From: Lysinibacillus xylanilyticus
Lineage (GTDB): Bacteria; Bacillota; Bacilli; Bacillales_A; Planococcaceae
Length of the DNA: 64,000 bases
Direction of reading: 5' to 3'
NCBI RefSeq assembly: GCF_001708185.1
Contig: NZ_MDDN01000001.1
Location: 124,001 to 188,000 of the forward strand
A program made the translations under genes and the position numbers. Under the pieces are notes generated by a model. It ran no database searches. It was given only the letters and a program-made list of their open reading frames with translations, and was not told the origin of the DNA. The stretch's first letter is position 1; each line of letters begins with the position of its first letter. This document shows positions 1 through 64,000 of the stretch, piece after piece.

Positions 1-314
1 ATAAAGTCGAAGGTAAGGATTGGGATTATGAAGTTGTTGTTTTAGCATCCGCATTTTATTATAACCCACCTGAAATTGAAGTTCCGCTTGGCGCGAAAGT
101 GAAATTCATTGCAACTAGTGAAGATGTGATGCACGGTTTTGAGGTTGCAGGTACAAATATTAATATGATGCTTGAACCTGGTTATATTTCTGAATATGTA
201 ACAGAAGTAAATAAAGTAGGCGAATTTTTAATTGTATGTAATGAGTACTGTGGTACAGGACATACGATGATGCACTCTATGCTAAAGGTGGTGGATCCAA
301 ATGAGTCTAAATAA
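1..314 (+). CDS. cbaB: Cytochrome c oxidase subunit II, ba3-type, 3' part
   Basis: The gene is cut by the left edge of the window; the frame is open from base 3 and gives the last 103 residues. It is the membrane-anchored subunit that accepts electrons from cytochrome c at the binuclear CuA centre, on the outer face of the membrane. The cupredoxin domain is visible, with the CuA signature CNEYCGTGH (two Cys three residues apart, then His) and a following MM pair giving the Met ligand. The upstream CuA histidine is in VMHGFEV. The stop overlaps the start of subunit I by 14 bases, so the two are translationally coupled. Assignment to the ba3 (type B) class rests on the subunit I gene that follows. 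Confidence 0.9.
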   Translation, partial: KVEGKDWDYEVVVLASAFYYNPPEIEVPLGAKVKFIATSEDVMHGFEVAGTNINMMLEPGYISEYVTEVNKVGEFLIVCNEYCGTGHTMMHSMLKVVDPNESK

Positions 315-1962
315 TAATTTGACAAAGGTGGATCATCGTGATGCGAAGCTTGCGATGGCACATATTTACGTGGCATTCATCGCATTATTATTAGGAGGTC
401 TTGCAGGTTTATTACAAGTTTTCGTACGCTCTGGTCAATTCACATTACCAGCAGGCATTGGTTACTATCAAATTTTAACCGTACACGGTGTTTTACTCGG
501 ACTTATTTTAACAACGTTCTTTATTTATGGTTTCCAAATTGCTAGTGTTAGCCGTACGTCGGGGACATTTACAGCTAGTCAACGTCGTCTTGGCTGGATC
601 GGCTTCTGGTTAATGACAATTGGTACAGCAGCTGCCGCAACAATGGTTTTACTTAACAAAGCAACTGTTTTATATACGTTCTATGCTCCACTGAAAGCTC
701 ACTGGATTTTCTATTTAGGCCTTACATTAGTCGTTGTCGGTTCTTGGGTTGGCGGCGCAGGTCAAATTTTACGATATGCACAGTGGCGGAAAGAAAACAA
801 AGGAAGCGGACAACGAAGCCCATTACTATCATTTATGGTTGTTGTCAACAATCTCATGTGGTTCGTAGCAACTCTAGGCGTAGCTGTTTCTGTTCTATTC
901 CAGCTACTCCCATGGTCTTTAGGCTTCATTGAACGCGTTGACGTAGCATTATCACGTACATTATTCTGGTATTTCGGTCATGCTCTTGTATACTTCTGGT
1001 TATTACCAGCTTATATGATTTGGTATGTTGTTATTCCAAAGGTTATTGGCGGAAAAATTTTCTCTGATTCTTTAGCAAGACTTTCGTTTATGCTATTCTT
1101 AATTTTCTCTGTACCAGTTGGGATCCATCACCAATTAACAGAGCCTGGTATTTCTAGCACATGGAAATTCATTCAAGTTGTTTTAACATTTGCTGTAATC
1201 GTGCCATCCTTAATGACCGCCTTCTCGATGTTTTCAATGTTTGAATTACGAGGTCGTGAATTAGGTGGTAAAGGGCTTTTCGGTTGGTTTAAAAAATTAC
1301 CATGGAAAGATTCTCGTTTCTTTGTGCCATTTATCGGTATGGTCGCATTTATTCCTGGTGGTGCAGGCGGTATCGTCAATGCCTCTTACCAAATGAATCA
1401 ATTAATCCATAATACCATTTGGGTGACAGGTCATTTCCATTTAACAATTGCAACAGCCGTCGTATTAACTTATTTCAGTGCGGCATTTTGGTTAATTCCA
1501 CATTTAACAGGTCGTACACTAACTAAATCTTTAAACAATCTCGGTAATTTTGCTGGTATTTTATGGGCAACTGGTATGACAATTATGTCCTCCGCTATGC
1601 ATATCGCTGGTCTATTCGGTGCACCTCGCCGTTCTGATTACTCTGAGTATGGTGGTGCTCAACAAGCTTATGATTGGATTCCTTATCAAATTGCGCAAGC
1701 AGTTGGTGGCACGATCCTATTCATCGCCATCTTAGTCATTATTTATATTGTGGTGAAATTAGCTTGGTTTGCGCCAAAAGGCGAAGAGGAATTCCCAGTT
1801 GGTGAAGTACATGAAAATGGCGGAACGACACCGGCCATCTTAGAAAACTTTAAAGTATGGCTTGTGATTTTAGTAGCATTAATTTTATTTGCCTATACGA
1901 TCCCAATTTTCGATATCATTGCTAATTCCCCTCCTGGCTCTAAAGGCTATCAACTTTGGTAA
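301..1962 (+). CDS. cbaA: Cytochrome c oxidase subunit I, b(o/a)3-type
   Basis: Catalytic heme-copper subunit of a type B terminal oxidase, which reduces O2 to water and pumps protons. It has 553 residues with 13-14 hydrophobic segments. Visible ligands are His62 (ILTVHGVL, low-spin heme), His227 with Tyr231 (GHALVYFW, CuB and the cross-linked Tyr), the CuB pair His276-His277 (GIHHQ), and His378/His380 (GHFHLT, heme ligands). The GHALVYFWLLPAY stretch resembles the Thermus ba3 enzyme rather than aa3 oxidases, which carry HPEVY. The ATG lies inside the subunit II stop region. No subunit III gene follows; a strong terminator lies 50 bp downstream, so the operon ends here, as is usual for ba3 oxidases. 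Confidence 0.95.
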   Translation: MSLNNNLTKVDHRDAKLAMAHIYVAFIALLLGGLAGLLQVFVRSGQFTLPAGIGYYQILTVHGVLLGLILTTFFIYGFQIASVSRTSGTFTASQRRLGWIGFWLMTIGTAAAATMVLLNKATVLYTFYAPLKAHWIFYLGLTLVVVGSWVGGAGQILRYAQWRKENKGSGQRSPLLSFMVVVNNLMWFVATLGVAVSVLFQLLPWSLGFIERVDVALSRTLFWYFGHALVYFWLLPAYMIWYVVIPKVIGGKIFSDSLARLSFMLFLIFSVPVGIHHQLTEPGISSTWKFIQVVLTFAVIVPSLMTAFSMFSMFELRGRELGGKGLFGWFKKLPWKDSRFFVPFIGMVAFIPGGAGGIVNASYQMNQLIHNTIWVTGHFHLTIATAVVLTYFSAAFWLIPHLTGRTLTKSLNNLGNFAGILWATGMTIMSSAMHIAGLFGAPRRSDYSEYGGAQQAYDWIPYQIAQAVGGTILFIAILVIIYIVVKLAWFAPKGEEEFPVGEVHENGGTTPAILENFKVWLVILVALILFAYTIPIFDIIANSPPGSKGYQLW

Positions 1963-2013
1963 CAATGTTTTGTATCTTCATGAAAAAGCGGATGGGACAT
2001 AACTAGCCGATAT

Positions 2014-2060
2014 CCAAGAAAAAGAGAAATCAAAGTCATTTGAGTTCTCTTTTTTCTTGG
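2014..2060 (+). terminator. Rho-independent terminator of the ba3 oxidase operon
   Basis: The inverted repeat CCAAGAAAAAGAGAA / TTCTCTTTTTTCTTGG forms a 15-bp stem with a T-rich 3' arm, 51 bp after the cbaA stop. It is also the left part of a dispersed repeat whose second copy starts at 46214. Confidence 0.7.
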
Positions 2061-2260
2061 ATTCATTGAGTTATTCTTATTCTCTACCCTACTTCTCTGC
2101 TAACAGGTATCTGCGACAATATGGTGGGTAATTCAAAATACTCCTCTTCCATTCGATCAAGAAAAGGAAGTCAGTAGGTCCTGTACGCATATCTGTTGGA
2201 TTCGGAAAAATAGCGAAAGCGAGCGCGAATAGTCCTTCAAAGACTCATGCTGTTCGTACT
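2014..2260 (+). repeat. Dispersed intergenic repeat, copy A
   Basis: This stretch lies in the 381-bp gap between cbaA and the next gene and holds no convincing ORF. It shares its order of blocks with 46214-46410: first an A-rich hairpin AAGAAAAAGAGAAATC/CTCTTTTTTCTT, then a CT(C/T)TACCCTA(C/T)TTCTCTG(C/T)TAA block, then TTGGATTCGGAAAAATA with a GCGCGAA block (2196-2229 here). Spacing and sequence between the blocks have diverged. Function unknown; it could be a decayed mobile element or a terminator-bearing repeat. Confidence 0.6.
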
Positions 2261-2343
2261 ACCAGCGATCGTGATAGATTCCCTGGCTTACGAGTTATGG
2301 CATAAAATCTTATTTATACATTATAGGATGACATAACATTAAG

Positions 2344-2607
2344 CTACTCTTTTTTAGTTTTAATATTGTCTATATACTTTTTTGCTTCGACTAGTCCTAA
2401 ACCAGTTTTTTCTCTAACATGGTTTACTATTTTAGTATTGTCTATGTTAGATTTAATCATGTTTCGGACTTCTGAAATAAGTTCAGGGTTTTCAGAATTG
2501 ATAGTGACAAGTTTTGTTTGATTTAATTTTTTATTTTTACTTAAAAGAACACCTATAATACAAACAGCACATAGGGTTATTATAAATAAAGATAATTGTG
2601 TAGTCAT
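2344..2607 (-). CDS. Small membrane-anchored protein with L7/L12 C-terminal-like domain
   Basis: It has 87 residues: one N-terminal membrane segment (about residues 5-23), a short basic linker, then a domain ending in EKTGLGLVEAKKYIDNIK. That ending strongly resembles the TGLGLKEAK helix of the ribosomal protein L7/L12 C-terminal domain, a fold also found in small Firmicute membrane proteins of unknown role. Function is not known. It starts 33 bp after the stop of the secreted-protein gene at 2641-3168 in the same direction, so they are probably one operon. By position it could protect the cell from the secreted product, but that is inference only. Confidence 0.6.
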   Translation of the reverse strand: MTTQLSLFIITLCAVCIIGVLLSKNKKLNQTKLVTINSENPELISEVRNMIKSNIDNTKIVNHVREKTGLGLVEAKKYIDNIKTKKE

Positions 2608-2640
2608 ATCTCTCTTGAACCCTCCCTCTATTACTTATTT

Positions 2641-3168
2641 TTATAGATTACATGCATTTTTTACATTTGTAAATCCAGTTAGTTCTGCAATTAATGCGGA
2701 TAAAGCAGCTATTTTTTCTTTAGCAGTTGTTGCTCCAACTAATAATTTAGCTGTTTCTATTGCGCCACCTAATTCTTTAATATACTTTTTAATTTTAGTT
2801 AATTTAGCAATGGGAATAGCGTTCATTAAAACTAATTCTCCAATAGCTAAACTACAATCCCACCACCCACGTGGCTGTTTAATCATAGGTGCTTTTTCCC
2901 CGATTTCGGGATTGTAAACACTAGATGTAATACCTCTATCGTTGAAGTATTGATTAATAGCTTTAGAGTCTCCTGATTCTAACAATTCATCGGGGATCTC
3001 TTCTATAGCTTTTAATGTTTCGATCGGTTGTTTAAGTTCTTTTGGTGTGGGATCATCATAATTTTCTTGAGCACTAGCTATGCCAGGTGGAAAAATAGAT
3101 AGCATTAAGGCAATTGACATGAGCCAACTAAAAGGTTTATACACTTTATTCCTTAATTTAACATTCAT
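2641..3168 (-). CDS. Secreted protein of unknown function, bacteriocin-like features
   Basis: It has 175 residues. The signal peptide is clear: basic start, hydrophobic core WLMSIALMLSIFPPG, likely cleavage after IASA at about residue 33. The mature part is an acidic, Pro-rich linker (to about residue 95) followed by a C-terminal domain of about 75 residues, rich in Ala, Leu, Ile and Lys and predicted amphipathic or helical. Its only two Cys residues bracket that domain (WWDC and NACNL at the extreme end), suggesting one disulphide. A GGAGG site 7 nt upstream supports the ATG. I do not recognise the family. The layout (leader, linker, two-Cys hydrophobic C-terminal module, small membrane protein next door) recalls processed peptide toxins such as SdpC, without clear sequence similarity. 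Confidence 0.6.
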   Translation of the reverse strand: MNVKLRNKVYKPFSWLMSIALMLSIFPPGIASAQENYDDPTPKELKQPIETLKAIEEIPDELLESGDSKAINQYFNDRGITSSVYNPEIGEKAPMIKQPRGWWDCSLAIGELVLMNAIPIAKLTKIKKYIKELGGAIETAKLLVGATTAKEKIAALSALIAELTGFTNVKNACNL

Positions 3169-3799
3169 ACCAAAACCTCCAATTTACTTTTTCAAGATGC
3201 TCGATCTCTAGTTATCTAAATTTTCGAAATATAATATTGGTATTTTCTCTTTTTTTTACTTTCTCCGGAGTATATTGAGCTTATCATTAGCTATAAAAAT
3301 TTCAAAATCAATTTTCGACGGTAATTGAACAAAAATTGATAAAAGTCAGAAAAATTAAGATTCAAAGATATTATAAATATTTTCAAACCATACAGAATAT
3401 TGACCCGAAAAATTTAACGAGGTTAAAGCTTAGGAAATGTTTGTAAAGATTGCTCCTCTATCACTTCCTTTCACTTACGTGCATAAACACAATTAGTGAA
3501 GAGCTGCCTGAATAAATTCTGTGGGAAAGATGACCTGCAATCAGTCGGAATAAAACAGAGGATTTCACTGAACCACCTAAAAATTTAACATTTACCTCGG
3601 TAGGAGTTTCAAAAGGCGGGGCAAAAGTAAGTGAAGATGAAGTTAAATGAATGTAAAATGGGGTGAAGTTGAAGAGTCATTGGAATTGTATACTAAAAAT
3701 AATTAGATTTGTCTTATTGGCATTTTATGTCCTTTTTTTAATCCAGATTTTAGCTATTCCATAAAAGGGCGGATTATGGAAAGATATAATGGTTTTAAT
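3169..3799. other. Gene-free stretch left of the IS element
   Basis: About 630 bp without a complete gene. A 38-codon open stretch at 3534-3650 (+) ends with readable protein-like sequence (TEPPKNLTFTSVGVSKGG, then AKVSEDEVK and a stop) but has no good start or ribosome site. It may be the tail of a decayed gene. The last 8 bases, GTTTTAAT, are the left copy of the IS66 target duplication. Confidence 0.4.
3792..3799. repeat. Target-site duplication, left copy (GTTTTAAT)
   Basis: This 8-bp sequence is identical to 6139-6146 on the other side of the element. Eight base pairs is the usual IS66 duplication length. Confidence 0.85.
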
Positions 3800-3887
3800 G
3801 TAAGCCCGTAATCAAATAACGCATATAAATAACCAGGCACCTCCGGTACGATGATAAATGTATCAAAATTAGAGGAGGTGCTTCTTT

Positions 3888-4082
3888 ATGTCAACTACCA
3901 AACTAACAATTGTCCCTGTGACACTAGATCCGATCACTGACAACTCTTCATCAACAACTTCACCACAAAACTCTCCTGAGCCGAGCTGCATCATTAAAAC
4001 AACTAGTGCTGAAATTTCCTTCTTTAATGGCGTAGATGAGCGCATCATCCAAACGATCCTGAAGGAGTTGAATAATCAATGA
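3888..4082 (+). CDS. tnpA: IS66 accessory protein TnpA-like
   Basis: It has 64 residues and starts behind a strong AGAGGAGGTG ribosome site. The C-terminal half (TTSAEISFFNGVDERIIQTIL) is the conserved end of Firmicute IS66 first-ORF proteins; the Ser/Thr/Pro-rich N-terminal half is short. It is thought to assist transposition, perhaps by DNA binding. Its TGA overlaps the ATG of tnpB. Confidence 0.75.
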   Translation: MSTTKLTIVPVTLDPITDNSSSTTSPQNSPEPSCIIKTTSAEISFFNGVDERIIQTILKELNNQ

Positions 4083-4432
4083 AGCAAGATTTTACGAGCG
4101 TGCAGAACATCTACATTATTTGCGGTAAGACCGATATGCGTAAAGGTATCGACGGTCTCGCAGCACTCATTCAGGATTCTTTTAAACTCGATCCATATAG
4201 TGATTCCATCTTCTTATTTTCTGGAACGAGTAAAGACCGTTATAAATGTTTGTATTTTGATGGAGATGGCTTCGCCATACTTTATAAACGATTAGATAAT
4301 GGCAAACTGCAATGGCCAAAAGATGAAAAGGAAGTACGTAACCTTTCACAAAAGGAACTTCGCTGGCTTTTAGAAGGTTTATCGCTTCAGCAACCAAAGG
4401 CAATTGCGAAATCTGCAAAAGGTGTCTTTTAA
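4079..4432 (+). CDS. tnpB: IS66 accessory protein TnpB (Orf2-like)
   Basis: It has 117 residues, the full family length. The conserved start (VQNIYIICGKTDMRKGIDGL), the FLFSGTSKDRYKCLYFDGDGF core and the LDNGKLQWPKDE motif are the hallmarks of IS66 Orf2. It is needed for transposition of IS66 elements in a role that is not fully defined. Translation is coupled to tnpA through ATGA. Confidence 0.92.
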   Translation: MKQDFTSVQNIYIICGKTDMRKGIDGLAALIQDSFKLDPYSDSIFLFSGTSKDRYKCLYFDGDGFAILYKRLDNGKLQWPKDEKEVRNLSQKELRWLLEGLSLQQPKAIAKSAKGVF

Positions 4433-4497
4433 ATTTACTTTCTAAGATGGTATAATCAACCATAACTTAGATTGAACGAAATGTGGTGAATGATTTG

Positions 4498-6052
4498 ATG
4501 AGCACTTCTAACGAAAAAGTGATTCAACTTCTTGAAGAACAACTTGCGTATATGAAAAACCAAAACAAAGATTTATCGAAACAAATTGAAGTGTTAACAG
4601 AACAAGTTCGCCAATTAACAAAAGCTTTATACGGTTCCAAAACGGAAAAATCAAAGTATCAAGCACCAGACGGACAAGGCTCTTTATTTGAGGACGATCC
4701 GTTTTTTAACGATTCTGAGCAGACAGAAGAACAAAGCACGCCAACTGTTACGTATACCGTTGTCCGTAAACTACATAAGAAAAAACGGAATGATTCTTTT
4801 CGTGATGGGATTGAAATAGAAGAAATTCACCATCATCCCACCAATACACAATGCGACTGTTGCCTTGGCCAAATGACCGAAGCCGGTACAACTATTGCGC
4901 GTGAAGAAGCAAAATTCATTCCGGCAAAAATGATGCGCATCCAGCATATTGAACATGCCTACGAGTGCAAGCACTGTAAAATGGATGCCACAAAAAGCAC
5001 AAATGAAACGTGGGAAAGCCCCACAAGCTGCCATTCAGCGAAGTATTGCGGGACCTACCGTTCTAGCAAAACTGATCTATGATAAGTTCATCCAATACTT
5101 GCCTCTATACCGTAAGGTAAAGGAGTGGGAACGATATGGCCTGCTTACGAATGATAAGAACTTATCAAACTGGGTGATCCGTGCAGCTGAAGATTGGCTT
5201 CTACCGATTTATGAACAGATGAAGCAGACATTAACAGCAAAATCCGTTCTACATGTAGATGAAACCTATGCGCAAATAATCAATCGTTCAGACGGAAAAT
5301 CCGGTCAATCGAACGCCTATAATTGGGTGTCCCGAAGTGTGCCAAGTCAAGGACCGATCATCGTTCTTTTTCAAAGTGCATTATCGAGAAACTGTTCTGT
5401 ATTAGAAGAATTTATAGCTGGTTTTCAAGGAACTGTGATTTGTGATGGTTATTCTGCATACGGGAATCTACCTGATGTCACGTTCGCCAACTGTTGGGCG
5501 CATGTGCGACGCTATTGGCTGAAAGCTGATAGCAAAAACGGGCAAATTGGCATTGGCGTGGATTACTGTGATCAACTGTATCACCTAGAACGTCAATTCA
5601 AGCATCTTTCACCAGGTAAACGCCGAAAATCACGGCAAAAACATTCAAAGCCGATTGTAGAGAAATTCTTAAAATGGGTGGATGAATCGCCTTTCTTCGG
5701 AAAAAATGCCTTAGCTAAAGCTGCCGAATACACATTAAATCGTGTACATGGATTAAAAGCTTTTCTGTTCGATGGTAGGATTGAAATCGATAATAATCCG
5801 GCTGAAAATGCGATTCGTCCAAATGTGATTGGTCGTAAGAACTGGCTTTTCTCTGTTAGTGAAGCAGGCGCTAAAGCGAATGCCATCTGTTTAAGTTTGG
5901 CTGAAACGGCAAAAGCAAACGGCATCGATTTCTATCAATACCTAGTGACGTTAATGACAGAATTGCCAAATTTACCGATTCATCAGCAGCCAGAGATTTT
6001 AAAGAATTACATGCCTTGGTCGAAAAAAATCCAAGCCACATGTGCAAAATAG
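4498..6052 (+). pseudogene. tnpC: IS66 transposase TnpC, broken by a +1-base frameshift
   Basis: The first part (to about 4995) encodes an N-terminal coiled coil and a Cys-rich zinc-finger-like segment (CDCC, CKHC). The second part, in the next frame up to 6052, encodes the DDE catalytic core: LHVDET, VICDGYSAYG, WAHVRRY, and the IDNNPAENAIRP region with the catalytic Glu. The switch falls at an A5 run within ACAAAAAGC near 4990. With four A residues the frame would read straight through as DATKAQMKRGKAPQ, which fits the family. So one A was probably inserted. Alternatives are an assembly error or slippage on the A run. ATG 4498 is preferred over GTG 4483. The remaining sequence looks intact. 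Confidence 0.85.
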
Positions 6053-6138
6053 CCATCTATCCGAAAAAATTCAGGGTAGATGGCCATTAGTCGTGCGTAC
6101 TGAGAAGGTGCGCTTATTTTTTTATATTTCGGGCTTAC

Positions 6139-6146
6139 GTTTTAAT
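6139..6146. repeat. Target-site duplication, right copy (GTTTTAAT)
   Basis: Exact match to 3792-3799, directly outside the right inverted repeat. Confidence 0.85.
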
Positions 6147-6207
6147 TGGAGTCTCTGAACTTGTTTACGTGGAATACCTGATTAACTTATTTTTATGTTC
6201 AAATACA

Positions 6208-6248
6208 AAGCCCGGAAAACTTTACTGTTCGTAAAATACCCCGGGCTT
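6208..6248 (-). terminator. Hairpin downstream of the M32 carboxypeptidase
   Basis: AAGCCCGG at 6208-6215 pairs with CCGGGCTT at 6241-6248, with further AT pairing in the loop. It lies 48 bp past the minus-strand stop. The T-run is weak (TTGTATTT), so this is a moderate call. Confidence 0.5.
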
Positions 6249-6295
6249 CTTCTATAATTTAATTATTTTTAAGGTTTTGTCTCAGCCTCTTTGCT

Positions 6296-7792
6296 TTAGA
6301 GTTGATACAGCTTCGTATACTTTTCTTGTAAATAGTTTGCTAAATATTTAGCATTTAAACCTTCCCCTGTCGCCTCCTGTAGTAATTCGAAAGGCTTTTT
6401 CAGTGCACCATATTGATGGACTTTATCTGTTAACCATTCCCGAATTGGCAGAAGCTCACCCTTTTCTAACAGCTCATCAAAGTTTGGAATATCTTTATCC
6501 ATGGCATGCTTCCATTGCGCAGCATAAATCATGCCTAAAGCATAGGATGGGAAATAACCAAACATGCCTCCTGACCAATGCATATCTTGTAATACGCCTA
6601 TTGCATCTGTTTCAGGACGAATACCTAAATATTCTTCGTACTTATCATTCCATACTTGCGGAAGATCCTTTGCTTGAAGATCGCCATTGAATAGGTCACG
6701 TTCAATTTCATAACGAATCATAATATGTAGTGGATATGTTAACTCATCCGCTTCAATACGAATAAAAGAAGGCTCTACCATATTAATTGCTCGAAGGAAA
6801 TCAGCTAAAGCTATATCTCCAAACTGTGCAGGTGAATACTTTTGAAGGCGCTCATAGTTATGCTCCCAGAACTTTTCGTTCCTACCAACAAAATTTTCAT
6901 AAAATAAAGATTGCGATTCATGGATACCCATAGATGTACCTGTTGCTAATGGTAAACCACCAAGCTTAGCATCGATGTTTTGTTCATACATGGCATGTCC
7001 ACACTCATGAATTGTGCCAAAAATTGCTGAACGGAAATCATTTTCATCATATTTCGTTGTAATACGATTATCTCCATGATTCAACCCAATCATAAATGGA
7101 TGCACACTTTCATCCAAGCGACCTGCCTCAAAATCATAGCCCAGTTGCGTTAACATTTCTAATGATAATGCACGCTGTGACTCTCGCGGGAAATGCTTAA
7201 ATAACATACTTGTATCTGGTTTATTTGGTGAAGCTGTGATTTTTTGCACAAGAGAAACAATTGTTTCACGTAATTCACCGAATACTTGGTCTAAAACTTC
7301 TGTCGTCATTTCAGGTTCATATAAATCTAATAATGTATTGTATGGAGAACCGTTTTTAATACCCCAATATTGAATAAATTTCTTCTGGCAGCTTATGATG
7401 TCCTCTAAATAAGGTAGGAATGAAGCATAATTATTAGTTGCTTTTGCCTCTTCCCAAGCTGTTTCTGCTTTTGATTGTAAAATAACGTATTCCTTATATT
7501 CATCAGCAGGAATTTTTTTATTTTGATCGTAATTTTTGCGTACTTCTTCCACTAAACGCTGCGTAACATAATCGAGTTCTGCCTTTTGTGCCTCTAGAAC
7601 AGTTAATAACTCCCCTAATTCTTCACTAGTTTGCATATCAAACAAGGAGGCGGATAATGTTCCAACTACCTCTGCGCGTTGTGCTAATCCCTTCTTAGGT
7701 GCACCAGTGCGCATATCCCAATAAATCACATTGAGTGCTTCTTCATAGTGCTGCATTTTTTTCACATAGTCTGTAAATTGTTGTACAGTCAT
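6296..7792 (-). CDS. ypwA: M32-family metallocarboxypeptidase
   Basis: A zinc-dependent carboxypeptidase of the Taq/YpwA family that removes single residues from peptide C-termini in the cytoplasm. The HExxH-type zinc motif is seen as HECGHAMYEQ near residue 262, preceded by the family's conserved HPF and DNRITT segments. Length, 498 residues, is normal. A longer reading from GTG 7813 would place the start inside the ribosome site; AAGGAGG sits 8 nt upstream of ATG 7792, which I chose. It is monocistronic, with its own terminator. Its B. subtilis counterpart lies next to ypvA; here the eut operon and others separate them. Confidence 0.93.
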   Translation of the reverse strand: MTVQQFTDYVKKMQHYEEALNVIYWDMRTGAPKKGLAQRAEVVGTLSASLFDMQTSEELGELLTVLEAQKAELDYVTQRLVEEVRKNYDQNKKIPADEYKEYVILQSKAETAWEEAKATNNYASFLPYLEDIISCQKKFIQYWGIKNGSPYNTLLDLYEPEMTTEVLDQVFGELRETIVSLVQKITASPNKPDTSMLFKHFPRESQRALSLEMLTQLGYDFEAGRLDESVHPFMIGLNHGDNRITTKYDENDFRSAIFGTIHECGHAMYEQNIDAKLGGLPLATGTSMGIHESQSLFYENFVGRNEKFWEHNYERLQKYSPAQFGDIALADFLRAINMVEPSFIRIEADELTYPLHIMIRYEIERDLFNGDLQAKDLPQVWNDKYEEYLGIRPETDAIGVLQDMHWSGGMFGYFPSYALGMIYAAQWKHAMDKDIPNFDELLEKGELLPIREWLTDKVHQYGALKKPFELLQEATGEGLNAKYLANYLQEKYTKLYQL

Positions 7793-7887
7793 ACTATCAT
7801 CCTCCTTTTTCACGCTACTAGTTTATCATATTTTCGAATATTTTGTATATTATGGACGAACTTCCCTTGTATAAATGGTAAGAAAAT

Positions 7888-8889
7888 TTAATCTATTACC
7901 GCAGGAATAATATGCTCATTAATTAATAACCATCTATCGCGTGGATTCATCATAAATTCTGAGGTAATTGCCACAACCATATTCATTTTCGGTATACAAC
8001 AAATCATATTGCCTCCATCCCCTATTGCTGCATATGTAAATATTCCATCTTCTTGTCGTAGCCACCATAAATACCCGTAATGATTATCGTTCAACTCTGT
8101 TGATTCACGAATCCATCTCTCTGGAAGAACCTCATTATTACCCCAAATACCATTGTTTAAATAGAGGTAGCCAAATCGTGCCATATCACGAGTAGTTAAA
8201 GTTAGCCCCCATCCACCTGTCGAGTTACCGTTTGGATCATGAACCCACCCTTTCACGTTTTTCCCGAATAAATCATCAAACCCATATGCATCCATTCGAT
8301 AATCAGGAATTTCTTTCATGCCAAGCGGTGTAAATAAATGTTCATTCGCGAACGCACGAGCATTCTTGCCTGTACTTCGAGTAAGAATGGCTGACAGTAA
8401 ATGAGCCCCTGCTGTGGAATACTTAAACATGCCCACATCCCCCTTTTCCCCCATAATATCTAGCGTATACTGTACCCAGTCCTGTTGCTGACAAAGTATA
8501 TCTAATGGTTCCTGCCAATCCACAAATGGATATGGTACCGTCATCGTAAGAAGATGACGTAAAGTAATGTCATGTTTTTTAGCATCTAGACTATAGTCAG
8601 GAAAAAAATCCAACACTTTCTGTTCAACGCTTTTAATATATCCTTTAGCAATTGCGATACCAATAAGTGCAGATAGGACACTTTTTGTTACAGATGCTAC
8701 ATGATGAGTATCCTCACGACCTTTACCATTAAAATATTTTTCAAATGCTAAACTACCATTTCTGACAATAACAATGCCATTTATATTGCTATACTCACAT
8801 GTTATCGTCTGCTCTAGCTCGGAAAGCTTATTACTGTCCATCTTTACGTTCTCCGATTCTACCATTTGCCAATTGATTGTTGTTTGCAT
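7888..8889 (-). CDS. Serine hydrolase of the beta-lactamase (class C/PBP-like) family
   Basis: A cytoplasmic-looking protein of 333 residues with no signal peptide. The SxxK nucleophile motif is in HVASVTKSVLSALIG, and the second motif is YSTAG (Tyr of the YxN-type box). HLLTMT and the later GWGLTLTTRDMARFGYL segment are typical of the beta-lactamase-related esterase/peptidase group. The substrate cannot be deduced; such enzymes are often esterases or D-amino peptidases, not drug-resistance enzymes. GGGAGG lies 7 nt upstream of the ATG. It begins 24 bp after the MerR gene stop in the same direction, so it is probably co-transcribed with it from the MerR-type promoter at 9779-9809. Confidence 0.85.
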   Translation of the reverse strand: MQTTINWQMVESENVKMDSNKLSELEQTITCEYSNINGIVIVRNGSLAFEKYFNGKGREDTHHVASVTKSVLSALIGIAIAKGYIKSVEQKVLDFFPDYSLDAKKHDITLRHLLTMTVPYPFVDWQEPLDILCQQQDWVQYTLDIMGEKGDVGMFKYSTAGAHLLSAILTRSTGKNARAFANEHLFTPLGMKEIPDYRMDAYGFDDLFGKNVKGWVHDPNGNSTGGWGLTLTTRDMARFGYLYLNNGIWGNNEVLPERWIRESTELNDNHYGYLWWLRQEDGIFTYAAIGDGGNMICCIPKMNMVVAITSEFMMNPRDRWLLINEHIIPAVID

Positions 8890-8913
8890 AGGAACCTCCC
8901 AATGTTGGTTTTG

Positions 8914-9738
8914 TCATTTCTTCTTTACAGGAAAATATACCTCTGTTACATAATTTTCAGGAACTTTTGCTTGGTTTGGATCTGTTATGTATATTTCATA
9001 TGGCGGCAATATCAATTCATAACCTTCGTTTTCGATCCACTTCATTAAATTAGCATAGACAGATGTTAATTCTGAATATGCCCCCTTTAAAACAGATTTA
9101 GCACAGAGGCTTCCAGGCAAATCTCTCGTTCCTTTGACAGACTCAGCTATTGGAATAGCGAACTCAGTATCATTACCAGTAGGATTAAATTCAGGGCTGT
9201 GGTAAATCGTCATCGGCTTACCAAGTAAAGTGAGCTGCTCCGTCGCAATCTTTTCATATAGCTTGCTAAAATGGTTACCATATCCCGATGCATAGTCATC
9301 ACTGCTCATTATGAGTCGCTTATGAAGGATATTCATTGGCTTTGTTTCAACCAACTGTACTTCGATAGCGTCAAGGTACGACATGATCGGTATCTCCTTT
9401 TCTAAGTTTGCAATATCATGACTTAGTTGTTTTACAAGATATTCAAAAGCCTTTAGTTTTTCTTGAATCGCATTTCTCTTATGGTTAAGCGCCGAACAAA
9501 GCATTTCTTCGGATTGATCATCTTCTAATTCCAGCATAGTTTTAATTTCTTCAAGAGAAAAATGATACGATTTTAACCGATTGATATAGAGCATCCTTTT
9601 AAGTTGTTCGATGGAATAATACCTATAACCGCTTTCAGCATTTATCTCATCTGGGTTAATTAATCCAATTTCATCGTAATAGCGAAGTGTTTTTGTAGAT
9701 ACACCACATATTTTCGAGAATTCTCCTATTGATAGCAC
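8914..9738 (-). CDS. MerR-family transcriptional regulator with GyrI-like effector domain
   Basis: Residues 1-70 are a MerR winged helix (LSIGEFSKICGVSTKTLRYY, then DEIGL). A coiled-coil dimer helix follows to about residue 115, then a BmrR/GyrI-like ligand-binding domain (EVQLVETKPM, YHSPEFNPTG, and a YEIYITDPNQ ending). Such proteins sense small hydrophobic or cationic molecules and twist a promoter with a long spacer into an active shape. The start is GTG 9738 with GAGGTGG just upstream. The promoter ahead of it has a 19-bp spacer with a central dyad, which suggests it controls itself and the downstream hydrolase. Confidence 0.88.
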   Translation of the reverse strand: MLSIGEFSKICGVSTKTLRYYDEIGLINPDEINAESGYRYYSIEQLKRMLYINRLKSYHFSLEEIKTMLELEDDQSEEMLCSALNHKRNAIQEKLKAFEYLVKQLSHDIANLEKEIPIMSYLDAIEVQLVETKPMNILHKRLIMSSDDYASGYGNHFSKLYEKIATEQLTLLGKPMTIYHSPEFNPTGNDTEFAIPIAESVKGTRDLPGSLCAKSVLKGAYSELTSVYANLMKWIENEGYELILPPYEIYITDPNQAKVPENYVTEVYFPVKKK

Positions 9739-9778
9739 AAAACCACCTCACTCAAAGATTTGTTATTGCTACAATTCA

Positions 9779-9809
9779 TTTATACACCTTCCCCTTAGGG
9801 CAAAGTCAA
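9779..9809 (-). promoter_or_regulatory. MerR-type promoter with 19-bp spacer and central dyad
   Basis: Read on the minus strand: -35 TTGACT (9804-9809), 19-bp spacer, -10 TATAAA (9779-9784). The spacer contains CCCTAAGGG, a short palindrome. Overlong 19-bp spacers with a dyad between the boxes are the hallmark of promoters activated by MerR proteins. The MerR gene starts 40 bp downstream. Confidence 0.75.
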
Positions 9810-9850
9810 TCAAGATTTATGCTTTAACTGTCCTTGACTAAAAACTTTTA

Positions 9851-9880
9851 TTGACCGTTTAGTACAAAAAAGGATATTCT
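9851..9880 (+). promoter_or_regulatory. Promoter of the TetR-MFS operon
   Basis: -35 TTGACC (9851-9856), 18-bp spacer, -10 TATTCT (9875-9880), 27 bp before the TTG start. ACCGTTTAGT overlaps the -35 and looks like half of a TetR-family operator, but no complete palindrome is obvious. Confidence 0.55.
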
Positions 9881-9907
9881 ATTAATGTATATGGGAGGTG
9901 GATAAAT

Positions 9908-10504
9908 TTGAATAAACGAGGCAGACCCCGAGAGTTTGATTATTCCTCAATTGTAGATGTCGCCATGAAAACTTTTTGGATAAGAGGATATGAGGGCTGT
10001 TCTACACAGGATTTATGCAATGATACTGGACTTGGGAAAGGTAGCTTATACAATACTTTTGGTAGTAAACATGAACTGTATAAACAAGTATTAGAACGTT
10101 ATCATGAGTTTGGAATAAAGGAACAGCAGGAATTATTAGCAGCTCCAATTGCATTGAAAGAACGGTTAAGTAATCTTTTCGAATGGGCACTGAAAGAAGA
10201 CTTTGAGAATATTGATCAAAAGGGTTGTTTGTTAATTAATGCCGGTGTGGAAAGAGCTAAAAACGATGAAATGGTTCAAGGTATTTTCTCACGGCATGTC
10301 GAGCTTCTTAAACAAGCAATTGAAAAGGTAATGGAGGAAGGATTGCAAACTGGCGAAATTTCAAAAAAGCAAACAGCTGAGGAATTAGCTAGTCTATTTT
10401 TAAGTAGTTATTACGGGTTCCGTGTTTTGAATGTTTCGATGCAAAATAGGATGTTGTCTGAGCAGATTATGAAAGGAACTTTGGACTCTATTTTTGGCGC
10501 TTAG
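9908..10504 (+). CDS. TetR/AcrR-family transcriptional repressor
   Basis: It has 198 residues. The N-terminal helix-turn-helix is clear (residues 12-55: VDVAMKTFWIRGYEGCSTQD, then GLGKGSLYNTFGSKHELYK). The C-terminal part matches the AcrR/YcdC-type ligand domain with KGCLLINAGVE. The start is TTG, 8 nt after GGGAGGTG. It sits 63 bp before an MFS exporter gene, the usual arrangement of a local repressor controlling a drug pump. Confidence 0.9.
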   Translation: MNKRGRPREFDYSSIVDVAMKTFWIRGYEGCSTQDLCNDTGLGKGSLYNTFGSKHELYKQVLERYHEFGIKEQQELLAAPIALKERLSNLFEWALKEDFENIDQKGCLLINAGVERAKNDEMVQGIFSRHVELLKQAIEKVMEEGLQTGEISKKQTAEELASLFLSSYYGFRVLNVSMQNRMLSEQIMKGTLDSIFGA

Positions 10505-10567
10505 TGCGCTCTTTTTTAGCATCATTTTTGTACCGAACATTACAATAATAAATTAAGGAGTGTTTTT

Positions 10568-11710
10568 ATGCCATCGATTATTTATTTACTAGCTCTAGCA
10601 ATTTTTTGTATGACTACATCTGAATTTATGGTTGCAGGTATGATGAACGAACTTGCTCTTGCATTTCAGGTTTCTGTATCCTCAATCGGGTATTTAATTA
10701 CAGCTTATGCAGGAGCAATGGTAGTAGGAGGACCTATTTTAACTGCAACTCTTCTACGAATACGCAGTAAACAAGCATTATTATTTTTAATGTTTGTATT
10801 TTTAATCGGCCAGTCGCTCGGAGCTCTCGCTTGGAACTACGATAGTATGATGATTTCACGTATTATTACTGGTATCGCTTCGTCTTCAGCTTTTGGTGTT
10901 GCCATTTCCTTTTCTGCAACATTGGTTCCCCCTAATTCAAGGGGAAAAGCTGCTTCTATTGTTCTTGCTGGTTTAATGATCGCAACAGTCATAGGCTTAC
11001 CTATAACGACAGTTATCTCACAAAATTTTGGTTGGCGTGCGAGTTTTTGGTTTGTTTCTATTCTAGTACTAGTTTCCGGGATTCTGATTCAATTGTTACT
11101 ACCATCATCGCCAAACAAAGCACGATTAAACTGGAAAGACGAGCTTATGCACTTTAAAAATATTCATCTTTGGGCAGCGTACATAACAAGTATGTTTATT
11201 ATAGGTGGTACGTTTGCGGCATTTAGTTATTTTACGCCGATCTTTACAAATATCACAGGCTTTTCAGGTGCAAGCATTCCCTATTTACTTGCTCTCTATG
11301 GTAGTGCAACAGTCATTGGGAATATAGTGATTGGTAAGTTTGCTGATAAATATACAATGGAAACACTTTTGAGTGGATTGATTATTTTAATCGTAGCATT
11401 GTCTTTATTTGCTTTAGGAGCTGAAAATAAATATATTGCAGTTATTACTACTATTTTTATTGGCTTTACTGGTGTAGCAATGAATCCAGCTATGGTGGCG
11501 CGAGTGATGAAAGCAGCTAATAATGGCACGATGATCAATACCATTCATAGTTCTTTTATTACGCTTGGTATTGTTATTGGTTCTTCACTAGGAGGCTTAG
11601 GTATTAGTAAAGGATATGGCTATATATCACCACTGTGGATTGGCGTTTGTTTAGCTACCCTAGGGTTACTTTCGTTATTCCCATATTTACATAAAAGAAA
11701 GGAAATTTAA
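10568..11710 (+). CDS. MFS transporter, AraJ/YdhP-like drug exporter
   Basis: It has 380 residues and twelve predicted membrane segments. The start (LALAIFCMTTSEFMVAGMMNELA) and the motif-A-like loop between helices 2 and 3 (ATLLRIRSKQALL) are typical of the DHA1 group that includes chloramphenicol and arabinose efflux proteins. It exports small molecules using the proton gradient; the substrate is unknown. A strong AAGGAG ribosome site is present. It is co-transcribed with the preceding TetR gene and followed by a terminator. Confidence 0.88.
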   Translation: MPSIIYLLALAIFCMTTSEFMVAGMMNELALAFQVSVSSIGYLITAYAGAMVVGGPILTATLLRIRSKQALLFLMFVFLIGQSLGALAWNYDSMMISRIITGIASSSAFGVAISFSATLVPPNSRGKAASIVLAGLMIATVIGLPITTVISQNFGWRASFWFVSILVLVSGILIQLLLPSSPNKARLNWKDELMHFKNIHLWAAYITSMFIIGGTFAAFSYFTPIFTNITGFSGASIPYLLALYGSATVIGNIVIGKFADKYTMETLLSGLIILIVALSLFALGAENKYIAVITTIFIGFTGVAMNPAMVARVMKAANNGTMINTIHSSFITLGIVIGSSLGGLGISKGYGYISPLWIGVCLATLGLLSLFPYLHKRKEI

Positions 11711-11819
11711 TGGGGACTGCATCACATGTGTTTCGGTGACTACCAAGCCGTTTTTCAGCAGGCGTGCCTAAACATTCACCCTATCTTAAATTGCTCAATT
11801 TGAGTTGTATATACTAAAG

Positions 11820-11860
11820 AAGCTCTCCTCATCGTTTTCACGAACTAAAGAGAGCTTTTG
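11820..11860 (+). terminator. Terminator of the TetR-MFS operon
   Basis: AAGCTCTC (11820-11827) pairs with GAGAGCTT (11850-11857), followed by a short T run, 110 bp after the MFS stop. The rest of the 298-bp gap to the eut operon shows no gene. Confidence 0.6.
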
Positions 11861-11987
11861 ATTCTATATATACGGGGAGTTTTAACTAGCTTTTAAGTGT
11901 ACTGTTCGGTTTCCAATCAAACATTTTTAAGAGCTAAAATTTATGACAATAGATATATAGTTGGGGATCCAATATATCATATTGACG

Positions 11988-12009
11988 AATAAGGTCTGAT
12001 TACCTTATT
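11988..12009 (-). terminator. Possible hairpin at the 3' end of the eut operon
   Basis: AATAAGGT and ACCTTATT form a stem overlapping the mdh stop. The T-run is poor, so it may be an mRNA 3'-end stabiliser and not a true terminator. Confidence 0.3.
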
Positions 12010-12953
12010 TAGATGTTTTGGCAAATTTGTATTACTTGATTGACGGCTTCTGCTGATTGATGGAGCGCCGTTTTTTCTTCATTTGTCAGGTGCAATTCAA
12101 TGACTGATTCAATGCCATTGCCACCTAATATTGTCGGTACCCCTAAAAATAAATCATGGTAACCATACTCACCTTCTAAAAGGGCGATAGAAGGAATTAT
12201 TTTTCGCTGATCTTTCATAATAATTTCTACCATTTGAGCACATGCTGCAGCTGGTGCATAATAAGCACTGCCATTCCCTAACAACCCAACAATTTCTCCG
12301 CCACCTTTACGTGTACGTTCTACGATTTGCTGCAGTCTGTCTTGCGGAATTAATTTTTCTAATGGGATACCCCCAGCATAGGAATATCGAATTAAAGGGA
12401 CCATTTCGTCGCCATGTCCACCTAAGACGAATCCTGAAACATCTTCTGGAGCAATTTGAAGCTCTTGTGCTACAAATGTATTAAAACGTGCTGTATCTAA
12501 CACACCTGATTGGCCAATGATACGATTTTTTGGAAAGCCTGTTTCCTTATAGCAAACATAAGTCATAGCATCTACAGGATTGCTTAATATAAGAACGATG
12601 CTGTTAGATGCATAGTGTTTGATTTGTTTAGAAACTTGTTGAATGATTTTCGCATTCGTCGTCACTAAGTCATCACGACTCATACCAGGTTTACGAGGGA
12701 TACCAGCTGTAATAATGACAATATTTGCTCCAGCTATATCCTCATAATTACTCGTTCCTTTAATGGAAACATTAAACTTTTCGATTGGTCCTGTTTGTAA
12801 TAAATCAAGCGCCTTTCCTTTTGTCGGATTTTCCGCTTCTGGAATATCCAACAGAACAACATCTCCTAGCTCTTTTTGGGCTAAAAATAAGCTTAATGTC
12901 GCGCCTGTATGACCAGCTCCGATCACAGCGATTTTACTTTTTCGAAATGTCAT
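12009..12953 (-). CDS. mdh: Malate dehydrogenase, last gene of the eut operon
   Basis: NAD-dependent oxidoreductase of the LDH/MDH family, 314 residues. It has the Rossmann motif GAGHTG (residues 12-17). The mobile loop [14 protein letters not shown] carries Arg in the position that favours malate/oxaloacetate over lactate. The catalytic His is in [10 protein letters not shown]. Its start overlaps the stop of the preceding shell-protein gene by one base (TAATG), so it is clearly part of the microcompartment operon, an unusual place for mdh. No encapsulation-peptide helix is seen at either end. It could recycle the NADH made by EutE by reducing oxaloacetate, since no alcohol dehydrogenase gene is present; that is inference. 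A housekeeping mdh is expected elsewhere. Confidence 0.9.
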
Positions 12954-13318
12954 TAAGCCTCACCTCGATTTTCAGTAGCAGCTGTTTCCGTCGTTTTTTT
13001 AGCACGCGTTGATGTTGTAGTCGGTGCTGGCTTTTTCTTTGGTGCTTCTGGTCCTTTAATCATTTGGAACACATCTTCATCAGGTCTCGGAATAACATGA
13101 GCGCCTAACAATTCACCGACACGCATTGCTGCGGCTTTTCCAGCTTCTACTGCTGCTTGGACAGAACCAACATCACCTTTCACGACGATTGTCACAATCC
13201 CACCATCAACAAACTCTTGCTTGACGATGGTTACATCTGATGACTTAATCATCGCATCAGCAGCTTCATAAGAGCCTACTAATCCTTTTGTCTCAATCAT
13301 TCCAATAGCGCTACTCAT
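12953..13318 (-). CDS. BMC-H shell protein with basic C-terminal tail (second EutM paralogue)
   Basis: Hexamer-forming microcompartment shell protein. The BMC domain (residues 1-90) starts [12 protein letters not shown] and contains the [13 protein letters not shown] core and a HVIPRP end, close to the EutM at 15618-15896. Unlike that one it has about 30 further residues rich in Lys, Pro, Thr and Ala, perhaps an exposed or lumenal tail that binds cargo or other proteins. ATG 13318 is chosen because GAGGTG lies 7 nt upstream; the frame extends further up but without support. It overlaps the end of eutN by 8 bases and the start of mdh by one. Confidence 0.9.
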
Positions 13319-13595
13319 TCTCTTCACCTCGCATAACTTCCGTAGAATCAATAATACCTATAACAACTGCATCGATAGGTAATGGATTGTCTGTCATAAT
13401 ATATCGTGATGATCCACCACTCGTAATGAGCACATCATCTCCAATTCCCGCTCCGATCCGGTCAGCTGCTACAATTTCTGTGCGAATCGGCTGTTGATTG
13501 GAATCGATTGGTTGAATGATTAATAATTTTAAGCCATTCAACCCTTCCTCTTTACGTGTTGCCCATACACTTCCTATCACTCTTCCCATCAGCAT
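13311..13595 (-). CDS. eutN: Pentameric vertex protein EutN/CcmL
   Basis: A small shell protein that caps the vertices of the polyhedral compartment. The BMV fold is indicated by GRVIGSVWATRKEEGL at the start, then LKLLIIQPID, VAADRIGAGIGDDVLITSGG and PIDAVVIGIID. Length, 94 residues, is normal. I chose ATG 13595 because GAGGG lies 8 nt upstream; earlier start codons overlap that site. Confidence 0.93.
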   Translation of the reverse strand: MLMGRVIGSVWATRKEEGLNGLKLLIIQPIDSNQQPIRTEIVAADRIGAGIGDDVLITSGGSSRYIMTDNPLPIDAVVIGIIDSTEVMRGEENE

Positions 13596-13628
13596 GAACA
13601 TCACCCTCTTTATTTTGCATGAACTTTT

Positions 13629-14498
13629 CTAATTACTAGAGCGAATTGTTAACGTTTTATTCAACTCTCTTATTTTGTCATAAGCCAATGCTGTCACAAT
13701 TGTTTTTTTAGGAACAACAATTTCCTTTGCTTCTATTTCAAGTACTTCTACCTGCGAAAGTAGCTTCTTATCAAAATGATAGATTGATGGTTTGTCAGCT
13801 TGACTTACGACTGGTGGGAGTTCTTTGATATTCATTTGTTCATTCGCTTGAGCATTGACCATTTCTGCAAAGGCACCTTGTTGGATTAAACCTGCATTTG
13901 CTTCATCTGTATCGATATGCATCTCCAATCGATAACGCTCAGAAACACGAATTATTACATTTGATAAAATAATGGGTCTTATACCCTCAACTTTGATTTG
14001 CACTGATTGTCCATCTGCTACTTGGAACCGAGCACTGTCAGCCGGTGACATATGAATATGAGCTTGCGCAATAATGAGTCCTTCATTTAACACGACACTG
14101 CCCTTTGGACCAATAAGTGTAACCGGGCTAGAGCCTTTTATATCTCCTGATACTCTTAAAGGTGGCTTAACCCCTAATTTCATTGCGTCTGTCCAGCTAA
14201 TTTCTACTTGAGATAATGAACGAGCTGGACCTAAAATGCGTACTCGCTCAATGGACCCCTTTGGACCAGCAATAACAACTGTTTCCTCAGCAGCAAACTG
14301 GCCTGGCTGTGAAAGCTCAAACTTAGGTGTTAATTGATAATTCTCACCAAAAAGCTGCTCCACTTCCGCTTGTGCAAGATGTACATGTCGTGCTGATACA
14401 CCAATAGGAATTTTTCCGTCATGTTGATGGGAAGGCTGATTTTTCAAGACTTGCTGCAATACTTCTTCAACAATTTTTTGGACTAAATTTTCTTGCAT
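13629..14498 (-). CDS. pduL: PduL-type phosphate acyltransferase with encapsulation helix and C-terminal extension
   Basis: It converts acetyl-CoA and phosphate to acetyl phosphate and CoA, recycling CoA inside the microcompartment. Two PduL beta-barrel domains are seen, with zinc-binding motifs SARHVHL (about residue 34), AQAHIHMS (about 142) and the MHIDTDEANAG end (about 194). The first 20 residues (NLVQKIVEEVLQQVLKN) form an amphipathic helix of the encapsulation-peptide type. About 75 residues after the core, ending IRELNKTLTIRSSN, are not part of the usual family and are of unknown role. Length is 289 against roughly 210 for a standard PduL. AAGGAGGAGG precedes the ATG. Confidence 0.92.
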   Translation of the reverse strand: MQENLVQKIVEEVLQQVLKNQPSHQHDGKIPIGVSARHVHLAQAEVEQLFGENYQLTPKFELSQPGQFAAEETVVIAGPKGSIERVRILGPARSLSQVEISWTDAMKLGVKPPLRVSGDIKGSSPVTLIGPKGSVVLNEGLIIAQAHIHMSPADSARFQVADGQSVQIKVEGIRPIILSNVIIRVSERYRLEMHIDTDEANAGLIQQGAFAEMVNAQANEQMNIKELPPVVSQADKPSIYHFDKKLLSQVEVLEIEAKEIVVPKKTIVTALAYDKIRELNKTLTIRSSN

Positions 14499-14510
14499 CT
14501 AACCTCCTCC

Positions 14511-15110
14511 TTACGTTAATGATCTAACAATTCTTCCTTGCGCTTGCTGTTCAATAAAGCCCGCGTTCGCTTCATCTGTATCGATATGCATCTCTAAACT
14601 AAAATCGTTCGACACACGAACTACGACCCCACGAAATGTCACCGGTCGCTCACTATCCACTTCAACACATACTAGTTCATTATTTTGTACGTCCAATGCC
14701 AACGCATCTTCTTCCGTCATATGAATATGTGCCTGTGCAATAATGACACCCTGCTCGATCATTATTTCTTTTTCTTGATTGATTAATTTGATGCCAGCTG
14801 AACTTTCGATATCACCCGATTGCCTTAAAGGAGGGGTTAATCCTAATTTCATTGCATCTGTTCGACTGATTTCCACCTGTGTTGCCGCTCTTACAGGACC
14901 TAATACACGTACATTGTGAAGGACACCTTTTGGTCCCTCAATGGAGACACGCTCTTTTGCTGCAAACTGGCCTGGCTGCGAAAGTTCAAAGTCCTTTGTT
15001 AGCGCTGCATTTGGACCAAAAAGTGCTTGTAAATCCTCTTCACTTACATGTATATGCCGAGCTGAAATGGCCACAGGAAATGATTTTGTCGCTGTTTTCA
15101 CGTTAGCCAC
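14511..15110 (-). CDS. pduL: PduL-type phosphate acyltransferase without encapsulation helix
   Basis: A second acyltransferase gene directly upstream of the first. It carries the same motifs: ISARHIHVS (about residue 15), AQAHIHMTEEDA (about 125) and MHIDTDEANAG (about 177). Length, 199 residues, is that of the core enzyme. It has no N-terminal targeting helix and may work outside the shell or be carried by its partner. The frame begins at GTG 15110; GTG 15101 has the better spacing (8 nt) from GAGG and may be the true start. A 21-bp repeat array and a 500-bp gap separate it from eutM. Confidence 0.92.
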   Translation of the reverse strand: MANVKTATKSFPVAISARHIHVSEEDLQALFGPNAALTKDFELSQPGQFAAKERVSIEGPKGVLHNVRVLGPVRAATQVEISRTDAMKLGLTPPLRQSGDIESSAGIKLINQEKEIMIEQGVIIAQAHIHMTEEDALALDVQNNELVCVEVDSERPVTFRGVVVRVSNDFSLEMHIDTDEANAGFIEQQAQGRIVRSLT

Positions 15111-15190
15111 CTCTATATCTTCATTACTGTTGAAAATGAATGGGCAGGATGAGGCACAATGTGATGCATCCTGCCCTTCCGTTTATGATG

Positions 15191-15602
15191 TTCTTTCCGT
15201 TGCTTTGATGATTCTATCCGTTGGTTCGACTTTTCTTTCCGTCGGTTCGGAGCTTCATTCCGTCGCTCTGGCTTTTCTTTCCGTCGGTTCGGAGCTTCTT
15301 TCCGTCGCTCTGGCTTCTATCCGTCGCTTCGGCTTTTCTTTCCGTCGCTCTGGCTTTTCCTTCCGTCGCTTCGGCTTTTCTTTCCGTCGTTTCGGGCTTT
15401 CTTTCCGTCGCTCTGGCTTCTATCCGTCGCTTCGGCTTTTCTATCCGTCGCTTCGGTTCTTCATTCCGTCGTTTCGGACCTTCTTTCCGTCGCTCTGGCT
15501 TCTATCCGTCGCTTCGGCTTTTCTTTCCGTCGTTTCGGACTTTCATTCCGTCGCCCTGGCTTCTTTCCGTCGCTCCAGGGTTTCTATCCGTCGCTTTAGC
15601 TC
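15191..15602. repeat. 21-bp tandem repeat array inside the eut operon
   Basis: Twenty degenerate units: sixteen of 21 bp and four of 19 bp, which add up exactly to 412 bp. The plus-strand consensus is about TTC(T/A)TTCCGTCGCTTCGGCTT. The array fills most of the 507-bp gap between the eutM stop and the pduL start. The 19-bp units break the triplet frame and no ribosome site serves it, so long plus-strand reading frames through it are not credible genes. It will be transcribed as part of the eut mRNA as repeats of GCGACGG/AGCCGAAG type. Role unknown. Confidence 0.9.
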
Positions 15603-15617
15603 TTCTGTCTTTAAAAT

Positions 15618-15896
15618 TTAAGCTTCTGCTTTTGGTAAAATCATTTCTAATTCATGGTGTGGACGTGGGATTACATGTACTGATAAAAGTTCTCCTACAC
15701 GTTGTGCCGCTGCAGCTCCTGCATCAGTAGCTGCTTTTACTGCGCCTACATCACCACGAACTAATACAGTAACAATACCGCCACCAACATGTACTTTTCC
15801 TACTAAATTAACGCTAGCAGCTTTCACCATTGCATCTGCTGCTTCAATTGCTCCTACAAGTCCTTTTGTTTCTACCATTCCTAATGCTGTACTCAT
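15618..15896 (-). CDS. eutM: Major hexameric shell protein EutM
   Basis: It has 92 residues and a single BMC domain ([43 protein letters not shown]). It forms the flat hexagonal tiles of the microcompartment wall. TTGGAGG is placed well before the ATG. It lies between eutE and the repeat array. Confidence 0.96.
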
Positions 15897-15912
15897 TTGT
15901 CATTCCTCCAAA

Positions 15913-17400
15913 TTATTTATTTAATGTTATTTGTTTTAATACTTGATCCACAATTTGCTGCACCATCGCTGTATCAATAGATGCATCTTGTTCCTTGATA
16001 CTTTCTACAACTGGATTTGTTAAGAATTCTGGTTTTGGCACCTCTACATCTTTAATGCCATAAGCCATACGTTTAATATTTAATAAATGTCTCGCTGTAA
16101 TGTTATCGGACGTAATATTACCACCAAACGTGCCGCATCCTAATGTGAAGGAAGGTGCTAATCCAGTAGTTCCACCAACAGCTCCAATAGAAGATAATGT
16201 GTTGATCACAATTCTGGACACTGGCAATTCAACTGAAAACTGCTCAGCTAAAGCCGCATTTTCTGTATGAATCGAGCATGTATGACCGCGTCCACCAATG
16301 TTTAGTAAATCAATCATCACTTGTTTTGCCTCTGTGCTGTCCTCGACTGTGTATAATGCAAATATCGGTGACAATTTTTCAAGTGAAAATGGAATGTTTT
16401 TGCCAATCATTGTTTCCATCCCAACGAGTACTTTCGTATCTTCTGGCACGGTAATACCTACAGAATCCGCTAAGCATGCAGCTGATTTCCCTACAATTTG
16501 AGGATTTACTTTTCCTGGGATAGGAGAAATTAGCTTCTCCATCTTCACCTTCTCTTCATCACTCAAAAGATAAGCACCGTTTTTCTTTAACTCTGTTAAC
16601 ACTTGCTCTGCAATGACTTTATCTACAATAATGGATTGTTCCGTTGCACAAATTGTGCCATTATCAAAAGATTTACTTTGTACAAGCTGACGAACAGCCT
16701 TAGAAATATTAGCTGATTTTTCAATGTAAGCCGGAACATTTCCTGGTCCTACACCGTAAGCAGGTTTACCTGAACTATAGGCTGCTTTCACTAGCGCACC
16801 GCCACCAGTCGCTAAAATCAAATGAATATCTGGATGCTTCATTAGTTGCTGTGTAGCCTCCATAGAAGACATCGTTAAACAGTGTAGCAATCCTTCTGGT
16901 GCTCCTGCTTTTTCTGCAGCAACTCTACAAATCTCTAAAGCTTCCTTTGTACAGTCGACCGCATAAGGATGTGGGCTTAATACTAGAGCATTTCTAGTTT
17001 TCAATGAAATAAGTGTTTTAAAGATTGCTGTTGATGTTGGATTTGTCGTTGGGACAATGCCCGCGACCACGCCAAACGGACTAGCGATCTCTGTAACTTT
17101 TTTCATGCGATCGAAACCTACAACACCAACTGTCTTTAAATCTTTTATATCTTCGTAGACATCTCGAGAGGCAACCTCATTTTTCATTTTTTTATGATTA
17201 GGTATACCCATCCCTGTTTCCTGAACGGCCATATTTGCCAAACGTTCTGCTTCTTTAAATGCGGCATCAGCAACAGCTTTGACGATACTATCTACTTGCT
17301 GCTGTGAATACTGCATGTAAGCAGCCTGTGCAAGATTGGCACGTCTCACGGCGTCTCTCATTTCTTGAATTGCTAATAAATCTTTATCTAATGTGGCCAT
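15913..17400 (-). CDS. eutE: Acylating acetaldehyde dehydrogenase EutE
   Basis: It oxidises acetaldehyde to acetyl-CoA with NAD and CoA inside the compartment. The protein has 495 residues of the aldehyde dehydrogenase superfamily. The catalytic Cys is in FDNGTICATEQS and the GVGPGNVPAYIE nucleotide-site region is present. The last 25 residues (DTAMVQQIVDQVLKQITLN) form an amphipathic helix typical of an encapsulation peptide, here at the C-terminus, after a linker. AAAGGAGGGG precedes the ATG. EutL lies 14 bp upstream. Confidence 0.95.
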   Translation of the reverse strand: MATLDKDLLAIQEMRDAVRRANLAQAAYMQYSQQQVDSIVKAVADAAFKEAERLANMAVQETGMGIPNHKKMKNEVASRDVYEDIKDLKTVGVVGFDRMKKVTEIASPFGVVAGIVPTTNPTSTAIFKTLISLKTRNALVLSPHPYAVDCTKEALEICRVAAEKAGAPEGLLHCLTMSSMEATQQLMKHPDIHLILATGGGALVKAAYSSGKPAYGVGPGNVPAYIEKSANISKAVRQLVQSKSFDNGTICATEQSIIVDKVIAEQVLTELKKNGAYLLSDEEKVKMEKLISPIPGKVNPQIVGKSAACLADSVGITVPEDTKVLVGMETMIGKNIPFSLEKLSPIFALYTVEDSTEAKQVMIDLLNIGGRGHTCSIHTENAALAEQFSVELPVSRIVINTLSSIGAVGGTTGLAPSFTLGCGTFGGNITSDNITARHLLNIKRMAYGIKDVEVPKPEFLTNPVVESIKEQDASIDTAMVQQIVDQVLKQITLNK

Positions 17401-17414
17401 AAAGCCCCTCCTTT

Positions 17415-18065
17415 CTATACAACTGGGTTTCTCGCTAAATTCTCAATAGCTTCTCTAAAAGCATCTGCTGCAGCTTGGCAGGAAGATTGGCTACCACTTA
17501 ATAAACCGCCACCGTAATTGGTTTCAGATGGTGGACCAAAGAAAACCTTTAGCTCTACATCTGCCGACTTTAATGCAGCATCTAATCCAACAACAGCCTC
17601 AAGTGGTGGTGCTATTAAATAGGCAAGAGCAGTTCCAGCCTTAACATTCGCCAACTCTGCCAGATACGTACCACAGCTTGCTACAGTATGTGCAAAGAGA
17701 GCGTGGTTTTCATTTTGAAGAATAGCTTCAAAATACGCATCAAACTGAATTTTCTGCTGAATCGCATCTAAACCACTACGTATTTCATCAGGCGAGCTAC
17801 CAGCAATGATGCCAATGACCTCACCAGATAATGGCCCAGATGCATGTGCCGCTCCAGCATAAAAGCTTTTTGCGTAAACAACATCAACATCTGCTTTTTT
17901 CGTCGCTTCATCTAATGCTACATATCCAACATCATCTATTGTGAGAGTTACGAGTCCAATGCTATTGTGATATGGCTTTAAATCTAATTGCTCTGCTAAT
18001 TCACTATTTACTCTTGGAATGATTTGCATTGCCAAAATTTCAGCCATAATTTTTTGAGGATTCAT
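17415..18065 (-). CDS. eutL: Trimeric tandem-BMC shell protein EutL
   Basis: It has 216 residues, the usual family length, with two permuted BMC domains forming pseudohexameric trimers with a gated central pore. Key segments are IIPRVNSELAEQL, KSFYAGAAHASGPLSGEVIG and FFGPPSETNYGGGLLSG. It is thought to let large cofactors such as cobalamin pass. AGGGGG lies 7 nt before the ATG. Confidence 0.95.
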   Translation of the reverse strand: MNPQKIMAEILAMQIIPRVNSELAEQLDLKPYHNSIGLVTLTIDDVGYVALDEATKKADVDVVYAKSFYAGAAHASGPLSGEVIGIIAGSSPDEIRSGLDAIQQKIQFDAYFEAILQNENHALFAHTVASCGTYLAELANVKAGTALAYLIAPPLEAVVGLDAALKSADVELKVFFGPPSETNYGGGLLSGSQSSCQAAADAFREAIENLARNPVV

Positions 18066-18076
18066 TGTTTGGCCCC

Positions 18077-19108
18077 CTAACCTTCTTTTGCCACAAGACC
18101 TACTCCACTTGCCTTGTAATGCAATATTTTTTGAACGACTGTTCCTAAATAAGCACCTGCCTCTAATGGCGGGATACCACCTTTATGGATGTTCGAAACG
18201 ACCATTCGATCAGCTTCTACTGTGCCAATTCTAGGTTGATAGCATATATAGGCACTCATTGACTCAGCTGATACAAGTCCAGGACGCTCACCGATTAAAT
18301 ACACGATGACCTCTGCTTGTAAAAGCTCGCCTATTTCATCCATTAGTGCTACACGCCCTTTATCAATATAGAAGGTAGTTCCGATTTCAATCTTTAAATT
18401 ACTCAGACTTTGCTGTAACGCTAAATAAACATCTTGCACATTCTCTTCAATCGCACTAGCGCTTAATCCATTAGAAATAATGATTTGTACTTTAGGATTT
18501 TTTTGGCATTTCGATTGAAGAAGTGCCTTCGATTCATCTGATAAACGGCGACCTAAATCCGGTCTAGTAATGTATTCTTCCTTATCTGTCACTTTAGTTG
18601 TTACTTGAAAGACGTTAAGCTTTTGTAATAGCTCTTCTGTCACTTCTCCATATACTGCATCAACTGCCGCTGCGTGATCGAGTCGGAATTTCAGCCAAGT
18701 TTTTGTTTTTGGTCTTGTCCCAGCTCTCCCAACACCTATTCTTGCTGGTGTATGTTTTTTAGCAGCTTGGACACTTTCAGACACTTCATCCTCTTCAAAT
18801 TTAAATTCTGTGATAGGTACTGAAGTATAAGTCGATTCATCATTACTTGCGCTGTAATATGATTGTTCATGATTACTTGATTCACTATGATAAAGTTTAA
18901 TTAATGGTTCATTTGATTGTTCAATTGTGCTCGGGCTTACTACTTCATCAGCATAATTAGCATTAGCTACCGTATTGTGAAACTTAATAAGTGTTTCCTT
19001 TTGGTTTTCTGTTGGCACAGCTGTATCATGATAAGATTTGTCTGACGCATTATTGCCCATCTTTTCCATAACTAACTGTGTAATCATCGAAACTAGTTGT
19101 TCATTCAA
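18077..19108 (-). CDS. eutC: Ethanolamine ammonia-lyase small subunit EutC with long N-terminal extension
   Basis: It forms, with EutB, the adenosylcobalamin-dependent enzyme splitting ethanolamine to acetaldehyde and ammonia. The conserved domain begins near residue 125 (ARIGVGRAGTRPKTKTWLKF) and runs through VYLIGERPGLVSAESMSAYI to the end. The first 20 residues (NEQLVSMITQLVMEKMG) form an amphipathic targeting helix; a low-complexity Ser/Glu/Thr linker of about 100 residues joins it to the core and is longer than in most EutC proteins. The start is uncertain: TTG 19108 is best spaced from AGGTAGG, which lies in the end of eutB; GTG 19117 is possible. Confidence 0.93.
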   Translation of the reverse strand: MNEQLVSMITQLVMEKMGNNASDKSYHDTAVPTENQKETLIKFHNTVANANYADEVVSPSTIEQSNEPLIKLYHSESSNHEQSYYSASNDESTYTSVPITEFKFEEDEVSESVQAAKKHTPARIGVGRAGTRPKTKTWLKFRLDHAAAVDAVYGEVTEELLQKLNVFQVTTKVTDKEEYITRPDLGRRLSDESKALLQSKCQKNPKVQIIISNGLSASAIEENVQDVYLALQQSLSNLKIEIGTTFYIDKGRVALMDEIGELLQAEVIVYLIGERPGLVSAESMSAYICYQPRIGTVEADRMVVSNIHKGGIPPLEAGAYLGTVVQKILHYKASGVGLVAKEG

Positions 19109-19117
19109 TGGATTCAC

Positions 19118-20482
19118 CTACCTTTCAAATATAGATAAATCGCCAGCTCTTGCAGATAGACGACCATTTTCATAAATGCCCATTTTTTCTAACCATGCTA
19201 GATATTCAGGAGCTGGTTTTTTACCAAACGTTTGAAGTAATGTTGCGACGTCATGGAAGCTCATTGACTGATAGTTCAGCATAACATCGTCGCCCATAGC
19301 TGCAGCGATAATAAAGTTGACACCTGCTGCTGTTAGTAAAACACTTAAATCTTCAATATCATTTTGGTCTGCCTTAATATGGTTCGTGTAACAAATATCC
19401 ACGCCCATTGGGAGACCGTGCATTTTACCCATAAAGTGATCTTCAAGGCCCGCACGTATAACCTGCTTGTTATTGTATAAATACTCAGGTCCAATAAAGC
19501 CAACAACGGTATTCACAATATACGGATTAAAATGTCTAGCAAATCCGTAATTGCGCGATTCGAGCGTTACTTGGTCAATGCCCATATGTGCCTCAGCAGA
19601 TAGCTCCGAACCTTGTCCTGTTTCAAAGTAGAATAAGTTCGGGCCAGTTCCTGTTCCATGCTTTTTCACAAGCTCCTCTGCTTCTTTTATTAGGTCAGCA
19701 GAAATACCGAACGAGCGATTAGCAATTTCCGTTCCAGCAATACTTTGGAAAATCATATCGGCTGGTGCACCTTGTTTAATGGCTTTCATTTGTGTTGTAA
19801 TGTGTGCTAATACACAGTTTTGTGTAGGAATCGACCAATCATTGATAAAGTCCTTTGTCGCATGCAATACTTTTTTCACACTTTCAACAGAATCATCTAC
19901 TGGATTAATACCAATAACCGCATCACCAATACCATAAGACAATCCTTCTTTTAACGAAGCAATAATACCGTCAATATTGTCTGTTGGATGATTTGGCTGC
20001 AATCTCGAGGAAAGTGTGCCTTTTTGTCCAATCGTAATATTGCAAGTCGACAGTATTTCTACTTTATTGGCAGCATGGACAAGATCTAAGTTGGACATAA
20101 GCTTTGTAACGGCCGCAATAATTTCTGAATTCATGCCCTTGCTTAATCGTTTTAATTCCCGGTCGCCTGTTTCATTGGATAAAATATATTCTCTTAGCTG
20201 CTCGATACTCCAGTTTTTAATTTCTCCATAAATTTGCTCATTAATATCACCTTCAATAATGCGTGACACTTCATCATTCTCTTGAGGAACTAATGGATTT
20301 TCTCTTATATCTTTTACTAACAGCTCGCTTAAAACAGCCTTTGCTGCAATTCGCTGCTGTACAGATTCAGCTGCAATGCCAGCTAGCTGATCACCTGATT
20401 TTTCTTCATTGGCTTTGGCCATTACATCTTTTAATGAATTAAAATTATATTTTTCTCCACCAAATATCACCGATAATTTCAC
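19118..20482 (-). CDS. eutB: Ethanolamine ammonia-lyase large subunit EutB
   Basis: The catalytic TIM-barrel subunit that binds ethanolamine and the B12 cofactor. About 454 residues, full length. Recognised segments are LFGG/VIFGGEKYNFNSLKDVMAKANE at the start, then STCNITIGQKGTLSSRLQPN, NPVDDSVESV, FYFETGQGSELSAEAH and MGVDICYTNH. Two starts are possible: ATG 20488 abuts the GGAGG, whereas GTG 20482 is 6 nt away and gives the usual family N-terminus, so I prefer GTG. EutA ends 5 bp upstream. Confidence 0.96.
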   Translation of the reverse strand: MKLSVIFGGEKYNFNSLKDVMAKANEEKSGDQLAGIAAESVQQRIAAKAVLSELLVKDIRENPLVPQENDEVSRIIEGDINEQIYGEIKNWSIEQLREYILSNETGDRELKRLSKGMNSEIIAAVTKLMSNLDLVHAANKVEILSTCNITIGQKGTLSSRLQPNHPTDNIDGIIASLKEGLSYGIGDAVIGINPVDDSVESVKKVLHATKDFINDWSIPTQNCVLAHITTQMKAIKQGAPADMIFQSIAGTEIANRSFGISADLIKEAEELVKKHGTGTGPNLFYFETGQGSELSAEAHMGIDQVTLESRNYGFARHFNPYIVNTVVGFIGPEYLYNNKQVIRAGLEDHFMGKMHGLPMGVDICYTNHIKADQNDIEDLSVLLTAAGVNFIIAAAMGDDVMLNYQSMSFHDVATLLQTFGKKPAPEYLAWLEKMGIYENGRLSARAGDLSIFER

Positions 20483-20493
20483 ATTCATCCTCC

Positions 20494-21918
20494 TTACTTT
20501 GAGTGGAAAGCAAGTGTTTTTACAACGACCGGGACTACACCAGATGGTAGTACTTCCCCAATGTCAATATAATCACCCGTTTCAACTTTGATTTGATCAA
20601 TGCAAATAATGTGAACTGTTGGATTCAGTGCTTGAATCGTTTGCCCAATAATCTTTGCATAATCTGATTGAATGACTATGATAATTGGTATTTCCTTGGA
20701 GCTTCTCGTTGCTAAGTGCTGCAAAATGGCTTTACTTATTGCGTGGACATCTTGAAAACTTAAATAAGGTAACTGACTAAAATAGAGTGCAAATGGAGAG
20801 CGATTCTCTTGTGTAGAAAATAAAGCATCGGCTCGTTCTACAGCTGTCTTTATCGTATAGTCGAACTTATTTTTGTCCGTGTCCATATAGCAATTGAAAA
20901 CAGGCACATTTTTTAAAGGCAATACATCCGCATCAACCTGGATTGTTGCACCACTAATTTCAGTTATTTGGGTACCTGCACCCGTCACTGTTGCCCGTGC
21001 TGTTTCCTCTGGCTTTAGCCATAAAAAGGATTGCAATTGCTCGTGCTGTAAAAGACTTTTTGCTAATCTTTCGCCGATATCATCATACTGGCGTTTTGTG
21101 CAATCATTTTCATAAATACAGGCTGCTACTCCACCAGAAAAGACGACTGCTTCAACTGGTTTATCCCAAGTTGGCAAATGCCCTAACAATAACGGATGCT
21201 CTTCATCTGTTAATTGTCCACTTAGCGTCATCGCTAATGTCGTCACCATTTCTTGGATAAGTTGTGTGACACGAGCATCCTCTGCTGAATCACCAACTTT
21301 TAATGGATTTGACCATTTTTCCATAAGTTTCATAACCGGTGGTGAAATCGAATGGACAATTCCGTTCTGAAATTCTATTAGTCTTCCACCGACATGCAAT
21401 GTACACGTACCAATTACTTCTCCGAACTGCATGACCGCAATATTTGCTGTTCCACCGCCGATATCGATATTGGCAATTACTTTGGCAGTATTTTTAGACT
21501 GTTGTACGGTACCTGCACCCTTTGCGGCAATGATGCCTTCCAAATCGGGACCAGCAGTGGCCACTAAAAAGTGTCCGGCTGTATCTGCAATCGCATGAAC
21601 AACCTCGCTGGCATTTTCCTTTGTTGCAGATTCGCCTGTAATAATAATGGCACCCGTTGATATGTCTGCTGGTGCAATTTGGGCCAATTGGTATTGCTGA
21701 AAAATAAATTGTTCAATTTTTTCCATATCGATTATTTCTTTATTGATAAACGGTGTTTTAATAATAGGACTTTGATGTAGTACCGTTTTTTCAATAATTT
21801 CTATCCGCGGCACATGTGTTACACCAGCAACATTTTTCAACAGAAAACTACTGACAACCATTTTTGTTGTACTTGTACCAATATCAATGCCTGCACTATA
21901 AATTTTTTCTGTCTTCAA
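20494..21918 (-). CDS. eutA: Ethanolamine ammonia-lyase reactivating factor EutA
   Basis: An ATP-dependent chaperone of the actin/Hsp70-like fold that replaces damaged cobalamin in EutBC. It has the phosphate-1 motif AGIDIGTSTTKMVVS near the start and a second nucleotide loop in NIDIGGGTANIAVMQFGEV, with VVFSGGVAACIY later. The start is set at TTG 21918 because GGGAGGAG lies 5-7 nt upstream; a longer frame from GTG 21939 begins before that site and overlaps the eutP stop. Confidence 0.94.
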   Translation of the reverse strand: MKTEKIYSAGIDIGTSTTKMVVSSFLLKNVAGVTHVPRIEIIEKTVLHQSPIIKTPFINKEIIDMEKIEQFIFQQYQLAQIAPADISTGAIIITGESATKENASEVVHAIADTAGHFLVATAGPDLEGIIAAKGAGTVQQSKNTAKVIANIDIGGGTANIAVMQFGEVIGTCTLHVGGRLIEFQNGIVHSISPPVMKLMEKWSNPLKVGDSAEDARVTQLIQEMVTTLAMTLSGQLTDEEHPLLLGHLPTWDKPVEAVVFSGGVAACIYENDCTKRQYDDIGERLAKSLLQHEQLQSFLWLKPEETARATVTGAGTQITEISGATIQVDADVLPLKNVPVFNCYMDTDKNKFDYTIKTAVERADALFSTQENRSPFALYFSQLPYLSFQDVHAISKAILQHLATRSSKEIPIIIVIQSDYAKIIGQTIQALNPTVHIICIDQIKVETGDYIDIGEVLPSGVVPVVVKTLAFHSK

Positions 21919-21938
21919 TTTACTCCTCCCTCTCGCCA

Positions 21939-22436
21939 CTAATGGCTATACATGAGATAAGGACTATCACGATCCTTCACAAATTGACGAATTTCTTCGT
22001 CAGACTTGAGCTGAATAAGTGGTGCAATAAACTCAATACCTAGCTTTTGCCACGAAGAGGTTTTCACAATAGGACCATGTGTCATGACATTTTGTAATAA
22101 CGCTGTTGCTCTTTCTACATCTGCAAGAGGTGCATCAATTTTTGTAATGACACCAATTTGAATTTTCGGAATTCCTAAGCTAAATTGCGGTGGAAAAACA
22201 CTCTTTGGTGACGTGGCATCCTGCAAGTAAATCACATGTGTCACTTCAAGCGATGTTGCCATAATGTTTCTGTAATACATCGGATTTTCTATATATTCTC
22301 CAGGTGTATCGACAATCCAGTCATCATAAACGAGTGCCTGTGTTTTATTGGCTTGTCCATCTTTCCCCAATAACGCATTCATCAGTGTCGACTTCCCTGC
22401 TTGCACACCACCTATGATCATTACTCGATTTTTCAT
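21939..22436 (-). CDS. eutP: EutP/PduV-type small GTPase-like protein
   Basis: About 165 residues with a P-loop GGVQAGKSTLMNALLG near the start, DTPGEY (switch/Walker B region) and TKID (base recognition). In other species EutP has been reported as an acetate kinase or a compartment-associated GTPase; which applies here is not known. ATG 22436 follows AGGA by 8 nt and is preferred over ATG 22445. Confidence 0.92.
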   Translation of the reverse strand: MKNRVMIIGGVQAGKSTLMNALLGKDGQANKTQALVYDDWIVDTPGEYIENPMYYRNIMATSLEVTHVIYLQDATSPKSVFPPQFSLGIPKIQIGVITKIDAPLADVERATALLQNVMTHGPIVKTSSWQKLGIEFIAPLIQLKSDEEIRQFVKDRDSPYLMYSH

Positions 22437-22446
22437 ACGGCACATC

Positions 22447-22788
22447 CTATGACTTAGTTATTTTTGATGGCGTATAGCCTAGCATCTCTGATAAAAAACG
22501 ATTAATTTCTAACATCGCCATTTCAACCTCTGACACACTGCCAACAATAACGAGACTGCCAGTAAAGCGATCTAAAAATCCTAGTCTTACATTGGCTGCC
22601 TTTGTTGCTAAATCACCTGCGATAATAACTGTTTCACTCGGTGTACATGTCATGATGCCAAGTGCACCCGCTTCTTGAATGCCTAGCTTTTGAAACATAT
22701 CAGGGTCAGGATTAGCTATTAGATGGCTCAATGTTAGTTGCTTACCGGGCACAAACTCCTGAATAAACCGTTTCTTCTCTTCACTCAC
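22447..22788 (-). CDS. eutS: Hexameric shell protein EutS
   Basis: It has 113 residues and a circularly permuted BMC domain: IQEFVPGKQLTLSHLIANP, then GIMTCTPSETVIIAGDLATK and RFTGSLVIVGSVSEVE. EutS tiles are bent and may set shell curvature; in other systems its N-terminus carries targeting information. The start is GTG with GAGGTGATG upstream. Confidence 0.94.
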   Translation of the reverse strand: MSEEKKRFIQEFVPGKQLTLSHLIANPDPDMFQKLGIQEAGALGIMTCTPSETVIIAGDLATKAANVRLGFLDRFTGSLVIVGSVSEVEMAMLEINRFLSEMLGYTPSKITKS

Positions 22789-22817
22789 ACGTCATCACCT
22801 CTTTTAGGTTTATTTAC

Positions 22818-24062
22818 TTAAGACTTTTGATCTGTTAGATATTCACCTTCTTTAATAATGCCTGCCTCGCGATCCTCTTGTTCTAGCCTTAAAGCTGTTG
22901 GAACAGATAACTTATAGGCTAAAATAATAGCGATCACACCCGCTAAAAACTTACCAGCAATAACAGGTAAAATAATGGTCGGCTGGAAATTCGCTGTAAA
23001 GGATAAATGATCTCCTAGAAGGAATGCTGAACAAACACCAAAGGCAATGTTAATAACTTTATCTTTCGGTGGCATATGTCGAACGAGTGTAAACATGGCC
23101 AAAATATTAGCAATTGTCGCTAAAAGACCTGCGCTTCCTACTGACGATAAGCCTAATTTTTTACCTAGTGCTTCTAGAGGTTTCGATGCATATTTTCTGA
23201 TCAAATACACCATTGGGAATGCACCCGCTAGCATAATACCGATATATCCAGCCGTTTCTAATGCACGGAATTGATCGACTTTATCTGCCATGATTGGATC
23301 AAAGCCCCATGCACCAAAGACCTTTGTAAAAATACCTGTGAAAATTTCTACAATCGAGAACACTAGCACAAGCTTGATAGCAGCATCCATCACACGTCCA
23401 AAAATCATGAAGCCTTTGATCATGCCATTTGGAATTAGCTTGAGACCTAACGCAATTAACACGACGAAAATAAATAAAGGCAATAAATTAATTAGTATTT
23501 GTAAAACTGAAATGGCAAAAACATATGTTGGTTCCGCTGTTGTACTAATCACTTCACGAACCTCTGTATTAAACGTCACAATCATGATGGAAGAAATAAA
23601 TGCGCCAATCGGAATTGTTAAAACACCCGCCATAATACCTAAAGCCATATATTTATGATCACGCTTATCTAACATGGCAAGACCCATTGGAATAGAGAAG
23701 ACGATTGTTGCACCGGACATAAATCCGACAACTAGAGCCATGACCCATCCTTCATAGGACTCTTTTAATGCATTTGCTAATTGATATCCTCCCATGTCCG
23801 AAGCTAAAATTGTCGTTGCCGCAATGGCAGGATCAGCACCAATCAACTCAAAAATTGGACTAATAAAATGACTTATAAACCACGTTAAGTAAGGTATAGC
23901 TGCCATGATCCCTGCAGCAGGTACAAAAATATGTCCAACCGTATGAATACCATTCATAAACTCTTTACCGATACCATACTCAGCATCCCGAATTGCTCCG
24001 ATTGCCCCTAAAACTGCACATATCATAATAATATAAACGATTACCGTTCCTATCATTGCCAT
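22818..24062 (-). CDS. eutH: Ethanolamine permease EutH
   Basis: An integral membrane transporter with about 10-11 predicted helices, which brings ethanolamine in when the external level is low or the pH acidic. Conserved text includes NGIHTVGHIFVPAAGIMAAIP, ASDMGGYQLANALKESYEGW and GDHLSFTANFQPTIILPVI. The reading frame extends 29 codons further up, but that part lies in the terminator hairpin and has no ribosome site; ATG 24062 (or 24056) behind GGGGTGGTGAG is the likely start. About 415 residues, normal. Confidence 0.93.
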   Translation of the reverse strand: MAMIGTVIVYIIMICAVLGAIGAIRDAEYGIGKEFMNGIHTVGHIFVPAAGIMAAIPYLTWFISHFISPIFELIGADPAIAATTILASDMGGYQLANALKESYEGWVMALVVGFMSGATIVFSIPMGLAMLDKRDHKYMALGIMAGVLTIPIGAFISSIMIVTFNTEVREVISTTAEPTYVFAISVLQILINLLPLFIFVVLIALGLKLIPNGMIKGFMIFGRVMDAAIKLVLVFSIVEIFTGIFTKVFGAWGFDPIMADKVDQFRALETAGYIGIMLAGAFPMVYLIRKYASKPLEALGKKLGLSSVGSAGLLATIANILAMFTLVRHMPPKDKVINIAFGVCSAFLLGDHLSFTANFQPTIILPVIAGKFLAGVIAIILAYKLSVPTALRLEQEDREAGIIKEGEYLTDQKS

Positions 24063-24099
24063 CCTACTCACCACCCCTTTATTTTTTATCTTTCTATAT

Positions 24100-24143
24100 G
24101 AAAAAAGACGCATTAAAGAGAAAATCTCTTTAAAGCGTCTTTG
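24100..24143 (-). terminator. Intrinsic terminator between eutV and eutH, probable antitermination control point
   Basis: On the minus strand an 18-bp near-perfect stem (AAAGACGCTTTAAAGAGA with TCTCTTTAATGCGTCTTT, 3-nt loop) is followed by TTTTTTC. It starts 3 bp after the eutV stop and ends before the eutH ribosome site, so it would stop transcription before all structural eut genes. EutV belongs to the ANTAR family, which binds RNA and prevents termination at such sites; this is the natural target. I could not identify the paired hexaloop hairpins with confidence. Confidence 0.85.
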
Positions 24144-24145
24144 CT

Positions 24146-24724
24146 TCAACTATTTACTTGTAAAGTATTGATAATGCGCCTTGCAATAAGCACCATTTCC
24201 TGTTGAGTCTGCATACTCTCACTTCGAATTTTTTTATAAGCCTCGTCCTCACTAAGATTTTCTGACTGCATCAGCAAACCTTTTGCGCGTTCGATTATTT
24301 TTCGCTTTTCTAATTCTGTTTGTTTATGCAGCAAATCCCCGTTAAGACGGTTGAACTTATCAATTTGATGAAAAGCTACTTCCAACGCTGGAAGGACATT
24401 TTTCTCAGAAAACGGTTTCATAACATAGCCTAAAATATTGTCCTGCTTCATGTATAATAACAATTCTTTTTCACTATAAGCTGAAATAAATAGTACCGGT
24501 ATACCGACCTGTTGTTCGATAATTTTACTTGCCTTTAAACCATCCAGCTTTGGCATTTTAATATCCATTAAGATTAACTGAGGCTTATGTGTAAAAGCCA
24601 ATTCAATTGCTGATTCTCCATTATTCGCTTGTGCTACCACTTCGTAGCCGTTATCTTCTAGCATTAACTTCAAATCCATCGCAATTAGTGACTCATCTTC
24701 GACAATCATAACTTTCCTAGTCAT
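24146..24724 (-). CDS. eutV: ANTAR-domain response regulator EutV
   Basis: The receiver domain (residues 1-120) has the phospho-acceptor Asp54 in LILMDIKMP and the conserved SAYS/KPFSE ends. A coiled-coil helix follows, then an ANTAR RNA-binding domain (residues 135-190: KRKIIERAKGLLMQSENLSE, then DEAYKKIR). When phosphorylated by EutW it binds nascent RNA and prevents terminator formation. It overlaps the end of eutW by 8 bases, and a terminator follows at once. Confidence 0.95.
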   Translation of the reverse strand: MTRKVMIVEDESLIAMDLKLMLEDNGYEVVAQANNGESAIELAFTHKPQLILMDIKMPKLDGLKASKIIEQQVGIPVLFISAYSEKELLLYMKQDNILGYVMKPFSEKNVLPALEVAFHQIDKFNRLNGDLLHKQTELEKRKIIERAKGLLMQSENLSEDEAYKKIRSESMQTQQEMVLIARRIINTLQVNS

Positions 24725-26159
24725 TTAGGATAAATACCTCCTCACTTACAGGAAACTGAATTTGAGTATGTGTACCTTTTTCACTAGGGATAATTGTAAA
24801 TGTGCCAGCTAAATCATATTCAACAAGCCTTGTAATAATCTCCATTCCAAATGATGCCTTCACCTCTTGCATTCCAACGCCGTTGTCAGAAATATGAAGT
24901 GAAATAGTGGAAGCATCCTGCTGAAATTGTATATCGATTGTTCCCTCCTCACGACCAGTAAAAGCATATTTCAATGCATTTTGCAGTAGCTCACAAATGA
25001 TTAACGCGAGCGACACAGCTTTTTTAGCATGACAAAATAGTTGTACATTATCGTGATGAAAGGTTAATTGAATAGACGGTGTGTTGGATGTCCCAACCAT
25101 TTTATGTCCAATCTTTTTAGACAACGCGATAACGTCTACTTTCTCTTCAGCGTTATCCTCATTTTCTAAAATAAGTTCATAGACAGATGAAATACTATAT
25201 ATTCGATTTAAAGCTTCTTGAAAAGCACTGGCATTCGCAGCTGACAAATCATTTCGCATTTGCAAACGTAATAAGCTTGTAACTGTCTGTAAATTGTTCT
25301 TCACACGATGGTGAATTTCTCTTATTGCAAAAGTTTTCATCATTAGTTCATTTTCTTTTAGCTTAAGCTCTGTAAGATCATGAATCATGAGAAGTGTCAC
25401 TTTATCATTTTGACTGCGAATAGGAATTTTCTTTACAATAAAGGATTTACGATCAATCGTAATTTCTAAGAAAAAGACATCATCGCCTTTATCATAGACT
25501 TCCTGTAAAAAAGGTAAAATCTTATTCAATGCAACGTTGTCAAAACGTTCTAGCCCCGATAGCTCTGAAATAAATCGGTAACCTGCAGGATTGCTATAGA
25601 TGACTTTGTTTTCATGATTTGTGAGAATAATTGATTCTTCTAACAAATCAGAAACGACTGGAATCGGTTGATAATTGTGCTCTACGCTATGCTCAATTAA
25701 CGCAAATGGCATATTCCGAAAATCATCTTTAGGTGTTGTTTGCATCTCTACCTTTTTTTCCTGTATTAACACTGCAATGACCTGTTGTTGATCATTAAAG
25801 AGAGGGATAACGTTTTGTTCAACAGTTATTCCTTCCTGTGTGATTGCTCTAGTAATTGACGATTTTTCTTTATGTTTAAAAGAAGCAAATACTGCTGGTT
25901 CAAAGCTTTCAAATACAAATTTGCCAATTACGGATTTTTCGTATAAGCTCTTTTCTTTTTTTGGGAATGCCTCTGCCACAACAATTGCATGCGGTAAGTT
26001 TTCCATCATACAATCTATGAACATATAACAATCTGTCAACTCAGCATAATATGTTAGTGTAGCTTCTATTTCTATTAACTTTTCTATATCTGTTGTAGAT
26101 AAGTTCGTAAATTTTCTACACAATGATTGAATGTTCGACAGGTTCAAACCCCCTATCAC
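24717..26159 (-). CDS. eutW: Sensor histidine kinase EutW
   Basis: A soluble kinase of 480 residues sensing ethanolamine. An N-terminal sensory region (two PAS/GAF-like parts, residues 1-270, the second with TNHENKVIYSNPAGYRF) is followed by the H box REIHHRVKNNLQTVTSLLRLQ (phospho-acceptor His) of the HisKA_2 type and an HATPase domain (ELLQNALKYAF, DNGVGM). The start is not secure: GTG 26159 has no ribosome site, while an AGGGGG a few bases inside would fit a rare start (TTG or CTG at codons 5-7). It heads the eut operon. Confidence 0.92.
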   Translation of the reverse strand: MIGGLNLSNIQSLCRKFTNLSTTDIEKLIEIEATLTYYAELTDCYMFIDCMMENLPHAIVVAEAFPKKEKSLYEKSVIGKFVFESFEPAVFASFKHKEKSSITRAITQEGITVEQNVIPLFNDQQQVIAVLIQEKKVEMQTTPKDDFRNMPFALIEHSVEHNYQPIPVVSDLLEESIILTNHENKVIYSNPAGYRFISELSGLERFDNVALNKILPFLQEVYDKGDDVFFLEITIDRKSFIVKKIPIRSQNDKVTLLMIHDLTELKLKENELMMKTFAIREIHHRVKNNLQTVTSLLRLQMRNDLSAANASAFQEALNRIYSISSVYELILENEDNAEEKVDVIALSKKIGHKMVGTSNTPSIQLTFHHDNVQLFCHAKKAVSLALIICELLQNALKYAFTGREEGTIDIQFQQDASTISLHISDNGVGMQEVKASFGMEIITRLVEYDLAGTFTIIPSEKGTHTQIQFPVSEEVFILND

Positions 26160-26201
26160 TGAATAATCAGAATCGAATTATTCTTAAAATTTCTTGTCAT
26201 C

Positions 26202-26231
26202 ATTATAAACCTTTTGTAAAATCATTTTCAA
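26202..26231 (-). promoter_or_regulatory. Likely promoter of the eut operon
   Basis: Minus strand: -35 TTGAAA (26226-26231), 18-bp spacer, -10 TATAAT (26202-26207), about 43 bp upstream of eutW. A 7-bp inverted repeat (GAATAAT/ATTATTC) lies in the leader between -10 and the start codon. No cobalamin riboswitch sequence was recognised in the 240-bp gap. Confidence 0.65.
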
Positions 26232-26360
26232 TATAAAAAATAATTTATTTTAATAATTTCTGTTGCATTACAAAGAACTATATAGCTTAAAAGAGAAATA
26301 TTCAACACTTTTTTCAAGCTCATCTACATTATTCGACAAAATTATTATTTTAATATAATC

Positions 26361-26396
26361 AAAAAGCGAGTTTGCAATGAATGCAAACTCGCTTTT
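26361..26396 (-). terminator. Terminator of ypvA
   Basis: AAAGCGAGTTTGCA and TGCAAACTCGCTTT form a 14-bp perfect stem with a T run on the minus side, directly after the helicase stop. It separates the core block from the eut promoter. Confidence 0.85.
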
Positions 26397-26398
26397 TA

Positions 26399-28306
26399 TT
26401 ACTTAATTTCCGGTGTGACAGCTAATATATTTTCAAATGTTTCACGTTGTTTTGCTTCTTCTTCATTTAACAAGATATGAATATCTCCATGGTCGTTTGA
26501 AGTACGAATTAATCGCCCCATCCCTTGCTGCAAACGAAGCTGCATAAATGGTAATTCTACTTCTTCATATGGATTTTCTGCAAACGTACGTTTCGCATCA
26601 AATAATGGATCATGTGGTGGGAAAGGTAAGTCGTATATAATAACACGTGTTAATGCCTCCTCAGGCAAATCAAGACCTTCCCATAAATGATAGGAACATA
26701 ATGTTTTGACTGTGCCTTCTTGGAAATCACGAACGATTCCTGATAGTTCACGGTCCCCCTCAAATGCTACATACATTCGCTCCATAAGAGGTAACTCCGC
26801 TTTGAAATCTAACATTGCTTGTTTTGATTTAAATAAAATTAACGTTTTTTCACCATCACGTAATAGCTGTTGAACACGCGAAGTTTTGTCCTTTTGAGAT
26901 AGCTCATGTAAATAAATTCGCATAACTTCTTCATAATCGAATGGCGATGGAACAGAAAACGATTGATAATTACGAATTCCTAAACTATAGGCAATGTATG
27001 AAAAATCTTTATTAACGGATAAAGTTGCTGAAGAAAATACAATCGGAAGCTTTTTAGAGAATAATTTTTCTGCTAAAACTTCTGTGATGAGACGAGGCAT
27101 AATGACAAGCGTTTCTTCCCCATCCGTTTCCTCTAACCAATCCACAGCATCGCCTTGTGCTATGAAAATACGTAAAGATGCTTCGTATTGTTCTAAATAC
27201 TCTTCCGCCATATTCAATTCATACTCTGGAATCATATACATTTCAGATTCAAAAACCAATTCTTCAAGTAATGTTTCCACATCATCAACAAGCTGCTTAC
27301 CGTATTTTAACAGCGCCTGCGATTTATTAATACGTTTACGTTCTTCTTTAGAAACGACTAAATCATCTCGCAGCTGGTCAAAAAATAGCTCATGATCATC
27401 TTGTAATTTTTCCATCGCATATAGTGTACGTTCTCGTACCCCATCTACCATTAAACGTTCTAAAAGTCTAACAATTGTTGTCGCCTGTACTTTATACGTC
27501 ATTGCTTTTTGTGCAGCATATTCTAATAAATGCCCTTCATCTAGCACCATCATTGATACTTCAGGCAATAGAGCTAATTGCCCTTCACGCTCACGAGACT
27601 CCTTTGTGGCTAAATGCTCCATTAAAAAGTCTTGCGAACAAATGATTAAGTCTGTCGATTTACGATAATGCGCACGGTGTAGCGTTTGCCCACATCGATT
27701 ACGTAGATCACATACTGAACACTGCATAATCGAGTTATAGTTTACTTTTTGCCAATCTTCATCACTGACAGTTGGATAATTGCTGCGTTCACCATAAGGT
27801 TGTATCGCAATCATTGAACCTTGTGCATATACGCCATCAGGTATAGAAAACGCAATATCATCGATCCATTCATCAGTTTCTACTTTCTCGGCTTCCTCAA
27901 AGCGCTTTAAGCACAGATACTGATCTCTTGACTTTGCTAAGCGGACATCAATTTCAAGACCTAATGTTTTCTGTAATTTATAAATATCGCCGCCCTCTTT
28001 TACTAGCTGATCGATTAAAGTTTCATCAGCACATGCAATAAGGGCCGGTTTACCAGTATAGCGTGCATAGGATACAGCTGGTAGTAAGTAAGCAATTGTT
28101 TTCCCAGTCCCTACCCCTGCCTCTGCAAAAAGCACGTTTTTCTCTTTAAGGGCCTGCTCTATTTGATATGCCATAAAAATTTGCTCGTCTCGACATTCAA
28201 AGCCCTTTTCAGGTAATTCATCGTAAAGGACGTCCCCCATCCAGTCACCTAATGACTCAAAAAATGAGCGATCCTTTGATAATACAAATGGTAAAGATTT
28301 ACGCAA
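26399..28306 (-). CDS. ypvA: DinG/XPD-like ATP-dependent helicase
   Basis: Superfamily 2 helicase, 635 residues. Walker A is AEAGVGTGKT (about residue 61) and the DEAH box reads DEGH. Between them sit Cys residues of an iron-sulphur cluster (LCLKRFEEAE, CSVCDLRNRC), as in XPD and DinG. Motif VI is QQGMGRLIR. It probably unwinds damaged or structured DNA 5' to 3'. The neighbourhood (ypsC, rnpB, gpsB) matches B. subtilis ypvA. It lacks the exonuclease domain of the Bacillus DinG protein. Confidence 0.9.
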   Translation of the reverse strand: MRKSLPFVLSKDRSFFESLGDWMGDVLYDELPEKGFECRDEQIFMAYQIEQALKEKNVLFAEAGVGTGKTIAYLLPAVSYARYTGKPALIACADETLIDQLVKEGGDIYKLQKTLGLEIDVRLAKSRDQYLCLKRFEEAEKVETDEWIDDIAFSIPDGVYAQGSMIAIQPYGERSNYPTVSDEDWQKVNYNSIMQCSVCDLRNRCGQTLHRAHYRKSTDLIICSQDFLMEHLATKESREREGQLALLPEVSMMVLDEGHLLEYAAQKAMTYKVQATTIVRLLERLMVDGVRERTLYAMEKLQDDHELFFDQLRDDLVVSKEERKRINKSQALLKYGKQLVDDVETLLEELVFESEMYMIPEYELNMAEEYLEQYEASLRIFIAQGDAVDWLEETDGEETLVIMPRLITEVLAEKLFSKKLPIVFSSATLSVNKDFSYIAYSLGIRNYQSFSVPSPFDYEEVMRIYLHELSQKDKTSRVQQLLRDGEKTLILFKSKQAMLDFKAELPLMERMYVAFEGDRELSGIVRDFQEGTVKTLCSYHLWEGLDLPEEALTRVIIYDLPFPPHDPLFDAKRTFAENPYEEVELPFMQLRLQQGMGRLIRTSNDHGDIHILLNEEEAKQRETFENILAVTPEIK

Positions 28307-28350
28307 TTGACGTTCCCCCTCTAACTATCTGGTCCTATTATACGCGACGA

Positions 28351-28382
28351 AACGGAAGATAAGAAAAAATCTTATCTTCCGT
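28351..28382 (-). terminator. Hairpin between ypsC and ypvA
   Basis: AACGGAAGATAAGA and TCTTATCTTCCGTT are a perfect 14-bp inverted repeat with an A/T loop, 9 bp after the ypsC stop. The 3' T-run is short (TTTCG), so it may be a weak terminator or attenuator. A TATAAT box for ypvA follows shortly. Confidence 0.6.
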
Positions 28383-28391
28383 TATCCTTCG

Positions 28392-29528
28392 TTAATCTCT
28401 TTTAGACTTTTGTCCCCAGAATTGGTAATAATTCGTTTCAATAAAACCATTAAATAATTTACGTTTCTTCGTCGTTTGACGACCATACAATTCCTCAAAG
28501 TTTTTCATCGAGGACAGCATGTACACAGACCAAGTCGGATAGTTTTTCATGACTGTACCTAAATCACGAATCACTTGTTCTACGACTTCAACATCGCCAA
28601 TACGTTCACCGTATGGTGGATTGCCGACCATGACACCATCTGTAAGCTGTGTCGTGAAATCACGTGCTTGCATTTGCTTGAACGTAATTATCTCACCAAA
28701 CCCAGCTTCTATTGCATTTTCTTGGGCAATACTTACCATTCGATGGTCAATATCAGACCCGAAAATTTCCAGAGGTTGATCGTAGTTCGCTAAGCTATCT
28801 GCTTCATCTCGTACGGCATCCCAAATTTTTGCCTTCATCCATGGCCAATCTTCTGAAATAAATTCACGGTTATAGCCTGGTGCAATATTTTGTCCAAACA
28901 TCGCTGCTTCTAAAGCAATTGTGCCCGAACCACAGAATGGGTCAACGAACGGTCGATTCGGATTCCACTTTGAAATTTGTACAAGTGCCGCAGCTAATGT
29001 TTCTTTTAATGGTGCTTCACCTTGTGCTTGACGATAACCACGTTTATGCAAGCCTGCACCTGATGTATCAATGGTAAGTGTAGCCACATCTTTTAAAATT
29101 GAAACTTCAATCTTGTAGGTTGCACCGGATTCATCCAAAAATCCTAAACGTTTATAATGCTGTTTCATGCGCTCTACAATTGCTTTTTTAGTAATCGCCT
29201 GGCAATCTGGTACACTAAATAATTTAGATTTGACAGACTTCCCTGATACCGGAAAAGCTGCATCAACTGGTAAGTATTTTTCCCAAGGTAGAGCTTTTAC
29301 ACTTTCAAACAACTGTTCAAAAGATTTGGCAGGAAACTGTCCTACAACAATTTTTACACGATCTGCTACACGCAACCATAAGTTTGTTCGTGCAATGGCC
29401 GTTTCATCACCTTCAAAATACACTTTGCCATTATCGACTGTTGTTTCATAGCCGAGTGCTTTTACCTCTTGTGCCACAATCGACTCTAAACCCATTGCAG
29501 CAGTTGCTACTAATTTATAGTTTGCCAT
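28392..29528 (-). CDS. ypsC: THUMP-domain class I RNA methyltransferase (RlmL/YpsC-like)
   Basis: SAM-dependent methyltransferase that modifies guanine in rRNA; by homology with E. coli RlmL the target is 23S rRNA m2G. The N-terminal THUMP domain (to about residue 160) is followed by the Rossmann methylase domain with VDPFCGSGTIALEAAM (SAM loop) and the GNPPYGERI catalytic motif (NPPY). It has 378 residues, one domain pair only, unlike the fused E. coli enzyme. Its position between ypvA and rnpB matches B. subtilis. Confidence 0.9.
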   Translation of the reverse strand: MANYKLVATAAMGLESIVAQEVKALGYETTVDNGKVYFEGDETAIARTNLWLRVADRVKIVVGQFPAKSFEQLFESVKALPWEKYLPVDAAFPVSGKSVKSKLFSVPDCQAITKKAIVERMKQHYKRLGFLDESGATYKIEVSILKDVATLTIDTSGAGLHKRGYRQAQGEAPLKETLAAALVQISKWNPNRPFVDPFCGSGTIALEAAMFGQNIAPGYNREFISEDWPWMKAKIWDAVRDEADSLANYDQPLEIFGSDIDHRMVSIAQENAIEAGFGEIITFKQMQARDFTTQLTDGVMVGNPPYGERIGDVEVVEQVIRDLGTVMKNYPTWSVYMLSSMKNFEELYGRQTTKKRKLFNGFIETNYYQFWGQKSKRD

Positions 29529-29531
29529 ACT

Positions 29532-31277
29532 CTAATTCCTTCCTTGATGCTCAATTTTCCAATACTCCATAAACTCAATGAGTTCGTGAAGCGGTAATGG
29601 TTTGCTGTAATAATAACCTTGGATTATATCACAATTCATTTTACGTAGTATATCCACTTGTTGTGCATGTTCTACACCTTCAGCAACAACTTTCATTTTT
29701 AAACGATGAGACATTTGGATAATTGCATCCACTACTGCCTGTTTTTCATCGAGTGAGCCAATGTGCTGAATAAAGCTTCGATCGATTTTTAAACAATCCA
29801 GTGGGAAGCGAACTAAATAACTAAGCGACGAATAGCCTGTCCCAAAATCGTCAATAGAAATTTTGAAGCCCATCTTTTTCAGTCGCACGAGCTTGCTAAC
29901 CGTTTCATTTGCACTGTTCATCACAGTACGTTCTGTAACTTCTATTTCAAAATTGTTCGCAGGTGTGTTATAGCGCTCTAATATCGATTGAATAGATTCT
30001 AAAAAGTTTTGTTGCTTAAAATGAATGCTTGAAATATTAATAGCAACTGGAGTCTCGTATCCAGATTGACGCATCTCAATAACTGCCTCACAAGCTTTTT
30101 CTATAATCACTTCGCTTAATGGAATAATTAATCCTGTTTCCTCAGCATATGGGATAAATTCTACTGGAGAAACAAATCCTAGCCTTTCACTATTCCAACG
30201 AACAAGTGCCTCTACGCCTTGAATCTCTTCATTTTCCGCAGAGATTTTAGGTTGGAAATGCAGCTCAAATTCCCGATTTTCTATTGCTCTCCGTAGTTCT
30301 GAATCTAATAATAAAACTCGCTGAGAGTCAGTTTTCAATTCATCAAAATAAAACGCATAGCCGTTAAGGTCGTTCTTTTTGGAATAAGTCATTGCCTTGT
30401 CAGCACAATGAATCAATTGCTCCGTTGATTCTCCATCTGCTGGATACATGCTGACACCAACACTCGTAGAAATAAAAATATCCTGACCATTAATATCTAA
30501 AGGCTGTTCAATAGTCCCAATAATTAGTTCAGCAAAGTTTGCGGCTTCTTTGTCATTTTTCACGTTTGTTAACGTAATAATAAACTCATCTCCGCCATTC
30601 CTTGCAATAATATCTTTATTTTTCAACAATGTTTTTAAGCGCTTTGCCACTTCTACTAGAATCGTATCTCCAACTGCATGTCCTAACGTATCATTAATTT
30701 GTTTAAATCGATCTAAATCTAAAAAATAAACTGCATGCTGTACTGAATGAGAAATAGTAGAACTCGATTCTAATAGATTATCCATTCTTTCAATATAAGC
30801 AAATCGATTTGATACATCGGTTAATGAGTCAGTTAACAAACTCTTTTCTAGTTCATTTTCTACTATTTTTCTCTCAGACAAATCTGTGAAAATTCCACAG
30901 TAATTTGTAATCTCTCCCTCATCATTGGCTACACCGACAATTGTTAACCATTCAGGATATACGTCTCCGGTTTTACGACGATTCCATATTTCCCCCTGCC
31001 AAATGCCTTCTTGTCGTATCTTTTGCCACATATCTAAATAAAATTGTAATTCATGTACACCTGACTGTAGAACCGCTGGCGATTTGCCCATCACTTCATC
31101 ACGCTTATAACCAGTTACAAATTCAAATGCAGGATTGACCATTTCTATTTTTTTATTTTTATCCGTAATCATGATGCCTTCAGATACATTTTCGAAAATT
31201 TTCGTCATTAAGGTAATAGGATACTTGGAAATAGAATCTAACTTATCGAGACCATTCCAATCGTTCAATCCGTTCAT
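29532..31277 (-). CDS. PAS-GGDEF-EAL cyclic-di-GMP signalling protein
   Basis: It has 581 residues and no membrane segment. The PAS domain is at residues 25-145 (ENVSEGIMITDKNKKIEMVN), the GGDEF domain follows with an intact active site NGGDEF, then an EAL domain (EALVRW, with the later DDFGTGYSSLSYL and DRSFI motifs). Both catalytic cores look complete, so it could make or break c-di-GMP depending on the PAS signal. It sits between ypsC and rnpB, 3 bp before ypsC, so it may share that mRNA; I do not expect it at this place in B. subtilis. Confidence 0.93.
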   Translation of the reverse strand: MNGLNDWNGLDKLDSISKYPITLMTKIFENVSEGIMITDKNKKIEMVNPAFEFVTGYKRDEVMGKSPAVLQSGVHELQFYLDMWQKIRQEGIWQGEIWNRRKTGDVYPEWLTIVGVANDEGEITNYCGIFTDLSERKIVENELEKSLLTDSLTDVSNRFAYIERMDNLLESSSTISHSVQHAVYFLDLDRFKQINDTLGHAVGDTILVEVAKRLKTLLKNKDIIARNGGDEFIITLTNVKNDKEAANFAELIIGTIEQPLDINGQDIFISTSVGVSMYPADGESTEQLIHCADKAMTYSKKNDLNGYAFYFDELKTDSQRVLLLDSELRRAIENREFELHFQPKISAENEEIQGVEALVRWNSERLGFVSPVEFIPYAEETGLIIPLSEVIIEKACEAVIEMRQSGYETPVAINISSIHFKQQNFLESIQSILERYNTPANNFEIEVTERTVMNSANETVSKLVRLKKMGFKISIDDFGTGYSSLSYLVRFPLDCLKIDRSFIQHIGSLDEKQAVVDAIIQMSHRLKMKVVAEGVEHAQQVDILRKMNCDIIQGYYYSKPLPLHELIEFMEYWKIEHQGRN

Positions 31278-31518
31278 GTTTCCGCTCCATCCTATCTCTC
31301 TTTACTACCCTTATTTTTTAGAAAAGCGCATTTGCGCCAGTCTACTCATAAGTAGACAAATATGTACATCGTTGCGATATCTGTTTTTTAGATGTTTATG
31401 TATAAAATTGTAGTGATAGAGGCATGACCAACAGTATACTGCCTTATTCTCAAACGTATATCGCGCATGTCTAAACATGATTAACAAGTAACTTTTTCCT
31501 ATTGAATTCAAAAGAAAA

Positions 31519-31540
31519 GCTCTCCACCAAATTGGAGAGC
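31519..31540 (-). terminator. Terminator of rnpB
   Basis: GCTCTCCA and a GGTGGAGAGC-type arm form a stem read on the minus strand, followed by TTTTCTTTT. It lies 20 bp after the mature RNA end. Confidence 0.8.
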
Positions 31541-31559
31541 GCTTGTTATTTCGTAGATA

Positions 31560-31961
31560 AGCATCAAAAAATTCCATAAGCCATGTTTTGTTCCCGAGTA
31601 CTCAATCAGCTTGCGCCTCGTACGACCGGGTAGTAATCATCTATCTACAGAGCGAACTCTGTCCCTCTATCCGTTCAATTCCTTCTAGAGAGTGCCCCTA
31701 CCATAATTTGGGTTTCTCACTCGTGGGGTTTACCTCGTTCCACCTTGCATGTTTCCAAGCAAGCTACGTCACTGTGGCACTTTCAGGAAGTTTCAACCAT
31801 ATCATTAAGACTTAGGTTTTCCTTCCGCCGTCAGCCATTACAGCTGCCTTACCTTATTTTTTCAGTAAGCACGAACACTACGGTCATCTCAGAACCGTGC
31901 GAGCATGGACTTTCCTCTACGACGTCAAGCGCCGCAGCGATTACTCGAATTTCATGATGAT
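31560..31961 (-). ncRNA. rnpB: RNase P RNA, Bacillus type (class B)
   Basis: Catalytic RNA that trims tRNA 5' ends. The minus strand contains the diagnostic GAGGAAAGTCCATGCTCGC segment (about 31900-31918) and, near the 3' end, ACTCGGGAACAAAACATGGC. The 5' end (CATCA...GAAATTC) pairs with the 3' end (GGAATTT...TGATG) to make helix P1, which sets the ends within a few bases. Length, about 400 nt, fits the class. It lies just downstream of gpsB, as in B. subtilis. Confidence 0.96.
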
Positions 31962-31968
31962 ACGAAGT

Positions 31969-31997
31969 ATTATACTAGAGTTTTATGATAAATACAA
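31969..31997 (-). promoter_or_regulatory. rnpB promoter
   Basis: -35 TTGTAT (31992-31997), 17-bp spacer, -10 TATAAT (31969-31974) on the minus strand, placing transcription start about 31961-31962, which matches the start of helix P1. Confidence 0.8.
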
Positions 31998-32012
31998 TAT
32001 AATTGATGAAAA

Positions 32013-32309
32013 TTATTCGTATAACTTACTACCAAATACGTGTTTTTCTAAATTTGAAAGACGTTTTAAAATATCAAAGTTTGTCGTACCAGATGTTGCA
32101 GCTGCAACAGGTTGTCTCTTTGGTGTATTATCAACTTCTTCTTTTAACTGTTTATTTTCTTCACGTAGTTGGGCCACTACTTTTTCGAACGTTTCATAGT
32201 CTTGAATAATTTCATCAAGAAATGAATCGACGTCCTCTACATTGTAGCCTTTAAAGTTTTTCTTAAATTCCTTTTCAAGGATCATTTTTGACGTTAATTT
32301 AATGTCCAT
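32013..32309 (-). CDS. gpsB: Cell-cycle protein GpsB
   Basis: A small DivIVA-like coiled-coil protein that shuttles PBP1 between side wall and septum. It has 98 residues: an N-terminal membrane-binding/PBP-binding domain ([20 protein letters not shown]), a coiled coil, a variable linker and a C-terminal helix ([16 protein letters not shown]). The PBP1-type gene ponA is in the same window, about 6 kb away. Confidence 0.95.
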
Positions 32310-32430
32310 TTACATCGCCCTTCCTCACACTACATACACGATTTTATTATAGCATACTTCATCACATTATATCGTTTGAAACTATCAAATGTAAGGCTAA
32401 ACTTGTCGTTTCTTGTACTTACCCGGGAAA

Positions 32431-33687
32431 TTATTTCTTATTTCCTAATCTGTGCAACCTCTTTTCCCACGAAATTTCCCATTTCTGCTTTTGTTCCATT
32501 CTCCATTGCTCATTTTTTTTAATTAATTGTATGCCTTCTTGCGTATAATAAAGGGCCTGCTCATAATCTTTTATTTGATGCTCATATATCATGGCTAGCT
32601 GTTCTAATACGTGTAATTTTTTTCGCGGATCAACAAAATGTAGAGAAGCCACAAAAGCATCGATTGCTTCACTAAATTTTTTATTTTTTTTATGTTGTAT
32701 GGCTAAATAATATTGAGCATTCCCTGCTTCAAGTGCGTCAAATTGCTTCGTGACCTTTTCTAATACCTTTACGCTCTGAGGACTTTCCTTTAAATCAGCA
32801 TACCATTTACCGATATTCGTGAACGTTTTTGCAGATTCTTCACTTGTCTCTTCAAACAGCAACTTCGTCGAATGTATATAAAGCGTTATCAATGAAAGTA
32901 AATCCCATTCATTGTGAAGAAGAACTTTTATAAGTGCATCTGGAACACCACTTTTAATGGCATCTAAATAAATAATAGGCGCAAGATAGCCAGGAATATC
33001 TCCAATGCGGGAAAAGCCTAGCTTCTCTTCTTCCACAGATTTTAATTTCATTCGTTCCATATCATTTTTCCATAAACGCTTTGAACTATGCAACAAATCG
33101 ATATGTCTCTGTGTTCGTAATTTAGGTAATTCTTTTTGGTGGAGTGTCCAACGTGTTTCAAGTTGCGGCCAGTCAAAGCTTTTTCCATTGTAGGTAATAA
33201 TCGTTGCTGTTTTTTGCCAAAGCATAGATGCAAAAAGTAACGCTGCCTCATGAGCAGGATCAGCAAGAATATATTGCGTTAAAATAAAACTTTCTTCTTC
33301 CTCTGATACTTCTAGAAAACCTAGAAGAAAAATTTGCGTGCCCACACCCTTTAAACCAGTTGTTTCCGTATCAAAAAATAAAACCTTCTCATTCATTCCC
33401 AGCGCATATGGATGTTCAAACTTTGCCTCTTGCCATTTTTCTAATGCATCAAAAAATGACTGCAACTTATAATGACCATGCTGATAACTAAATGGATAAT
33501 GCACCTGTCGTTTAAAGAAAATACCGAATTCATTTTCCACAACTGTCAGTCCGGCTTTTTCCCACCGCTCCGTATAACTTGGAGCAGCAGGCTTTTGATA
33601 AGCTGGTTTATCCTCTTTTTTTATAGTAGTTGTCGTTTTTTTACCGAGCATTTTTTTCATTTGTAAAATTTTATTTTCGTAAGACAT
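32431..33687 (-). CDS. mrfB: MrfB-like 3'-5' exonuclease (YprB)
   Basis: The RNase H-like exonuclease domain (residues 90-270) starts with VLFFDTETTGLKGVG (DEDD first acidic pair) and includes IITYNGKSFDWPQLETR and a later IPGYLAP segment. The C-terminal part (300-400) has TPR-like helices. In B. subtilis YprB (MrfB) works with the helicase YprA (MrfA) in repair of mitomycin C lesions. Here it starts 5 bp after mrfA, so the pair is an operon. Size, 418 residues, is normal. Confidence 0.9.
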   Translation of the reverse strand: MSYENKILQMKKMLGKKTTTTIKKEDKPAYQKPAAPSYTERWEKAGLTVVENEFGIFFKRQVHYPFSYQHGHYKLQSFFDALEKWQEAKFEHPYALGMNEKVLFFDTETTGLKGVGTQIFLLGFLEVSEEEESFILTQYILADPAHEAALLFASMLWQKTATIITYNGKSFDWPQLETRWTLHQKELPKLRTQRHIDLLHSSKRLWKNDMERMKLKSVEEEKLGFSRIGDIPGYLAPIIYLDAIKSGVPDALIKVLLHNEWDLLSLITLYIHSTKLLFEETSEESAKTFTNIGKWYADLKESPQSVKVLEKVTKQFDALEAGNAQYYLAIQHKKNKKFSEAIDAFVASLHFVDPRKKLHVLEQLAMIYEHQIKDYEQALYYTQEGIQLIKKNEQWRMEQKQKWEISWEKRLHRLGNKK

Positions 33688-33692
33688 TTACT

Positions 33693-35969
33693 TCACTCAT
33701 TTTCTGCCTGTAAAATTGCTAATACTTGTAGTACCTTTTTCTTCGCCTGCTGTAAACTATCTTGAGCCCCAATACAAGATGGACAGCCGGACTCACAAGC
33801 ACAGCTCGCTACATGGTGCTGTGTCCTCGATAATAGCTCATCCCATAATTCATAAACTTTTTCACTTAGCCCAATACCGCCGGGATACTTATCATAAACA
33901 AAAAACGTCGGTTGCTCATTATGAGTTGCCTTTACCTGCGGGACAACTGCTACATCGCTACTATCACATTGAATAAATAAAGGAATGAACGCATTCATCG
34001 CATATGCAGCTCCAGTCATCGCGTCCGTAAGCTCTGCCTCCGACCATTTTTCCGGTGCAGAGAATGATAGCCACGATGAACTTGTATGCATTTCGTCAGG
34101 CGGTAGATAAATAGGACCCGAACCGATATTATCATGCGTCCCGAAGCGTATTTTTTTAAATAACGTAGCTTGTGCGACTAAACCCACATCACCGAAGCTA
34201 ATCATACCACCCTTATAATCTCGACTCCGGTCTTCCTCTAATACTTTCATCTCAACTGCTAGATTTGCGTCCGTATAGTAATCGACATCTACTTCTCGTA
34301 CATACGCTTTCTTCTCTTCCCAATCAAGCTTTTCTACTTGAAATTGCGTGCCCTGATGTAAATAAATTGCCTCTTCATGTAATAATGTCATCGCACTATG
34401 GCGATCCATTTCACCAATAACCTTTGTTTGTCCAGGGACAGTCATATCAATTATAACAACATTTTCTTGTGAAGCCGAACGAAGACTAATATCATGTGCT
34501 GGAAAACGGTCACTCATCCAATGCCACTTCTCACTTGTTTTAAAAACTACGCCTTCCTCCGCTAAATATTCGAGTAGTTCCTGAATCTCATATTCACCAT
34601 ACGTATCATGTGCGGAAAATGGTAGCTCAAACGCTGCACATTTCAAATGATCCATTAAAATCAACATATTTTCAGGATAAATACGGGCTTCCTCAGGTGC
34701 ACTGCCAAGTAAAAAGAGCGGATGGTTTACTACGTACTGATCAAGCGCTGCTGATTGCGCTACATAAATAATTAACGCCTCGTCCTGACGACGCCCAGCG
34801 CGACCTGCTTGTTGCCAGGCACTTGCAATATTTCCTGGGTAACCTGTCATGATACATGCTTGTAATTGACCAATATCCACGCCCAATTCAAGCGCATTTG
34901 TACTAACTACCGTTTGAATAGTACCGTCACGAAGCCCTCGTTCAATGACACGTCGCTCAGAAGGCAAATAACCACCTCGATAACCACGCACCGATTCATC
35001 TAAAAGCTTATTGCGTGTAAGTTCCTTTAAATACGTCACAATCATTTCTACACGTACACGACTTTTAGCAAAAATAATGGTTTGAATACCTGCTGTATAT
35101 AATCTTTTAGCGAGATCACTTACCTCCAGAACAGCACTTCGACGCACGCCAAATGTTTTATGCACGATGGGTGGGTTATAAAAAAGAAATGTCTTTTTCC
35201 CAACTGGTGCTCCGGAATCAGCGATTAGAGCATGACTTTCATTTGTTAAAGCTTCAGCTAATTCTTTTGGATTTTTAATAGTTGCTGACGTACAAATAAA
35301 AACCGGCTTGCTGCCATAAAATTCACAAATACGCTTTAATCTTCGAATAACATGCGCAACATGTGAACCAAACACACCTTTATATGTATGCAACTCATCA
35401 ATGACGATATACTGCAAATTTTCGAATAGTGATACCCATTTCGTATGATGAGGCAAAATCCCTGAATGAAGCATATCAGGGTTTGTCATGACAATATGTC
35501 CTGCCTTACGAACCTTCTGACGAATACCAGGCGCAGTATCCCCATCATAGGTATAGCTTAAAATTTCCTCACCACTTTGTTCGATTAGTTCATTTAAATC
35601 ATTTTTTTGATCCTGCGCTAAAGCTTTCGTTGGGAACAAATAAATAGCCCGTGCGTTTTTATCTTCTACTATTTTTTGAAGTACCGGTAAATGATAGCAA
35701 TACGATTTCCCAGATGCTGTTGGTGTAACAGCAGTAAAGGAAACACCCTCCATTGCATAATCAAATGCCTGACGTTGATGCGTATACAATTGTTCTATCC
35801 CTCTTGCTTGAAGCGCCTTTACAAGTGAAGGATGCAAATTTTCCGGGAAAGATGCATATTTAGCTTCACGCCCCTCAAGCGTTTGCCAATGTAAAATACG
35901 TTCCTTCAATTCCTCATCGTATCTCCACTCATTTAACAATTCGCTAATCGTCCTTTTTTTAGATAACAT
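33693..35969 (-). CDS. mrfA: MrfA-like DEAD/DEAH helicase (YprA)
   Basis: Superfamily 2 helicase, 758 residues. Walker A is TPTASGKSYCYHLPVL (about residue 84), motif II is VIDELHTYKG, motif III SATI, and motif VI QQAGRAGRR. The C-terminal MZB domain holds four Cys in CACESGCPSC. In B. subtilis MrfA is a 3'-5' helicase for mitomycin-adduct repair without UvrABC. GGAGG is 9 nt before the ATG, and yppE ends 4 bp upstream. Confidence 0.93.
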   Translation of the reverse strand: MLSKKRTISELLNEWRYDEELKERILHWQTLEGREAKYASFPENLHPSLVKALQARGIEQLYTHQRQAFDYAMEGVSFTAVTPTASGKSYCYHLPVLQKIVEDKNARAIYLFPTKALAQDQKNDLNELIEQSGEEILSYTYDGDTAPGIRQKVRKAGHIVMTNPDMLHSGILPHHTKWVSLFENLQYIVIDELHTYKGVFGSHVAHVIRRLKRICEFYGSKPVFICTSATIKNPKELAEALTNESHALIADSGAPVGKKTFLFYNPPIVHKTFGVRRSAVLEVSDLAKRLYTAGIQTIIFAKSRVRVEMIVTYLKELTRNKLLDESVRGYRGGYLPSERRVIERGLRDGTIQTVVSTNALELGVDIGQLQACIMTGYPGNIASAWQQAGRAGRRQDEALIIYVAQSAALDQYVVNHPLFLLGSAPEEARIYPENMLILMDHLKCAAFELPFSAHDTYGEYEIQELLEYLAEEGVVFKTSEKWHWMSDRFPAHDISLRSASQENVVIIDMTVPGQTKVIGEMDRHSAMTLLHEEAIYLHQGTQFQVEKLDWEEKKAYVREVDVDYYTDANLAVEMKVLEEDRSRDYKGGMISFGDVGLVAQATLFKKIRFGTHDNIGSGPIYLPPDEMHTSSSWLSFSAPEKWSEAELTDAMTGAAYAMNAFIPLFIQCDSSDVAVVPQVKATHNEQPTFFVYDKYPGGIGLSEKVYELWDELLSRTQHHVASCACESGCPSCIGAQDSLQQAKKKVLQVLAILQAENE

Positions 35970-35973
35970 CCAT

Positions 35974-36327
35974 TTATACCTCCTTCACTAACCCATCAAA
36001 AATCTTCAACGTATAAGAGGTTGAATGAATCGCATCTAAAAAACGTTTTTTACTTGTGTCTTTATAAAAAGATTGCACAACAAATTGCTCCATCGATTCC
36101 ACCGCTGAAGCAATTTGTTGTGTATGCATATATTTTGGACGATTTTTTTGAATCCAACTATTCGCCTCCTGCTGCCATTCTTTTAAAAGCTGGTGAATAA
36201 CATCAGCGTGTGGCTTAACCTCAGTAAAAAAGTCTGGAGTACGATCCTCCTCACGCATTTGCCAGAAGCGTGAAACACATTTTTCACATTCATCTATTAA
36301 TATGGAAGTTTGCTGTATTAATAACAA
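35974..36327 (-). CDS. yppE: YppE-like protein (DUF1798)
   Basis: It has 117 residues and is all helical, with no membrane segment. MREEDRTPDFFTEVKPHAD and the WIQKNRPKYMHTQQI region fit the YppE family of unknown function. The start is TTG with GAGGTG 5 nt upstream. It heads the mrfA-mrfB transcription unit, as expected for this neighbourhood in Bacillus. Confidence 0.75.
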   Translation of the reverse strand: MLLIQQTSILIDECEKCVSRFWQMREEDRTPDFFTEVKPHADVIHQLLKEWQQEANSWIQKNRPKYMHTQQIASAVESMEQFVVQSFYKDTSKKRFLDAIHSTSYTLKIFDGLVKEV

Positions 36328-36667
36328 TTTTGCACCTCATCTCATCAATTACAACATTATCGTAAATAGCTGACATTTTCGTTTACCTCTAAAAAGAAGT
36401 TCGAATTTTAACAGTTGCTTTATCCTTAAAATTGAAAATTCATCTACATGAACATAAACGCATAGTATCATTTTAGGATGATTTTCCGAAACAACTTTTT
36501 TAAAACTCTTGCCAACCAACAAAGTCGTCTGCTAATTTACACACATTATATGAGCAAAAATGCCTTATCTTACTCCAAGACATATCTCTTAATGTGGTAA
36601 ATATTGCATTAAAAATACTCATATTGAGTTATTTAAATTGCATATGAGATAAGTGTACCAAAGTCTA
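36328..36667. other. Gene-free stretch upstream of yppE
   Basis: 340 bp of AT-rich sequence with no credible ORF, RNA or repeat. It probably contains the yppE promoter at its left side and the 3' end of the small gene's mRNA at its right. Confidence 0.4.
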
Positions 36668-36862
36668 TCATTTTTCACTACTTATAGGCGAACAAGCATT
36701 CTTTACTTGCCAGTTCTTTTCTGCTAAGCTTACTTTCTGGCTAACAGACTTGAGCTGCATAAAAAAATGCATGCTCTGTGCATTGTTTTCCAAAGACACT
36801 CTCGTTAAAAGTAATTGATTGACCAGATCCAACTGCGCAACTAATTGTCCTAACTTGTTCAA
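36668..36862 (-). CDS. Small protein of unknown function
   Basis: It has 64 residues, is helical and has no membrane segment: KLGQLVAQLDLVNQLLLTRV, then a Gln/Ser/Lys-rich part. I do not recognise it. What supports it is an excellent ribosome site, AAAGGAGGCG, 7 nt before the TTG start. It lies alone between yppE and the divergent recU. Confidence 0.55.
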   Translation of the reverse strand: MNKLGQLVAQLDLVNQLLLTRVSLENNAQSMHFFMQLKSVSQKVSLAEKNWQVKNACSPISSEK

Positions 36863-37289
36863 TTTAACGCCTCCTTTTGCTTTACTTATGTATTCCTCGC
36901 GTGTATAAAATTACCTTCATGCGTGACAAAATAAGCGTAAGTTAGCTGAAAGAAGAAGTATTTCGATAAAGATTAATTGAACTATTTTAGAAGAACATTG
37001 TCTTCAAAATCGCCGATCAAGTAGCAGGACTAATGTGGAGTACAGTTTCTCTATAAAATGCTCTTGGAAATTCCATCTGTTATTTTGACGATTCAAGTGA
37101 TAGAAATAGTTGTGGCTATATGATATTTTTCGACTTTAAGAGGCGAAAATTGCCCAATGATGATTATTTGTTTGGTATTTTTGACCATTGCTAATCTAGC
37201 ATCAACCATGGTATCAATGGAAGTGGAGAACTTCTACTGAATCATGGTAAACTATTGTATAATAGCAGTATTATAGAGGGTGAACTAAA
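36863..37289 (+). promoter_or_regulatory. Gene-free stretch with the recU-ponA promoter
   Basis: 427 bp without a gene. A TATAAT box at 37258-37263 lies 27 bp before recU. The matching -35 (TACTGA at 37235-37240) is weak. Nothing else recognisable was seen. Confidence 0.45.
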
Positions 37290-37940
37290 GTGACAATTCG
37301 TTATCCGAATGGGAAATTGTATTCTCCTAATCCAGCTGTTCAAACAACAGAAAAAAAGAAGAACGATAAGGATTTTTCTTTTAGTAATCGAGGAAAAACA
37401 CTAGAGGATGAAATTAATGAAGCAAACGACTATTATGTAAAAAGGCGACTTGCTATCATTCATAAGAAACCTGTTCCCGTACAAATCGTCAAAGTAGAGT
37501 ACCCATCACGAAGCGCTGCAGTTATTCGTGAAGCTTATTTTCGAACGCCATCAACAACGGATTACAATGGCGTTTGGAACGGGCATTATATTGATTTTGA
37601 TGCAAAGGAAACTGCTTCAAAGACCAGTTTTCCCCTAAAGAATATTCATTTACATCAAATGACACATATGCAGCAAGTGACGGAACAAAATGGTGTGGCT
37701 TTTATCATCGTTCGTTTCTCAGCTTATGAACGATATTTTATTGTGCCATACGAAGTTTTACAAAAGGCCTGGCTAGCGATGGAAAACGGTGAACGTAAAT
37801 CGATACCCTTTTCAACGATTGAAGAGGAAGCTTTTGAAATTCCCACAAGCTATCATCCACGTATCGATTATTTACCGATTATCCAAAAGCTCATTGAAGC
37901 ACAAAGCCATGGTTTTGAAAGTGAGGAGATAGTAGAATGA
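37290..37940 (+). CDS. recU: Holliday junction resolvase RecU
   Basis: It cuts four-way DNA junctions in recombination and helps chromosome segregation. It has 216 residues; the nuclease motifs are GKTLEDEINEAN, YFRTPSTTDYNGVWNGHYIDFDAKET (Asp and Glu-x-Lys-type metal site) and HQMTHM. The start is GTG after AGAGGG. The last 4 bases overlap ponA (ATGA), the classical recU-ponA operon. Confidence 0.96.
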   Translation: MTIRYPNGKLYSPNPAVQTTEKKKNDKDFSFSNRGKTLEDEINEANDYYVKRRLAIIHKKPVPVQIVKVEYPSRSAAVIREAYFRTPSTTDYNGVWNGHYIDFDAKETASKTSFPLKNIHLHQMTHMQQVTEQNGVAFIIVRFSAYERYFIVPYEVLQKAWLAMENGERKSIPFSTIEEEAFEIPTSYHPRIDYLPIIQKLIEAQSHGFESEEIVE

Positions 37941-40651
37941 CTGAACGTCGTCGTACACGCGGTGAGCATCAAAAGGCTCTCGCTCAAAAAAATAAAAAAA
38001 GCGCGCCTCCGAAATCATCGAAGAAAAAATGGTTCAAGCGCATTACGCTAACACTTGTGGCAATTGTAGCTGCATGCTTTATTGGAGGTGCTGGGTTATT
38101 CGCCTATTATGCAAGTACCGCACCTGAACTAGATGAAAACTTACTGAAGGACCCCGTTTCCTCTGAATTTTATGATAAAAACGGTGAATTATTTGCCACA
38201 ATTGGTGCAGAAAACCGCAAATATGTAAAATATGAAGATATACCTGAGGATATGGTTAACGCCATTCTTGCAACGGAAGATGTACGCTTTTTCGAACACG
38301 GTGGTATGGATTTTTATCGCCTCGGTGGCGCAATCATCGCTAACTTCCGTGATGGTTTCGGGGCACAAGGGGCCTCTACATTAACACAGCAAGTCGTTAA
38401 AAACTCATTTTTACAAAATGAGAAAAAATTAAAACGTAAGGCGCAAGAGGCTTGGCTGGCCTTCCAATTAGAACGCAAGTATTCAAAAGAAGAAATTTTT
38501 GAAATGTACTTTAACAAAATGCTGATGTCAGGTCGTGTTTACGGCTTCGGTACAGCAGCTCAATATTTTTATGGTAAAGAATTAAAAGATTTAACTTTAG
38601 ATGAAGAAGCATTACTTGCAGGTTTAGTACAACGTCCAAATGCTTATAATCCATTAAAAAATCCTGAACTTGCAGAAAAACGTCGTAATACAGTTCTAGG
38701 ATTAATGTATCAACATGGTAAAATTACAAAAGCTGAGATGGAGGAAGCAAAGAAAGTAGACGTTCAAGCTGGTCTAGCTGACGATGCGACACGTCAAAAA
38801 TTTGCTGGCTCTAAATATGATGCCTTCCTTGATGTCGTTATTAATGAGTTAGAGGAAAACGGTGATGGTAATGCCATGTCGGAAGGTATTAAAGTCTATA
38901 CAACACTTGACCCGAAAGCACAACAAACTGTTGAAAACATTATGAATGATGACAGCAACTTCCCAACAGAGAAGATTCAATCCGGTGTAGCTGTCATTGA
39001 TACAAAAACTGGTCAAATTCAAGCGATTGGCGGCGGACGCGATTACGGAGCTGAACGTGGTTGGAACTATGCATATGACTTAAAACAACAACCAGGCTCT
39101 ACAATGAAGCCATTACTCGATTATGGACCTGCAATCGAAAATTTAAAATGGTCAACGGGTCAAACACTTGTGGATGAACCGATGAATTACACAAATTCGG
39201 AACAAACCATCACGAACTGGGATGGTAAATATATGGGAGCAATCACAGCGCGTAAAGCTTTATACGCTTCACGTAACGTTCCAGCTGTAAAAGCATTAAA
39301 AGAAGTTGGACCTGATAAAGCAAAAGAATTTATTGGTCGTTTAGGTATTGAAGCTGAAAATGTGTACGAATCTGATGCAATCGGTGGTGGGGATATTACA
39401 ATGTCTCCTATCCAAATGGCAGCTTCCTATGCAGCATTTGGGAATAATGGTGTTTACACTGACCCTCATGCAATTACAAAAATCGTTTACCGTGATGGTA
39501 AAACAACAAAAGACTATACACCAAAGTCTAATGTTGCGATGAGTGATTATACGGCTTATATGGTGACAGATATGCTACGTGACGTTGTTAGTAATAAGCC
39601 TGATGCTTCAGGTACTGCTGCCAATGTTTCTGGATTAGATATCGCGGGTAAAACAGGTACAACAAACTACTCAAAAGCTGATTTTGACAAGCATAATTTA
39701 CCAGATACGAGTGTGCCGGATTCATGGTTCGCTGGTTACACATCAAACTATTCAATCGCTATTTGGAGTGGTTACGAAAAACACTTTGATCCAATTACAA
39801 CTTGGGATGAACGTCGTTTACCACAACAATTATTTAAACAAATTATGACCGAGATTTCGGCTGATGTTGAAACACCAAATTTCAAAAAGCCAAGCTCAGT
39901 TGTGGAAGCAACAATTGAAGTTGGGTCAAAGCCACTTAAATTAGCAAGTGATTACACACCAAAAGAATTACGTCAAACAGAGCTATTTGTTCGTGGTACA
40001 CAGCCTAACGAAGTATCAAATAAATACGAAGTTCCGGAACTTACTACACCTTACAATGTAAGTGCAAGCCTAGATTTAGAAGGTCAATCAATTGATATTT
40101 CTTGGGAGCATGATGCAATGCTTAATCCGGAAACAAATGAACCTCTACCAACAACCTTTGAAGTATCCGCTACACGAGAAGGTGGAGAGACTATTTCTCT
40201 CGGCACAACGGAAAGCAAAGGTTTAACAGTCAGCAATGCATTGGAAGATGGCAATTATACGATTTCTGTCGTGGCGATTGTAGATGGTACACGCAGTAAA
40301 CCAGGTACAACAACCTTCCAGGTGTCGGGTACGATTGATGAAGAGTTGGAAACAGAGAATCCAGATGAACCTGTAATCGAGGAACCAACGGAACCTGAAC
40401 AAGGTGACAATAACGGCAAACACAACGACAAGGAAAATGGCAAGGAAAATGGCAACAATGGCCAGCACGGAAATGGAAATGGTAATGGTAATGGCAACGG
40501 AAACGGAAATGGAAATGGTAACAATAACGGCGGTGGAGGTAATACCGATACCGGCACCGGAAGCGATGGTGGCGACAATAATGGTGGCCAACCACCAACT
40601 CCACCTACCGAACCAGTGACCCCGGATGAAAATGGCCAAAGCACAGAATAA
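37937..40651 (+). CDS. ponA: Class A penicillin-binding protein PBP1 (transglycosylase/transpeptidase)
   Basis: The main bifunctional peptidoglycan synthase, 904 residues. It has a short basic cytoplasmic tail and one membrane anchor (about 37-60). The GT51 domain shows ATEDVRFFEHGG (catalytic Glu) and GASTLTQQVVKN. The transpeptidase has SxxK in QPGSTMKP (Ser near 387), SRN, and KTGTT. A fibronectin-III-like domain (about 690-790) follows, then a Glu/Pro linker and an Asn/Gly tail with (NG)n repeats and a Pro-rich end. The low-complexity DNA at 40455-40530 is prone to slippage. It is coupled to recU and followed by a terminator. Confidence 0.96.
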   Translation: MTERRRTRGEHQKALAQKNKKSAPPKSSKKKWFKRITLTLVAIVAACFIGGAGLFAYYASTAPELDENLLKDPVSSEFYDKNGELFATIGAENRKYVKYEDIPEDMVNAILATEDVRFFEHGGMDFYRLGGAIIANFRDGFGAQGASTLTQQVVKNSFLQNEKKLKRKAQEAWLAFQLERKYSKEEIFEMYFNKMLMSGRVYGFGTAAQYFYGKELKDLTLDEEALLAGLVQRPNAYNPLKNPELAEKRRNTVLGLMYQHGKITKAEMEEAKKVDVQAGLADDATRQKFAGSKYDAFLDVVINELEENGDGNAMSEGIKVYTTLDPKAQQTVENIMNDDSNFPTEKIQSGVAVIDTKTGQIQAIGGGRDYGAERGWNYAYDLKQQPGSTMKPLLDYGPAIENLKWSTGQTLVDEPMNYTNSEQTITNWDGKYMGAITARKALYASRNVPAVKALKEVGPDKAKEFIGRLGIEAENVYESDAIGGGDITMSPIQMAASYAAFGNNGVYTDPHAITKIVYRDGKTTKDYTPKSNVAMSDYTAYMVTDMLRDVVSNKPDASGTAANVSGLDIAGKTGTTNYSKADFDKHNLPDTSVPDSWFAGYTSNYSIAIWSGYEKHFDPITTWDERRLPQQLFKQIMTEISADVETPNFKKPSSVVEATIEVGSKPLKLASDYTPKELRQTELFVRGTQPNEVSNKYEVPELTTPYNVSASLDLEGQSIDISWEHDAMLNPETNEPLPTTFEVSATREGGETISLGTTESKGLTVSNALEDGNYTISVVAIVDGTRSKPGTTTFQVSGTIDEELETENPDEPVIEEPTEPEQGDNNGKHNDKENGKENGNNGQHGNGNGNGNGNGNGNGNGNNNGGGGNTDTGTGSDGGDNNGGQPPTPPTEPVTPDENGQSTE

Positions 40652-40654
40652 AGA

Positions 40655-40690
40655 AAAAGCAGAGAAGTTTTCACTTCTCTGCTTTTTTCA
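40655..40690 (+). terminator. Terminator of recU-ponA
   Basis: AAAAGCAGAGAAG and CTTCTCTGCTTTT form a 13-bp stem with a TTTT-rich tail, directly after the ponA stop. Confidence 0.85.
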
Positions 40691-40780
40691 TTTGTATCAA
40701 TGTTTCATTCACGTCACTATTGTGATGCTAACCGTCGATTCGTATTTTCTATCAAACATTTTGATCACGTTTCGACTACT

Positions 40781-41095
40781 CTAGCCTTTGCTTACCTGGA
40801 GCCGTAATCGTGCAGTTCGTTTTTTAGTTTCTTTAAATAATTCATCAAGCTGACGATAGCAAGCATATTGACCTGGTTTTGCTTGAATAAAAGCCAATCG
40901 GTCAATACCATTAATGGGCAATACCTCGTCACCTGCTTCTTGTACTAAACGGTCAAACAATACAATAGCTTCTTCCATTAAGCCTTTTGCTTCACCGTTT
41001 CTAGCATCATGAGCTGCATGAATTTTCCCTTCAAGCACTGTCCACTCTGCAAACCAAGCATCAATTTTTTCCTTTGTGATTGCCTCTACATTCAC
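40781..41095 (-). CDS. ypoC: YpoC-like protein
   Basis: It has 104 residues, helical, soluble. I assign it by its place, immediately after nth with a 4-base overlap and next to ponA as in B. subtilis ypoC, and by a fitting size. Segments are WTVLEGKIHAAHDARN and INGIDRLAFIQAKPGQYACY. Function unknown. Confidence 0.75.
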   Translation of the reverse strand: MNVEAITKEKIDAWFAEWTVLEGKIHAAHDARNGEAKGLMEEAIVLFDRLVQEAGDEVLPINGIDRLAFIQAKPGQYACYRQLDELFKETKKRTARLRLQVSKG

Positions 41096-41754
41096 GCTTC
41101 CTTCACCAGTCCTTTTTTCAAACGTTTGTGGCCCTCACGACAATCAGCAAGTAAAGGACATGTAAGGCAGCCAGGATTTTGTGCCTTACAATGATAACGA
41201 CCAAAGAAGATTAACTGATGATGCGTTTTCGACCACTTGTCCATCGGTGTTTTTTTCATAATCGTTTCTTCCACCTCAAGCACTGAATCTTTCCAGCGAC
41301 AAAGCCCTAATCGTTTAGATACGCGCTCAACATGTGTATCTACAGCGAGTGCAGGAATATCGAAGGCTACCGATAATACAACATTCGCTGTTTTACGACC
41401 AACCCCTGGCAATGTAACTAGTGCTTCTCGACTTGCTGGTATTTCGCCGTTGTATTCTTCTAGTAGTCGTTGACATAATGCTTGAATGTTCTTCGCTTTA
41501 TTTCGATACAAGCCGATAGAACGAATATCTTGTTGTAATTCCTCTAAGGATACAGCTAAATAATCTTCTGGCGTTTTATATTTTTGAAACAATGTTTTCG
41601 TTACCTTGTTTACAAGAACATCCGTACACTGTGCCGATAATAACGTAGCAATAGTCAGCTCAAACGGATTGTCATGCACTAACTCACAATGTGCATCAGG
41701 AAACATACGATCCATTTCCGCTAGACAATGCTCCCATTGTTTTTTTGTTAACAT
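41092..41754 (-). CDS. nth: Endonuclease III
   Basis: Base-excision DNA glycosylase/AP lyase for oxidised pyrimidines. It has 220 residues: helix-hairpin-helix LPGVGRKTANVVLS with the catalytic Lys, and the catalytic Asp in ALAVDTHVERV. The C-terminal 4Fe-4S cluster Cys are in HCKAQNPGCLTCPLLADC. It lies between dnaD and ypoC; overlap with the latter indicates coupling. Confidence 0.96.
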   Translation of the reverse strand: MLTKKQWEHCLAEMDRMFPDAHCELVHDNPFELTIATLLSAQCTDVLVNKVTKTLFQKYKTPEDYLAVSLEELQQDIRSIGLYRNKAKNIQALCQRLLEEYNGEIPASREALVTLPGVGRKTANVVLSVAFDIPALAVDTHVERVSKRLGLCRWKDSVLEVEETIMKKTPMDKWSKTHHQLIFFGRYHCKAQNPGCLTCPLLADCREGHKRLKKGLVKEA

Positions 41755-41767
41755 CCGTAAGCCCCCC

Positions 41768-42496
41768 CTATTCTCTTTCTTCTAACCAATTATAAAATGG
41801 TACTTTATTTGCCGACTGCATATCTTGTTGCATTGTACGGGCTGGCGGTCTATTAAAAGTTTGTTTTTCACGGAACTGTTCACTTTGTTTTTGTGCAGCC
41901 TGTGGTGTCGTAATATTTTTCTTTTTCCACTCCAGCAATATTCGATCAATATAACGAATACTCAGTTTGCCAGCAAACACAGCCTCCTTCAGCGCCTCCT
42001 TAATAAGCGCTGGACTGTGCTTATCCTCATCTAACCAAGAACCGATTTTTTCTAGCTCTAAAGGAGATAAAAGACGCCCCATTTCCTCTTCAAATAATCG
42101 GAATACCTCACCTTCTTCTTGGCGAAGTGTTGTTGCTGATTTTTGGTGCTCCTTCATTTCAATAATCTGCATAATACGCTCCCACAGTGGGTATACCGAA
42201 TATTTTTCATATAGCTTGCCATTTGCATCGACGTCGCTTGTAATTTCAAGGAAGCCTTTTTGCATTAATCGTTGTAGACGTGAAGTAATGTCATTGTCAG
42301 GCATTGTGAGACGATTCATCAGATCATTAGGTGTTGGGAAATCATTGCCCTCCATATGGAACGCAAGTAAATGTATGACAATCAGTGCCTCTTCATCCTC
42401 AATATTTAACTCCTTATAAAACTGAAAAAAAAGCTGAGGAATTTGAACCATTCTCTGCTCAGTCCATGTACGGAGTCGATTATTGTTTGTGTTCAT
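41768..42496 (-). CDS. dnaD: Primosomal protein DnaD
   Basis: A replication initiation protein that helps load the helicase. The N-terminal winged helix (to about 110) is followed by the DnaD/DnaB2 C-terminal domain with FEEEMGRLLSPLELEKIGSW and YIDRILLEWKKKNI (the YxxxIxxxW-type motif). ATG 42496 is chosen because AAGGAG lies upstream of it; ATG 42520 has no ribosome site. Between asnS and nth, as expected. Confidence 0.93.
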   Translation of the reverse strand: MNTNNNRLRTWTEQRMVQIPQLFFQFYKELNIEDEEALIVIHLLAFHMEGNDFPTPNDLMNRLTMPDNDITSRLQRLMQKGFLEITSDVDANGKLYEKYSVYPLWERIMQIIEMKEHQKSATTLRQEEGEVFRLFEEEMGRLLSPLELEKIGSWLDEDKHSPALIKEALKEAVFAGKLSIRYIDRILLEWKKKNITTPQAAQKQSEQFREKQTFNRPPARTMQQDMQSANKVPFYNWLEERE

Positions 42497-42529
42497 CTTA
42501 TACTTGACTCCTTTTTCCATCGTAAGTAT

Positions 42530-42564
42530 AAAAGCCGCGTAGACATATCACTACGCGACTTTTA
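42530..42564 (-). terminator. Terminator after asnS
   Basis: AAAAGCCGCGTAG and a CTACGCG(A)CTTTT arm form a stem on the minus strand between asnS and dnaD; read-through to dnaD is possible. Confidence 0.7.
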
Positions 42565-42599
42565 ATTGATCCCGCCTTAACATAAACGGGTAGTAATGC

Positions 42600-43895
42600 T
42601 TATGGATATAAGCGGTTTAGTAAACGTGGGAATGGAATCGTTTCACGGATGTGCTCAGTACCAGAAATCCATGCCACTGTACGTTCCAATCCTAGACCGA
42701 AGCCTGAATGTGGTACAGAGCCTTGTTTACGAAGCTCTAAATACCATGCATAAGCATCTAATGATAAGTTATGTTCTTCAAGACGCGATTTTAATAAATC
42801 ATAGTCATGAATACGCTCAGAACCACCAATGATTTCTCCATAGCCTTCTGGTGCAATTAAATCTGCACATAATACAACGTCATCTCGCTCTGGATGTGGT
42901 TGCATGTAGAATGGCTTAATGCCTACTGGGTAGCAAGTGATGAATACAGGTTTATCGTATGAATTGGCAATTGCTGTTTCATGTGGTGCACCGAAATCAT
43001 CGCCCCATTCAATATCGTCAAATCCTTGTTCATGTAATAATTTAATAGCATCGTCGTAAGAAATACGAGGGAATGGCGCTTTGATATTTTCAAGTTTTGA
43101 TGTATCACGGCCAAGTCGCTCTAATTCTAATTTGCAATTTGCCAGCACTGATTGTACGATGTGCGCTACATATTGTTCTTGCACTTCTAGGTTTTCTTCA
43201 AATTCTACAAATGCCATTTCAGGCTCAATCATCCAAAACTCGATTAAGTGACGGCGTGTTTTAGATTTTTCAGCACGGAACGTTGGACCGAATGAGAATA
43301 CTCTACCTAATGCCATCGCAGCCGCTTCCATATAAAGCTGACCTGATTGAGAAAGGTATGCATCCTCATCAAAATATTTTGTATGGAATAGCTCAGAAGT
43401 ACCTTCAGGAGCTGAACCTGTTAAAATTGGTGGGTCCATTTTTGTAAAGCCATTGTTGTTGAAAAACTCGTAAGTTGCACGAATAATTTCGTTACGGATT
43501 TTCATAATAGCATGTTGCTTTCGAGAACGCAGCCATAAGTGACGGTTATCCATTAAAAACTCTGGCCCATGTTCTTTTGGTGTAATAGGGAAATCAGTTG
43601 CAGCATGTAGTACTTCAATACCAGTAACAGCTAGCTCACAGCCAAAGCTTGAACGCTCATCTGCTTTAACTTCTCCCGTAATGTACATTGATGTTTCTTG
43701 GGACATACCTTTTGCAATAGCAAAAATTTCTTCGCCTACTTCTTCTTTTACAACAACGCCCTGAACAAAGCCAGAACCATCACGTAATTGTAAGAAAGCG
43801 ATTTTCCCACTTGATCGTTTGTTTGCTAACCAAGCGCCTAGCTTGACGGTTTCACCGATATGCTTTGGCATATCTTGAATCATAATTTTTTTCAT
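42600..43895 (-). CDS. asnS: Asparaginyl-tRNA synthetase
   Basis: Class II aminoacyl-tRNA synthetase, 431 residues. The OB-fold anticodon-binding domain is at 1-110. The catalytic domain has motif 2 [19 protein letters not shown] and motif 3 [15 protein letters not shown]. It lies 28 bp after aspB, probably in one operon, so no T-box leader is expected or seen in the gap. Confidence 0.96.
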
Positions 43896-43923
43896 AGAAA
43901 TCCTCCAAAGTTCGTTAAAAGGA

Positions 43924-45117
43924 TTAGTCTTGCCATTTTGATTTTACAAATGCATCAATTCGACGGACTGCCTCTTCTAATAATTCTAAAGATGTAGCAT
44001 AAGATAATCGCATTGTAGTTGGTGCACCAAAGCCTGAGCCTGGAATCACTGCTACGTTTGCTTCTGTTAAAATATCCGAAGCGAACGCATCTACTGAATC
44101 ATAACCAGTATGAGCCATAGCTTCTGCTACATCTGGTAATAAGTAGAATGCACCCTGAGGCTTTAATACGTTGAAGCCAGGGATCGCACTTAGCTGTGGA
44201 TAAATTTTTTCAAGACGAGATTCGAAAGCTTGACGCATTTCTTCTACAGCGTCTTGTGGCCCATTATACGCTTCCACTGTAGCATATTGTGCAGTTGTTG
44301 TTGCATTTGATGTAGAGTGTGATGCAAGATCAGTCATTGGTTTAATAATGTCCGCATCTCCTGCAGCATACCCGATACGCCAGCCTGTCATAGAGTGGGA
44401 TTTTGCAACACCATTTACTACGATTGTACGTGCTTTCACTGCATCAGATAACTGTGCAATTGAAAAATGCTCAATACCATTGTATACAAGCTTCTCATAA
44501 ATTTCATCTGACACGATTAAAATATCTTTTTCTTCTGCAACAGCCGCAAGTTCAGCTAGCTCCTCACGAGAATAAATCATACCTGATGGGTTGCTAGGAG
44601 AGTTTATAATAACTGCTTTTGTTTTATCTGTCACAGCAGCTCTTAATTGATCTGCAGTAATTTTATAGTTTTGCTCACTTGTACCTTCAACATAAACAGG
44701 TACACCGCCCGCTAATTTCACTTGTTCTGGATAAGATACCCAATAAGGAATCGGAATAATAACTTCATCGCCCTCGTTTAAAATAACTTGGAATAAAGTG
44801 TAAAGAATATGTTTTGCCCCAACACCTACAATTACTTCATTCGGCTTATATGTAAGGTTGTTGTCGCGTTGTAGTTTATCAATAATAGCGTTCTTAAGTA
44901 CTGGAAGACCGCCAGCAGGTGTATACTTTGTTAAACCTTTTTCCATCGAATCAATGGCAGCATTTAAAATATTTTGTGGCGTGTTGAAGTCTGGCTCACC
45001 AGCACCTAGACCAATAACATCAATTCCTTGCTCTTTTAACTCTTTTGCTTTCGCAGTAATTGCTAGAGTTGATGATGGTGTTAAAGTTTTCACACGGTTT
45101 GCTAATAAATTTTTCAT
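43924..45117 (-). CDS. aspB: Aspartate aminotransferase AspB
   Basis: PLP-dependent class I aminotransferase interconverting aspartate and oxaloacetate. About 397 residues. The PLP Lys is in [16 protein letters not shown], with [10 protein letters not shown] and the C-terminal Arg in TMRLSYATS. The frame extends 24 codons upstream, but AGAGGAG precedes ATG 45117, giving the family start [14 protein letters not shown]. It lies between ypmB and asnS, as in Bacillus. Confidence 0.95.
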
Positions 45118-45133
45118 ACGGGATCTACTCCTC

Positions 45134-45616
45134 TTATAAATTCGTAATGCGCGTCCACCAGTCGCCGTCCTTAAACATAATATAGACATAGTTGAGCTTA
45201 TCTTGATCGTTTAGGTATGTAATTTCCCAAACAGCACCGGGCTCCTCATAGCCTAATTTTACATTGAGGACCTTTTGTACATTTCCTTCTTTTTTTAAAA
45301 CCGATAATGCTTGCTTTTCCGTAATACCATCTTTCAAAAACACTTCCTTAATTGAATCAGCTTTTAGATTCGTCGGAACAAAGACAGCCTTTTTCTCACC
45401 GTATTCATCTACCCCGAACACAGTGACGTACGAATGTTTGCCATTATATGTGTATGACTCCGAGACAATTGCGAGGGCTTTGGCATCGAGTGCCAACTGT
45501 TCAGCCTGCTCTTCAATTGAACGGAATGGAGCCTCGGCTTTCCAGAGTACTATAATACTAATGACAAGTGACAATGAAACCATAAAGACAGAAATGAAAA
45601 TCAACCAGTTTTTCAT
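45134..45616 (-). CDS. ypmB: YpmB-like membrane-anchored protein (PepSY-type domain)
   Basis: It has 160 residues: an N-terminal membrane helix (about 4-27), then an extracytoplasmic domain with AEQLALDAKAL and DGITEKQALSVLKKEG, a PepSY-like repeat pair found in YpmB. Role unknown. Its ATG overlaps the stop of a tiny upstream ORF (ATGA). First gene of the ypmB-aspB-asnS set. Confidence 0.88.
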   Translation of the reverse strand: MKNWLIFISVFMVSLSLVISIIVLWKAEAPFRSIEEQAEQLALDAKALAIVSESYTYNGKHSYVTVFGVDEYGEKKAVFVPTNLKADSIKEVFLKDGITEKQALSVLKKEGNVQKVLNVKLGYEEPGAVWEITYLNDQDKLNYVYIMFKDGDWWTRITNL

Positions 45617-45714
45617 ATATTCACCTTAAGTTTCACATCTAGCTTATTCTTCAATACGAATGCTTGATGCTTTTGCATGTTTATAACTGTGTATACATTC
45701 ATTTTGCTTTCCAT
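45613..45714 (-). CDS. Possible 33-residue ORF coupled to ypmB
   Basis: It reads MESKMNVYTVINMQKHQ, then 16 more residues. The TGA overlaps the ypmB ATG. It occupies the place of ypmA, which I recall as also beginning MESK in B. subtilis, but the rest is not clearly similar and it is shorter, so it may be a decayed ypmA or a leader ORF. The ribosome site is weak. Low certainty. Confidence 0.35.
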   Translation of the reverse strand: MESKMNVYTVINMQKHQAFVLKNKLDVKLKVNI

Positions 45715-46427
45715 TTTTGTCAACCTGCTTTCTTTCCTCATACCACAACATTATACAACAATTTTGTGCTGTCGTGTTTCTTAATTTTATATATTATGCG
45801 TTGATAAAACAACGTTTTCGAATCGCCAGAATAATCAGAAATACATTAACCCTTTCAAAGTACAAATTCCTATTCACTAGTACAAATAGGAAATCAACTA
45901 CGCCATTAAAAACGAGTGCTATTTCTCAAATCAGATAGTTTCCACAACCCCCATTTTTAGCGCGATACAAGTACTAACTGCTTGCTCAAATTAATTCTTG
46001 TATTGTTAATTTTTCTGGTCATTGAGACAAACACCCATTCTCACTTTTAAGAGACTGCTTTTATCTTTTTGAACAATTGCTAAAGTAAGTAAGTAGGCAT
46101 GCATATTCTTGACAAGTTTTTGTAAGTATTATTTTGTTCATGCCGAATCAGTCTCCGAAAATGCCGATATTTTATATATTACACAATTCCCTCCATTATT
46201 GCCCCCTTTGCCTAAGGAAAAAGAGAAATCGAACAGCATCGATTTCTCTTTTTTCTTGTTTGACCAAGTCATTCCATCTTCTTTACCCTATTTCTCTGTT
46301 AATGGCCCGTGTATTTCAGAGATTTACGGCCATTAATCACAACCCACTTCCTATTGGATTCGGAAAAATATCGTAAGCAAGCGCGAAAGGTCTTTCAGAG
46401 GCGATTTCACAAAGATTTTCTTGAGCA
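45715..46427. other. Gene-free stretch at the order breakpoint
   Basis: 713 bp with no credible gene. ypmA and dinG, expected upstream of ypmB, are not found. The right part (46214-46410) is a dispersed repeat copy. Confidence 0.5.
46214..46410 (+). repeat. Dispersed intergenic repeat, copy B
   Basis: It begins with a hairpin (AAGGAAAAAGAGAAATCG / CGATTTCTCTTTTTTCTT, 46214-46258), followed by CTTTACCCTATTTCTCTGTTAA and TTGGATTCGGAAAAATA with GCGCGAA at 46354-46387. The same blocks occur in the same order at 2014-2260. The copy ends next to the 3' end of the MFS gene. Confidence 0.6.
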
Positions 46428-47690
46428 TCATTTTACAGCCTCGCTCACTTCAAATCGCAAAATCCTCTTTGTTGCTATCGCCAGCACAACCATGACAACA
46501 CTAATGATTAAAATAGGAACATAGATATTAATACTAAAACCTTCGAATAACAGCCCATACAATATTTGGCCAATTGGTGCCATACATTGTGAAACGGCAA
46601 TGATAATCGCCATCACCTTCCCTAAGTTTTCATTAGGTGTTTCTTTTTGTACAACTGTAATAACGTAAATGGAAATGATCGTCATAATCATTGCTATTAA
46701 AAGTGCACTACCAACAAATAAAGTATAGGATGGATAATAGCCAATTTTAAGCATGATCGGGGTAACCGATAATGCCATTGGAACAATCAATAAAGCAGTG
46801 ATGAAAATCCAAAAATACAAATTATTGATGCCCATTTTTTTCGCAAAGTACCCCATCGATAAAGCCCCTAAGATTGTAGCAAAATCGATTAACCCCATCC
46901 CTACTCCATACAATGTATCACTACTGTGCAAAGTGACACGAAGAATAATTGGTACACCTACAACAAATAAGGGTGTTAATAATAAGTTTAATAATGCCGC
47001 TAAAATCATACATTTGAAAATAAAAGATTGCTTCACTACATAGCTAAAGCCCTCTTTCAAATCATTTACAAGCGTTGAAATAATATGTCCGTTCTGTTCT
47101 CGTTGAATAAATGGTATTTTAATAAACATCTCTAATATGGCAGAGAGGAAAAAGAACAGACCACTCACTATAACAAGCACCTTTAAGCCAATCATGCCAT
47201 ATAGTATTCCCCCTAACACAGGAGCCGCTACATTGGACAATGCTTGAATACCATTGACAATTCCATTTGCTTGCTCCAGTTTTTCCTCCTCTACAAGTAC
47301 TGGAATACTGGCCATCACTGTAGGTGCATACATGGCACTAACGAAAGAAAGCAGCACCATGACAACACCAATAAGCAAAATAGAACTATCACCCATTGCT
47401 AGTACTATAAAGAAACCAAAAACAATGATGCTACTAGTAAAATCGAATATTACCATTAAATTACGTCGATTAAACCTGTCAGCAATAGCTCCTCCAAGTG
47501 GTGCTAGTAAAATTGGGATACTTGATATCGCGAATAGTACTGCAAAAAGATCTGCACGTCCTGTAATATCTAGTACATAAAGTGATAAGGCGAACCTTAA
47601 GAGAGCAGATCCTAAAATAGAAATAATTTGCCCAATTACCATGAGGTTAAAATCTTTTGAAAAACCTTTTCGTTTAATCTGTGATTCCAT
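46428..47690 (-). CDS. MFS efflux transporter (MFS_3/macrolide-exporter type)
   Basis: About 420 residues with twelve predicted membrane helices. LMVIGQIISILGSALLRFAL at the start and the loop GGAIADRFNRRNLM (motif A) are typical of the MefA/enterobactin-exporter group. AAGGAAGGGG precedes ATG 47690. It is the third gene behind a MarR regulator and a small membrane protein, so it is likely an inducible pump of unknown substrate. Confidence 0.85.
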   Translation of the reverse strand: MESQIKRKGFSKDFNLMVIGQIISILGSALLRFALSLYVLDITGRADLFAVLFAISSIPILLAPLGGAIADRFNRRNLMVIFDFTSSIIVFGFFIVLAMGDSSILLIGVVMVLLSFVSAMYAPTVMASIPVLVEEEKLEQANGIVNGIQALSNVAAPVLGGILYGMIGLKVLVIVSGLFFFLSAILEMFIKIPFIQREQNGHIISTLVNDLKEGFSYVVKQSFIFKCMILAALLNLLLTPLFVVGVPIILRVTLHSSDTLYGVGMGLIDFATILGALSMGYFAKKMGINNLYFWIFITALLIVPMALSVTPIMLKIGYYPSYTLFVGSALLIAMIMTIISIYVITVVQKETPNENLGKVMAIIIAVSQCMAPIGQILYGLLFEGFSINIYVPILIISVVMVVLAIATKRILRFEVSEAVK

Positions 47691-47707
47691 GCATAAGACC
47701 CCTTCCT

Positions 47708-48031
47708 TTAACATTCATGGCCCTTTTGAGATTGTATTGTAAGAAGAAAGACATTACTAAAAATACTTATAGTACTCAACCACATGAGCCACTCACTTTG
47801 CGCGCTCCAAGATATCAGTAGCAGCAAGAGTCCCACGATTATAGATACATAATTTCCAGTGCGACTAATTTTTGATTTCCGACGAAGTTTTTCCTTAACG
47901 TAATACGCAGATTTCTTTATTTTACGTTTCATAAGATAAACTTTTTCTTTTAACTTCTGCTTAGTATCTTTTGCTTTTTGAGGATAAAAAAATGTTATAG
48001 CTCCTTTAGTCACGGCGTTCTTCATCTCCAT
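47708..48031 (-). CDS. Small membrane protein of unknown function
   Basis: It has up to 107 residues: a very basic N-terminal half (KRKIKKSAYYVKEKLRRKSK) and two adjacent hydrophobic segments (about 60-100). The start is uncertain; the frame overlaps the MarR gene by 26 bases and has no clear ribosome site at its first ATG. ATG at codon 34 is an alternative. Sandwiched between MarR and MFS genes, it is probably in their operon. Confidence 0.5.
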   Translation of the reverse strand: MEMKNAVTKGAITFFYPQKAKDTKQKLKEKVYLMKRKIKKSAYYVKEKLRRKSKISRTGNYVSIIVGLLLLLISWSAQSEWLMWLSTISIFSNVFLLTIQSQKGHEC

Positions 48032-48581
48032 ATCGTCGTTTTAATAACTCAGTCAAAACTCTCTCTTGGAAGTCCGAAATCTGTTCTGGCTCCTCGATCT
48101 CCATATTTACCGTTTCTTCATACCCGTCTAATTCCTCACCATCAAAACGATAGAGTTTTTGCAATAGCTTCCACAATGTTTCAATTTCCTCAGTATTAAA
48201 GTCTTTAAAGATATCTGCTAAAAAGTAAGTAGACTTCTCCGAACAAGCAATTAAAGCTTTTTTTCCCTCTGAAGTAATCTCGACATTAATTGATCTTTTA
48301 TCTAATTTACTTGGTATCGTTTGAACATATCCTTTTTTCACAAGACTCGTTATTAATTTGTTTGCGGTTTGCTTTGTTGTACCGAGCTTTTTAGCAATAT
48401 TAACGAGCGTTGTGTTTTCTATTGGTAAATGGGCTATGGCAATTAGAGCCATATGCTGTCTAGAAGTTAATACCTCTAAATATTCATCTCCTCTTATCTG
48501 AACTTTATTGACAACTGAAAACAATGTCGCATAACTTTGCTGCATAAAATGCAATTCCTTCAATAAAAGATTTAAATCCAT
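48006..48581 (-). CDS. MarR-family transcriptional regulator
   Basis: About 191 residues. The winged helix is at about 45-115: HMALIAIAHLPIENTTLVNI, KKLGTTKQTANKLITSLVKK, and a DKRSINVEITSEGKKA wing. An acidic C-terminal tail is longer than usual. ATG 48581 follows GAGAGGTG; the frame opens 3 codons earlier. It probably represses its own operon from the inverted-repeat sites around the promoter just upstream. Confidence 0.88.
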   Translation of the reverse strand: MDLNLLLKELHFMQQSYATLFSVVNKVQIRGDEYLEVLTSRQHMALIAIAHLPIENTTLVNIAKKLGTTKQTANKLITSLVKKGYVQTIPSKLDKRSINVEITSEGKKALIACSEKSTYFLADIFKDFNTEEIETLWKLLQKLYRFDGEELDGYEETVNMEIEEPEQISDFQERVLTELLKRRYGDEERRD

Positions 48582-48601
48582 ATGTAGCACCTCTCTATTT
48601 A

Positions 48602-48656
48602 GTCACCATGTTTACTAAATAATACATAACAACTTTCAAAAAGTCAACATGGTGAC
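48602..48656 (-). promoter_or_regulatory. Promoter bracketed by inverted MarR-type operators
   Basis: Minus strand: -35 TTGACT (48642-48647), 17-bp spacer, -10 TATTAT (48619-48624). An exact 11-bp inverted repeat, GTCACCATGTT (48602-48612) and AACATGGTGAC (48646-48656), overlaps or flanks the two boxes, centres 44 bp apart. This fits repression by a dimeric regulator, presumably the MarR encoded just downstream. Confidence 0.75.
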
Positions 48657-48690
48657 TTTTTCATATAGAATGACATACTACATTCAATAG

Positions 48691-48703
48691 ACCGACTGTC
48701 GGT
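48691..48703. promoter_or_regulatory. Orphan TetR-type palindrome
   Basis: ACCGACTGTCGGT is a perfect 13-bp dyad of the kind bound by many TetR-family repressors, next to a TATAAT (48705-48710). No TetR gene or intact target gene is adjacent. Confidence 0.45.
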
Positions 48704-48876
48704 TTATAATACTATATGCTATTCCTCCAAAAAAGGAACTTATTTTAAACATTGTTATTAAAAAAGTAAGAAATTTCCCCATAGAAATAAATCCCTATCC
48801 ATTTAATCATTTTATATAAAATTATATAAAAATTAATTTTCAACATTGAAGATCCTATCAATATTCCTTTTTATGG

Positions 48877-49327
48877 GCCCATCACCAAAAGTTGTGGATG
48901 ACATTTGTTAAAACATATACTATGTAAATAAGTTGATTGGAGTGGAGGCTGGTTGACTCCTTGGGGATTAGCGAAAGAGGGACGAAGGCTAAAACCATCA
49001 CGTCCTGTGATAACGCCTTCGTGACCAACATCCTTTTGCCCCAAGCGGCTCATCGGACGCCCCGCTTTGCTCTGTGCGAAAACGTAGCGACAGCAACAAG
49101 GTTTTATCTGTGCGAAAGCGAAGCGTCAGCGGCAAGGTTTTATCTGTGCGAAAGCGAAGCGTCAGCAACAAGGTTTTATCTGTGCGAAAGCGAAGCGTCA
49201 GCAACAAGGTTTTATCTGTGCGAAAGCGAAGCGTCAGCAACAAGGTTTTATCTGTGCGAAAGCGAAGCGACAGCAACAACAAAGCGCCCAGTCGGAACAG
49301 AAATCAACCACACGTTTTGGTGATGAA
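48877..49327. mobile_element. MITE-like element with terminal inverted repeats
   Basis: Left end CATCACCAAAAGTTGTGG (48880-48897) and right end CCACACGTTTTGGTGATG (49308-49325) are imperfect inverted repeats of about 18 bp. An exact 11-bp direct repeat CCTTTTTATGG flanks the element (48866-48876 and 49328-49338), as a target duplication would. Inside are TTGATTGGAGTGG near the left end, AAATCAACCA near the right end, and the 36-bp repeat array. I see no transposase or credible gene. The reading frame through the array (LCESEASATRFY repeats) has no ribosome site and looks like chance from a repeat length divisible by three. The inner part resembles a GTTGATTGGAG-type palindromic repeat that I recall from Bacillus genomes. 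Confidence 0.6.
49072..49280 (+). repeat. 36-bp tandem repeat array
   Basis: Five full units and one partial, from 49072 in steps of exactly 36 bp. Part of the unit is CTGTGCGAAAGCGAAGCG; the rest is TCAGCAACAAGGTTTTAT. Units 3-5 are identical; units 1 and 2 and the last differ by a few bases. No spacers, so not a CRISPR array. Confidence 0.92.
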
Positions 49328-49414
49328 CCTTTTTATGGTATATTATATTGGTTGTTTCCTTTTATTGAAAAACTTGATTAAATAGGTGATTTTGTAAATT
49401 GATATTTTCAATTT

Positions 49415-49741
49415 TTGTTCCTTCGCCATAGATTACCAAGCCGATCTTTTTTTTATAGAGGTGTTCAATTTCCGATTTGGGATATGTAATTGGCATGATA
49501 TTGGCGTTATTTATAGTTTTACCTTTTTTATGCTCTTATTTTAACAATTCCTTTGATAATAGACGGAACGGGACAATTATTTAATAAATGGCTTAGTACA
49601 AACTATCGGCGATTAGTAACAGGAATTCTAAGTGGAGTAGGCTTTGTTTTTATGTTTTTATACACCGCTCTCTTATTTTGGAATCTAACTATTTATCTCT
49701 ATATAAAAGGGGAATGCATTGGTTCATTAATTTTTAACTAA
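49415..49741 (+). pseudogene. Decayed DUF2085 membrane-protein gene
   Basis: Reading in pieces recovers a DUF2085-like protein: RHRLPSRSFFYRGVQFPIWDM (49424-49486, then a stop), then IGMILALFIVLPFL in another frame, then YALILTIPLIIDGTGQLF continuing to 49741 in the first frame. The family motif CHRxPxRSFFxxGxQFP and the IIDGxxQ end are visible, but the first Cys is changed to Arg (TGC to CGC would explain it) and at least two indels break the frame. No intact start. Confidence 0.6.
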
Positions 49742-49752
49742 GGAGACTGAAA

Positions 49753-50166
49753 ATGTTTTGTACATATTGTGCATCCAATCTATCAGAGCATGCAGAAATT
49801 TGCCATAAATGCGGCGTTAGAAATTTCAAAGTACTTAATTACTGCCATAATTGCGGGAATGAAATAAATCCTTTTCAAGATATGTGTACTTCATGCGGTA
49901 TTATTTTAAGAAAACCTCCAAAGGGTACTCATCCACTAGCTCCTGCATTACTTACATTTCTACTACCCGGTGTAGGCCAAATCATTAATAATCAAGTGGG
50001 TAAGGGATTTCTTTGCTTATTTATATTTATCATGATTGGTGTTTTTATTTTTGATAATTTAATAATTGGATTCATAATTGTTGGTTTACCTATTTTAATT
50101 GATGCTTATTTAATCGGGAAAAAATGCTATGAAGGAAAAGCAGTAGGAAAATGGGAATTCTTTTAA
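49753..50166 (+). CDS. Zinc-ribbon membrane protein
   Basis: It has 137 residues. Three or more Cys pairs (FCTYC, CHKCG, CHNCG, CTSCG) form two zinc ribbons in the first 55 residues. Two or three hydrophobic segments follow, with LAPALLTFLLPGVGQIINNQ, a TM2-like pattern. An AAGGAGACTG site precedes the ATG. Role unknown; probably a membrane protein with a cytosolic zinc-binding head. Likely co-transcribed with the next gene. Confidence 0.75.
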   Translation: MFCTYCASNLSEHAEICHKCGVRNFKVLNYCHNCGNEINPFQDMCTSCGIILRKPPKGTHPLAPALLTFLLPGVGQIINNQVGKGFLCLFIFIMIGVFIFDNLIIGFIIVGLPILIDAYLIGKKCYEGKAVGKWEFF

Positions 50167-50187
50167 TTTTAGGAGGTATAATTTAAT

Positions 50188-50490
50188 ATGTTTTGTCCAC
50201 ACTGTAACGAAGAAATTGCGGAACAAGCGGAAATTTGTCCAAAATGTGGTGTTCGTGTACATAATACATACCAAGAGGATCAACCAAATATAGCTATTAA
50301 TATCCTTTCCTTTTGTTGTATACCGCTCTTAGGGATTATTATGTACTTTGTATGGAAAGATGGTAAGCCTAAAGCCGCTAAATCTGCTTTAATATGGGCG
50401 CTGATTTCAGTCGGTGTATCTGCAGTATTAATGGTCTTATTTTTAATACTAGGATTTGTAGCTGGAGCGATCGAAGAGTATAATTATTAA
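50188..50490 (+). CDS. Small zinc-ribbon membrane protein
   Basis: It has 100 residues: zinc ribbon FCPHCNEEIAEQAEICPKCGV, then two membrane segments (about 33-50 and 62-92). The start matches that of the preceding protein, so the two are diverged relatives in tandem. AGGAGGTATA lies before the ATG. It is followed by a strong terminator. Function unknown. Confidence 0.75.
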   Translation: MFCPHCNEEIAEQAEICPKCGVRVHNTYQEDQPNIAINILSFCCIPLLGIIMYFVWKDGKPKAAKSALIWALISVGVSAVLMVLFLILGFVAGAIEEYNY

Positions 50491-50523
50491 ACAGAGACTA
50501 GGACTTAGCTAGTCGAAACTTTT

Positions 50524-50570
50524 AAAAGCGCGAGAAATCAATTTTAAAAACATTGATTTCTCGCGCTTTT
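50524..50570 (+). terminator. Terminator after the zinc-ribbon pair
   Basis: AAAAGCGCGAGAAATCAAT and ATTGATTTCTCGCGCTTTT form a 19-bp perfect stem ending in TTTT. Confidence 0.85.
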
Positions 50571-50710
50571 CTGATGTGGAGTTTTTTAGGTTCCTGCCAC
50601 CTATCCTCATTACCTCCTCATTTCATATTCAGTTCACAAAGACGTGCTATAGTAAGAAACATAAAAGATTCATATTTTATTGTTGATGAAAATGAAGGAG
50701 GATTTTGACG

Positions 50711-52465
50711 TTGCAGGAAACATCAAAAGATAGGACAAAACAGAACGATTGGCGACGCTTTGTTCGCTTAGTCAAACAAGCTGAGCCGCCAATATGGCTT
50801 TTAATCATCTCATTAATGATGAGTTTAGCGACTACCGGGGTTGGATTTATCGTTCCGTTATTTACCAAAAAATTAGTAGATGGCTTTTCAGTAGAGTCCC
50901 TTGATTATTGGCAAATTATTTTGTTAGGTATTGCTTTTATCGTGCAGGCCATAGCGAGTGGGCTTTCCATTTATTATTTAAATCGTGTCGGACATCATGT
51001 TGTCGCGAATTTAAGAGATCAGCTTTGGAGAAAGTTACTTCATTTACCAATACCCTATTATGATGAAAATGATTCAGGCGAAACATTAAGTCGTGTTACG
51101 AATGACACAGCTGTCGTCAAGGAGCTTATTACAGAACACCTTGCGAACTGTTTATCAGGTGTTATTTCCATTATAGGATCAGTTATCATTCTATTAATCT
51201 TAGATTGGAAAATGACTTTAGTGATGCTCATTGCTGTTCCGCTTGCTATGGTTATTTTGATGCTGTTAGGAAGACGGATGTTTGTCATTTCCAAAGGTAT
51301 GCAAGATGAGACGGCAAAATTTACGTCAGTGTTAAATCAAGTTTTACCTGAAACTCGATTAGTAAAGGCTTCTAATGCCGAGCGTTTGGAATACGAGCGT
51401 GGCAAGAAAGGTATTACCAACCTCTTTACGTTTGGTTTAAAAGAAGCGAAAATCCACGCCTTTATCTCTCCGCTTATTTCGTTTGTATTAATGTCAGTCC
51501 TTGTGGCGATTATTGGATATGGTGGCGTACGCGTTTCTTCAGGAGAGCTTACAGCTGGCGACATGGTGGCATTTATTTTATATTTAATCCAAATCATCAT
51601 GCCGATGACTCAATTAACGATGTTCTTTACGCAGCTCCAAAAAGCGATGGGTGCTACAGAGCGAATCAGTGCATTACTTGAGCATGAAGAGGAGAATATT
51701 TTCGAAGGAATGACCTTAAAAAAAGTGGATCAGCCGATTTATGTAAAAAATGTTGACTTTGCTTATAGAGAAGAACCGATTTTATCGAATATTAATTTTA
51801 CAATTGAACCAGGTAAAGTTACGGCCATCGTTGGACCAAGTGGCGGAGGAAAAACAACAACATTTTCTCTGTTAGAAAGGTATTATCAGCCAACTAGCGG
51901 TAGCATTACACTTGGAGATACCCCGATTGACACCTACTCCCTACATTCTTGGAGAAGCAAAATCGGCTACGTTGCACAGGAGAGTGCACTGTTATCTGGT
52001 ACGATTCGTGAAAATATTTGCTACGGCATCGACAGAGAGGTGCCGGAAGAAGAACTTGAAAGAGTTGCAAAAATGGCCTATGCCGATCAGTTTATCAACG
52101 AACTGCCAGAGCAATTTGACACGGAAGTCGGAGAACGGGGCATTAAACTTTCTGGTGGTCAGCGACAACGAATCTCTATCGCCAGAGCACTATTACGCAA
52201 CCCTCAAATATTAATGCTAGATGAAGCAACATCTAGTCTGGATAGTACATCGGAAATCTACGTTCAAAAAGCTTTAGATAATTTAATGCAAGGTAGAACA
52301 ACGCTTGTCATTGCCCACCGCCTTTCAACAGTAGTGGATGCAGATCAAATACTTTTTGTGGAGAAAGGACATATTACAGGCAGTGGCACACATGATACTC
52401 TATTTGAGACTCATGACATGTATCGAGAGTTTGCTAAGCAACAATTACGTATTAAAGAGGAATAA
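50711..52465 (+). CDS. ABC exporter, fused permease/ATPase (BmrA-like)
   Basis: A half-transporter of about 584 residues that works as a dimer. Six membrane helices are at about 30-320. The nucleotide-binding domain has Walker [10 protein letters not shown], signature [16 protein letters not shown], Walker [13 protein letters not shown] and switch His in IAHRLST. It resembles multidrug exporters; the substrate is not known. TTG 50711 (9 nt after GGAGG) is the better start; TTG 50705 is too close. It is followed after 17 bp by a response regulator and kinase. Confidence 0.92.
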
Positions 52466-52482
52466 CGAAGGGATTTGTTAGC

Positions 52483-53160
52483 ATGACAACACTTTTAGTT
52501 GTAGATGATGATGCGCATATTCGAGAATTAATAAAGATATTTTTACAAAATGAAGGCTTAGAGGTAATTGAGGCTACGGACGGTGTGGATGCACTGTCCA
52601 AATTAGCTTCTGATAAAGTAGATATGATCATATTGGATATTATGATGCCAAAAATGGATGGCTGGGAATTATGTGAAGAAATACGTTCATTTAACGATGA
52701 TCTCCCCATACTGATGCTCAGCGCAAAGGGAGAAACCTCACAAAAGGTAAAGGGCTTTAATCTTGGAACAGATGATTATCTTGTGAAACCATTTGAGCCA
52801 GCAGAGTTAATCGTCCGTGTAAAATCTATACTTAAAAGATACCGTATTTCCATATCTCAACTTGTGGAGGCTGGCAATGTAAAGTTAAATCGCAATACAC
52901 ATGAAATCGTATATAATGGGAAATCTCTTACACTTCGTTTAAAGGAATTTGAATTATTATTTGCCTTAGCAAGCTATGCTGGGAAAACATTTTCACGCGA
53001 ACAACTCATTGAAGAAATTTGGGGATATGACTATGAAGGTGATGAACGTACAGTCGATGTTCACATTAAGAGGCTTCGTCAACGTTTCCCACAAGAAACA
53101 AGTGGATTTGTTATTCGCACAATTCGTGGCTTAGGTTATCGATTGGAACTTGTTTCATGA
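52483..53160 (+). CDS. OmpR-family response regulator
   Basis: It has 225 residues. The receiver domain carries the acidic triad and phospho-Asp52 in MIILDIMMPKMDGW; the C-terminal winged helix (about 130-225) ends in RTIRGLGYRLE. It probably controls the ABC exporter gene upstream or its own operon. Its TGA overlaps the kinase ATG (ATGA). Confidence 0.95.
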   Translation: MTTLLVVDDDAHIRELIKIFLQNEGLEVIEATDGVDALSKLASDKVDMIILDIMMPKMDGWELCEEIRSFNDDLPILMLSAKGETSQKVKGFNLGTDDYLVKPFEPAELIVRVKSILKRYRISISQLVEAGNVKLNRNTHEIVYNGKSLTLRLKEFELLFALASYAGKTFSREQLIEEIWGYDYEGDERTVDVHIKRLRQRFPQETSGFVIRTIRGLGYRLELVS

Positions 53161-54227
53161 GGAGACTAAAATACTTTTTAAAGCTTTTATTATCTTTAAC
53201 GATCCTTCTTATCGTTAACATCATATTTGCATTTATTTCATTCCACATCACTTCGTGGATTTATGATTGGTTAGGTAAACATCCACAAGGTTTTTGGCTT
53301 CAGTTATGGACTGTAGTTGGCGTATTTGTTCTCTTTACTTGCACTATTATTATTCTCTTTTTAATTGGACTAAATAAACAGCGAAACTATTGGGATACGG
53401 TTGTAGATGCATTAAGCCGACTTGCTAAAGGTGACTTTACTGTAAAATTAGACCTTAAAACAAATGAAGATCAATTCGGTCAATTAATACATGGTATCAA
53501 CCATATGGCGGTCGAATTAGGCGAATTAGAAAGAATGAGACAAGAATTTATCTCGAATGTATCTCATGAAATCCAATCTCCCCTTACATCTATTAATGGT
53601 TTTGCGAAAGCATTGAAAAACATGGATCTCCCAGAGGATAAGCGACAGCATTATTTAGAAATTATTGAGATGGAAAGTAATCGTTTATCGAAAATTAGTG
53701 ACAATTTACTAAAGCTAACGTCATTAGAATCACAGCATCACCCATTCGAGCCAAAGCACTACCGACTCGATAAGCAATTACGCCATGTAGTGCTAGCACT
53801 TGAACCGAATTGGTTAGCTAAAAATATAGAGATGGATCTTCAATTAGAAAACATTTCGGCTATGGCTGATGAAGACTTATTGAATCAAGTATGGATGAAT
53901 TTACTTAGCAACAGCATTAAATTCACACCCGCTACTGGCACCATTACAATATCTATGACGAAGCAAGTCAATACGATTACTATTGCTGTTCATGATAATG
54001 GTATTGGTCTAACAGAAGAACAGCAAAAACATATATTTGAGCGATTTTATAAGGCTGACCCATCGAGGACAGCTGCTAATGGTGGAAGTGGCTTAGGGCT
54101 ATCCATTGTCAAAAAAATTATCGATATGCATAACGGAACAATCACTGTCGAAAGCAAGCTTGCTGAATTTACAACATTTTTTGTCACATTGCCATTGCAG
54201 ACAGATCAGACTCGTGCAAACGAATAA
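53157..54227 (+). CDS. Sensor histidine kinase
   Basis: It has 356 residues: two membrane helices (about 8-32 and 45-70) with only a short loop between them, so it probably senses within the membrane or via a partner such as the ABC exporter. A HAMP domain follows, then HisKA with SNVSHEIQSPLTSINGFAKAL (phospho-His) and HATPase with NLLSNSIKFTP, DNGIGL and GGSGLGLSIVKKII. Partner of the preceding regulator. Confidence 0.94.
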   Translation: MRRLKYFLKLLLSLTILLIVNIIFAFISFHITSWIYDWLGKHPQGFWLQLWTVVGVFVLFTCTIIILFLIGLNKQRNYWDTVVDALSRLAKGDFTVKLDLKTNEDQFGQLIHGINHMAVELGELERMRQEFISNVSHEIQSPLTSINGFAKALKNMDLPEDKRQHYLEIIEMESNRLSKISDNLLKLTSLESQHHPFEPKHYRLDKQLRHVVLALEPNWLAKNIEMDLQLENISAMADEDLLNQVWMNLLSNSIKFTPATGTITISMTKQVNTITIAVHDNGIGLTEEQQKHIFERFYKADPSRTAANGGSGLGLSIVKKIIDMHNGTITVESKLAEFTTFFVTLPLQTDQTRANE

Positions 54228-54270
54228 TAGCTTCTTTCTTCGTCTGGCACGGGTCTATTAAACAAAGAAT

Positions 54271-54858
54271 CTAGTAAGCTACTTTTCTAAAATACTGATA
54301 AACTTTTTCAAGTTTTTTACCTTGTCTCCCCTTTTTACTTTCCATATTACCAAATTCAAAAAACTTCACTTGTTTAATGCCAACAAAACTAAATAACGCC
54401 CTTTTCATTATTATTTTATGAGCATTATTCAGCCATAATAGAGGATATTTTGTTGGCCCCTTCATTGTGGAAATACACACCACTGATTTTCCTTTTAGAA
54501 GCCCCTCTGGAAATAGCCCCTTTTTATCTTTATACGCAAAATTGGCCGCAAACAATTGATCAATATACCCTAGAAGCATTGCTGGTGGCCTTCCCCACCA
54601 TATCGGATAAACAAAAACGATTTTATCAGCCCATCTTATTTGTTCTCGATATTTCTCAAGCTTTGGATCACGAAACATATCACGACGGCGTTTATGTTCA
54701 TGGAATACTAAAAGCGGATCAAATTGCTCCTCGTATAAATCTAATACTTGAATCTCCTTTATGAAAGGATTGTCATTACAGCCCTTCATAACCTCCTGTA
54801 AAAAAGCATAATTCAAACTTTTATGATTCGGATATGTATAAATAATTAATGTGTTCAT
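54271..54858 (-). CDS. Flavodoxin-fold NAD(P)H oxidoreductase (YwrO/KefF/MdaB type)
   Basis: About 195 residues. The FMN-binding start TLIIYTYPNHKSLNYAF and the FVYPIWWGRPPAMLLGYID motif are typical of the modulator-of-drug-activity quinone reductase group. It likely reduces quinones or electrophiles. ATG 54858 follows GGAGG by 8 nt; the frame opens 8 codons earlier. It is divergent from a MarR gene with shared operators. Confidence 0.88.
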   Translation of the reverse strand: MNTLIIYTYPNHKSLNYAFLQEVMKGCNDNPFIKEIQVLDLYEEQFDPLLVFHEHKRRRDMFRDPKLEKYREQIRWADKIVFVYPIWWGRPPAMLLGYIDQLFAANFAYKDKKGLFPEGLLKGKSVVCISTMKGPTKYPLLWLNNAHKIIMKRALFSFVGIKQVKFFEFGNMESKKGRQGKKLEKVYQYFRKVAY

Positions 54859-54875
54859 TATATAGCCTCCATTAC

Positions 54876-54929
54876 TTATCATTTGATAACGAAATAATAA
54901 ACTTTCTATTTTTAGTTGTCAAATGATAA
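54876..54929. promoter_or_regulatory. Two MarR-type operators in a divergent intergenic region
   Basis: TTATCATTTGATAA (54876-54889) is a perfect palindrome and TTGTCAAATGATAA (54916-54929) a near-perfect one, with centres 40 bp apart, between the reductase (minus) and MarR (plus) genes. This suggests that the MarR protein controls both. Confidence 0.7.
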
Positions 54930-54979
54930 TTGTTTTAAGATAAGTTTTTTGTTATCTTGTCAGTAAGAGGTGAACAAGT

Positions 54980-55417
54980 GTGGACAAAAAAGAATTATTC
55001 GATCAGTTTGTAGCATTTACAGCAGCTGTACACCAAGTAACACACGAATTAACACAAGACGTTAAAATCGACAATATTACCCCAGTACAATATAAAATTC
55101 TTGAACATATAAAAGTAAGCCAACCAGTCACACCTACCGAAATTAGTGACTGTCAGCATATGTCATTACCTAATACAAGCCGTGAATTACGAAAATTACA
55201 GGAAAGAAAGCTAGTAGAAAAAATGATTGATACCGAAGATCGAAGAAAGCATTATGTTTGCCTTACAGCAGATGGAGAAAAAATGATGAAAGAAGCATTT
55301 GCCTGTATAGAAGAGCGCTTTCAACAACTAATACAACATGCATCGAAGAAAGATTTAGAGGACATTCAAGATGCTTTAAACATTCTTAACAAAAAGGTCT
55401 TTCAGCCAAAACTATAA
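54980..55417 (+). CDS. MarR-family transcriptional regulator
   Basis: It has 145 residues. The winged helix (about 30-100) contains TPVQYKILEHIKVSQPVTPT, HMSLPNTSRELRKLQERKLV and the DRRKHYVCLT wing. The start is GTG with GAGGTGA upstream. It probably represses the divergent reductase gene until an electrophile or drug binds. Confidence 0.9.
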   Translation: MDKKELFDQFVAFTAAVHQVTHELTQDVKIDNITPVQYKILEHIKVSQPVTPTEISDCQHMSLPNTSRELRKLQERKLVEKMIDTEDRRKHYVCLTADGEKMMKEAFACIEERFQQLIQHASKKDLEDIQDALNILNKKVFQPKL

Positions 55418-55462
55418 AAAGAACCTGCATGCTTTCATTAGGAAAAGCATTGCAGGTTCTTT
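55416..55462. terminator. Bidirectional terminator
   Basis: AAAGAACCTGCATGCTTT and AAAGCATTGCAGGTTCTTT form a long stem between convergent genes, with A and T runs on both sides. Confidence 0.8.
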
Positions 55463-55866
55463 CACTGTTTAGTATATTGACATAGAAAGCGTTCTACACC
55501 CGGGTATTTCTCCCCTAGACTAGTTATGAAAAAACCATAGCGTCGATAAAAATCTACTGCCTCATGATCTGTTTCAGCAACGATAGATGTGTACTCATTT
55601 GCCACAAAATTAATCATTTGACTGCCAATGCCTTTTCCTCTTTGATTTACTAAGACGGCAATATGCTTAATCTCACATTTTGATAAACTGATTTGTTCTA
55701 TCCCAATACAACCGACTGTTTCACCCTCAACTTCGAAGCTATATAATGTCCTATTCGATAAAAGGATATATTTTTCATACACTTGTAGAACTTTTTCATC
55801 CGACGTTGCAAAAGAAAGTAGCTTTCTAATAATTGGAGAAATAGTGTTTGCTTGAACGATATTCAT
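55462..55866 (-). CDS. GNAT-family N-acetyltransferase
   Basis: It has 134 residues. The acetyl-CoA motif is HIAVLVNQRGKGIGSQMINF and the C-terminal DFYRRYGF fits the fold. The substrate is unknown. It begins 12 bp after a second acetyltransferase gene, so they are probably co-transcribed. Confidence 0.87.
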   Translation of the reverse strand: MNIVQANTISPIIRKLLSFATSDEKVLQVYEKYILLSNRTLYSFEVEGETVGCIGIEQISLSKCEIKHIAVLVNQRGKGIGSQMINFVANEYTSIVAETDHEAVDFYRRYGFFITSLGEKYPGVERFLCQYTKQ

Positions 55867-55878
55867 AACGTATCTCCT

Positions 55879-56742
55879 TTAAATGTTGGTAGCAGGAATG
55901 ACGACAGCATGACAAGCTTTCTCATAAAACTCGATTGGACCTGCTCCCCCAATGATTGCATATTCATACCCAATATCATGCATATCTTTTAAACAATGAT
56001 GAAGTAGAGCGTATCCTATCCCTTTCACTCGATTCGATTTCGCTACACCCATAGGGCCAAAATAACATTTTTTATTTTGATACACGTCAAATGCAGCAAA
56101 TCCAACAAGATCTCCCTGACCATCAAAAGCTACATATACGGAAGGTGTAGTACTTAAAAATGCACTATTAATTGTTTCTGACCACTCTTGTGAAAAATGA
56201 CTTTCTACAAATTGGATTAGCTTGTTCTTATCATCACGATTGACTTTACGAATATTAGTAGAATTCACTTTAGGGAAGTTGTAATTTTTAAGATGAGTAA
56301 CCAGATCTCTTGATGTGGTACCAAGCTTTAAAATCAATTTCATATCTTCTTCTGAAACGAATTCCTCAAGCATATTCGCCCGTATTAATGCTTTCAGCAA
56401 GTGACCTTCATTTAAATAAACCTGGTTATAGTTATGCATATAGCTAGTTGCTTGTTCCAATACTGTTAAAACATCCTTTGTTATCGGAACATTAAATAAA
56501 TGATGGCTTGTAACTGGCTTGTCTGATTTTAGATCAAACTCATTAGCCAAGTTTCTTAAAGAAGTTTCATCTATAGTACATTTTAATACTATTTCGCCAA
56601 GGACCCCCTCTTTTTCTTTTAAACAAGCAAGTAGAAAATGAATTGGTAATAACATATTATGTTGTGAAGAGGAAGCTTCTTTTTCTGCATTTTTTTTGAT
56701 CCTTAACATGCGATTTGTTAATTTTATAGTAGATGAATTCAA
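55879..56742 (-). CDS. Fusion of a Clp N-terminal-like domain and a GNAT acetyltransferase
   Basis: It has 287 residues. The first 140 resemble the double helical repeat of ClpA/ClpC N-domains (LPIHFLLACLKEKEGVLGEI; YLNEGHLLKALIRAN). Residues 160-287 are a GNAT domain with VAFDGQGDLVGFAAFD and a VAKSNRVKGIGYALLHH acetyl-CoA loop. The N-domain normally recognises adaptor proteins or damaged proteins, so the fusion may direct acetylation to a protein target; this is inference. The start is probably TTG 56742 behind AAAGGATG. Confidence 0.8.
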   Translation of the reverse strand: MNSSTIKLTNRMLRIKKNAEKEASSSQHNMLLPIHFLLACLKEKEGVLGEIVLKCTIDETSLRNLANEFDLKSDKPVTSHHLFNVPITKDVLTVLEQATSYMHNYNQVYLNEGHLLKALIRANMLEEFVSEEDMKLILKLGTTSRDLVTHLKNYNFPKVNSTNIRKVNRDDKNKLIQFVESHFSQEWSETINSAFLSTTPSVYVAFDGQGDLVGFAAFDVYQNKKCYFGPMGVAKSNRVKGIGYALLHHCLKDMHDIGYEYAIIGGAGPIEFYEKACHAVVIPATNI

Positions 56743-57059
56743 ATGCCTAACATCCTTTCATTGATTTTTCTTCAACCTTCAATTTAATTTCTATGTTAAA
56801 TAACGGAAATATTAGAACTTTATCATATCATTAATCATGTTTTCTATTATCAATAAAATTGAAACTATTAATTTGCTTATCACCAAAAATTAGAAAAGGC
56901 TGGGCGACTCCTTACAAACGCCTAGCCTTCACTCCAATCAACCACACATTACGATGATAAGCCTTATTTTCGCTATTTAGAAAACATTATTACCCATACA
57001 TCGTCACTCATCTGCACTTTTTTTAATAATATAAAGATGTATAGAAGGAGGAGACTCAA
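56743..57059. other. Gene-free stretch with a palindromic repeat
   Basis: 317 bp between divergent genes with no ORF. It contains the short element at 56875-56961 and, at the right end, the AGAAGGAGGAG ribosome site of the next gene. Confidence 0.5.
56875..56961. repeat. Short relative of the 48877-49327 element
   Basis: It begins GCTTATCACCAAAAAT and ends with the reverse complement of GCTTATCATCGTAATGTGTGG, the same terminal type as the larger element. The inside is a near-palindrome (AAGGCTGGGCG and CGCCTAGCCTT) plus CACTCCAATCAACCACAC, shared in inverted form with 48932 onward. No 36-bp repeats. About 87 bp. Confidence 0.55.
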
Positions 57060-57827
57060 ATGGAAGTAGTAGACAAGAAGTGGATAGAAGAACATTTTAA
57101 AACACTTCCATTATGGCAACAGTCAGCATATACAGACTTCGCTGCCACGGTTGGAGATGAAGCCAATACTTTTCCCTGTATCCCAGCTAGAACAGGTTTT
57201 TTATCAAACCATCTTCGTTATAGTTTTATCGGAGATCCACGGGAAGAGCAATCGATAAAGACGTTAGCACAATGCTTAAAGGAATACGGAAAATGCTCGC
57301 AAACATTTGGAAAATATACAACCCTCGCCATTTTCTTTAAAACCCCTGACGATATGCTGGAAAACGTCGATATTGAAGATTATAGAAATTTGTTTTGGTT
57401 GGTTTTAAACAATTTAACTAAATTTGATGATTGCGATTGGCCAGAGGAAATTCCAACTGACCCATCGCATCATGAATGGGAATTTTGTTTTAACGGTCAA
57501 CCTTATTTTATCTCTTGTGCAACGCCAGCCCATAAATTGCGAAAGAGCCGTTATTTTTCTACTTTATTAATGGCATTTCAACCCCGCTGGATATTTGATG
57601 AAATCAATGACTCTACTGTATTTGGTCGGAAATTAAAAAATCTAATTCGTCAACGCATTTCTGAATATGATGCCATTCCAGCTCATCCTGATTTGAAATG
57701 GTATGGGCACGAAGATAGTTATGAATGGAAGCAATATTTTTTAAGTGATGATCACCGTAGTCCTTCGAAATGTCCTTTTTTACGTATGCAAAATTCTCTG
57801 CCCTCATCACACAACGAAGAACATTAA
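57060..57827 (+). CDS. YqcI/YcgG family protein
   Basis: It has 255 residues, soluble. The pattern FPCIPARTGFLSNHLRYSFI near residue 40, then NLFWLVLNNL, HHEWEFCFNGQPYF and a CPFLRMQN end with Cys are typical of the YqcI/YcgG family (function unknown, often near stress genes). AAGGAGGAG precedes the ATG. Its stop overlaps that of the convergent permease gene. Confidence 0.85.
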   Translation: MEVVDKKWIEEHFKTLPLWQQSAYTDFAATVGDEANTFPCIPARTGFLSNHLRYSFIGDPREEQSIKTLAQCLKEYGKCSQTFGKYTTLAIFFKTPDDMLENVDIEDYRNLFWLVLNNLTKFDDCDWPEEIPTDPSHHEWEFCFNGQPYFISCATPAHKLRKSRYFSTLLMAFQPRWIFDEINDSTVFGRKLKNLIRQRISEYDAIPAHPDLKWYGHEDSYEWKQYFLSDDHRSPSKCPFLRMQNSLPSSHNEEH

Positions 57828-59149
57828 ACATGTTTATCATGTTTTTGCCTTTTCATCACAATCCAAGTGGCAATTCCTATTATGACGATAAAAAGCAGGC
57901 TCACGAAAAACCCGAGTCTACTAGTTTTTTCCCCTAACGTTCCAGACACTGTCACACCAATGAGCAACATCCCGATAGCATTTTTTACATGATCCCACTT
58001 CGATAGCTCCATTAGCTTCGCATATGTTACTAATATAAAGAGCCAGTTATAAATTAACATGAGCCCTGCAGCTGTCATCAAATATTCAAAAATCTTTTCT
58101 GGCATGAGGAAACCAATAACAATTGTAATGATTAAACCACTGGCTAGAAAGAGCAAAGCAGGAAATGGAACCTTCATTTTTCCCTTTTTAGCCAGTGAAG
58201 CTGGGGCATCATGATCTTCTGCAAGTGTAATGAGAATCGTTACGACCGCATATAAGGATGCTACCATTGTTGAAAAACCGGCAATAATTAAAATGCCATT
58301 AAAAATATCTGCAACAAAAGGAATGTGATAATCACGAAGGGCAGTAATAAATGGACTTTCCTCCATATTAAAATCCTTCCAAGAAACTAGCATTAAGGCA
58401 AGCATAATAGCCATTAAGAAAATGATCGTTATGACAATAAGCATCACTTTTCCAGCTTTCGGTGCTTCTTGAGGATTTTTTAAATCTACGACCACTAAAC
58501 CCATTACCTCAATTCCACCAAATGCATAAAAAGCATATAACAAACCAAGCCAAATCCCTTTAATACCTTGTGAGAAAAATTCTTCGTAGTTTGCATGCAA
58601 AGAATCCAATGTAGTTGAATCATTGTTAATCCCTTTTATGATTAATAGAACAGCCACTACAATAAACATCACAATCGCAGCTGCCTTTAACGCACCAAAA
58701 ATATTTTGAAAGTTTTCAAAGCCCTTCATACCAGTAAGAATAACGGCCAATCCAAGTGCAGCATAAATAGAAGCGGCCACCCATAATGGAAGCGTTGGAA
58801 ACCAAAGCTTTGTAAAAATACCAAGTGCCATCAATTGACTCCCCATAATAAGCATCTCAGAAATTAAGTAAATCCAACCATTACTAAATCCTGCCCATTT
58901 GCCAAAAGCTTGCTTTGCATAAGTACGGAACGAACCCTTGTCCGGATTTTCAACTGACATCTTAACAAGAGCGTCATAGACAATGTACGTAGCAATCGCT
59001 GCCAACAAAAAAGGAATCACAACAGCAGGACCACTTTTATGAATGGCCATACTTGTCCCAAGAAAAAAACCTGTTCCAAGTGTACAACCTATACCAAGAA
59101 GCGAAAGCTGCCACCAAGACAACTTCCCTTTACTTGTTTTAGATGTCAT
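57824..59149 (-). CDS. Amino acid permease (APC superfamily)
   Basis: About 441 residues with twelve predicted membrane helices. The start (LLGIGCTLGTGFFLGTSMAI) is the APC GxG(T)xxF substrate-loop motif. It is an amino-acid or amine transporter of unknown substrate. ATG 59149 follows GGAAGG; the frame opens 3 codons earlier. It starts 16 bp after an amidinohydrolase gene, which suggests that it carries that enzyme's substrate or product. Confidence 0.88.
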   Translation of the reverse strand: MTSKTSKGKLSWWQLSLLGIGCTLGTGFFLGTSMAIHKSGPAVVIPFLLAAIATYIVYDALVKMSVENPDKGSFRTYAKQAFGKWAGFSNGWIYLISEMLIMGSQLMALGIFTKLWFPTLPLWVAASIYAALGLAVILTGMKGFENFQNIFGALKAAAIVMFIVVAVLLIIKGINNDSTTLDSLHANYEEFFSQGIKGIWLGLLYAFYAFGGIEVMGLVVVDLKNPQEAPKAGKVMLIVITIIFLMAIMLALMLVSWKDFNMEESPFITALRDYHIPFVADIFNGILIIAGFSTMVASLYAVVTILITLAEDHDAPASLAKKGKMKVPFPALLFLASGLIITIVIGFLMPEKIFEYLMTAAGLMLIYNWLFILVTYAKLMELSKWDHVKNAIGMLLIGVTVSGTLGEKTSRLGFFVSLLFIVIIGIATWIVMKRQKHDKHV

Positions 59150-59165
59150 TTTGATCAACCTTCCT

Positions 59166-60101
59166 TTACTTTCTTAACAATGGCAATGTCATACAACGAA
59201 TGCCACCACCGCCTTTTTCAAGCTCTGTGACATCAACTTCTATCAAATTCTTTTTTTGCAATAATGGATGCCTCGTCCAGTGTTGCTTCGTTGCTTGCTT
59301 ACTAATCAACAGTGTCTCGGGATTAAGATTAATAAAATTGATATCAGGGATTGTATTATATTTTTCAAGAAAGTAAACGTCAAAGCCATGGTGCTTTAAA
59401 AATTGCTCTGTCATTTCAAAACGACTAGTTTGAGCTGTGAAGACGTGTACAGGAAAATAACGCATAAAGTTTTTAGCTATGAGCAGATTAGCGTTCGTTA
59501 CATTACAATTCATATCTAAATGAAGTGTATCGGAGCGTCTCGGCAAATCAATGAGTGCAATTTCCGAAAATCCTTCTTGGAAAATACGATCCTTGATACT
59601 CTCCACAGCCTCTAACGTTGTCCTCATTCCAATATTAATAAGCACGGCATCCTTATTTAAAATGAGAACATCCCCACATTCTAAAGCAGTAGAAGGTTGT
59701 TGAACTTTTAATTTTTTTTCTGGAAACCACTTTTCTAATAATGAGTGCGCATGTGGATACTCTGGACGCCTTAACGAACTACCTGCCTCTCCAAGGAAAA
59801 TACTATTTCCTATAACACAGGCAAGATCGCGCACAAAGTAGCGATTAATAAGCTGCTCACTTACTATATTCTCTTCATTTGTTAGCTCCTTCGAATAATC
59901 AATAACATGGACACCCTCATTTTCTAGGGCTGTCTTAAATTCCATGAAATTCTCCATTGCTTTCACATGATTGACAGTAGCATCCCATCCTACATTTTCA
60001 GCTATTGTTAAATCTGGTACATCTAATTTTGAAGGTGCACAAAGCATAACAACCTTAAGTTCATCATGCTCCGACCAACAATTTACTTGGAATGAATCCA
60101 T
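59166..60101 (-). CDS. Amidinohydrolase of the DDAH/arginine deiminase superfamily
   Basis: About 311 residues, guanidine-modifying fold. Catalytic motifs are in order: STALECGDVLIL (Glu/Asp for guanidine binding), TLHLDMNCNV (His), and GGGGIRCMTLPL (nucleophilic Cys near the end). It hydrolyses arginine or a methylated or otherwise substituted relative to citrulline; which one is not decidable from sequence. ATG 60101 with GGGGAG upstream is chosen; the frame opens 22 codons earlier. A TATAAT at 60156-60161 may be its promoter. Operon with the amino acid permease. Confidence 0.85.
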   Translation of the reverse strand: MDSFQVNCWSEHDELKVVMLCAPSKLDVPDLTIAENVGWDATVNHVKAMENFMEFKTALENEGVHVIDYSKELTNEENIVSEQLINRYFVRDLACVIGNSIFLGEAGSSLRRPEYPHAHSLLEKWFPEKKLKVQQPSTALECGDVLILNKDAVLINIGMRTTLEAVESIKDRIFQEGFSEIALIDLPRRSDTLHLDMNCNVTNANLLIAKNFMRYFPVHVFTAQTSRFEMTEQFLKHHGFDVYFLEKYNTIPDINFINLNPETLLISKQATKQHWTRHPLLQKKNLIEVDVTELEKGGGGIRCMTLPLLRK

Positions 60102-60180
60102 AATGTATTCTCCCCTCTCATGACTATCTTTGTTAGCGTTACCAGCGAGTATGGGATTATACAGCACCTAAAAAAGTAAA

Positions 60181-60205
60181 ACACACCTTTCTAAAAGATG
60201 TGCCT
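60181..60205 (-). terminator. Terminator after the SplA-like gene
   Basis: CACATCTTT and AAAGGTGTG pair on the minus strand, followed by TTTTACTTTTTT. The end lies close to the promoter of the next gene. Confidence 0.6.
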
Positions 60206-60288
60206 TTAAGGAAAAATTCATGTTTTGTTTTTAGGGAAATTTTTTGCATTTAGCTGTAAGAGCTCCATAATATCCTCTTCTTCCACCT

Positions 60289-60516
60289 TCAATGAAAATA
60301 CTGATGATAAGCTTGCTCGGCATCCATTTCGCTTGTATAAATTAGAATATCGTTTGTTATCGGATAATACGTCTCTAATAGAAATAGTCCTAGTTCATTT
60401 GGATGATCCGGATTGTTCACCACTTTCGCTTCCTGGATATTTGCTACATCTTCAATCTGGGGATCACGATAAAAAATGTAAACAATATCCCCTGCATTAT
60501 ATTGCTGTTGTTGCAT
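60289..60516 (-). CDS. splA: SplA-like transcriptional regulator, orphan
   Basis: About 75 residues. YNAGDIVYIFYRDPQIEDVA, then IQEAKVVNNPDHPNELGLF and YYPITND match my recollection of SplA, the small regulator of spore photoproduct lyase in spore formers. ATG 60516 follows AGAGG by 8 nt and gives the normal length; the frame opens 9 codons earlier at TTG. No splB gene lies next to it. If correctly named it supports a sporulating host. Confidence 0.55.
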   Translation of the reverse strand: MQQQQYNAGDIVYIFYRDPQIEDVANIQEAKVVNNPDHPNELGLFLLETYYPITNDILIYTSEMDAEQAYHQYFH

Positions 60517-60775
60517 GTCATCATCCTCTACTTTGTTTTCCAATTAGTCTGGTTTAAAAAGGTAATTATGATTCCATTTTTTTATGATAATTTTTCAGGT
60601 GTGTTGATTAACCCTTTTCATCCACCCGCAATGTCCCAATACCTCAGTAATCCATACACCACTTTCATCAAATCATAAAATGTTTCCTTTGGAATATAAT
60701 CCGCAAAAAAATTGAATGTTTCTTATTTTCGAATTTTTCCATCATTTAGTATAATCAAGAAAAGGAGGGGAAAAT

Positions 60776-62164
60776 ATGATTAAACATTCAGTAATTGAAA
60801 ATGTACTTGAAGCAGCACTTTCTACAGGTGGTGATTTTTCCGAAGTTTTTATCGAGGATAAATTTGTCAATTAATTAACATTACAAAGTGGAAAAATTGA
60901 ACAAAGCATTTCAGGACGTGATTTCGGCATTGGTATACGCATTTTTTCTGGACTTCAAAGCATCTATACGTACACAAATGATTTTTCAGAGGAAGGCATA
61001 CTAGCAGCAGCAAAACGAGCAGCACTTGCCATTAAAGGAGGTACTACAGGAACGATCCAACCACTGAAAAAAGACATTATTACGCCAATTCATAACATTA
61101 TCATTCTACCAAACAGTGTGGAGCATGCTAGAAAAGCAACAATCATGCGACAGGCTAATGACATTGCTAGAAATTATGATGAACGCATCAATCAAGTTAA
61201 AGTAAGATATCTTGACGAAGAGCAGCATGTTTTAATCGCCAACTCAGAAGGGAAGTTTGTAGAAGATACGCGCATTCATAGTCGACTTGCCATCCAGGCA
61301 ACCGCCTCCGAGGGCAAAGAAATGCAAACGGGCTTCTATGGTCCTGGTGCACATGCAGGCTTTGAATTTATCGAAAATCTAAATCTGGAGCACTATGCTG
61401 GTGAAGCTGCACGGATTGCAGTCACTATGCTTCATGCCGATGAATGTCCTAGCGGTAAATTCCCAGTCATCATTGATAATGAATTTGGTGGTGTTATATT
61501 TCACGAGGCATGTGGTCATGGTCTTGAAGCAACAGCTGTCGCGAAAAACAATTCCGTTTTTGCAAATCGTATTGGTGAAAAAGTTGCCCCTGAAATTGTT
61601 ACATATATTGATGATGGCACACTTCCAAACGAATGGGGTTCCCTTAACATTGATGATGAAGGGGAAAAAACACGAAAAAACATCTTAATTGAAAATGGTA
61701 TTTTAAAAGGCTACTTGATTGATAAATTTAATGCGCGCCGTATGAATGCTGAACCAACCGGCTCTTCTCGTCGCCAATCCTATCGCTTCAATCCAACATC
61801 CCGAATGACAAACACATATATCGCTCCAGGCAGTTCTAAACCTGAAGAAATTATTGCATCAACCGAATATGGCATTTATGCAAAATATATGGGCGGCGGG
61901 CAAGTAAATCCTTCGACTGGTGACTATAACTTTGCGGTTATGGAAGCTTATATAGTTAAGGATGGAAAAATCGATCGTCCTGTACGCGGTGCAACACTTA
62001 TAGGCAACGGGGCAAGAACTTTACAGCTAGTTGATCGTGTTGGTAATAATCTTGCGCACGGTGCAGGTATGTGTGGATCTATTAGTGGTAGTCTTCCTGT
62101 CAATGTTGGCCAGCCAATGATTCGCGTAAGTGAAATAACAGTTGGAGGAACGAAGGGGGAATAA
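60776..62164 (+). pseudogene. tldD: tldD, with an in-frame stop at codon 33
   Basis: TldD is the catalytic subunit of the TldD/TldE metalloprotease that trims peptide modifiers. Starting at ATG 60776 (AAGGAGGGG 8 nt upstream), the frame reads SVIENVLEAALSTGGDFSEV and then FIEDKFVN before TAA at 60872-60874. It then continues at once as LTLQSGKIEQSISGRDFG through to a normal end at 62164. The zinc motif FHEACGHGLEATAV is intact at about residue 248. Only this one codon is wrong. The stop is a nonsense mutation or a base-call error; restart at a later ATG (61118) would remove the N-terminal quarter. Confidence 0.85.
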
Positions 62165-62167
62165 TTT

Positions 62168-63511
62168 ATGAACATTGTAGAATATCAAGAAAAACTTCTA
62201 GATAAGGCGATAAAGGCCGGTTTTAAAGAAGCTGAAGTATATTTTGAACGAAAAAACTCTTTTCAGTGTATGCTTTATGAAGGACAAATTGATAGCTATG
62301 AAACGTCTGAGGATGGGGGTCTATGTCTACGTGGGCTGTATAACGGAAAATTGGGTTACGCCTATACGGAAAAATTAGACGATGATTCGATGTCCTTTTT
62401 AATCGATAGTGCAAAAGCAAATGCAGATGTTCTAGATGAAGATGAGTGCATAGATATTTTTGAAGGCAGTAATGAATACACGTCCTATGAATTTTACAAT
62501 GAGGAATTAGAGACTATTGGAATTCCTGAAAAAATAGAACTCCTTCGTTTAATTGAACAAAAAATTCGTGCGTATGATTCTCGTATTGTAACGCTAGATT
62601 ATTGTTTCCTTCAAGAATATAGCACTGAACGTTCATTAGCGAATAGTAAAAACCTATCCTTATCGCATAAGGAGAACGGCTTAGTAATCTTCCTGTCTAC
62701 AGTTGTCAGAGAAGGCGAGGAACTGAAAACGGGTAGTTATTTAAAAATGACACGTGATTTTCATTCTCTCAATGCAGATGAAATTGCAAAAGCAGCCGCT
62801 GAGGAAGCACTTGCGAATCTAGGCGAAAAGTCGATTCCATCTGGAAAATATCCAATCATCCTACGCTCTGATGCGACAGCCTCTTTACTAAGTATTTTTA
62901 TGCCTATTCTGTCAGCTGAAAATGCACAAAAGGACCAATCTTTATTAAAAGGGAAAGTCGGACAAAAAGTGGCGTCAGATACTTTTACATTGCTTAATGC
63001 CCCATTCCACCCTGAAGCTTTGTCTGGAGCAAGCTTTGATGGTGAAGGTGTTGCAACAAAAGAGCAGGCGATCATTTTAGATGGAATACTGCAAACACTA
63101 TTGCATAATAGAAAAACGGCAAAGAAGGAAGGCTGCGAAACGAGTGGGCATGCGCATAAAGATTCTTACAAGGGCACTTTATCAATCGCACCCCAAAATT
63201 TATATATTTCACCAGGTAAGCGATCACAAGAGGCGTTAATTGCCTCGGTATCTGAAGGAGTACTTATTACTAAATTATCTGGACTTCACTCTGGTACGAA
63301 TACAATTTCTGGCGATTTTTCTGTCGCGGCACAAGGATTCCATATTCAAGATGGTAAAATTGCTTCGCCTGTGAAACAAATGACAATTGCCGGAAACTTC
63401 TTTGATTTCTTAAACAATATCGAAGAAACTAGCTCAGAGCTTTACTTCCTGCCAAATGGGTATGGCTCCTCATCCCTCCTTGTGAAGGAACTATCTGTAA
63501 CAGTTGAATAA
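62168..63511 (+). CDS. pmbA: TldE/PmbA subunit
   Basis: It has 447 residues of the U62 family, the non-zinc partner of TldD. Typical segments are GFKEAEVYFERKNSFQCMLY at the start, SGKYPIILRSDATASLLSIF in the middle and LSGLHSGTNTISGDFSVAAQ near the end. The gene starts 3 bp after the tldD stop. If tldD is really broken, this protein would lack its partner. Confidence 0.93.
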   Translation: MNIVEYQEKLLDKAIKAGFKEAEVYFERKNSFQCMLYEGQIDSYETSEDGGLCLRGLYNGKLGYAYTEKLDDDSMSFLIDSAKANADVLDEDECIDIFEGSNEYTSYEFYNEELETIGIPEKIELLRLIEQKIRAYDSRIVTLDYCFLQEYSTERSLANSKNLSLSHKENGLVIFLSTVVREGEELKTGSYLKMTRDFHSLNADEIAKAAAEEALANLGEKSIPSGKYPIILRSDATASLLSIFMPILSAENAQKDQSLLKGKVGQKVASDTFTLLNAPFHPEALSGASFDGEGVATKEQAIILDGILQTLLHNRKTAKKEGCETSGHAHKDSYKGTLSIAPQNLYISPGKRSQEALIASVSEGVLITKLSGLHSGTNTISGDFSVAAQGFHIQDGKIASPVKQMTIAGNFFDFLNNIEETSSELYFLPNGYGSSSLLVKELSVTVE

Positions 63512-63514
63512 TGT

Positions 63515-63557
63515 AAAAAAGCAAGTCCCCTTTTATTACAAGGTGACTTGCTTTTTT
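63515..63557 (+). terminator. Terminator between tldD-pmbA and the queT-like gene
   Basis: AAAAAAGCAAGTC and GACTTGCTTTTTT form a 13-bp stem with a T run on the plus side and A/T symmetry, so it can serve both convergent genes. Confidence 0.85.
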
Positions 63558-63567
63558 TGTGTTTAAA

Positions 63568-64000
63568 TTATTTCGATAAATCGATTTTTTTATTTAATAA
63601 ATAAATAGTCACACCACCAACAGTCATTGACAGCAATTCCCCAACCCCAACCGTAAACCAAGTTGCCCAAAACGGAAGATCATAGAGGATTGTTAATTGT
63701 CCTGCAACGGTGAACATTGATACAGCAAAAATCAATGCAGTTATAACCATTTTCACAATATCATTTGTTATATTTTTCGTTACTCTTCGGCAAAGAATTA
63801 ATACAAGAAATGTCCCAATACCACCAATAGGTACATCTAACATCCATGTTGGTGACATGAAATTTGCAAGTACTACTCCTAATGTCACGGCTACTACATA
63901 TCGCTTGTTGTACAATGCCAAATAGTTGAACATCTCTGACAAACGTAGCTGTACTGCCCCAAAACTAATAACTGACAATAAAACAGTTACAGCCACATAT
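63568..64000 (-). CDS. queT: QueT-family transporter, 5' end cut by the window
   Basis: A membrane protein with about five predicted helices, of which 144 residues are seen; the frame continues past the edge. ISFGAVQLRLSEMFNYLALYN and a DVPIGGIGTFLV segment are characteristic of the QueT family, thought to be the membrane component that imports queuosine precursors. A preQ1 riboswitch may lie upstream, beyond the window. Confidence 0.87.
   Translation of the reverse strand, partial: YVAVTVLLSVISFGAVQLRLSEMFNYLALYNKRYVVAVTLGVVLANFMSPTWMLDVPIGGIGTFLVLILCRRVTKNITNDIVKMVITALIFAVSMFTVAGQLTILYDLPFWATWFTVGVGELLSMTVGGVTIYLLNKKIDLSK

Follow-up and report, generated by a model that had tools for sequence, protein, structure and literature searches.

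A bacterial microcompartment (BMC) operon for ethanolamine utilization (eut) lies on the minus strand of Lysinibacillus xylanilyticus at positions 12009-26159 of the window, i.e., the whole stretch of 64,000 nucleotides that we analysed. The ORF list gives 16 genes there, in the order W, V, H, S, P, A, B, C, L, E, M, PduL1, PduL2, N, BMC-H2 and mdh, just as the original prediction had stated. We assigned gene families by comparing NCBIfam bit scores with each family's cut-off, and domains by Pfam cut-offs. The features are given below from the last gene to the first.

12009..12953, minus strand: mdh, NAD-dependent malate dehydrogenase (MDH), 314 amino acids, last gene of the operon (TIGR01763, 467.1 bits; cut-off 351.85)
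12953..13351, minus strand: BMC-H2, a further BMC-H shell protein whose C-terminal tail is rich in Lys and Thr (BMC domain above the Pfam cut-off)
13311..13604, minus strand: EutN/CcmL-type BMC-P vertex protein (CcmL best, EutN second, both below cut-off)
13629..14498, minus strand: PduL2, phosphotransacylase with an encapsulation-peptide-like N-terminal helix (NF011652, 271.4 bits; cut-off 209)
14511..15110, minus strand: PduL1, phosphotransacylase without the N-terminal peptide (NF011652, 260.3 bits; cut-off 209)
15111..15617, no strand: gap without an annotated gene on the operon strand (ORF list)
15618..15896, minus strand: EutM, BMC-H shell protein (own family is the best match, below cut-off)
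15913..17400, minus strand: EutE, CoA-acylating acetaldehyde dehydrogenase with an encapsulation-peptide-like C-terminal helix (TIGR02518)
17415..18065, minus strand: EutL, BMC-T shell protein (TIGR04502, 349.4 bits; cut-off 300)
18077..19117, minus strand: EutC, ethanolamine ammonia-lyase small subunit (NF003971, 299.0 bits; cut-off 230)
19118..20488, minus strand: EutB, ethanolamine ammonia-lyase large subunit (NF011649, 673.1 bits; cut-off 554)
20494..21939, minus strand: EutA, reactivating factor (best family, 434.3 bits, below cut-off)
21939..22445, minus strand: EutP (best family, below cut-off)
22447..22788, minus strand: EutS, BMC-H shell protein (133.1 bits; cut-off 123)
22818..24149, minus strand: EutH, ethanolamine transporter (NF011668, 704.4 bits; cut-off 575)
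24146..24724, minus strand: EutV-type response regulator (receiver and ANTAR domains above Pfam cut-offs)
24717..26159, minus strand: EutW-type sensor histidine kinase (PdtaS-type GAF and HisKA_2 above Pfam cut-offs)

The family scores, together with a gene order that recurs across many genomes, rule out chance or misannotation as the source of the operon. The core of an EUT metabolosome is present: both lyase subunits, EutA, shell proteins, the acylating aldehyde dehydrogenase (EutE; 617.9 bits to TIGR02518, slightly below the cut-off of 620.1) and phosphotransacylase. The shell set comprises EutM, EutS and BMC-H2 (BMC-H), EutL (BMC-T) and EutN (BMC-P). Encapsulation-peptide-like helices are found at the N-terminus of EutC and PduL2 and at the C-terminus of EutE; in EutC the helix opens an N-terminal extension of approximately 100 residues, and the NF003971 match starts at residue 107. 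The C-terminal stretch of PduL2 (residues 221-279) is weakly PduM-like (PduM model, E-value 6.6e-06, below cut-off). The true start of BMC-H2 is probably inside the listed ORF (MSSAIG..., 121 amino acids). The gap between PduL1 and EutM contains a degenerate 21-bp tandem repeat of approximately 19 copies (15212-15596). Promoter-like sites in the locus number 33 versus 46.8 in shuffled sequences, with the best one upstream of eutW, and terminator-like sites 16 versus 10.3; the sole match of an Rfam scan for RNA regulators is far below the gathering score.

Enzymes absent from the operon and its place among known systems

The operon was predicted to lack EutG, EutQ and EutT, and none of them was found. 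An alcohol dehydrogenase of the EutG type (Fe-ADH), the one missing member of the EUT core, is ruled out inside the locus by the ORF list and by a family search of the genome. There is no EutT in the locus, as both genomic matches to the adenosyltransferase family lie on other contigs, and no EutQ by the ORF list, in which all minus-strand ORFs of at least 70 amino acids are the 16 named genes.

As described in the main-text passages of Axen et al. (2014; PMC4207490), only EUT2A among the EUT2 subtypes has EutG and only EUT2C lacks EutT and EutQ. The locus is EUT2 and not EUT1, since PduL takes the place of EutD and a two-component system that of EutR. By description, its nearest subtype appears to be EUT2C, with which it shares EutABC, PduL for EutD, a two-component regulator and the lack of EutG, EutT and EutQ; the other EUT2 subtypes are reported to have EutT and EutQ. 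The Listeria-type EUT2A loci have the same signature enzyme and shell classes, with a Fe-ADH where the group of the window has MDH. The passages on EUT loci, Dataset S1 aside, do not name malate dehydrogenase, and a search of titles and the beginnings of abstracts, outside supplements and most subscription journals, found no report of MDH in an EUT locus; one paper (PMC3306737) contains both "eut operon" and "malate dehydrogenase". The claim that no standard eut locus has this design needs qualifying, as the lack of EutG, EutT and EutQ is already described there. Also described is a lactate/malate dehydrogenase predicted to recycle NAD+ in the PVM microcompartment, which is found in Planctomycetes and Verrucomicrobia and serves aerobic breakdown; unlike EUT, it has an aldolase for fucose/rhamnose as signature enzyme, and the likeness is drawn from the description.

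Distribution of malate dehydrogenase among eut loci

Is the terminal mdh peculiar to this genome? The original prediction had proposed looking for mdh beside shell genes elsewhere. Among the fetched loci of a family sample, MDH is present in 36/36 shell-bearing and 0/4 shell-less EutB loci; among named loci the figures are 68/72 and 0/8 (shell-less or partial), and in a class sample 24/47 and 0/9. The association in the class sample has a Fisher p-value of 0.007 (0.008 if the cut locus L242 is taken as shell-bearing), kinship being ignored. Across the three sets, which overlap in genomes, MDH is missing from all 21 loci (4 + 8 + 9) that are partial or have no shell. Seven Peribacillus-type loci consist of eutWVHABC without shell, EutE or MDH, and in the rearranged operons L183-L185 MDH still follows a BMC-H gene. 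The occurrence of MDH goes with the shell and not with the lyase. The same gene order, closed by mdh, is found in many genomes, and the design is common in Bacilli, a second respect in which it is less exceptional than had been claimed.

MDH is not obligatory, since neither it nor Fe-ADH is seen in 15 of the 47 shell-bearing loci of the class sample; two of the 15, L310 and L315, run into contig ends and may be incomplete. When the four Fe-ADHs of the genome served as queries, loci L068-L187 gave no match, but eight other loci did (L311, L312, L314, L317, L323, L325, L338 and L339). No locus has MDH and Fe-ADH together, in a scan that covers Fe-ADHs and leaves Zn-type alcohol dehydrogenases outside. 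This exclusion weighs little because the Fe-ADH loci form one clade of the EutE tree, i.e., approximately one event, and we abandoned it as statistical proof once the tree showed this. The predicted one-base overlap of mdh with the shell gene is present in the window (base 12953 is both the end of BMC-H2 and the start of mdh); it was dropped as a conserved trait because, judged from estimated starts, it occurs in only 31 of the 104 loci measured. Beyond Bacilli, EutB was found in 36 genomes of a phylum sample. Of these, the 32 that the other samples had not included were tested (G852, a weak partial match, being left out): none has an LDH/MDH-family match near EutB, and 14 have one anywhere in the genome.

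Relatives and origins of the locus enzyme

The identification of the last gene as an NAD-malate dehydrogenase held: the product scores above the malate dehydrogenase cut-off (TIGR01763) and below the LDH cut-offs. In the alignment, R87, R93, D153, R156, H180 and D36 are invariant across 56 locus and 47 icd-linked MDHs. We take these residues to have catalytic, specificity and NAD-binding roles, with R87 presumably the Arg of the specificity position. Judged from family and active-site residues, the catalytic machinery is kept and the enzyme is predicted to be a malate dehydrogenase. No residue cleanly separates the two sets (an 85% rule is passed by position 61 alone), and no convincing locus-specific residue that might serve targeting emerged from them.

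Could the locus copy be the sole housekeeping MDH? In L. xylanilyticus it is an extra paralogue, a second mdh being found next to icd. We tested 20 of 80 named genomes: a second MDH of at least 60% identity is present in 15/15 of those with a locus MDH, and the other five have a single MDH. Every locus-copy genome except G140 shows a further MDH/LDH-family match, some of them counted without a listed identity. In G140 the locus copy is the only MDH shown. One genus includes four genomes that lack EutB and show just one MDH each; three of these MDHs were placed in the tree, where they group with the locus lineage. An enzyme of this type can therefore work in the general TCA cycle. Of the 90 short stretches with MDH that were tested, 64 contain icd, and at least 14 of the 90 are locus copies again.

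Most locus MDHs fall outside the clade that holds all but one of the icd-linked MDHs, but the Brevibacillus-like locus MDHs fall inside it, and a single origin of locus MDHs is rejected (AU test, p-value 0.0001). MDH was therefore recruited at least twice, the housekeeping gene being the source of the copy in the Brevibacillus-like loci.

MDH is also the last gene in a second type of BMC locus, whose EutE/PduL/shell core is the same. Since these loci were found through their MDH, its frequency among them is biased. They have a DeoR-type regulator where the stretch reaches far enough, and share an aminotransferase, a phosphotransferase, a permease and, in some, a short-chain dehydrogenase with the RMM microcompartments of Actinobacteria. 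In the passages of PMC4207490 on RMM there is no obvious NAD+ or CoA recycler, whereas the second locus type of Bacilli has PduL and MDH.

Possible roles of the locus malate dehydrogenase

We slightly favor the hypothesis (probability approximately 0.5) that the locus encodes an ethanolamine metabolosome in which a dedicated MDH holds the place of EutG in EUT1 and EUT2A loci and reoxidizes NADH. From family membership, EutBC would produce acetaldehyde, EutE would convert it to acetyl-CoA and NADH, and PduL would turn acetyl-CoA into acetyl phosphate. MDH, whether enclosed by the shell, attached to it or next to it, would then reduce oxaloacetate to malate with the NADH of EutE and return NAD+ to it. 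Outside the shell, malate might be oxidized back either by the icd-linked MDH or by malate:quinone oxidoreductase (Mqo), which the genome encodes, as it does isocitrate lyase. Together with such a partner, the locus MDH would form a malate-oxaloacetate shuttle, exporting reducing power and saving the carbon that EutG would spend on ethanol; these bacteria may in this way use oxaloacetate to reoxidize compartment NADH and avoid a loss of carbon as ethanol. That such a shuttle crosses the protein shell, with malate leaving through the pores, and was recruited at least twice and in two BMC types is a more tentative idea; if true, it would be the bacterial-organelle counterpart of the mitochondrial malate shuttles.

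The original prediction of an NADH recycler thus gains from a conserved extra copy tied to shell-bearing loci and loses from the absence of an encapsulation peptide, a mark of BMC cargo, at the MDH termini. In a set of 139 MDH ORFs, which come almost entirely from BMC loci and include duplicated genomes, 105 have just 10 residues ahead of the glycine motif when the most upstream start is used, and only four have at least 25. With no such peptide and with class-sample loci that have neither enzyme, the role in the lumen is a putative one.

The main rival, somewhat unlikely in our judgment, is a cytosolic helper co-expressed with eut that never enters the shell and oxidizes malate to oxaloacetate for uptake of acetyl-CoA or acetate by the TCA or glyoxylate cycle. 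The missing peptide, an active site indistinguishable from that of housekeeping MDH, the lone locus copy in G140 and an isocitrate lyase that makes growth on C2 units plausible all fit such a helper. Shell-less eut loci would gain equally from it, yet they have no MDH; MDH remains linked to the shell/EutE cassette in rearranged operons as well as in a second BMC type, and all locus-copy genomes but G140 have another MDH/LDH-family match.

It is improbable that an alcohol dehydrogenase encoded elsewhere reoxidizes the NADH of EutE and leaves the locus MDH a minor or redundant passenger. Four Fe-ADHs above cut-off are encoded elsewhere in the genome, and the loci with neither enzyme would agree with an unlinked one. 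Three of the four, however, adjoin genes that resemble other pathways, which we take to be betaine-aldehyde-dehydrogenase-like, 3-hydroxybutyrate-dehydrogenase-like and glutamate dehydrogenase genes, and only C12:585932 stands alone; a passenger would hardly be kept across dozens of species and recruited twice. Substrates change easily in the LDH/MDH superfamily, so that another 2-oxo or 2-hydroxy acid comes to mind, but the invariant Arg at R87 and catalytic residues, and scores on the malate side of the cut-offs, make this very improbable.

The survey passages of PMC4207490 do not settle by what route metabolosomes that lack an alcohol dehydrogenase restore their NAD+, or if they have any need to. 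A conserved, repeatedly recruited, shell-tied MDH would be one concrete answer for Bacilli. It would explain ethanolamine use without loss of carbon as ethanol, and would give a natural core module for engineered compartments.

The eut operon, its genome and its malate dehydrogenase

The operon occupies the following interval:

12009-26159, minus strand: eut microcompartment (BMC) operon of 16 genes

The gene order is EutW, EutV, EutH, EutS, EutP, EutA, EutB, EutC, EutL, EutE, EutM, PduL1, PduL2, EutN, a second BMC-H and NAD-malate dehydrogenase (MDH). This bears out the gene content of the original prediction and its one-base overlap, the final base of the BMC-H2 stop codon being the first base of the MDH gene. 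The genome (4.76 Mb in 48 contigs), which its EutB (99%) places near Lysinibacillus xylanilyticus, encodes a second MDH with 65% identity to the locus MDH. Since this copy lies directly after icd, the locus MDH is a paralogue; had it been the only MDH of the genome, this would have counted against the proposed role in NADH reoxidation. Four iron-type alcohol dehydrogenases (Fe-ADHs, the EutG type) score over the cut-off, all outside the eut locus: three have neighbours that resemble genes of other pathways, and the fourth is isolated. Elsewhere the genome also encodes Mqo, isocitrate lyase and two adenosyltransferase-family proteins.

Across 56 locus and 47 icd-linked MDHs (the locus set leaving out the f22 family, described below, and L238 and L239), 85 positions are invariant, R87, R93, D153, R156, H180 and D36 among them, and position 61 alone separates the two groups at 85%. 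Judged by eye, encapsulation-peptide-like helices are present at the N-termini of EutC and PduL2 and the C-terminus of EutE, and none is seen at the MDH termini; in 105 of 139 ORFs the MDH N-terminus is too short for such a peptide.

The eutM-pduL1 gap holds a 21-bp minisatellite (GACGGAAAGAA...; window 15212-15596) of about 19 copies. Its length varies among loci (35.6 copies in L069, 10.6 in L068, 5.7 in L108, 3.6 in L116), and several of the 12 loci tested have no TRF report at this position. Residues 221-279 of PduL2 (13629-14498) form a weakly PduM-like C-terminal stretch; separate weakly PduM-like proteins are encoded near the corresponding place in Aneurinibacillus, Fictibacillus and Calidifontibacillus. 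Elsewhere in the window are a 36-bp tandem repeat (49071-49279; 5.8 copies, 95% alike) and short tandem repeats in which GGAAAT/AACGG units are abundant (40429-40530).

Distribution of MDH among eut loci

The search for mdh beside shell genes in other genomes, suggested by the original prediction, finds that MDH recurs across shell-bearing eut loci. In the family sample (151 genomes, 38 with EutB), we fetched 40 EutB loci from 37 genomes, the window's own and the second EutB copies (57% type) of G102 and G133 being excluded. All 36 loci that combine EutE with three or more shell types have MDH; the four counted as shell-less, among them L107 with one EutM-like gene within its 20 kb, have none. 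Among the best 80 of 471 loci in the named set, 68 of the 72 that bear a shell have MDH; those without are two Aneurinibacillus loci (L181, L182), one of Fictibacillus gelatini (L187), and L156, inside which a contig ends. The other eight, a partial locus (L154) and seven Peribacillus-type shell-less loci, have no MDH; the latter (L163, L169, L170, L173, L174, L176, L178) consist of eutWVHABC without shell, EutE or PduL.

The class sample comprises 398 genomes, 65 with EutB, of which 55 lie outside the family. From each of these 55 we took the best EutB locus, and from G457 a second one as well, which gives 56 distinct loci once the overlapping duplicate L232 is removed. Of the 47 bearing a shell, 24 have MDH, 8 have Fe-ADH, none has both and 15 have neither (two of these, L310 and L315, are cut by contig ends). 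MDH is absent from all nine shell-less or partial loci, although L242, counted as partial, is really shell-bearing and cut by the fetched stretch, with no MDH in its visible part. The family, named and class sets share some genomes. In the phylum sample, no MDH was found near EutB in 32 further EutB genomes.

MDH thus tracks the shell, EutE and PduL, not EutABC alone. This association fits an NADH-reoxidizing core enzyme, possibly one of the lumen, better than it fits a helper of the TCA cycle at large. The 15 of 47 class-sample compartments with neither MDH nor Fe-ADH weigh against the core-enzyme reading. Compartments may solve the problem of surplus NADH in several ways, since a different outlet, electron transfer to iron, is described for Listeria (PMC8547011). 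MDH-type NAD+ recycling is known in kind from the Planctomycetes/Verrucomicrobia microcompartment, for which a lactate/malate dehydrogenase was predicted as recycler (PMC4207490); the eut version is new as far as the literature searched goes.

Copy number and origins of MDH

We screened 20 named genomes for further MDHs. A second MDH, at least 60% identical, occurs in all 15 that carry a locus MDH, and each of the five lacking a locus MDH has exactly one. G140 is an exception, its locus copy being the only MDH found. In one genus of the family, four genomes (G001, G020, G038, G054; stretches L200-L202 and L305) lack EutB and have a single MDH each. Three of these MDHs were placed in the tree, where they join the eut lineage (not starred); icd was not found beside any of the three, as if the eut-lineage MDH had replaced the housekeeping gene in this genus.

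Of the 47 icd-linked sequences in a quick tree (118 MDHs), 46 belong to a single starred clade. This clade also contains three locus MDHs, each from family f22 (labelled "Brevibacillus-like" by inference). The careful tree, built from 71 rows (68 taken from the 118 and three f22 rows added; several long branches, including L238 and L239, excluded), recovers a starred 39-row clade of 33 icd-linked and six f22 locus MDHs (support 98/90). The remaining locus and unlinked MDHs share one side of a branch supported at 97/62 (not starred); the tree is unrooted, and they may form a clade or a grade. The MDH tree called for by the original prediction therefore sets most locus MDHs apart from the icd-linked clade, but not those of f22. 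Forcing all locus and unlinked MDHs into a single grouping lowers the log-likelihood by 65 (AU p 0.0001). Because this constrained tree is rejected and f22 lies inside the icd-linked clade, we infer two or more recruitments of MDH into BMC loci, one of them from a housekeeping gene. L238 and L239 (52-55% identical) may represent a third. On the EutE tree, MDH state must change five times and ADH state once.

A second type of BMC locus with MDH

A distinct type of BMC locus (L298-L304 and L306; e.g., L300:97-11261, L299:949-10397) was reached through third MDH copies of G033, G093 and G115 (the window's genus) and of G134 and G094 (another genus of the family), and through further MDHs of G141, G331 and G258; its hosts thus span the window's genus, its family and other Bacilli. 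All eight loci encode EutE, PduL, several BMC-H, EutN and MDH, the last after a BMC-H gene except in L303, where BMC-H genes flank it. In the inspected 20-kb stretches that extend far enough (L298, L299, L300, L302, L303 and L304), the additional genes are parts of a set comprising a DeoR-type regulator, a class III aminotransferase-like enzyme, a kinase-like protein, an ethanolamine permease, an HAD hydrolase and a small protein beginning with an encapsulation-peptide-like helix; L298, L299 and L303 also have a short-chain dehydrogenase. Family searches covered L300 and one L299 protein, and the aminotransferase and kinase score below the cut-offs of their best families. The gene content suggests a kinase plus phospho-lyase path to an aldehyde without B12, and apparently a B12-independent aminoalcohol or ethanolamine compartment. 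MDH is able to accompany a different signature pathway, as these loci demonstrate; they say nothing of how often it does, because they were found through MDH.

Small proteins of about 90-115 amino acids are encoded near EutE or shell genes at L183:5058-5354, L185:782-1078 and L300:5508-5789. The two searched against NCBIfam gave no match; all three begin with an encapsulation-peptide-like helix.
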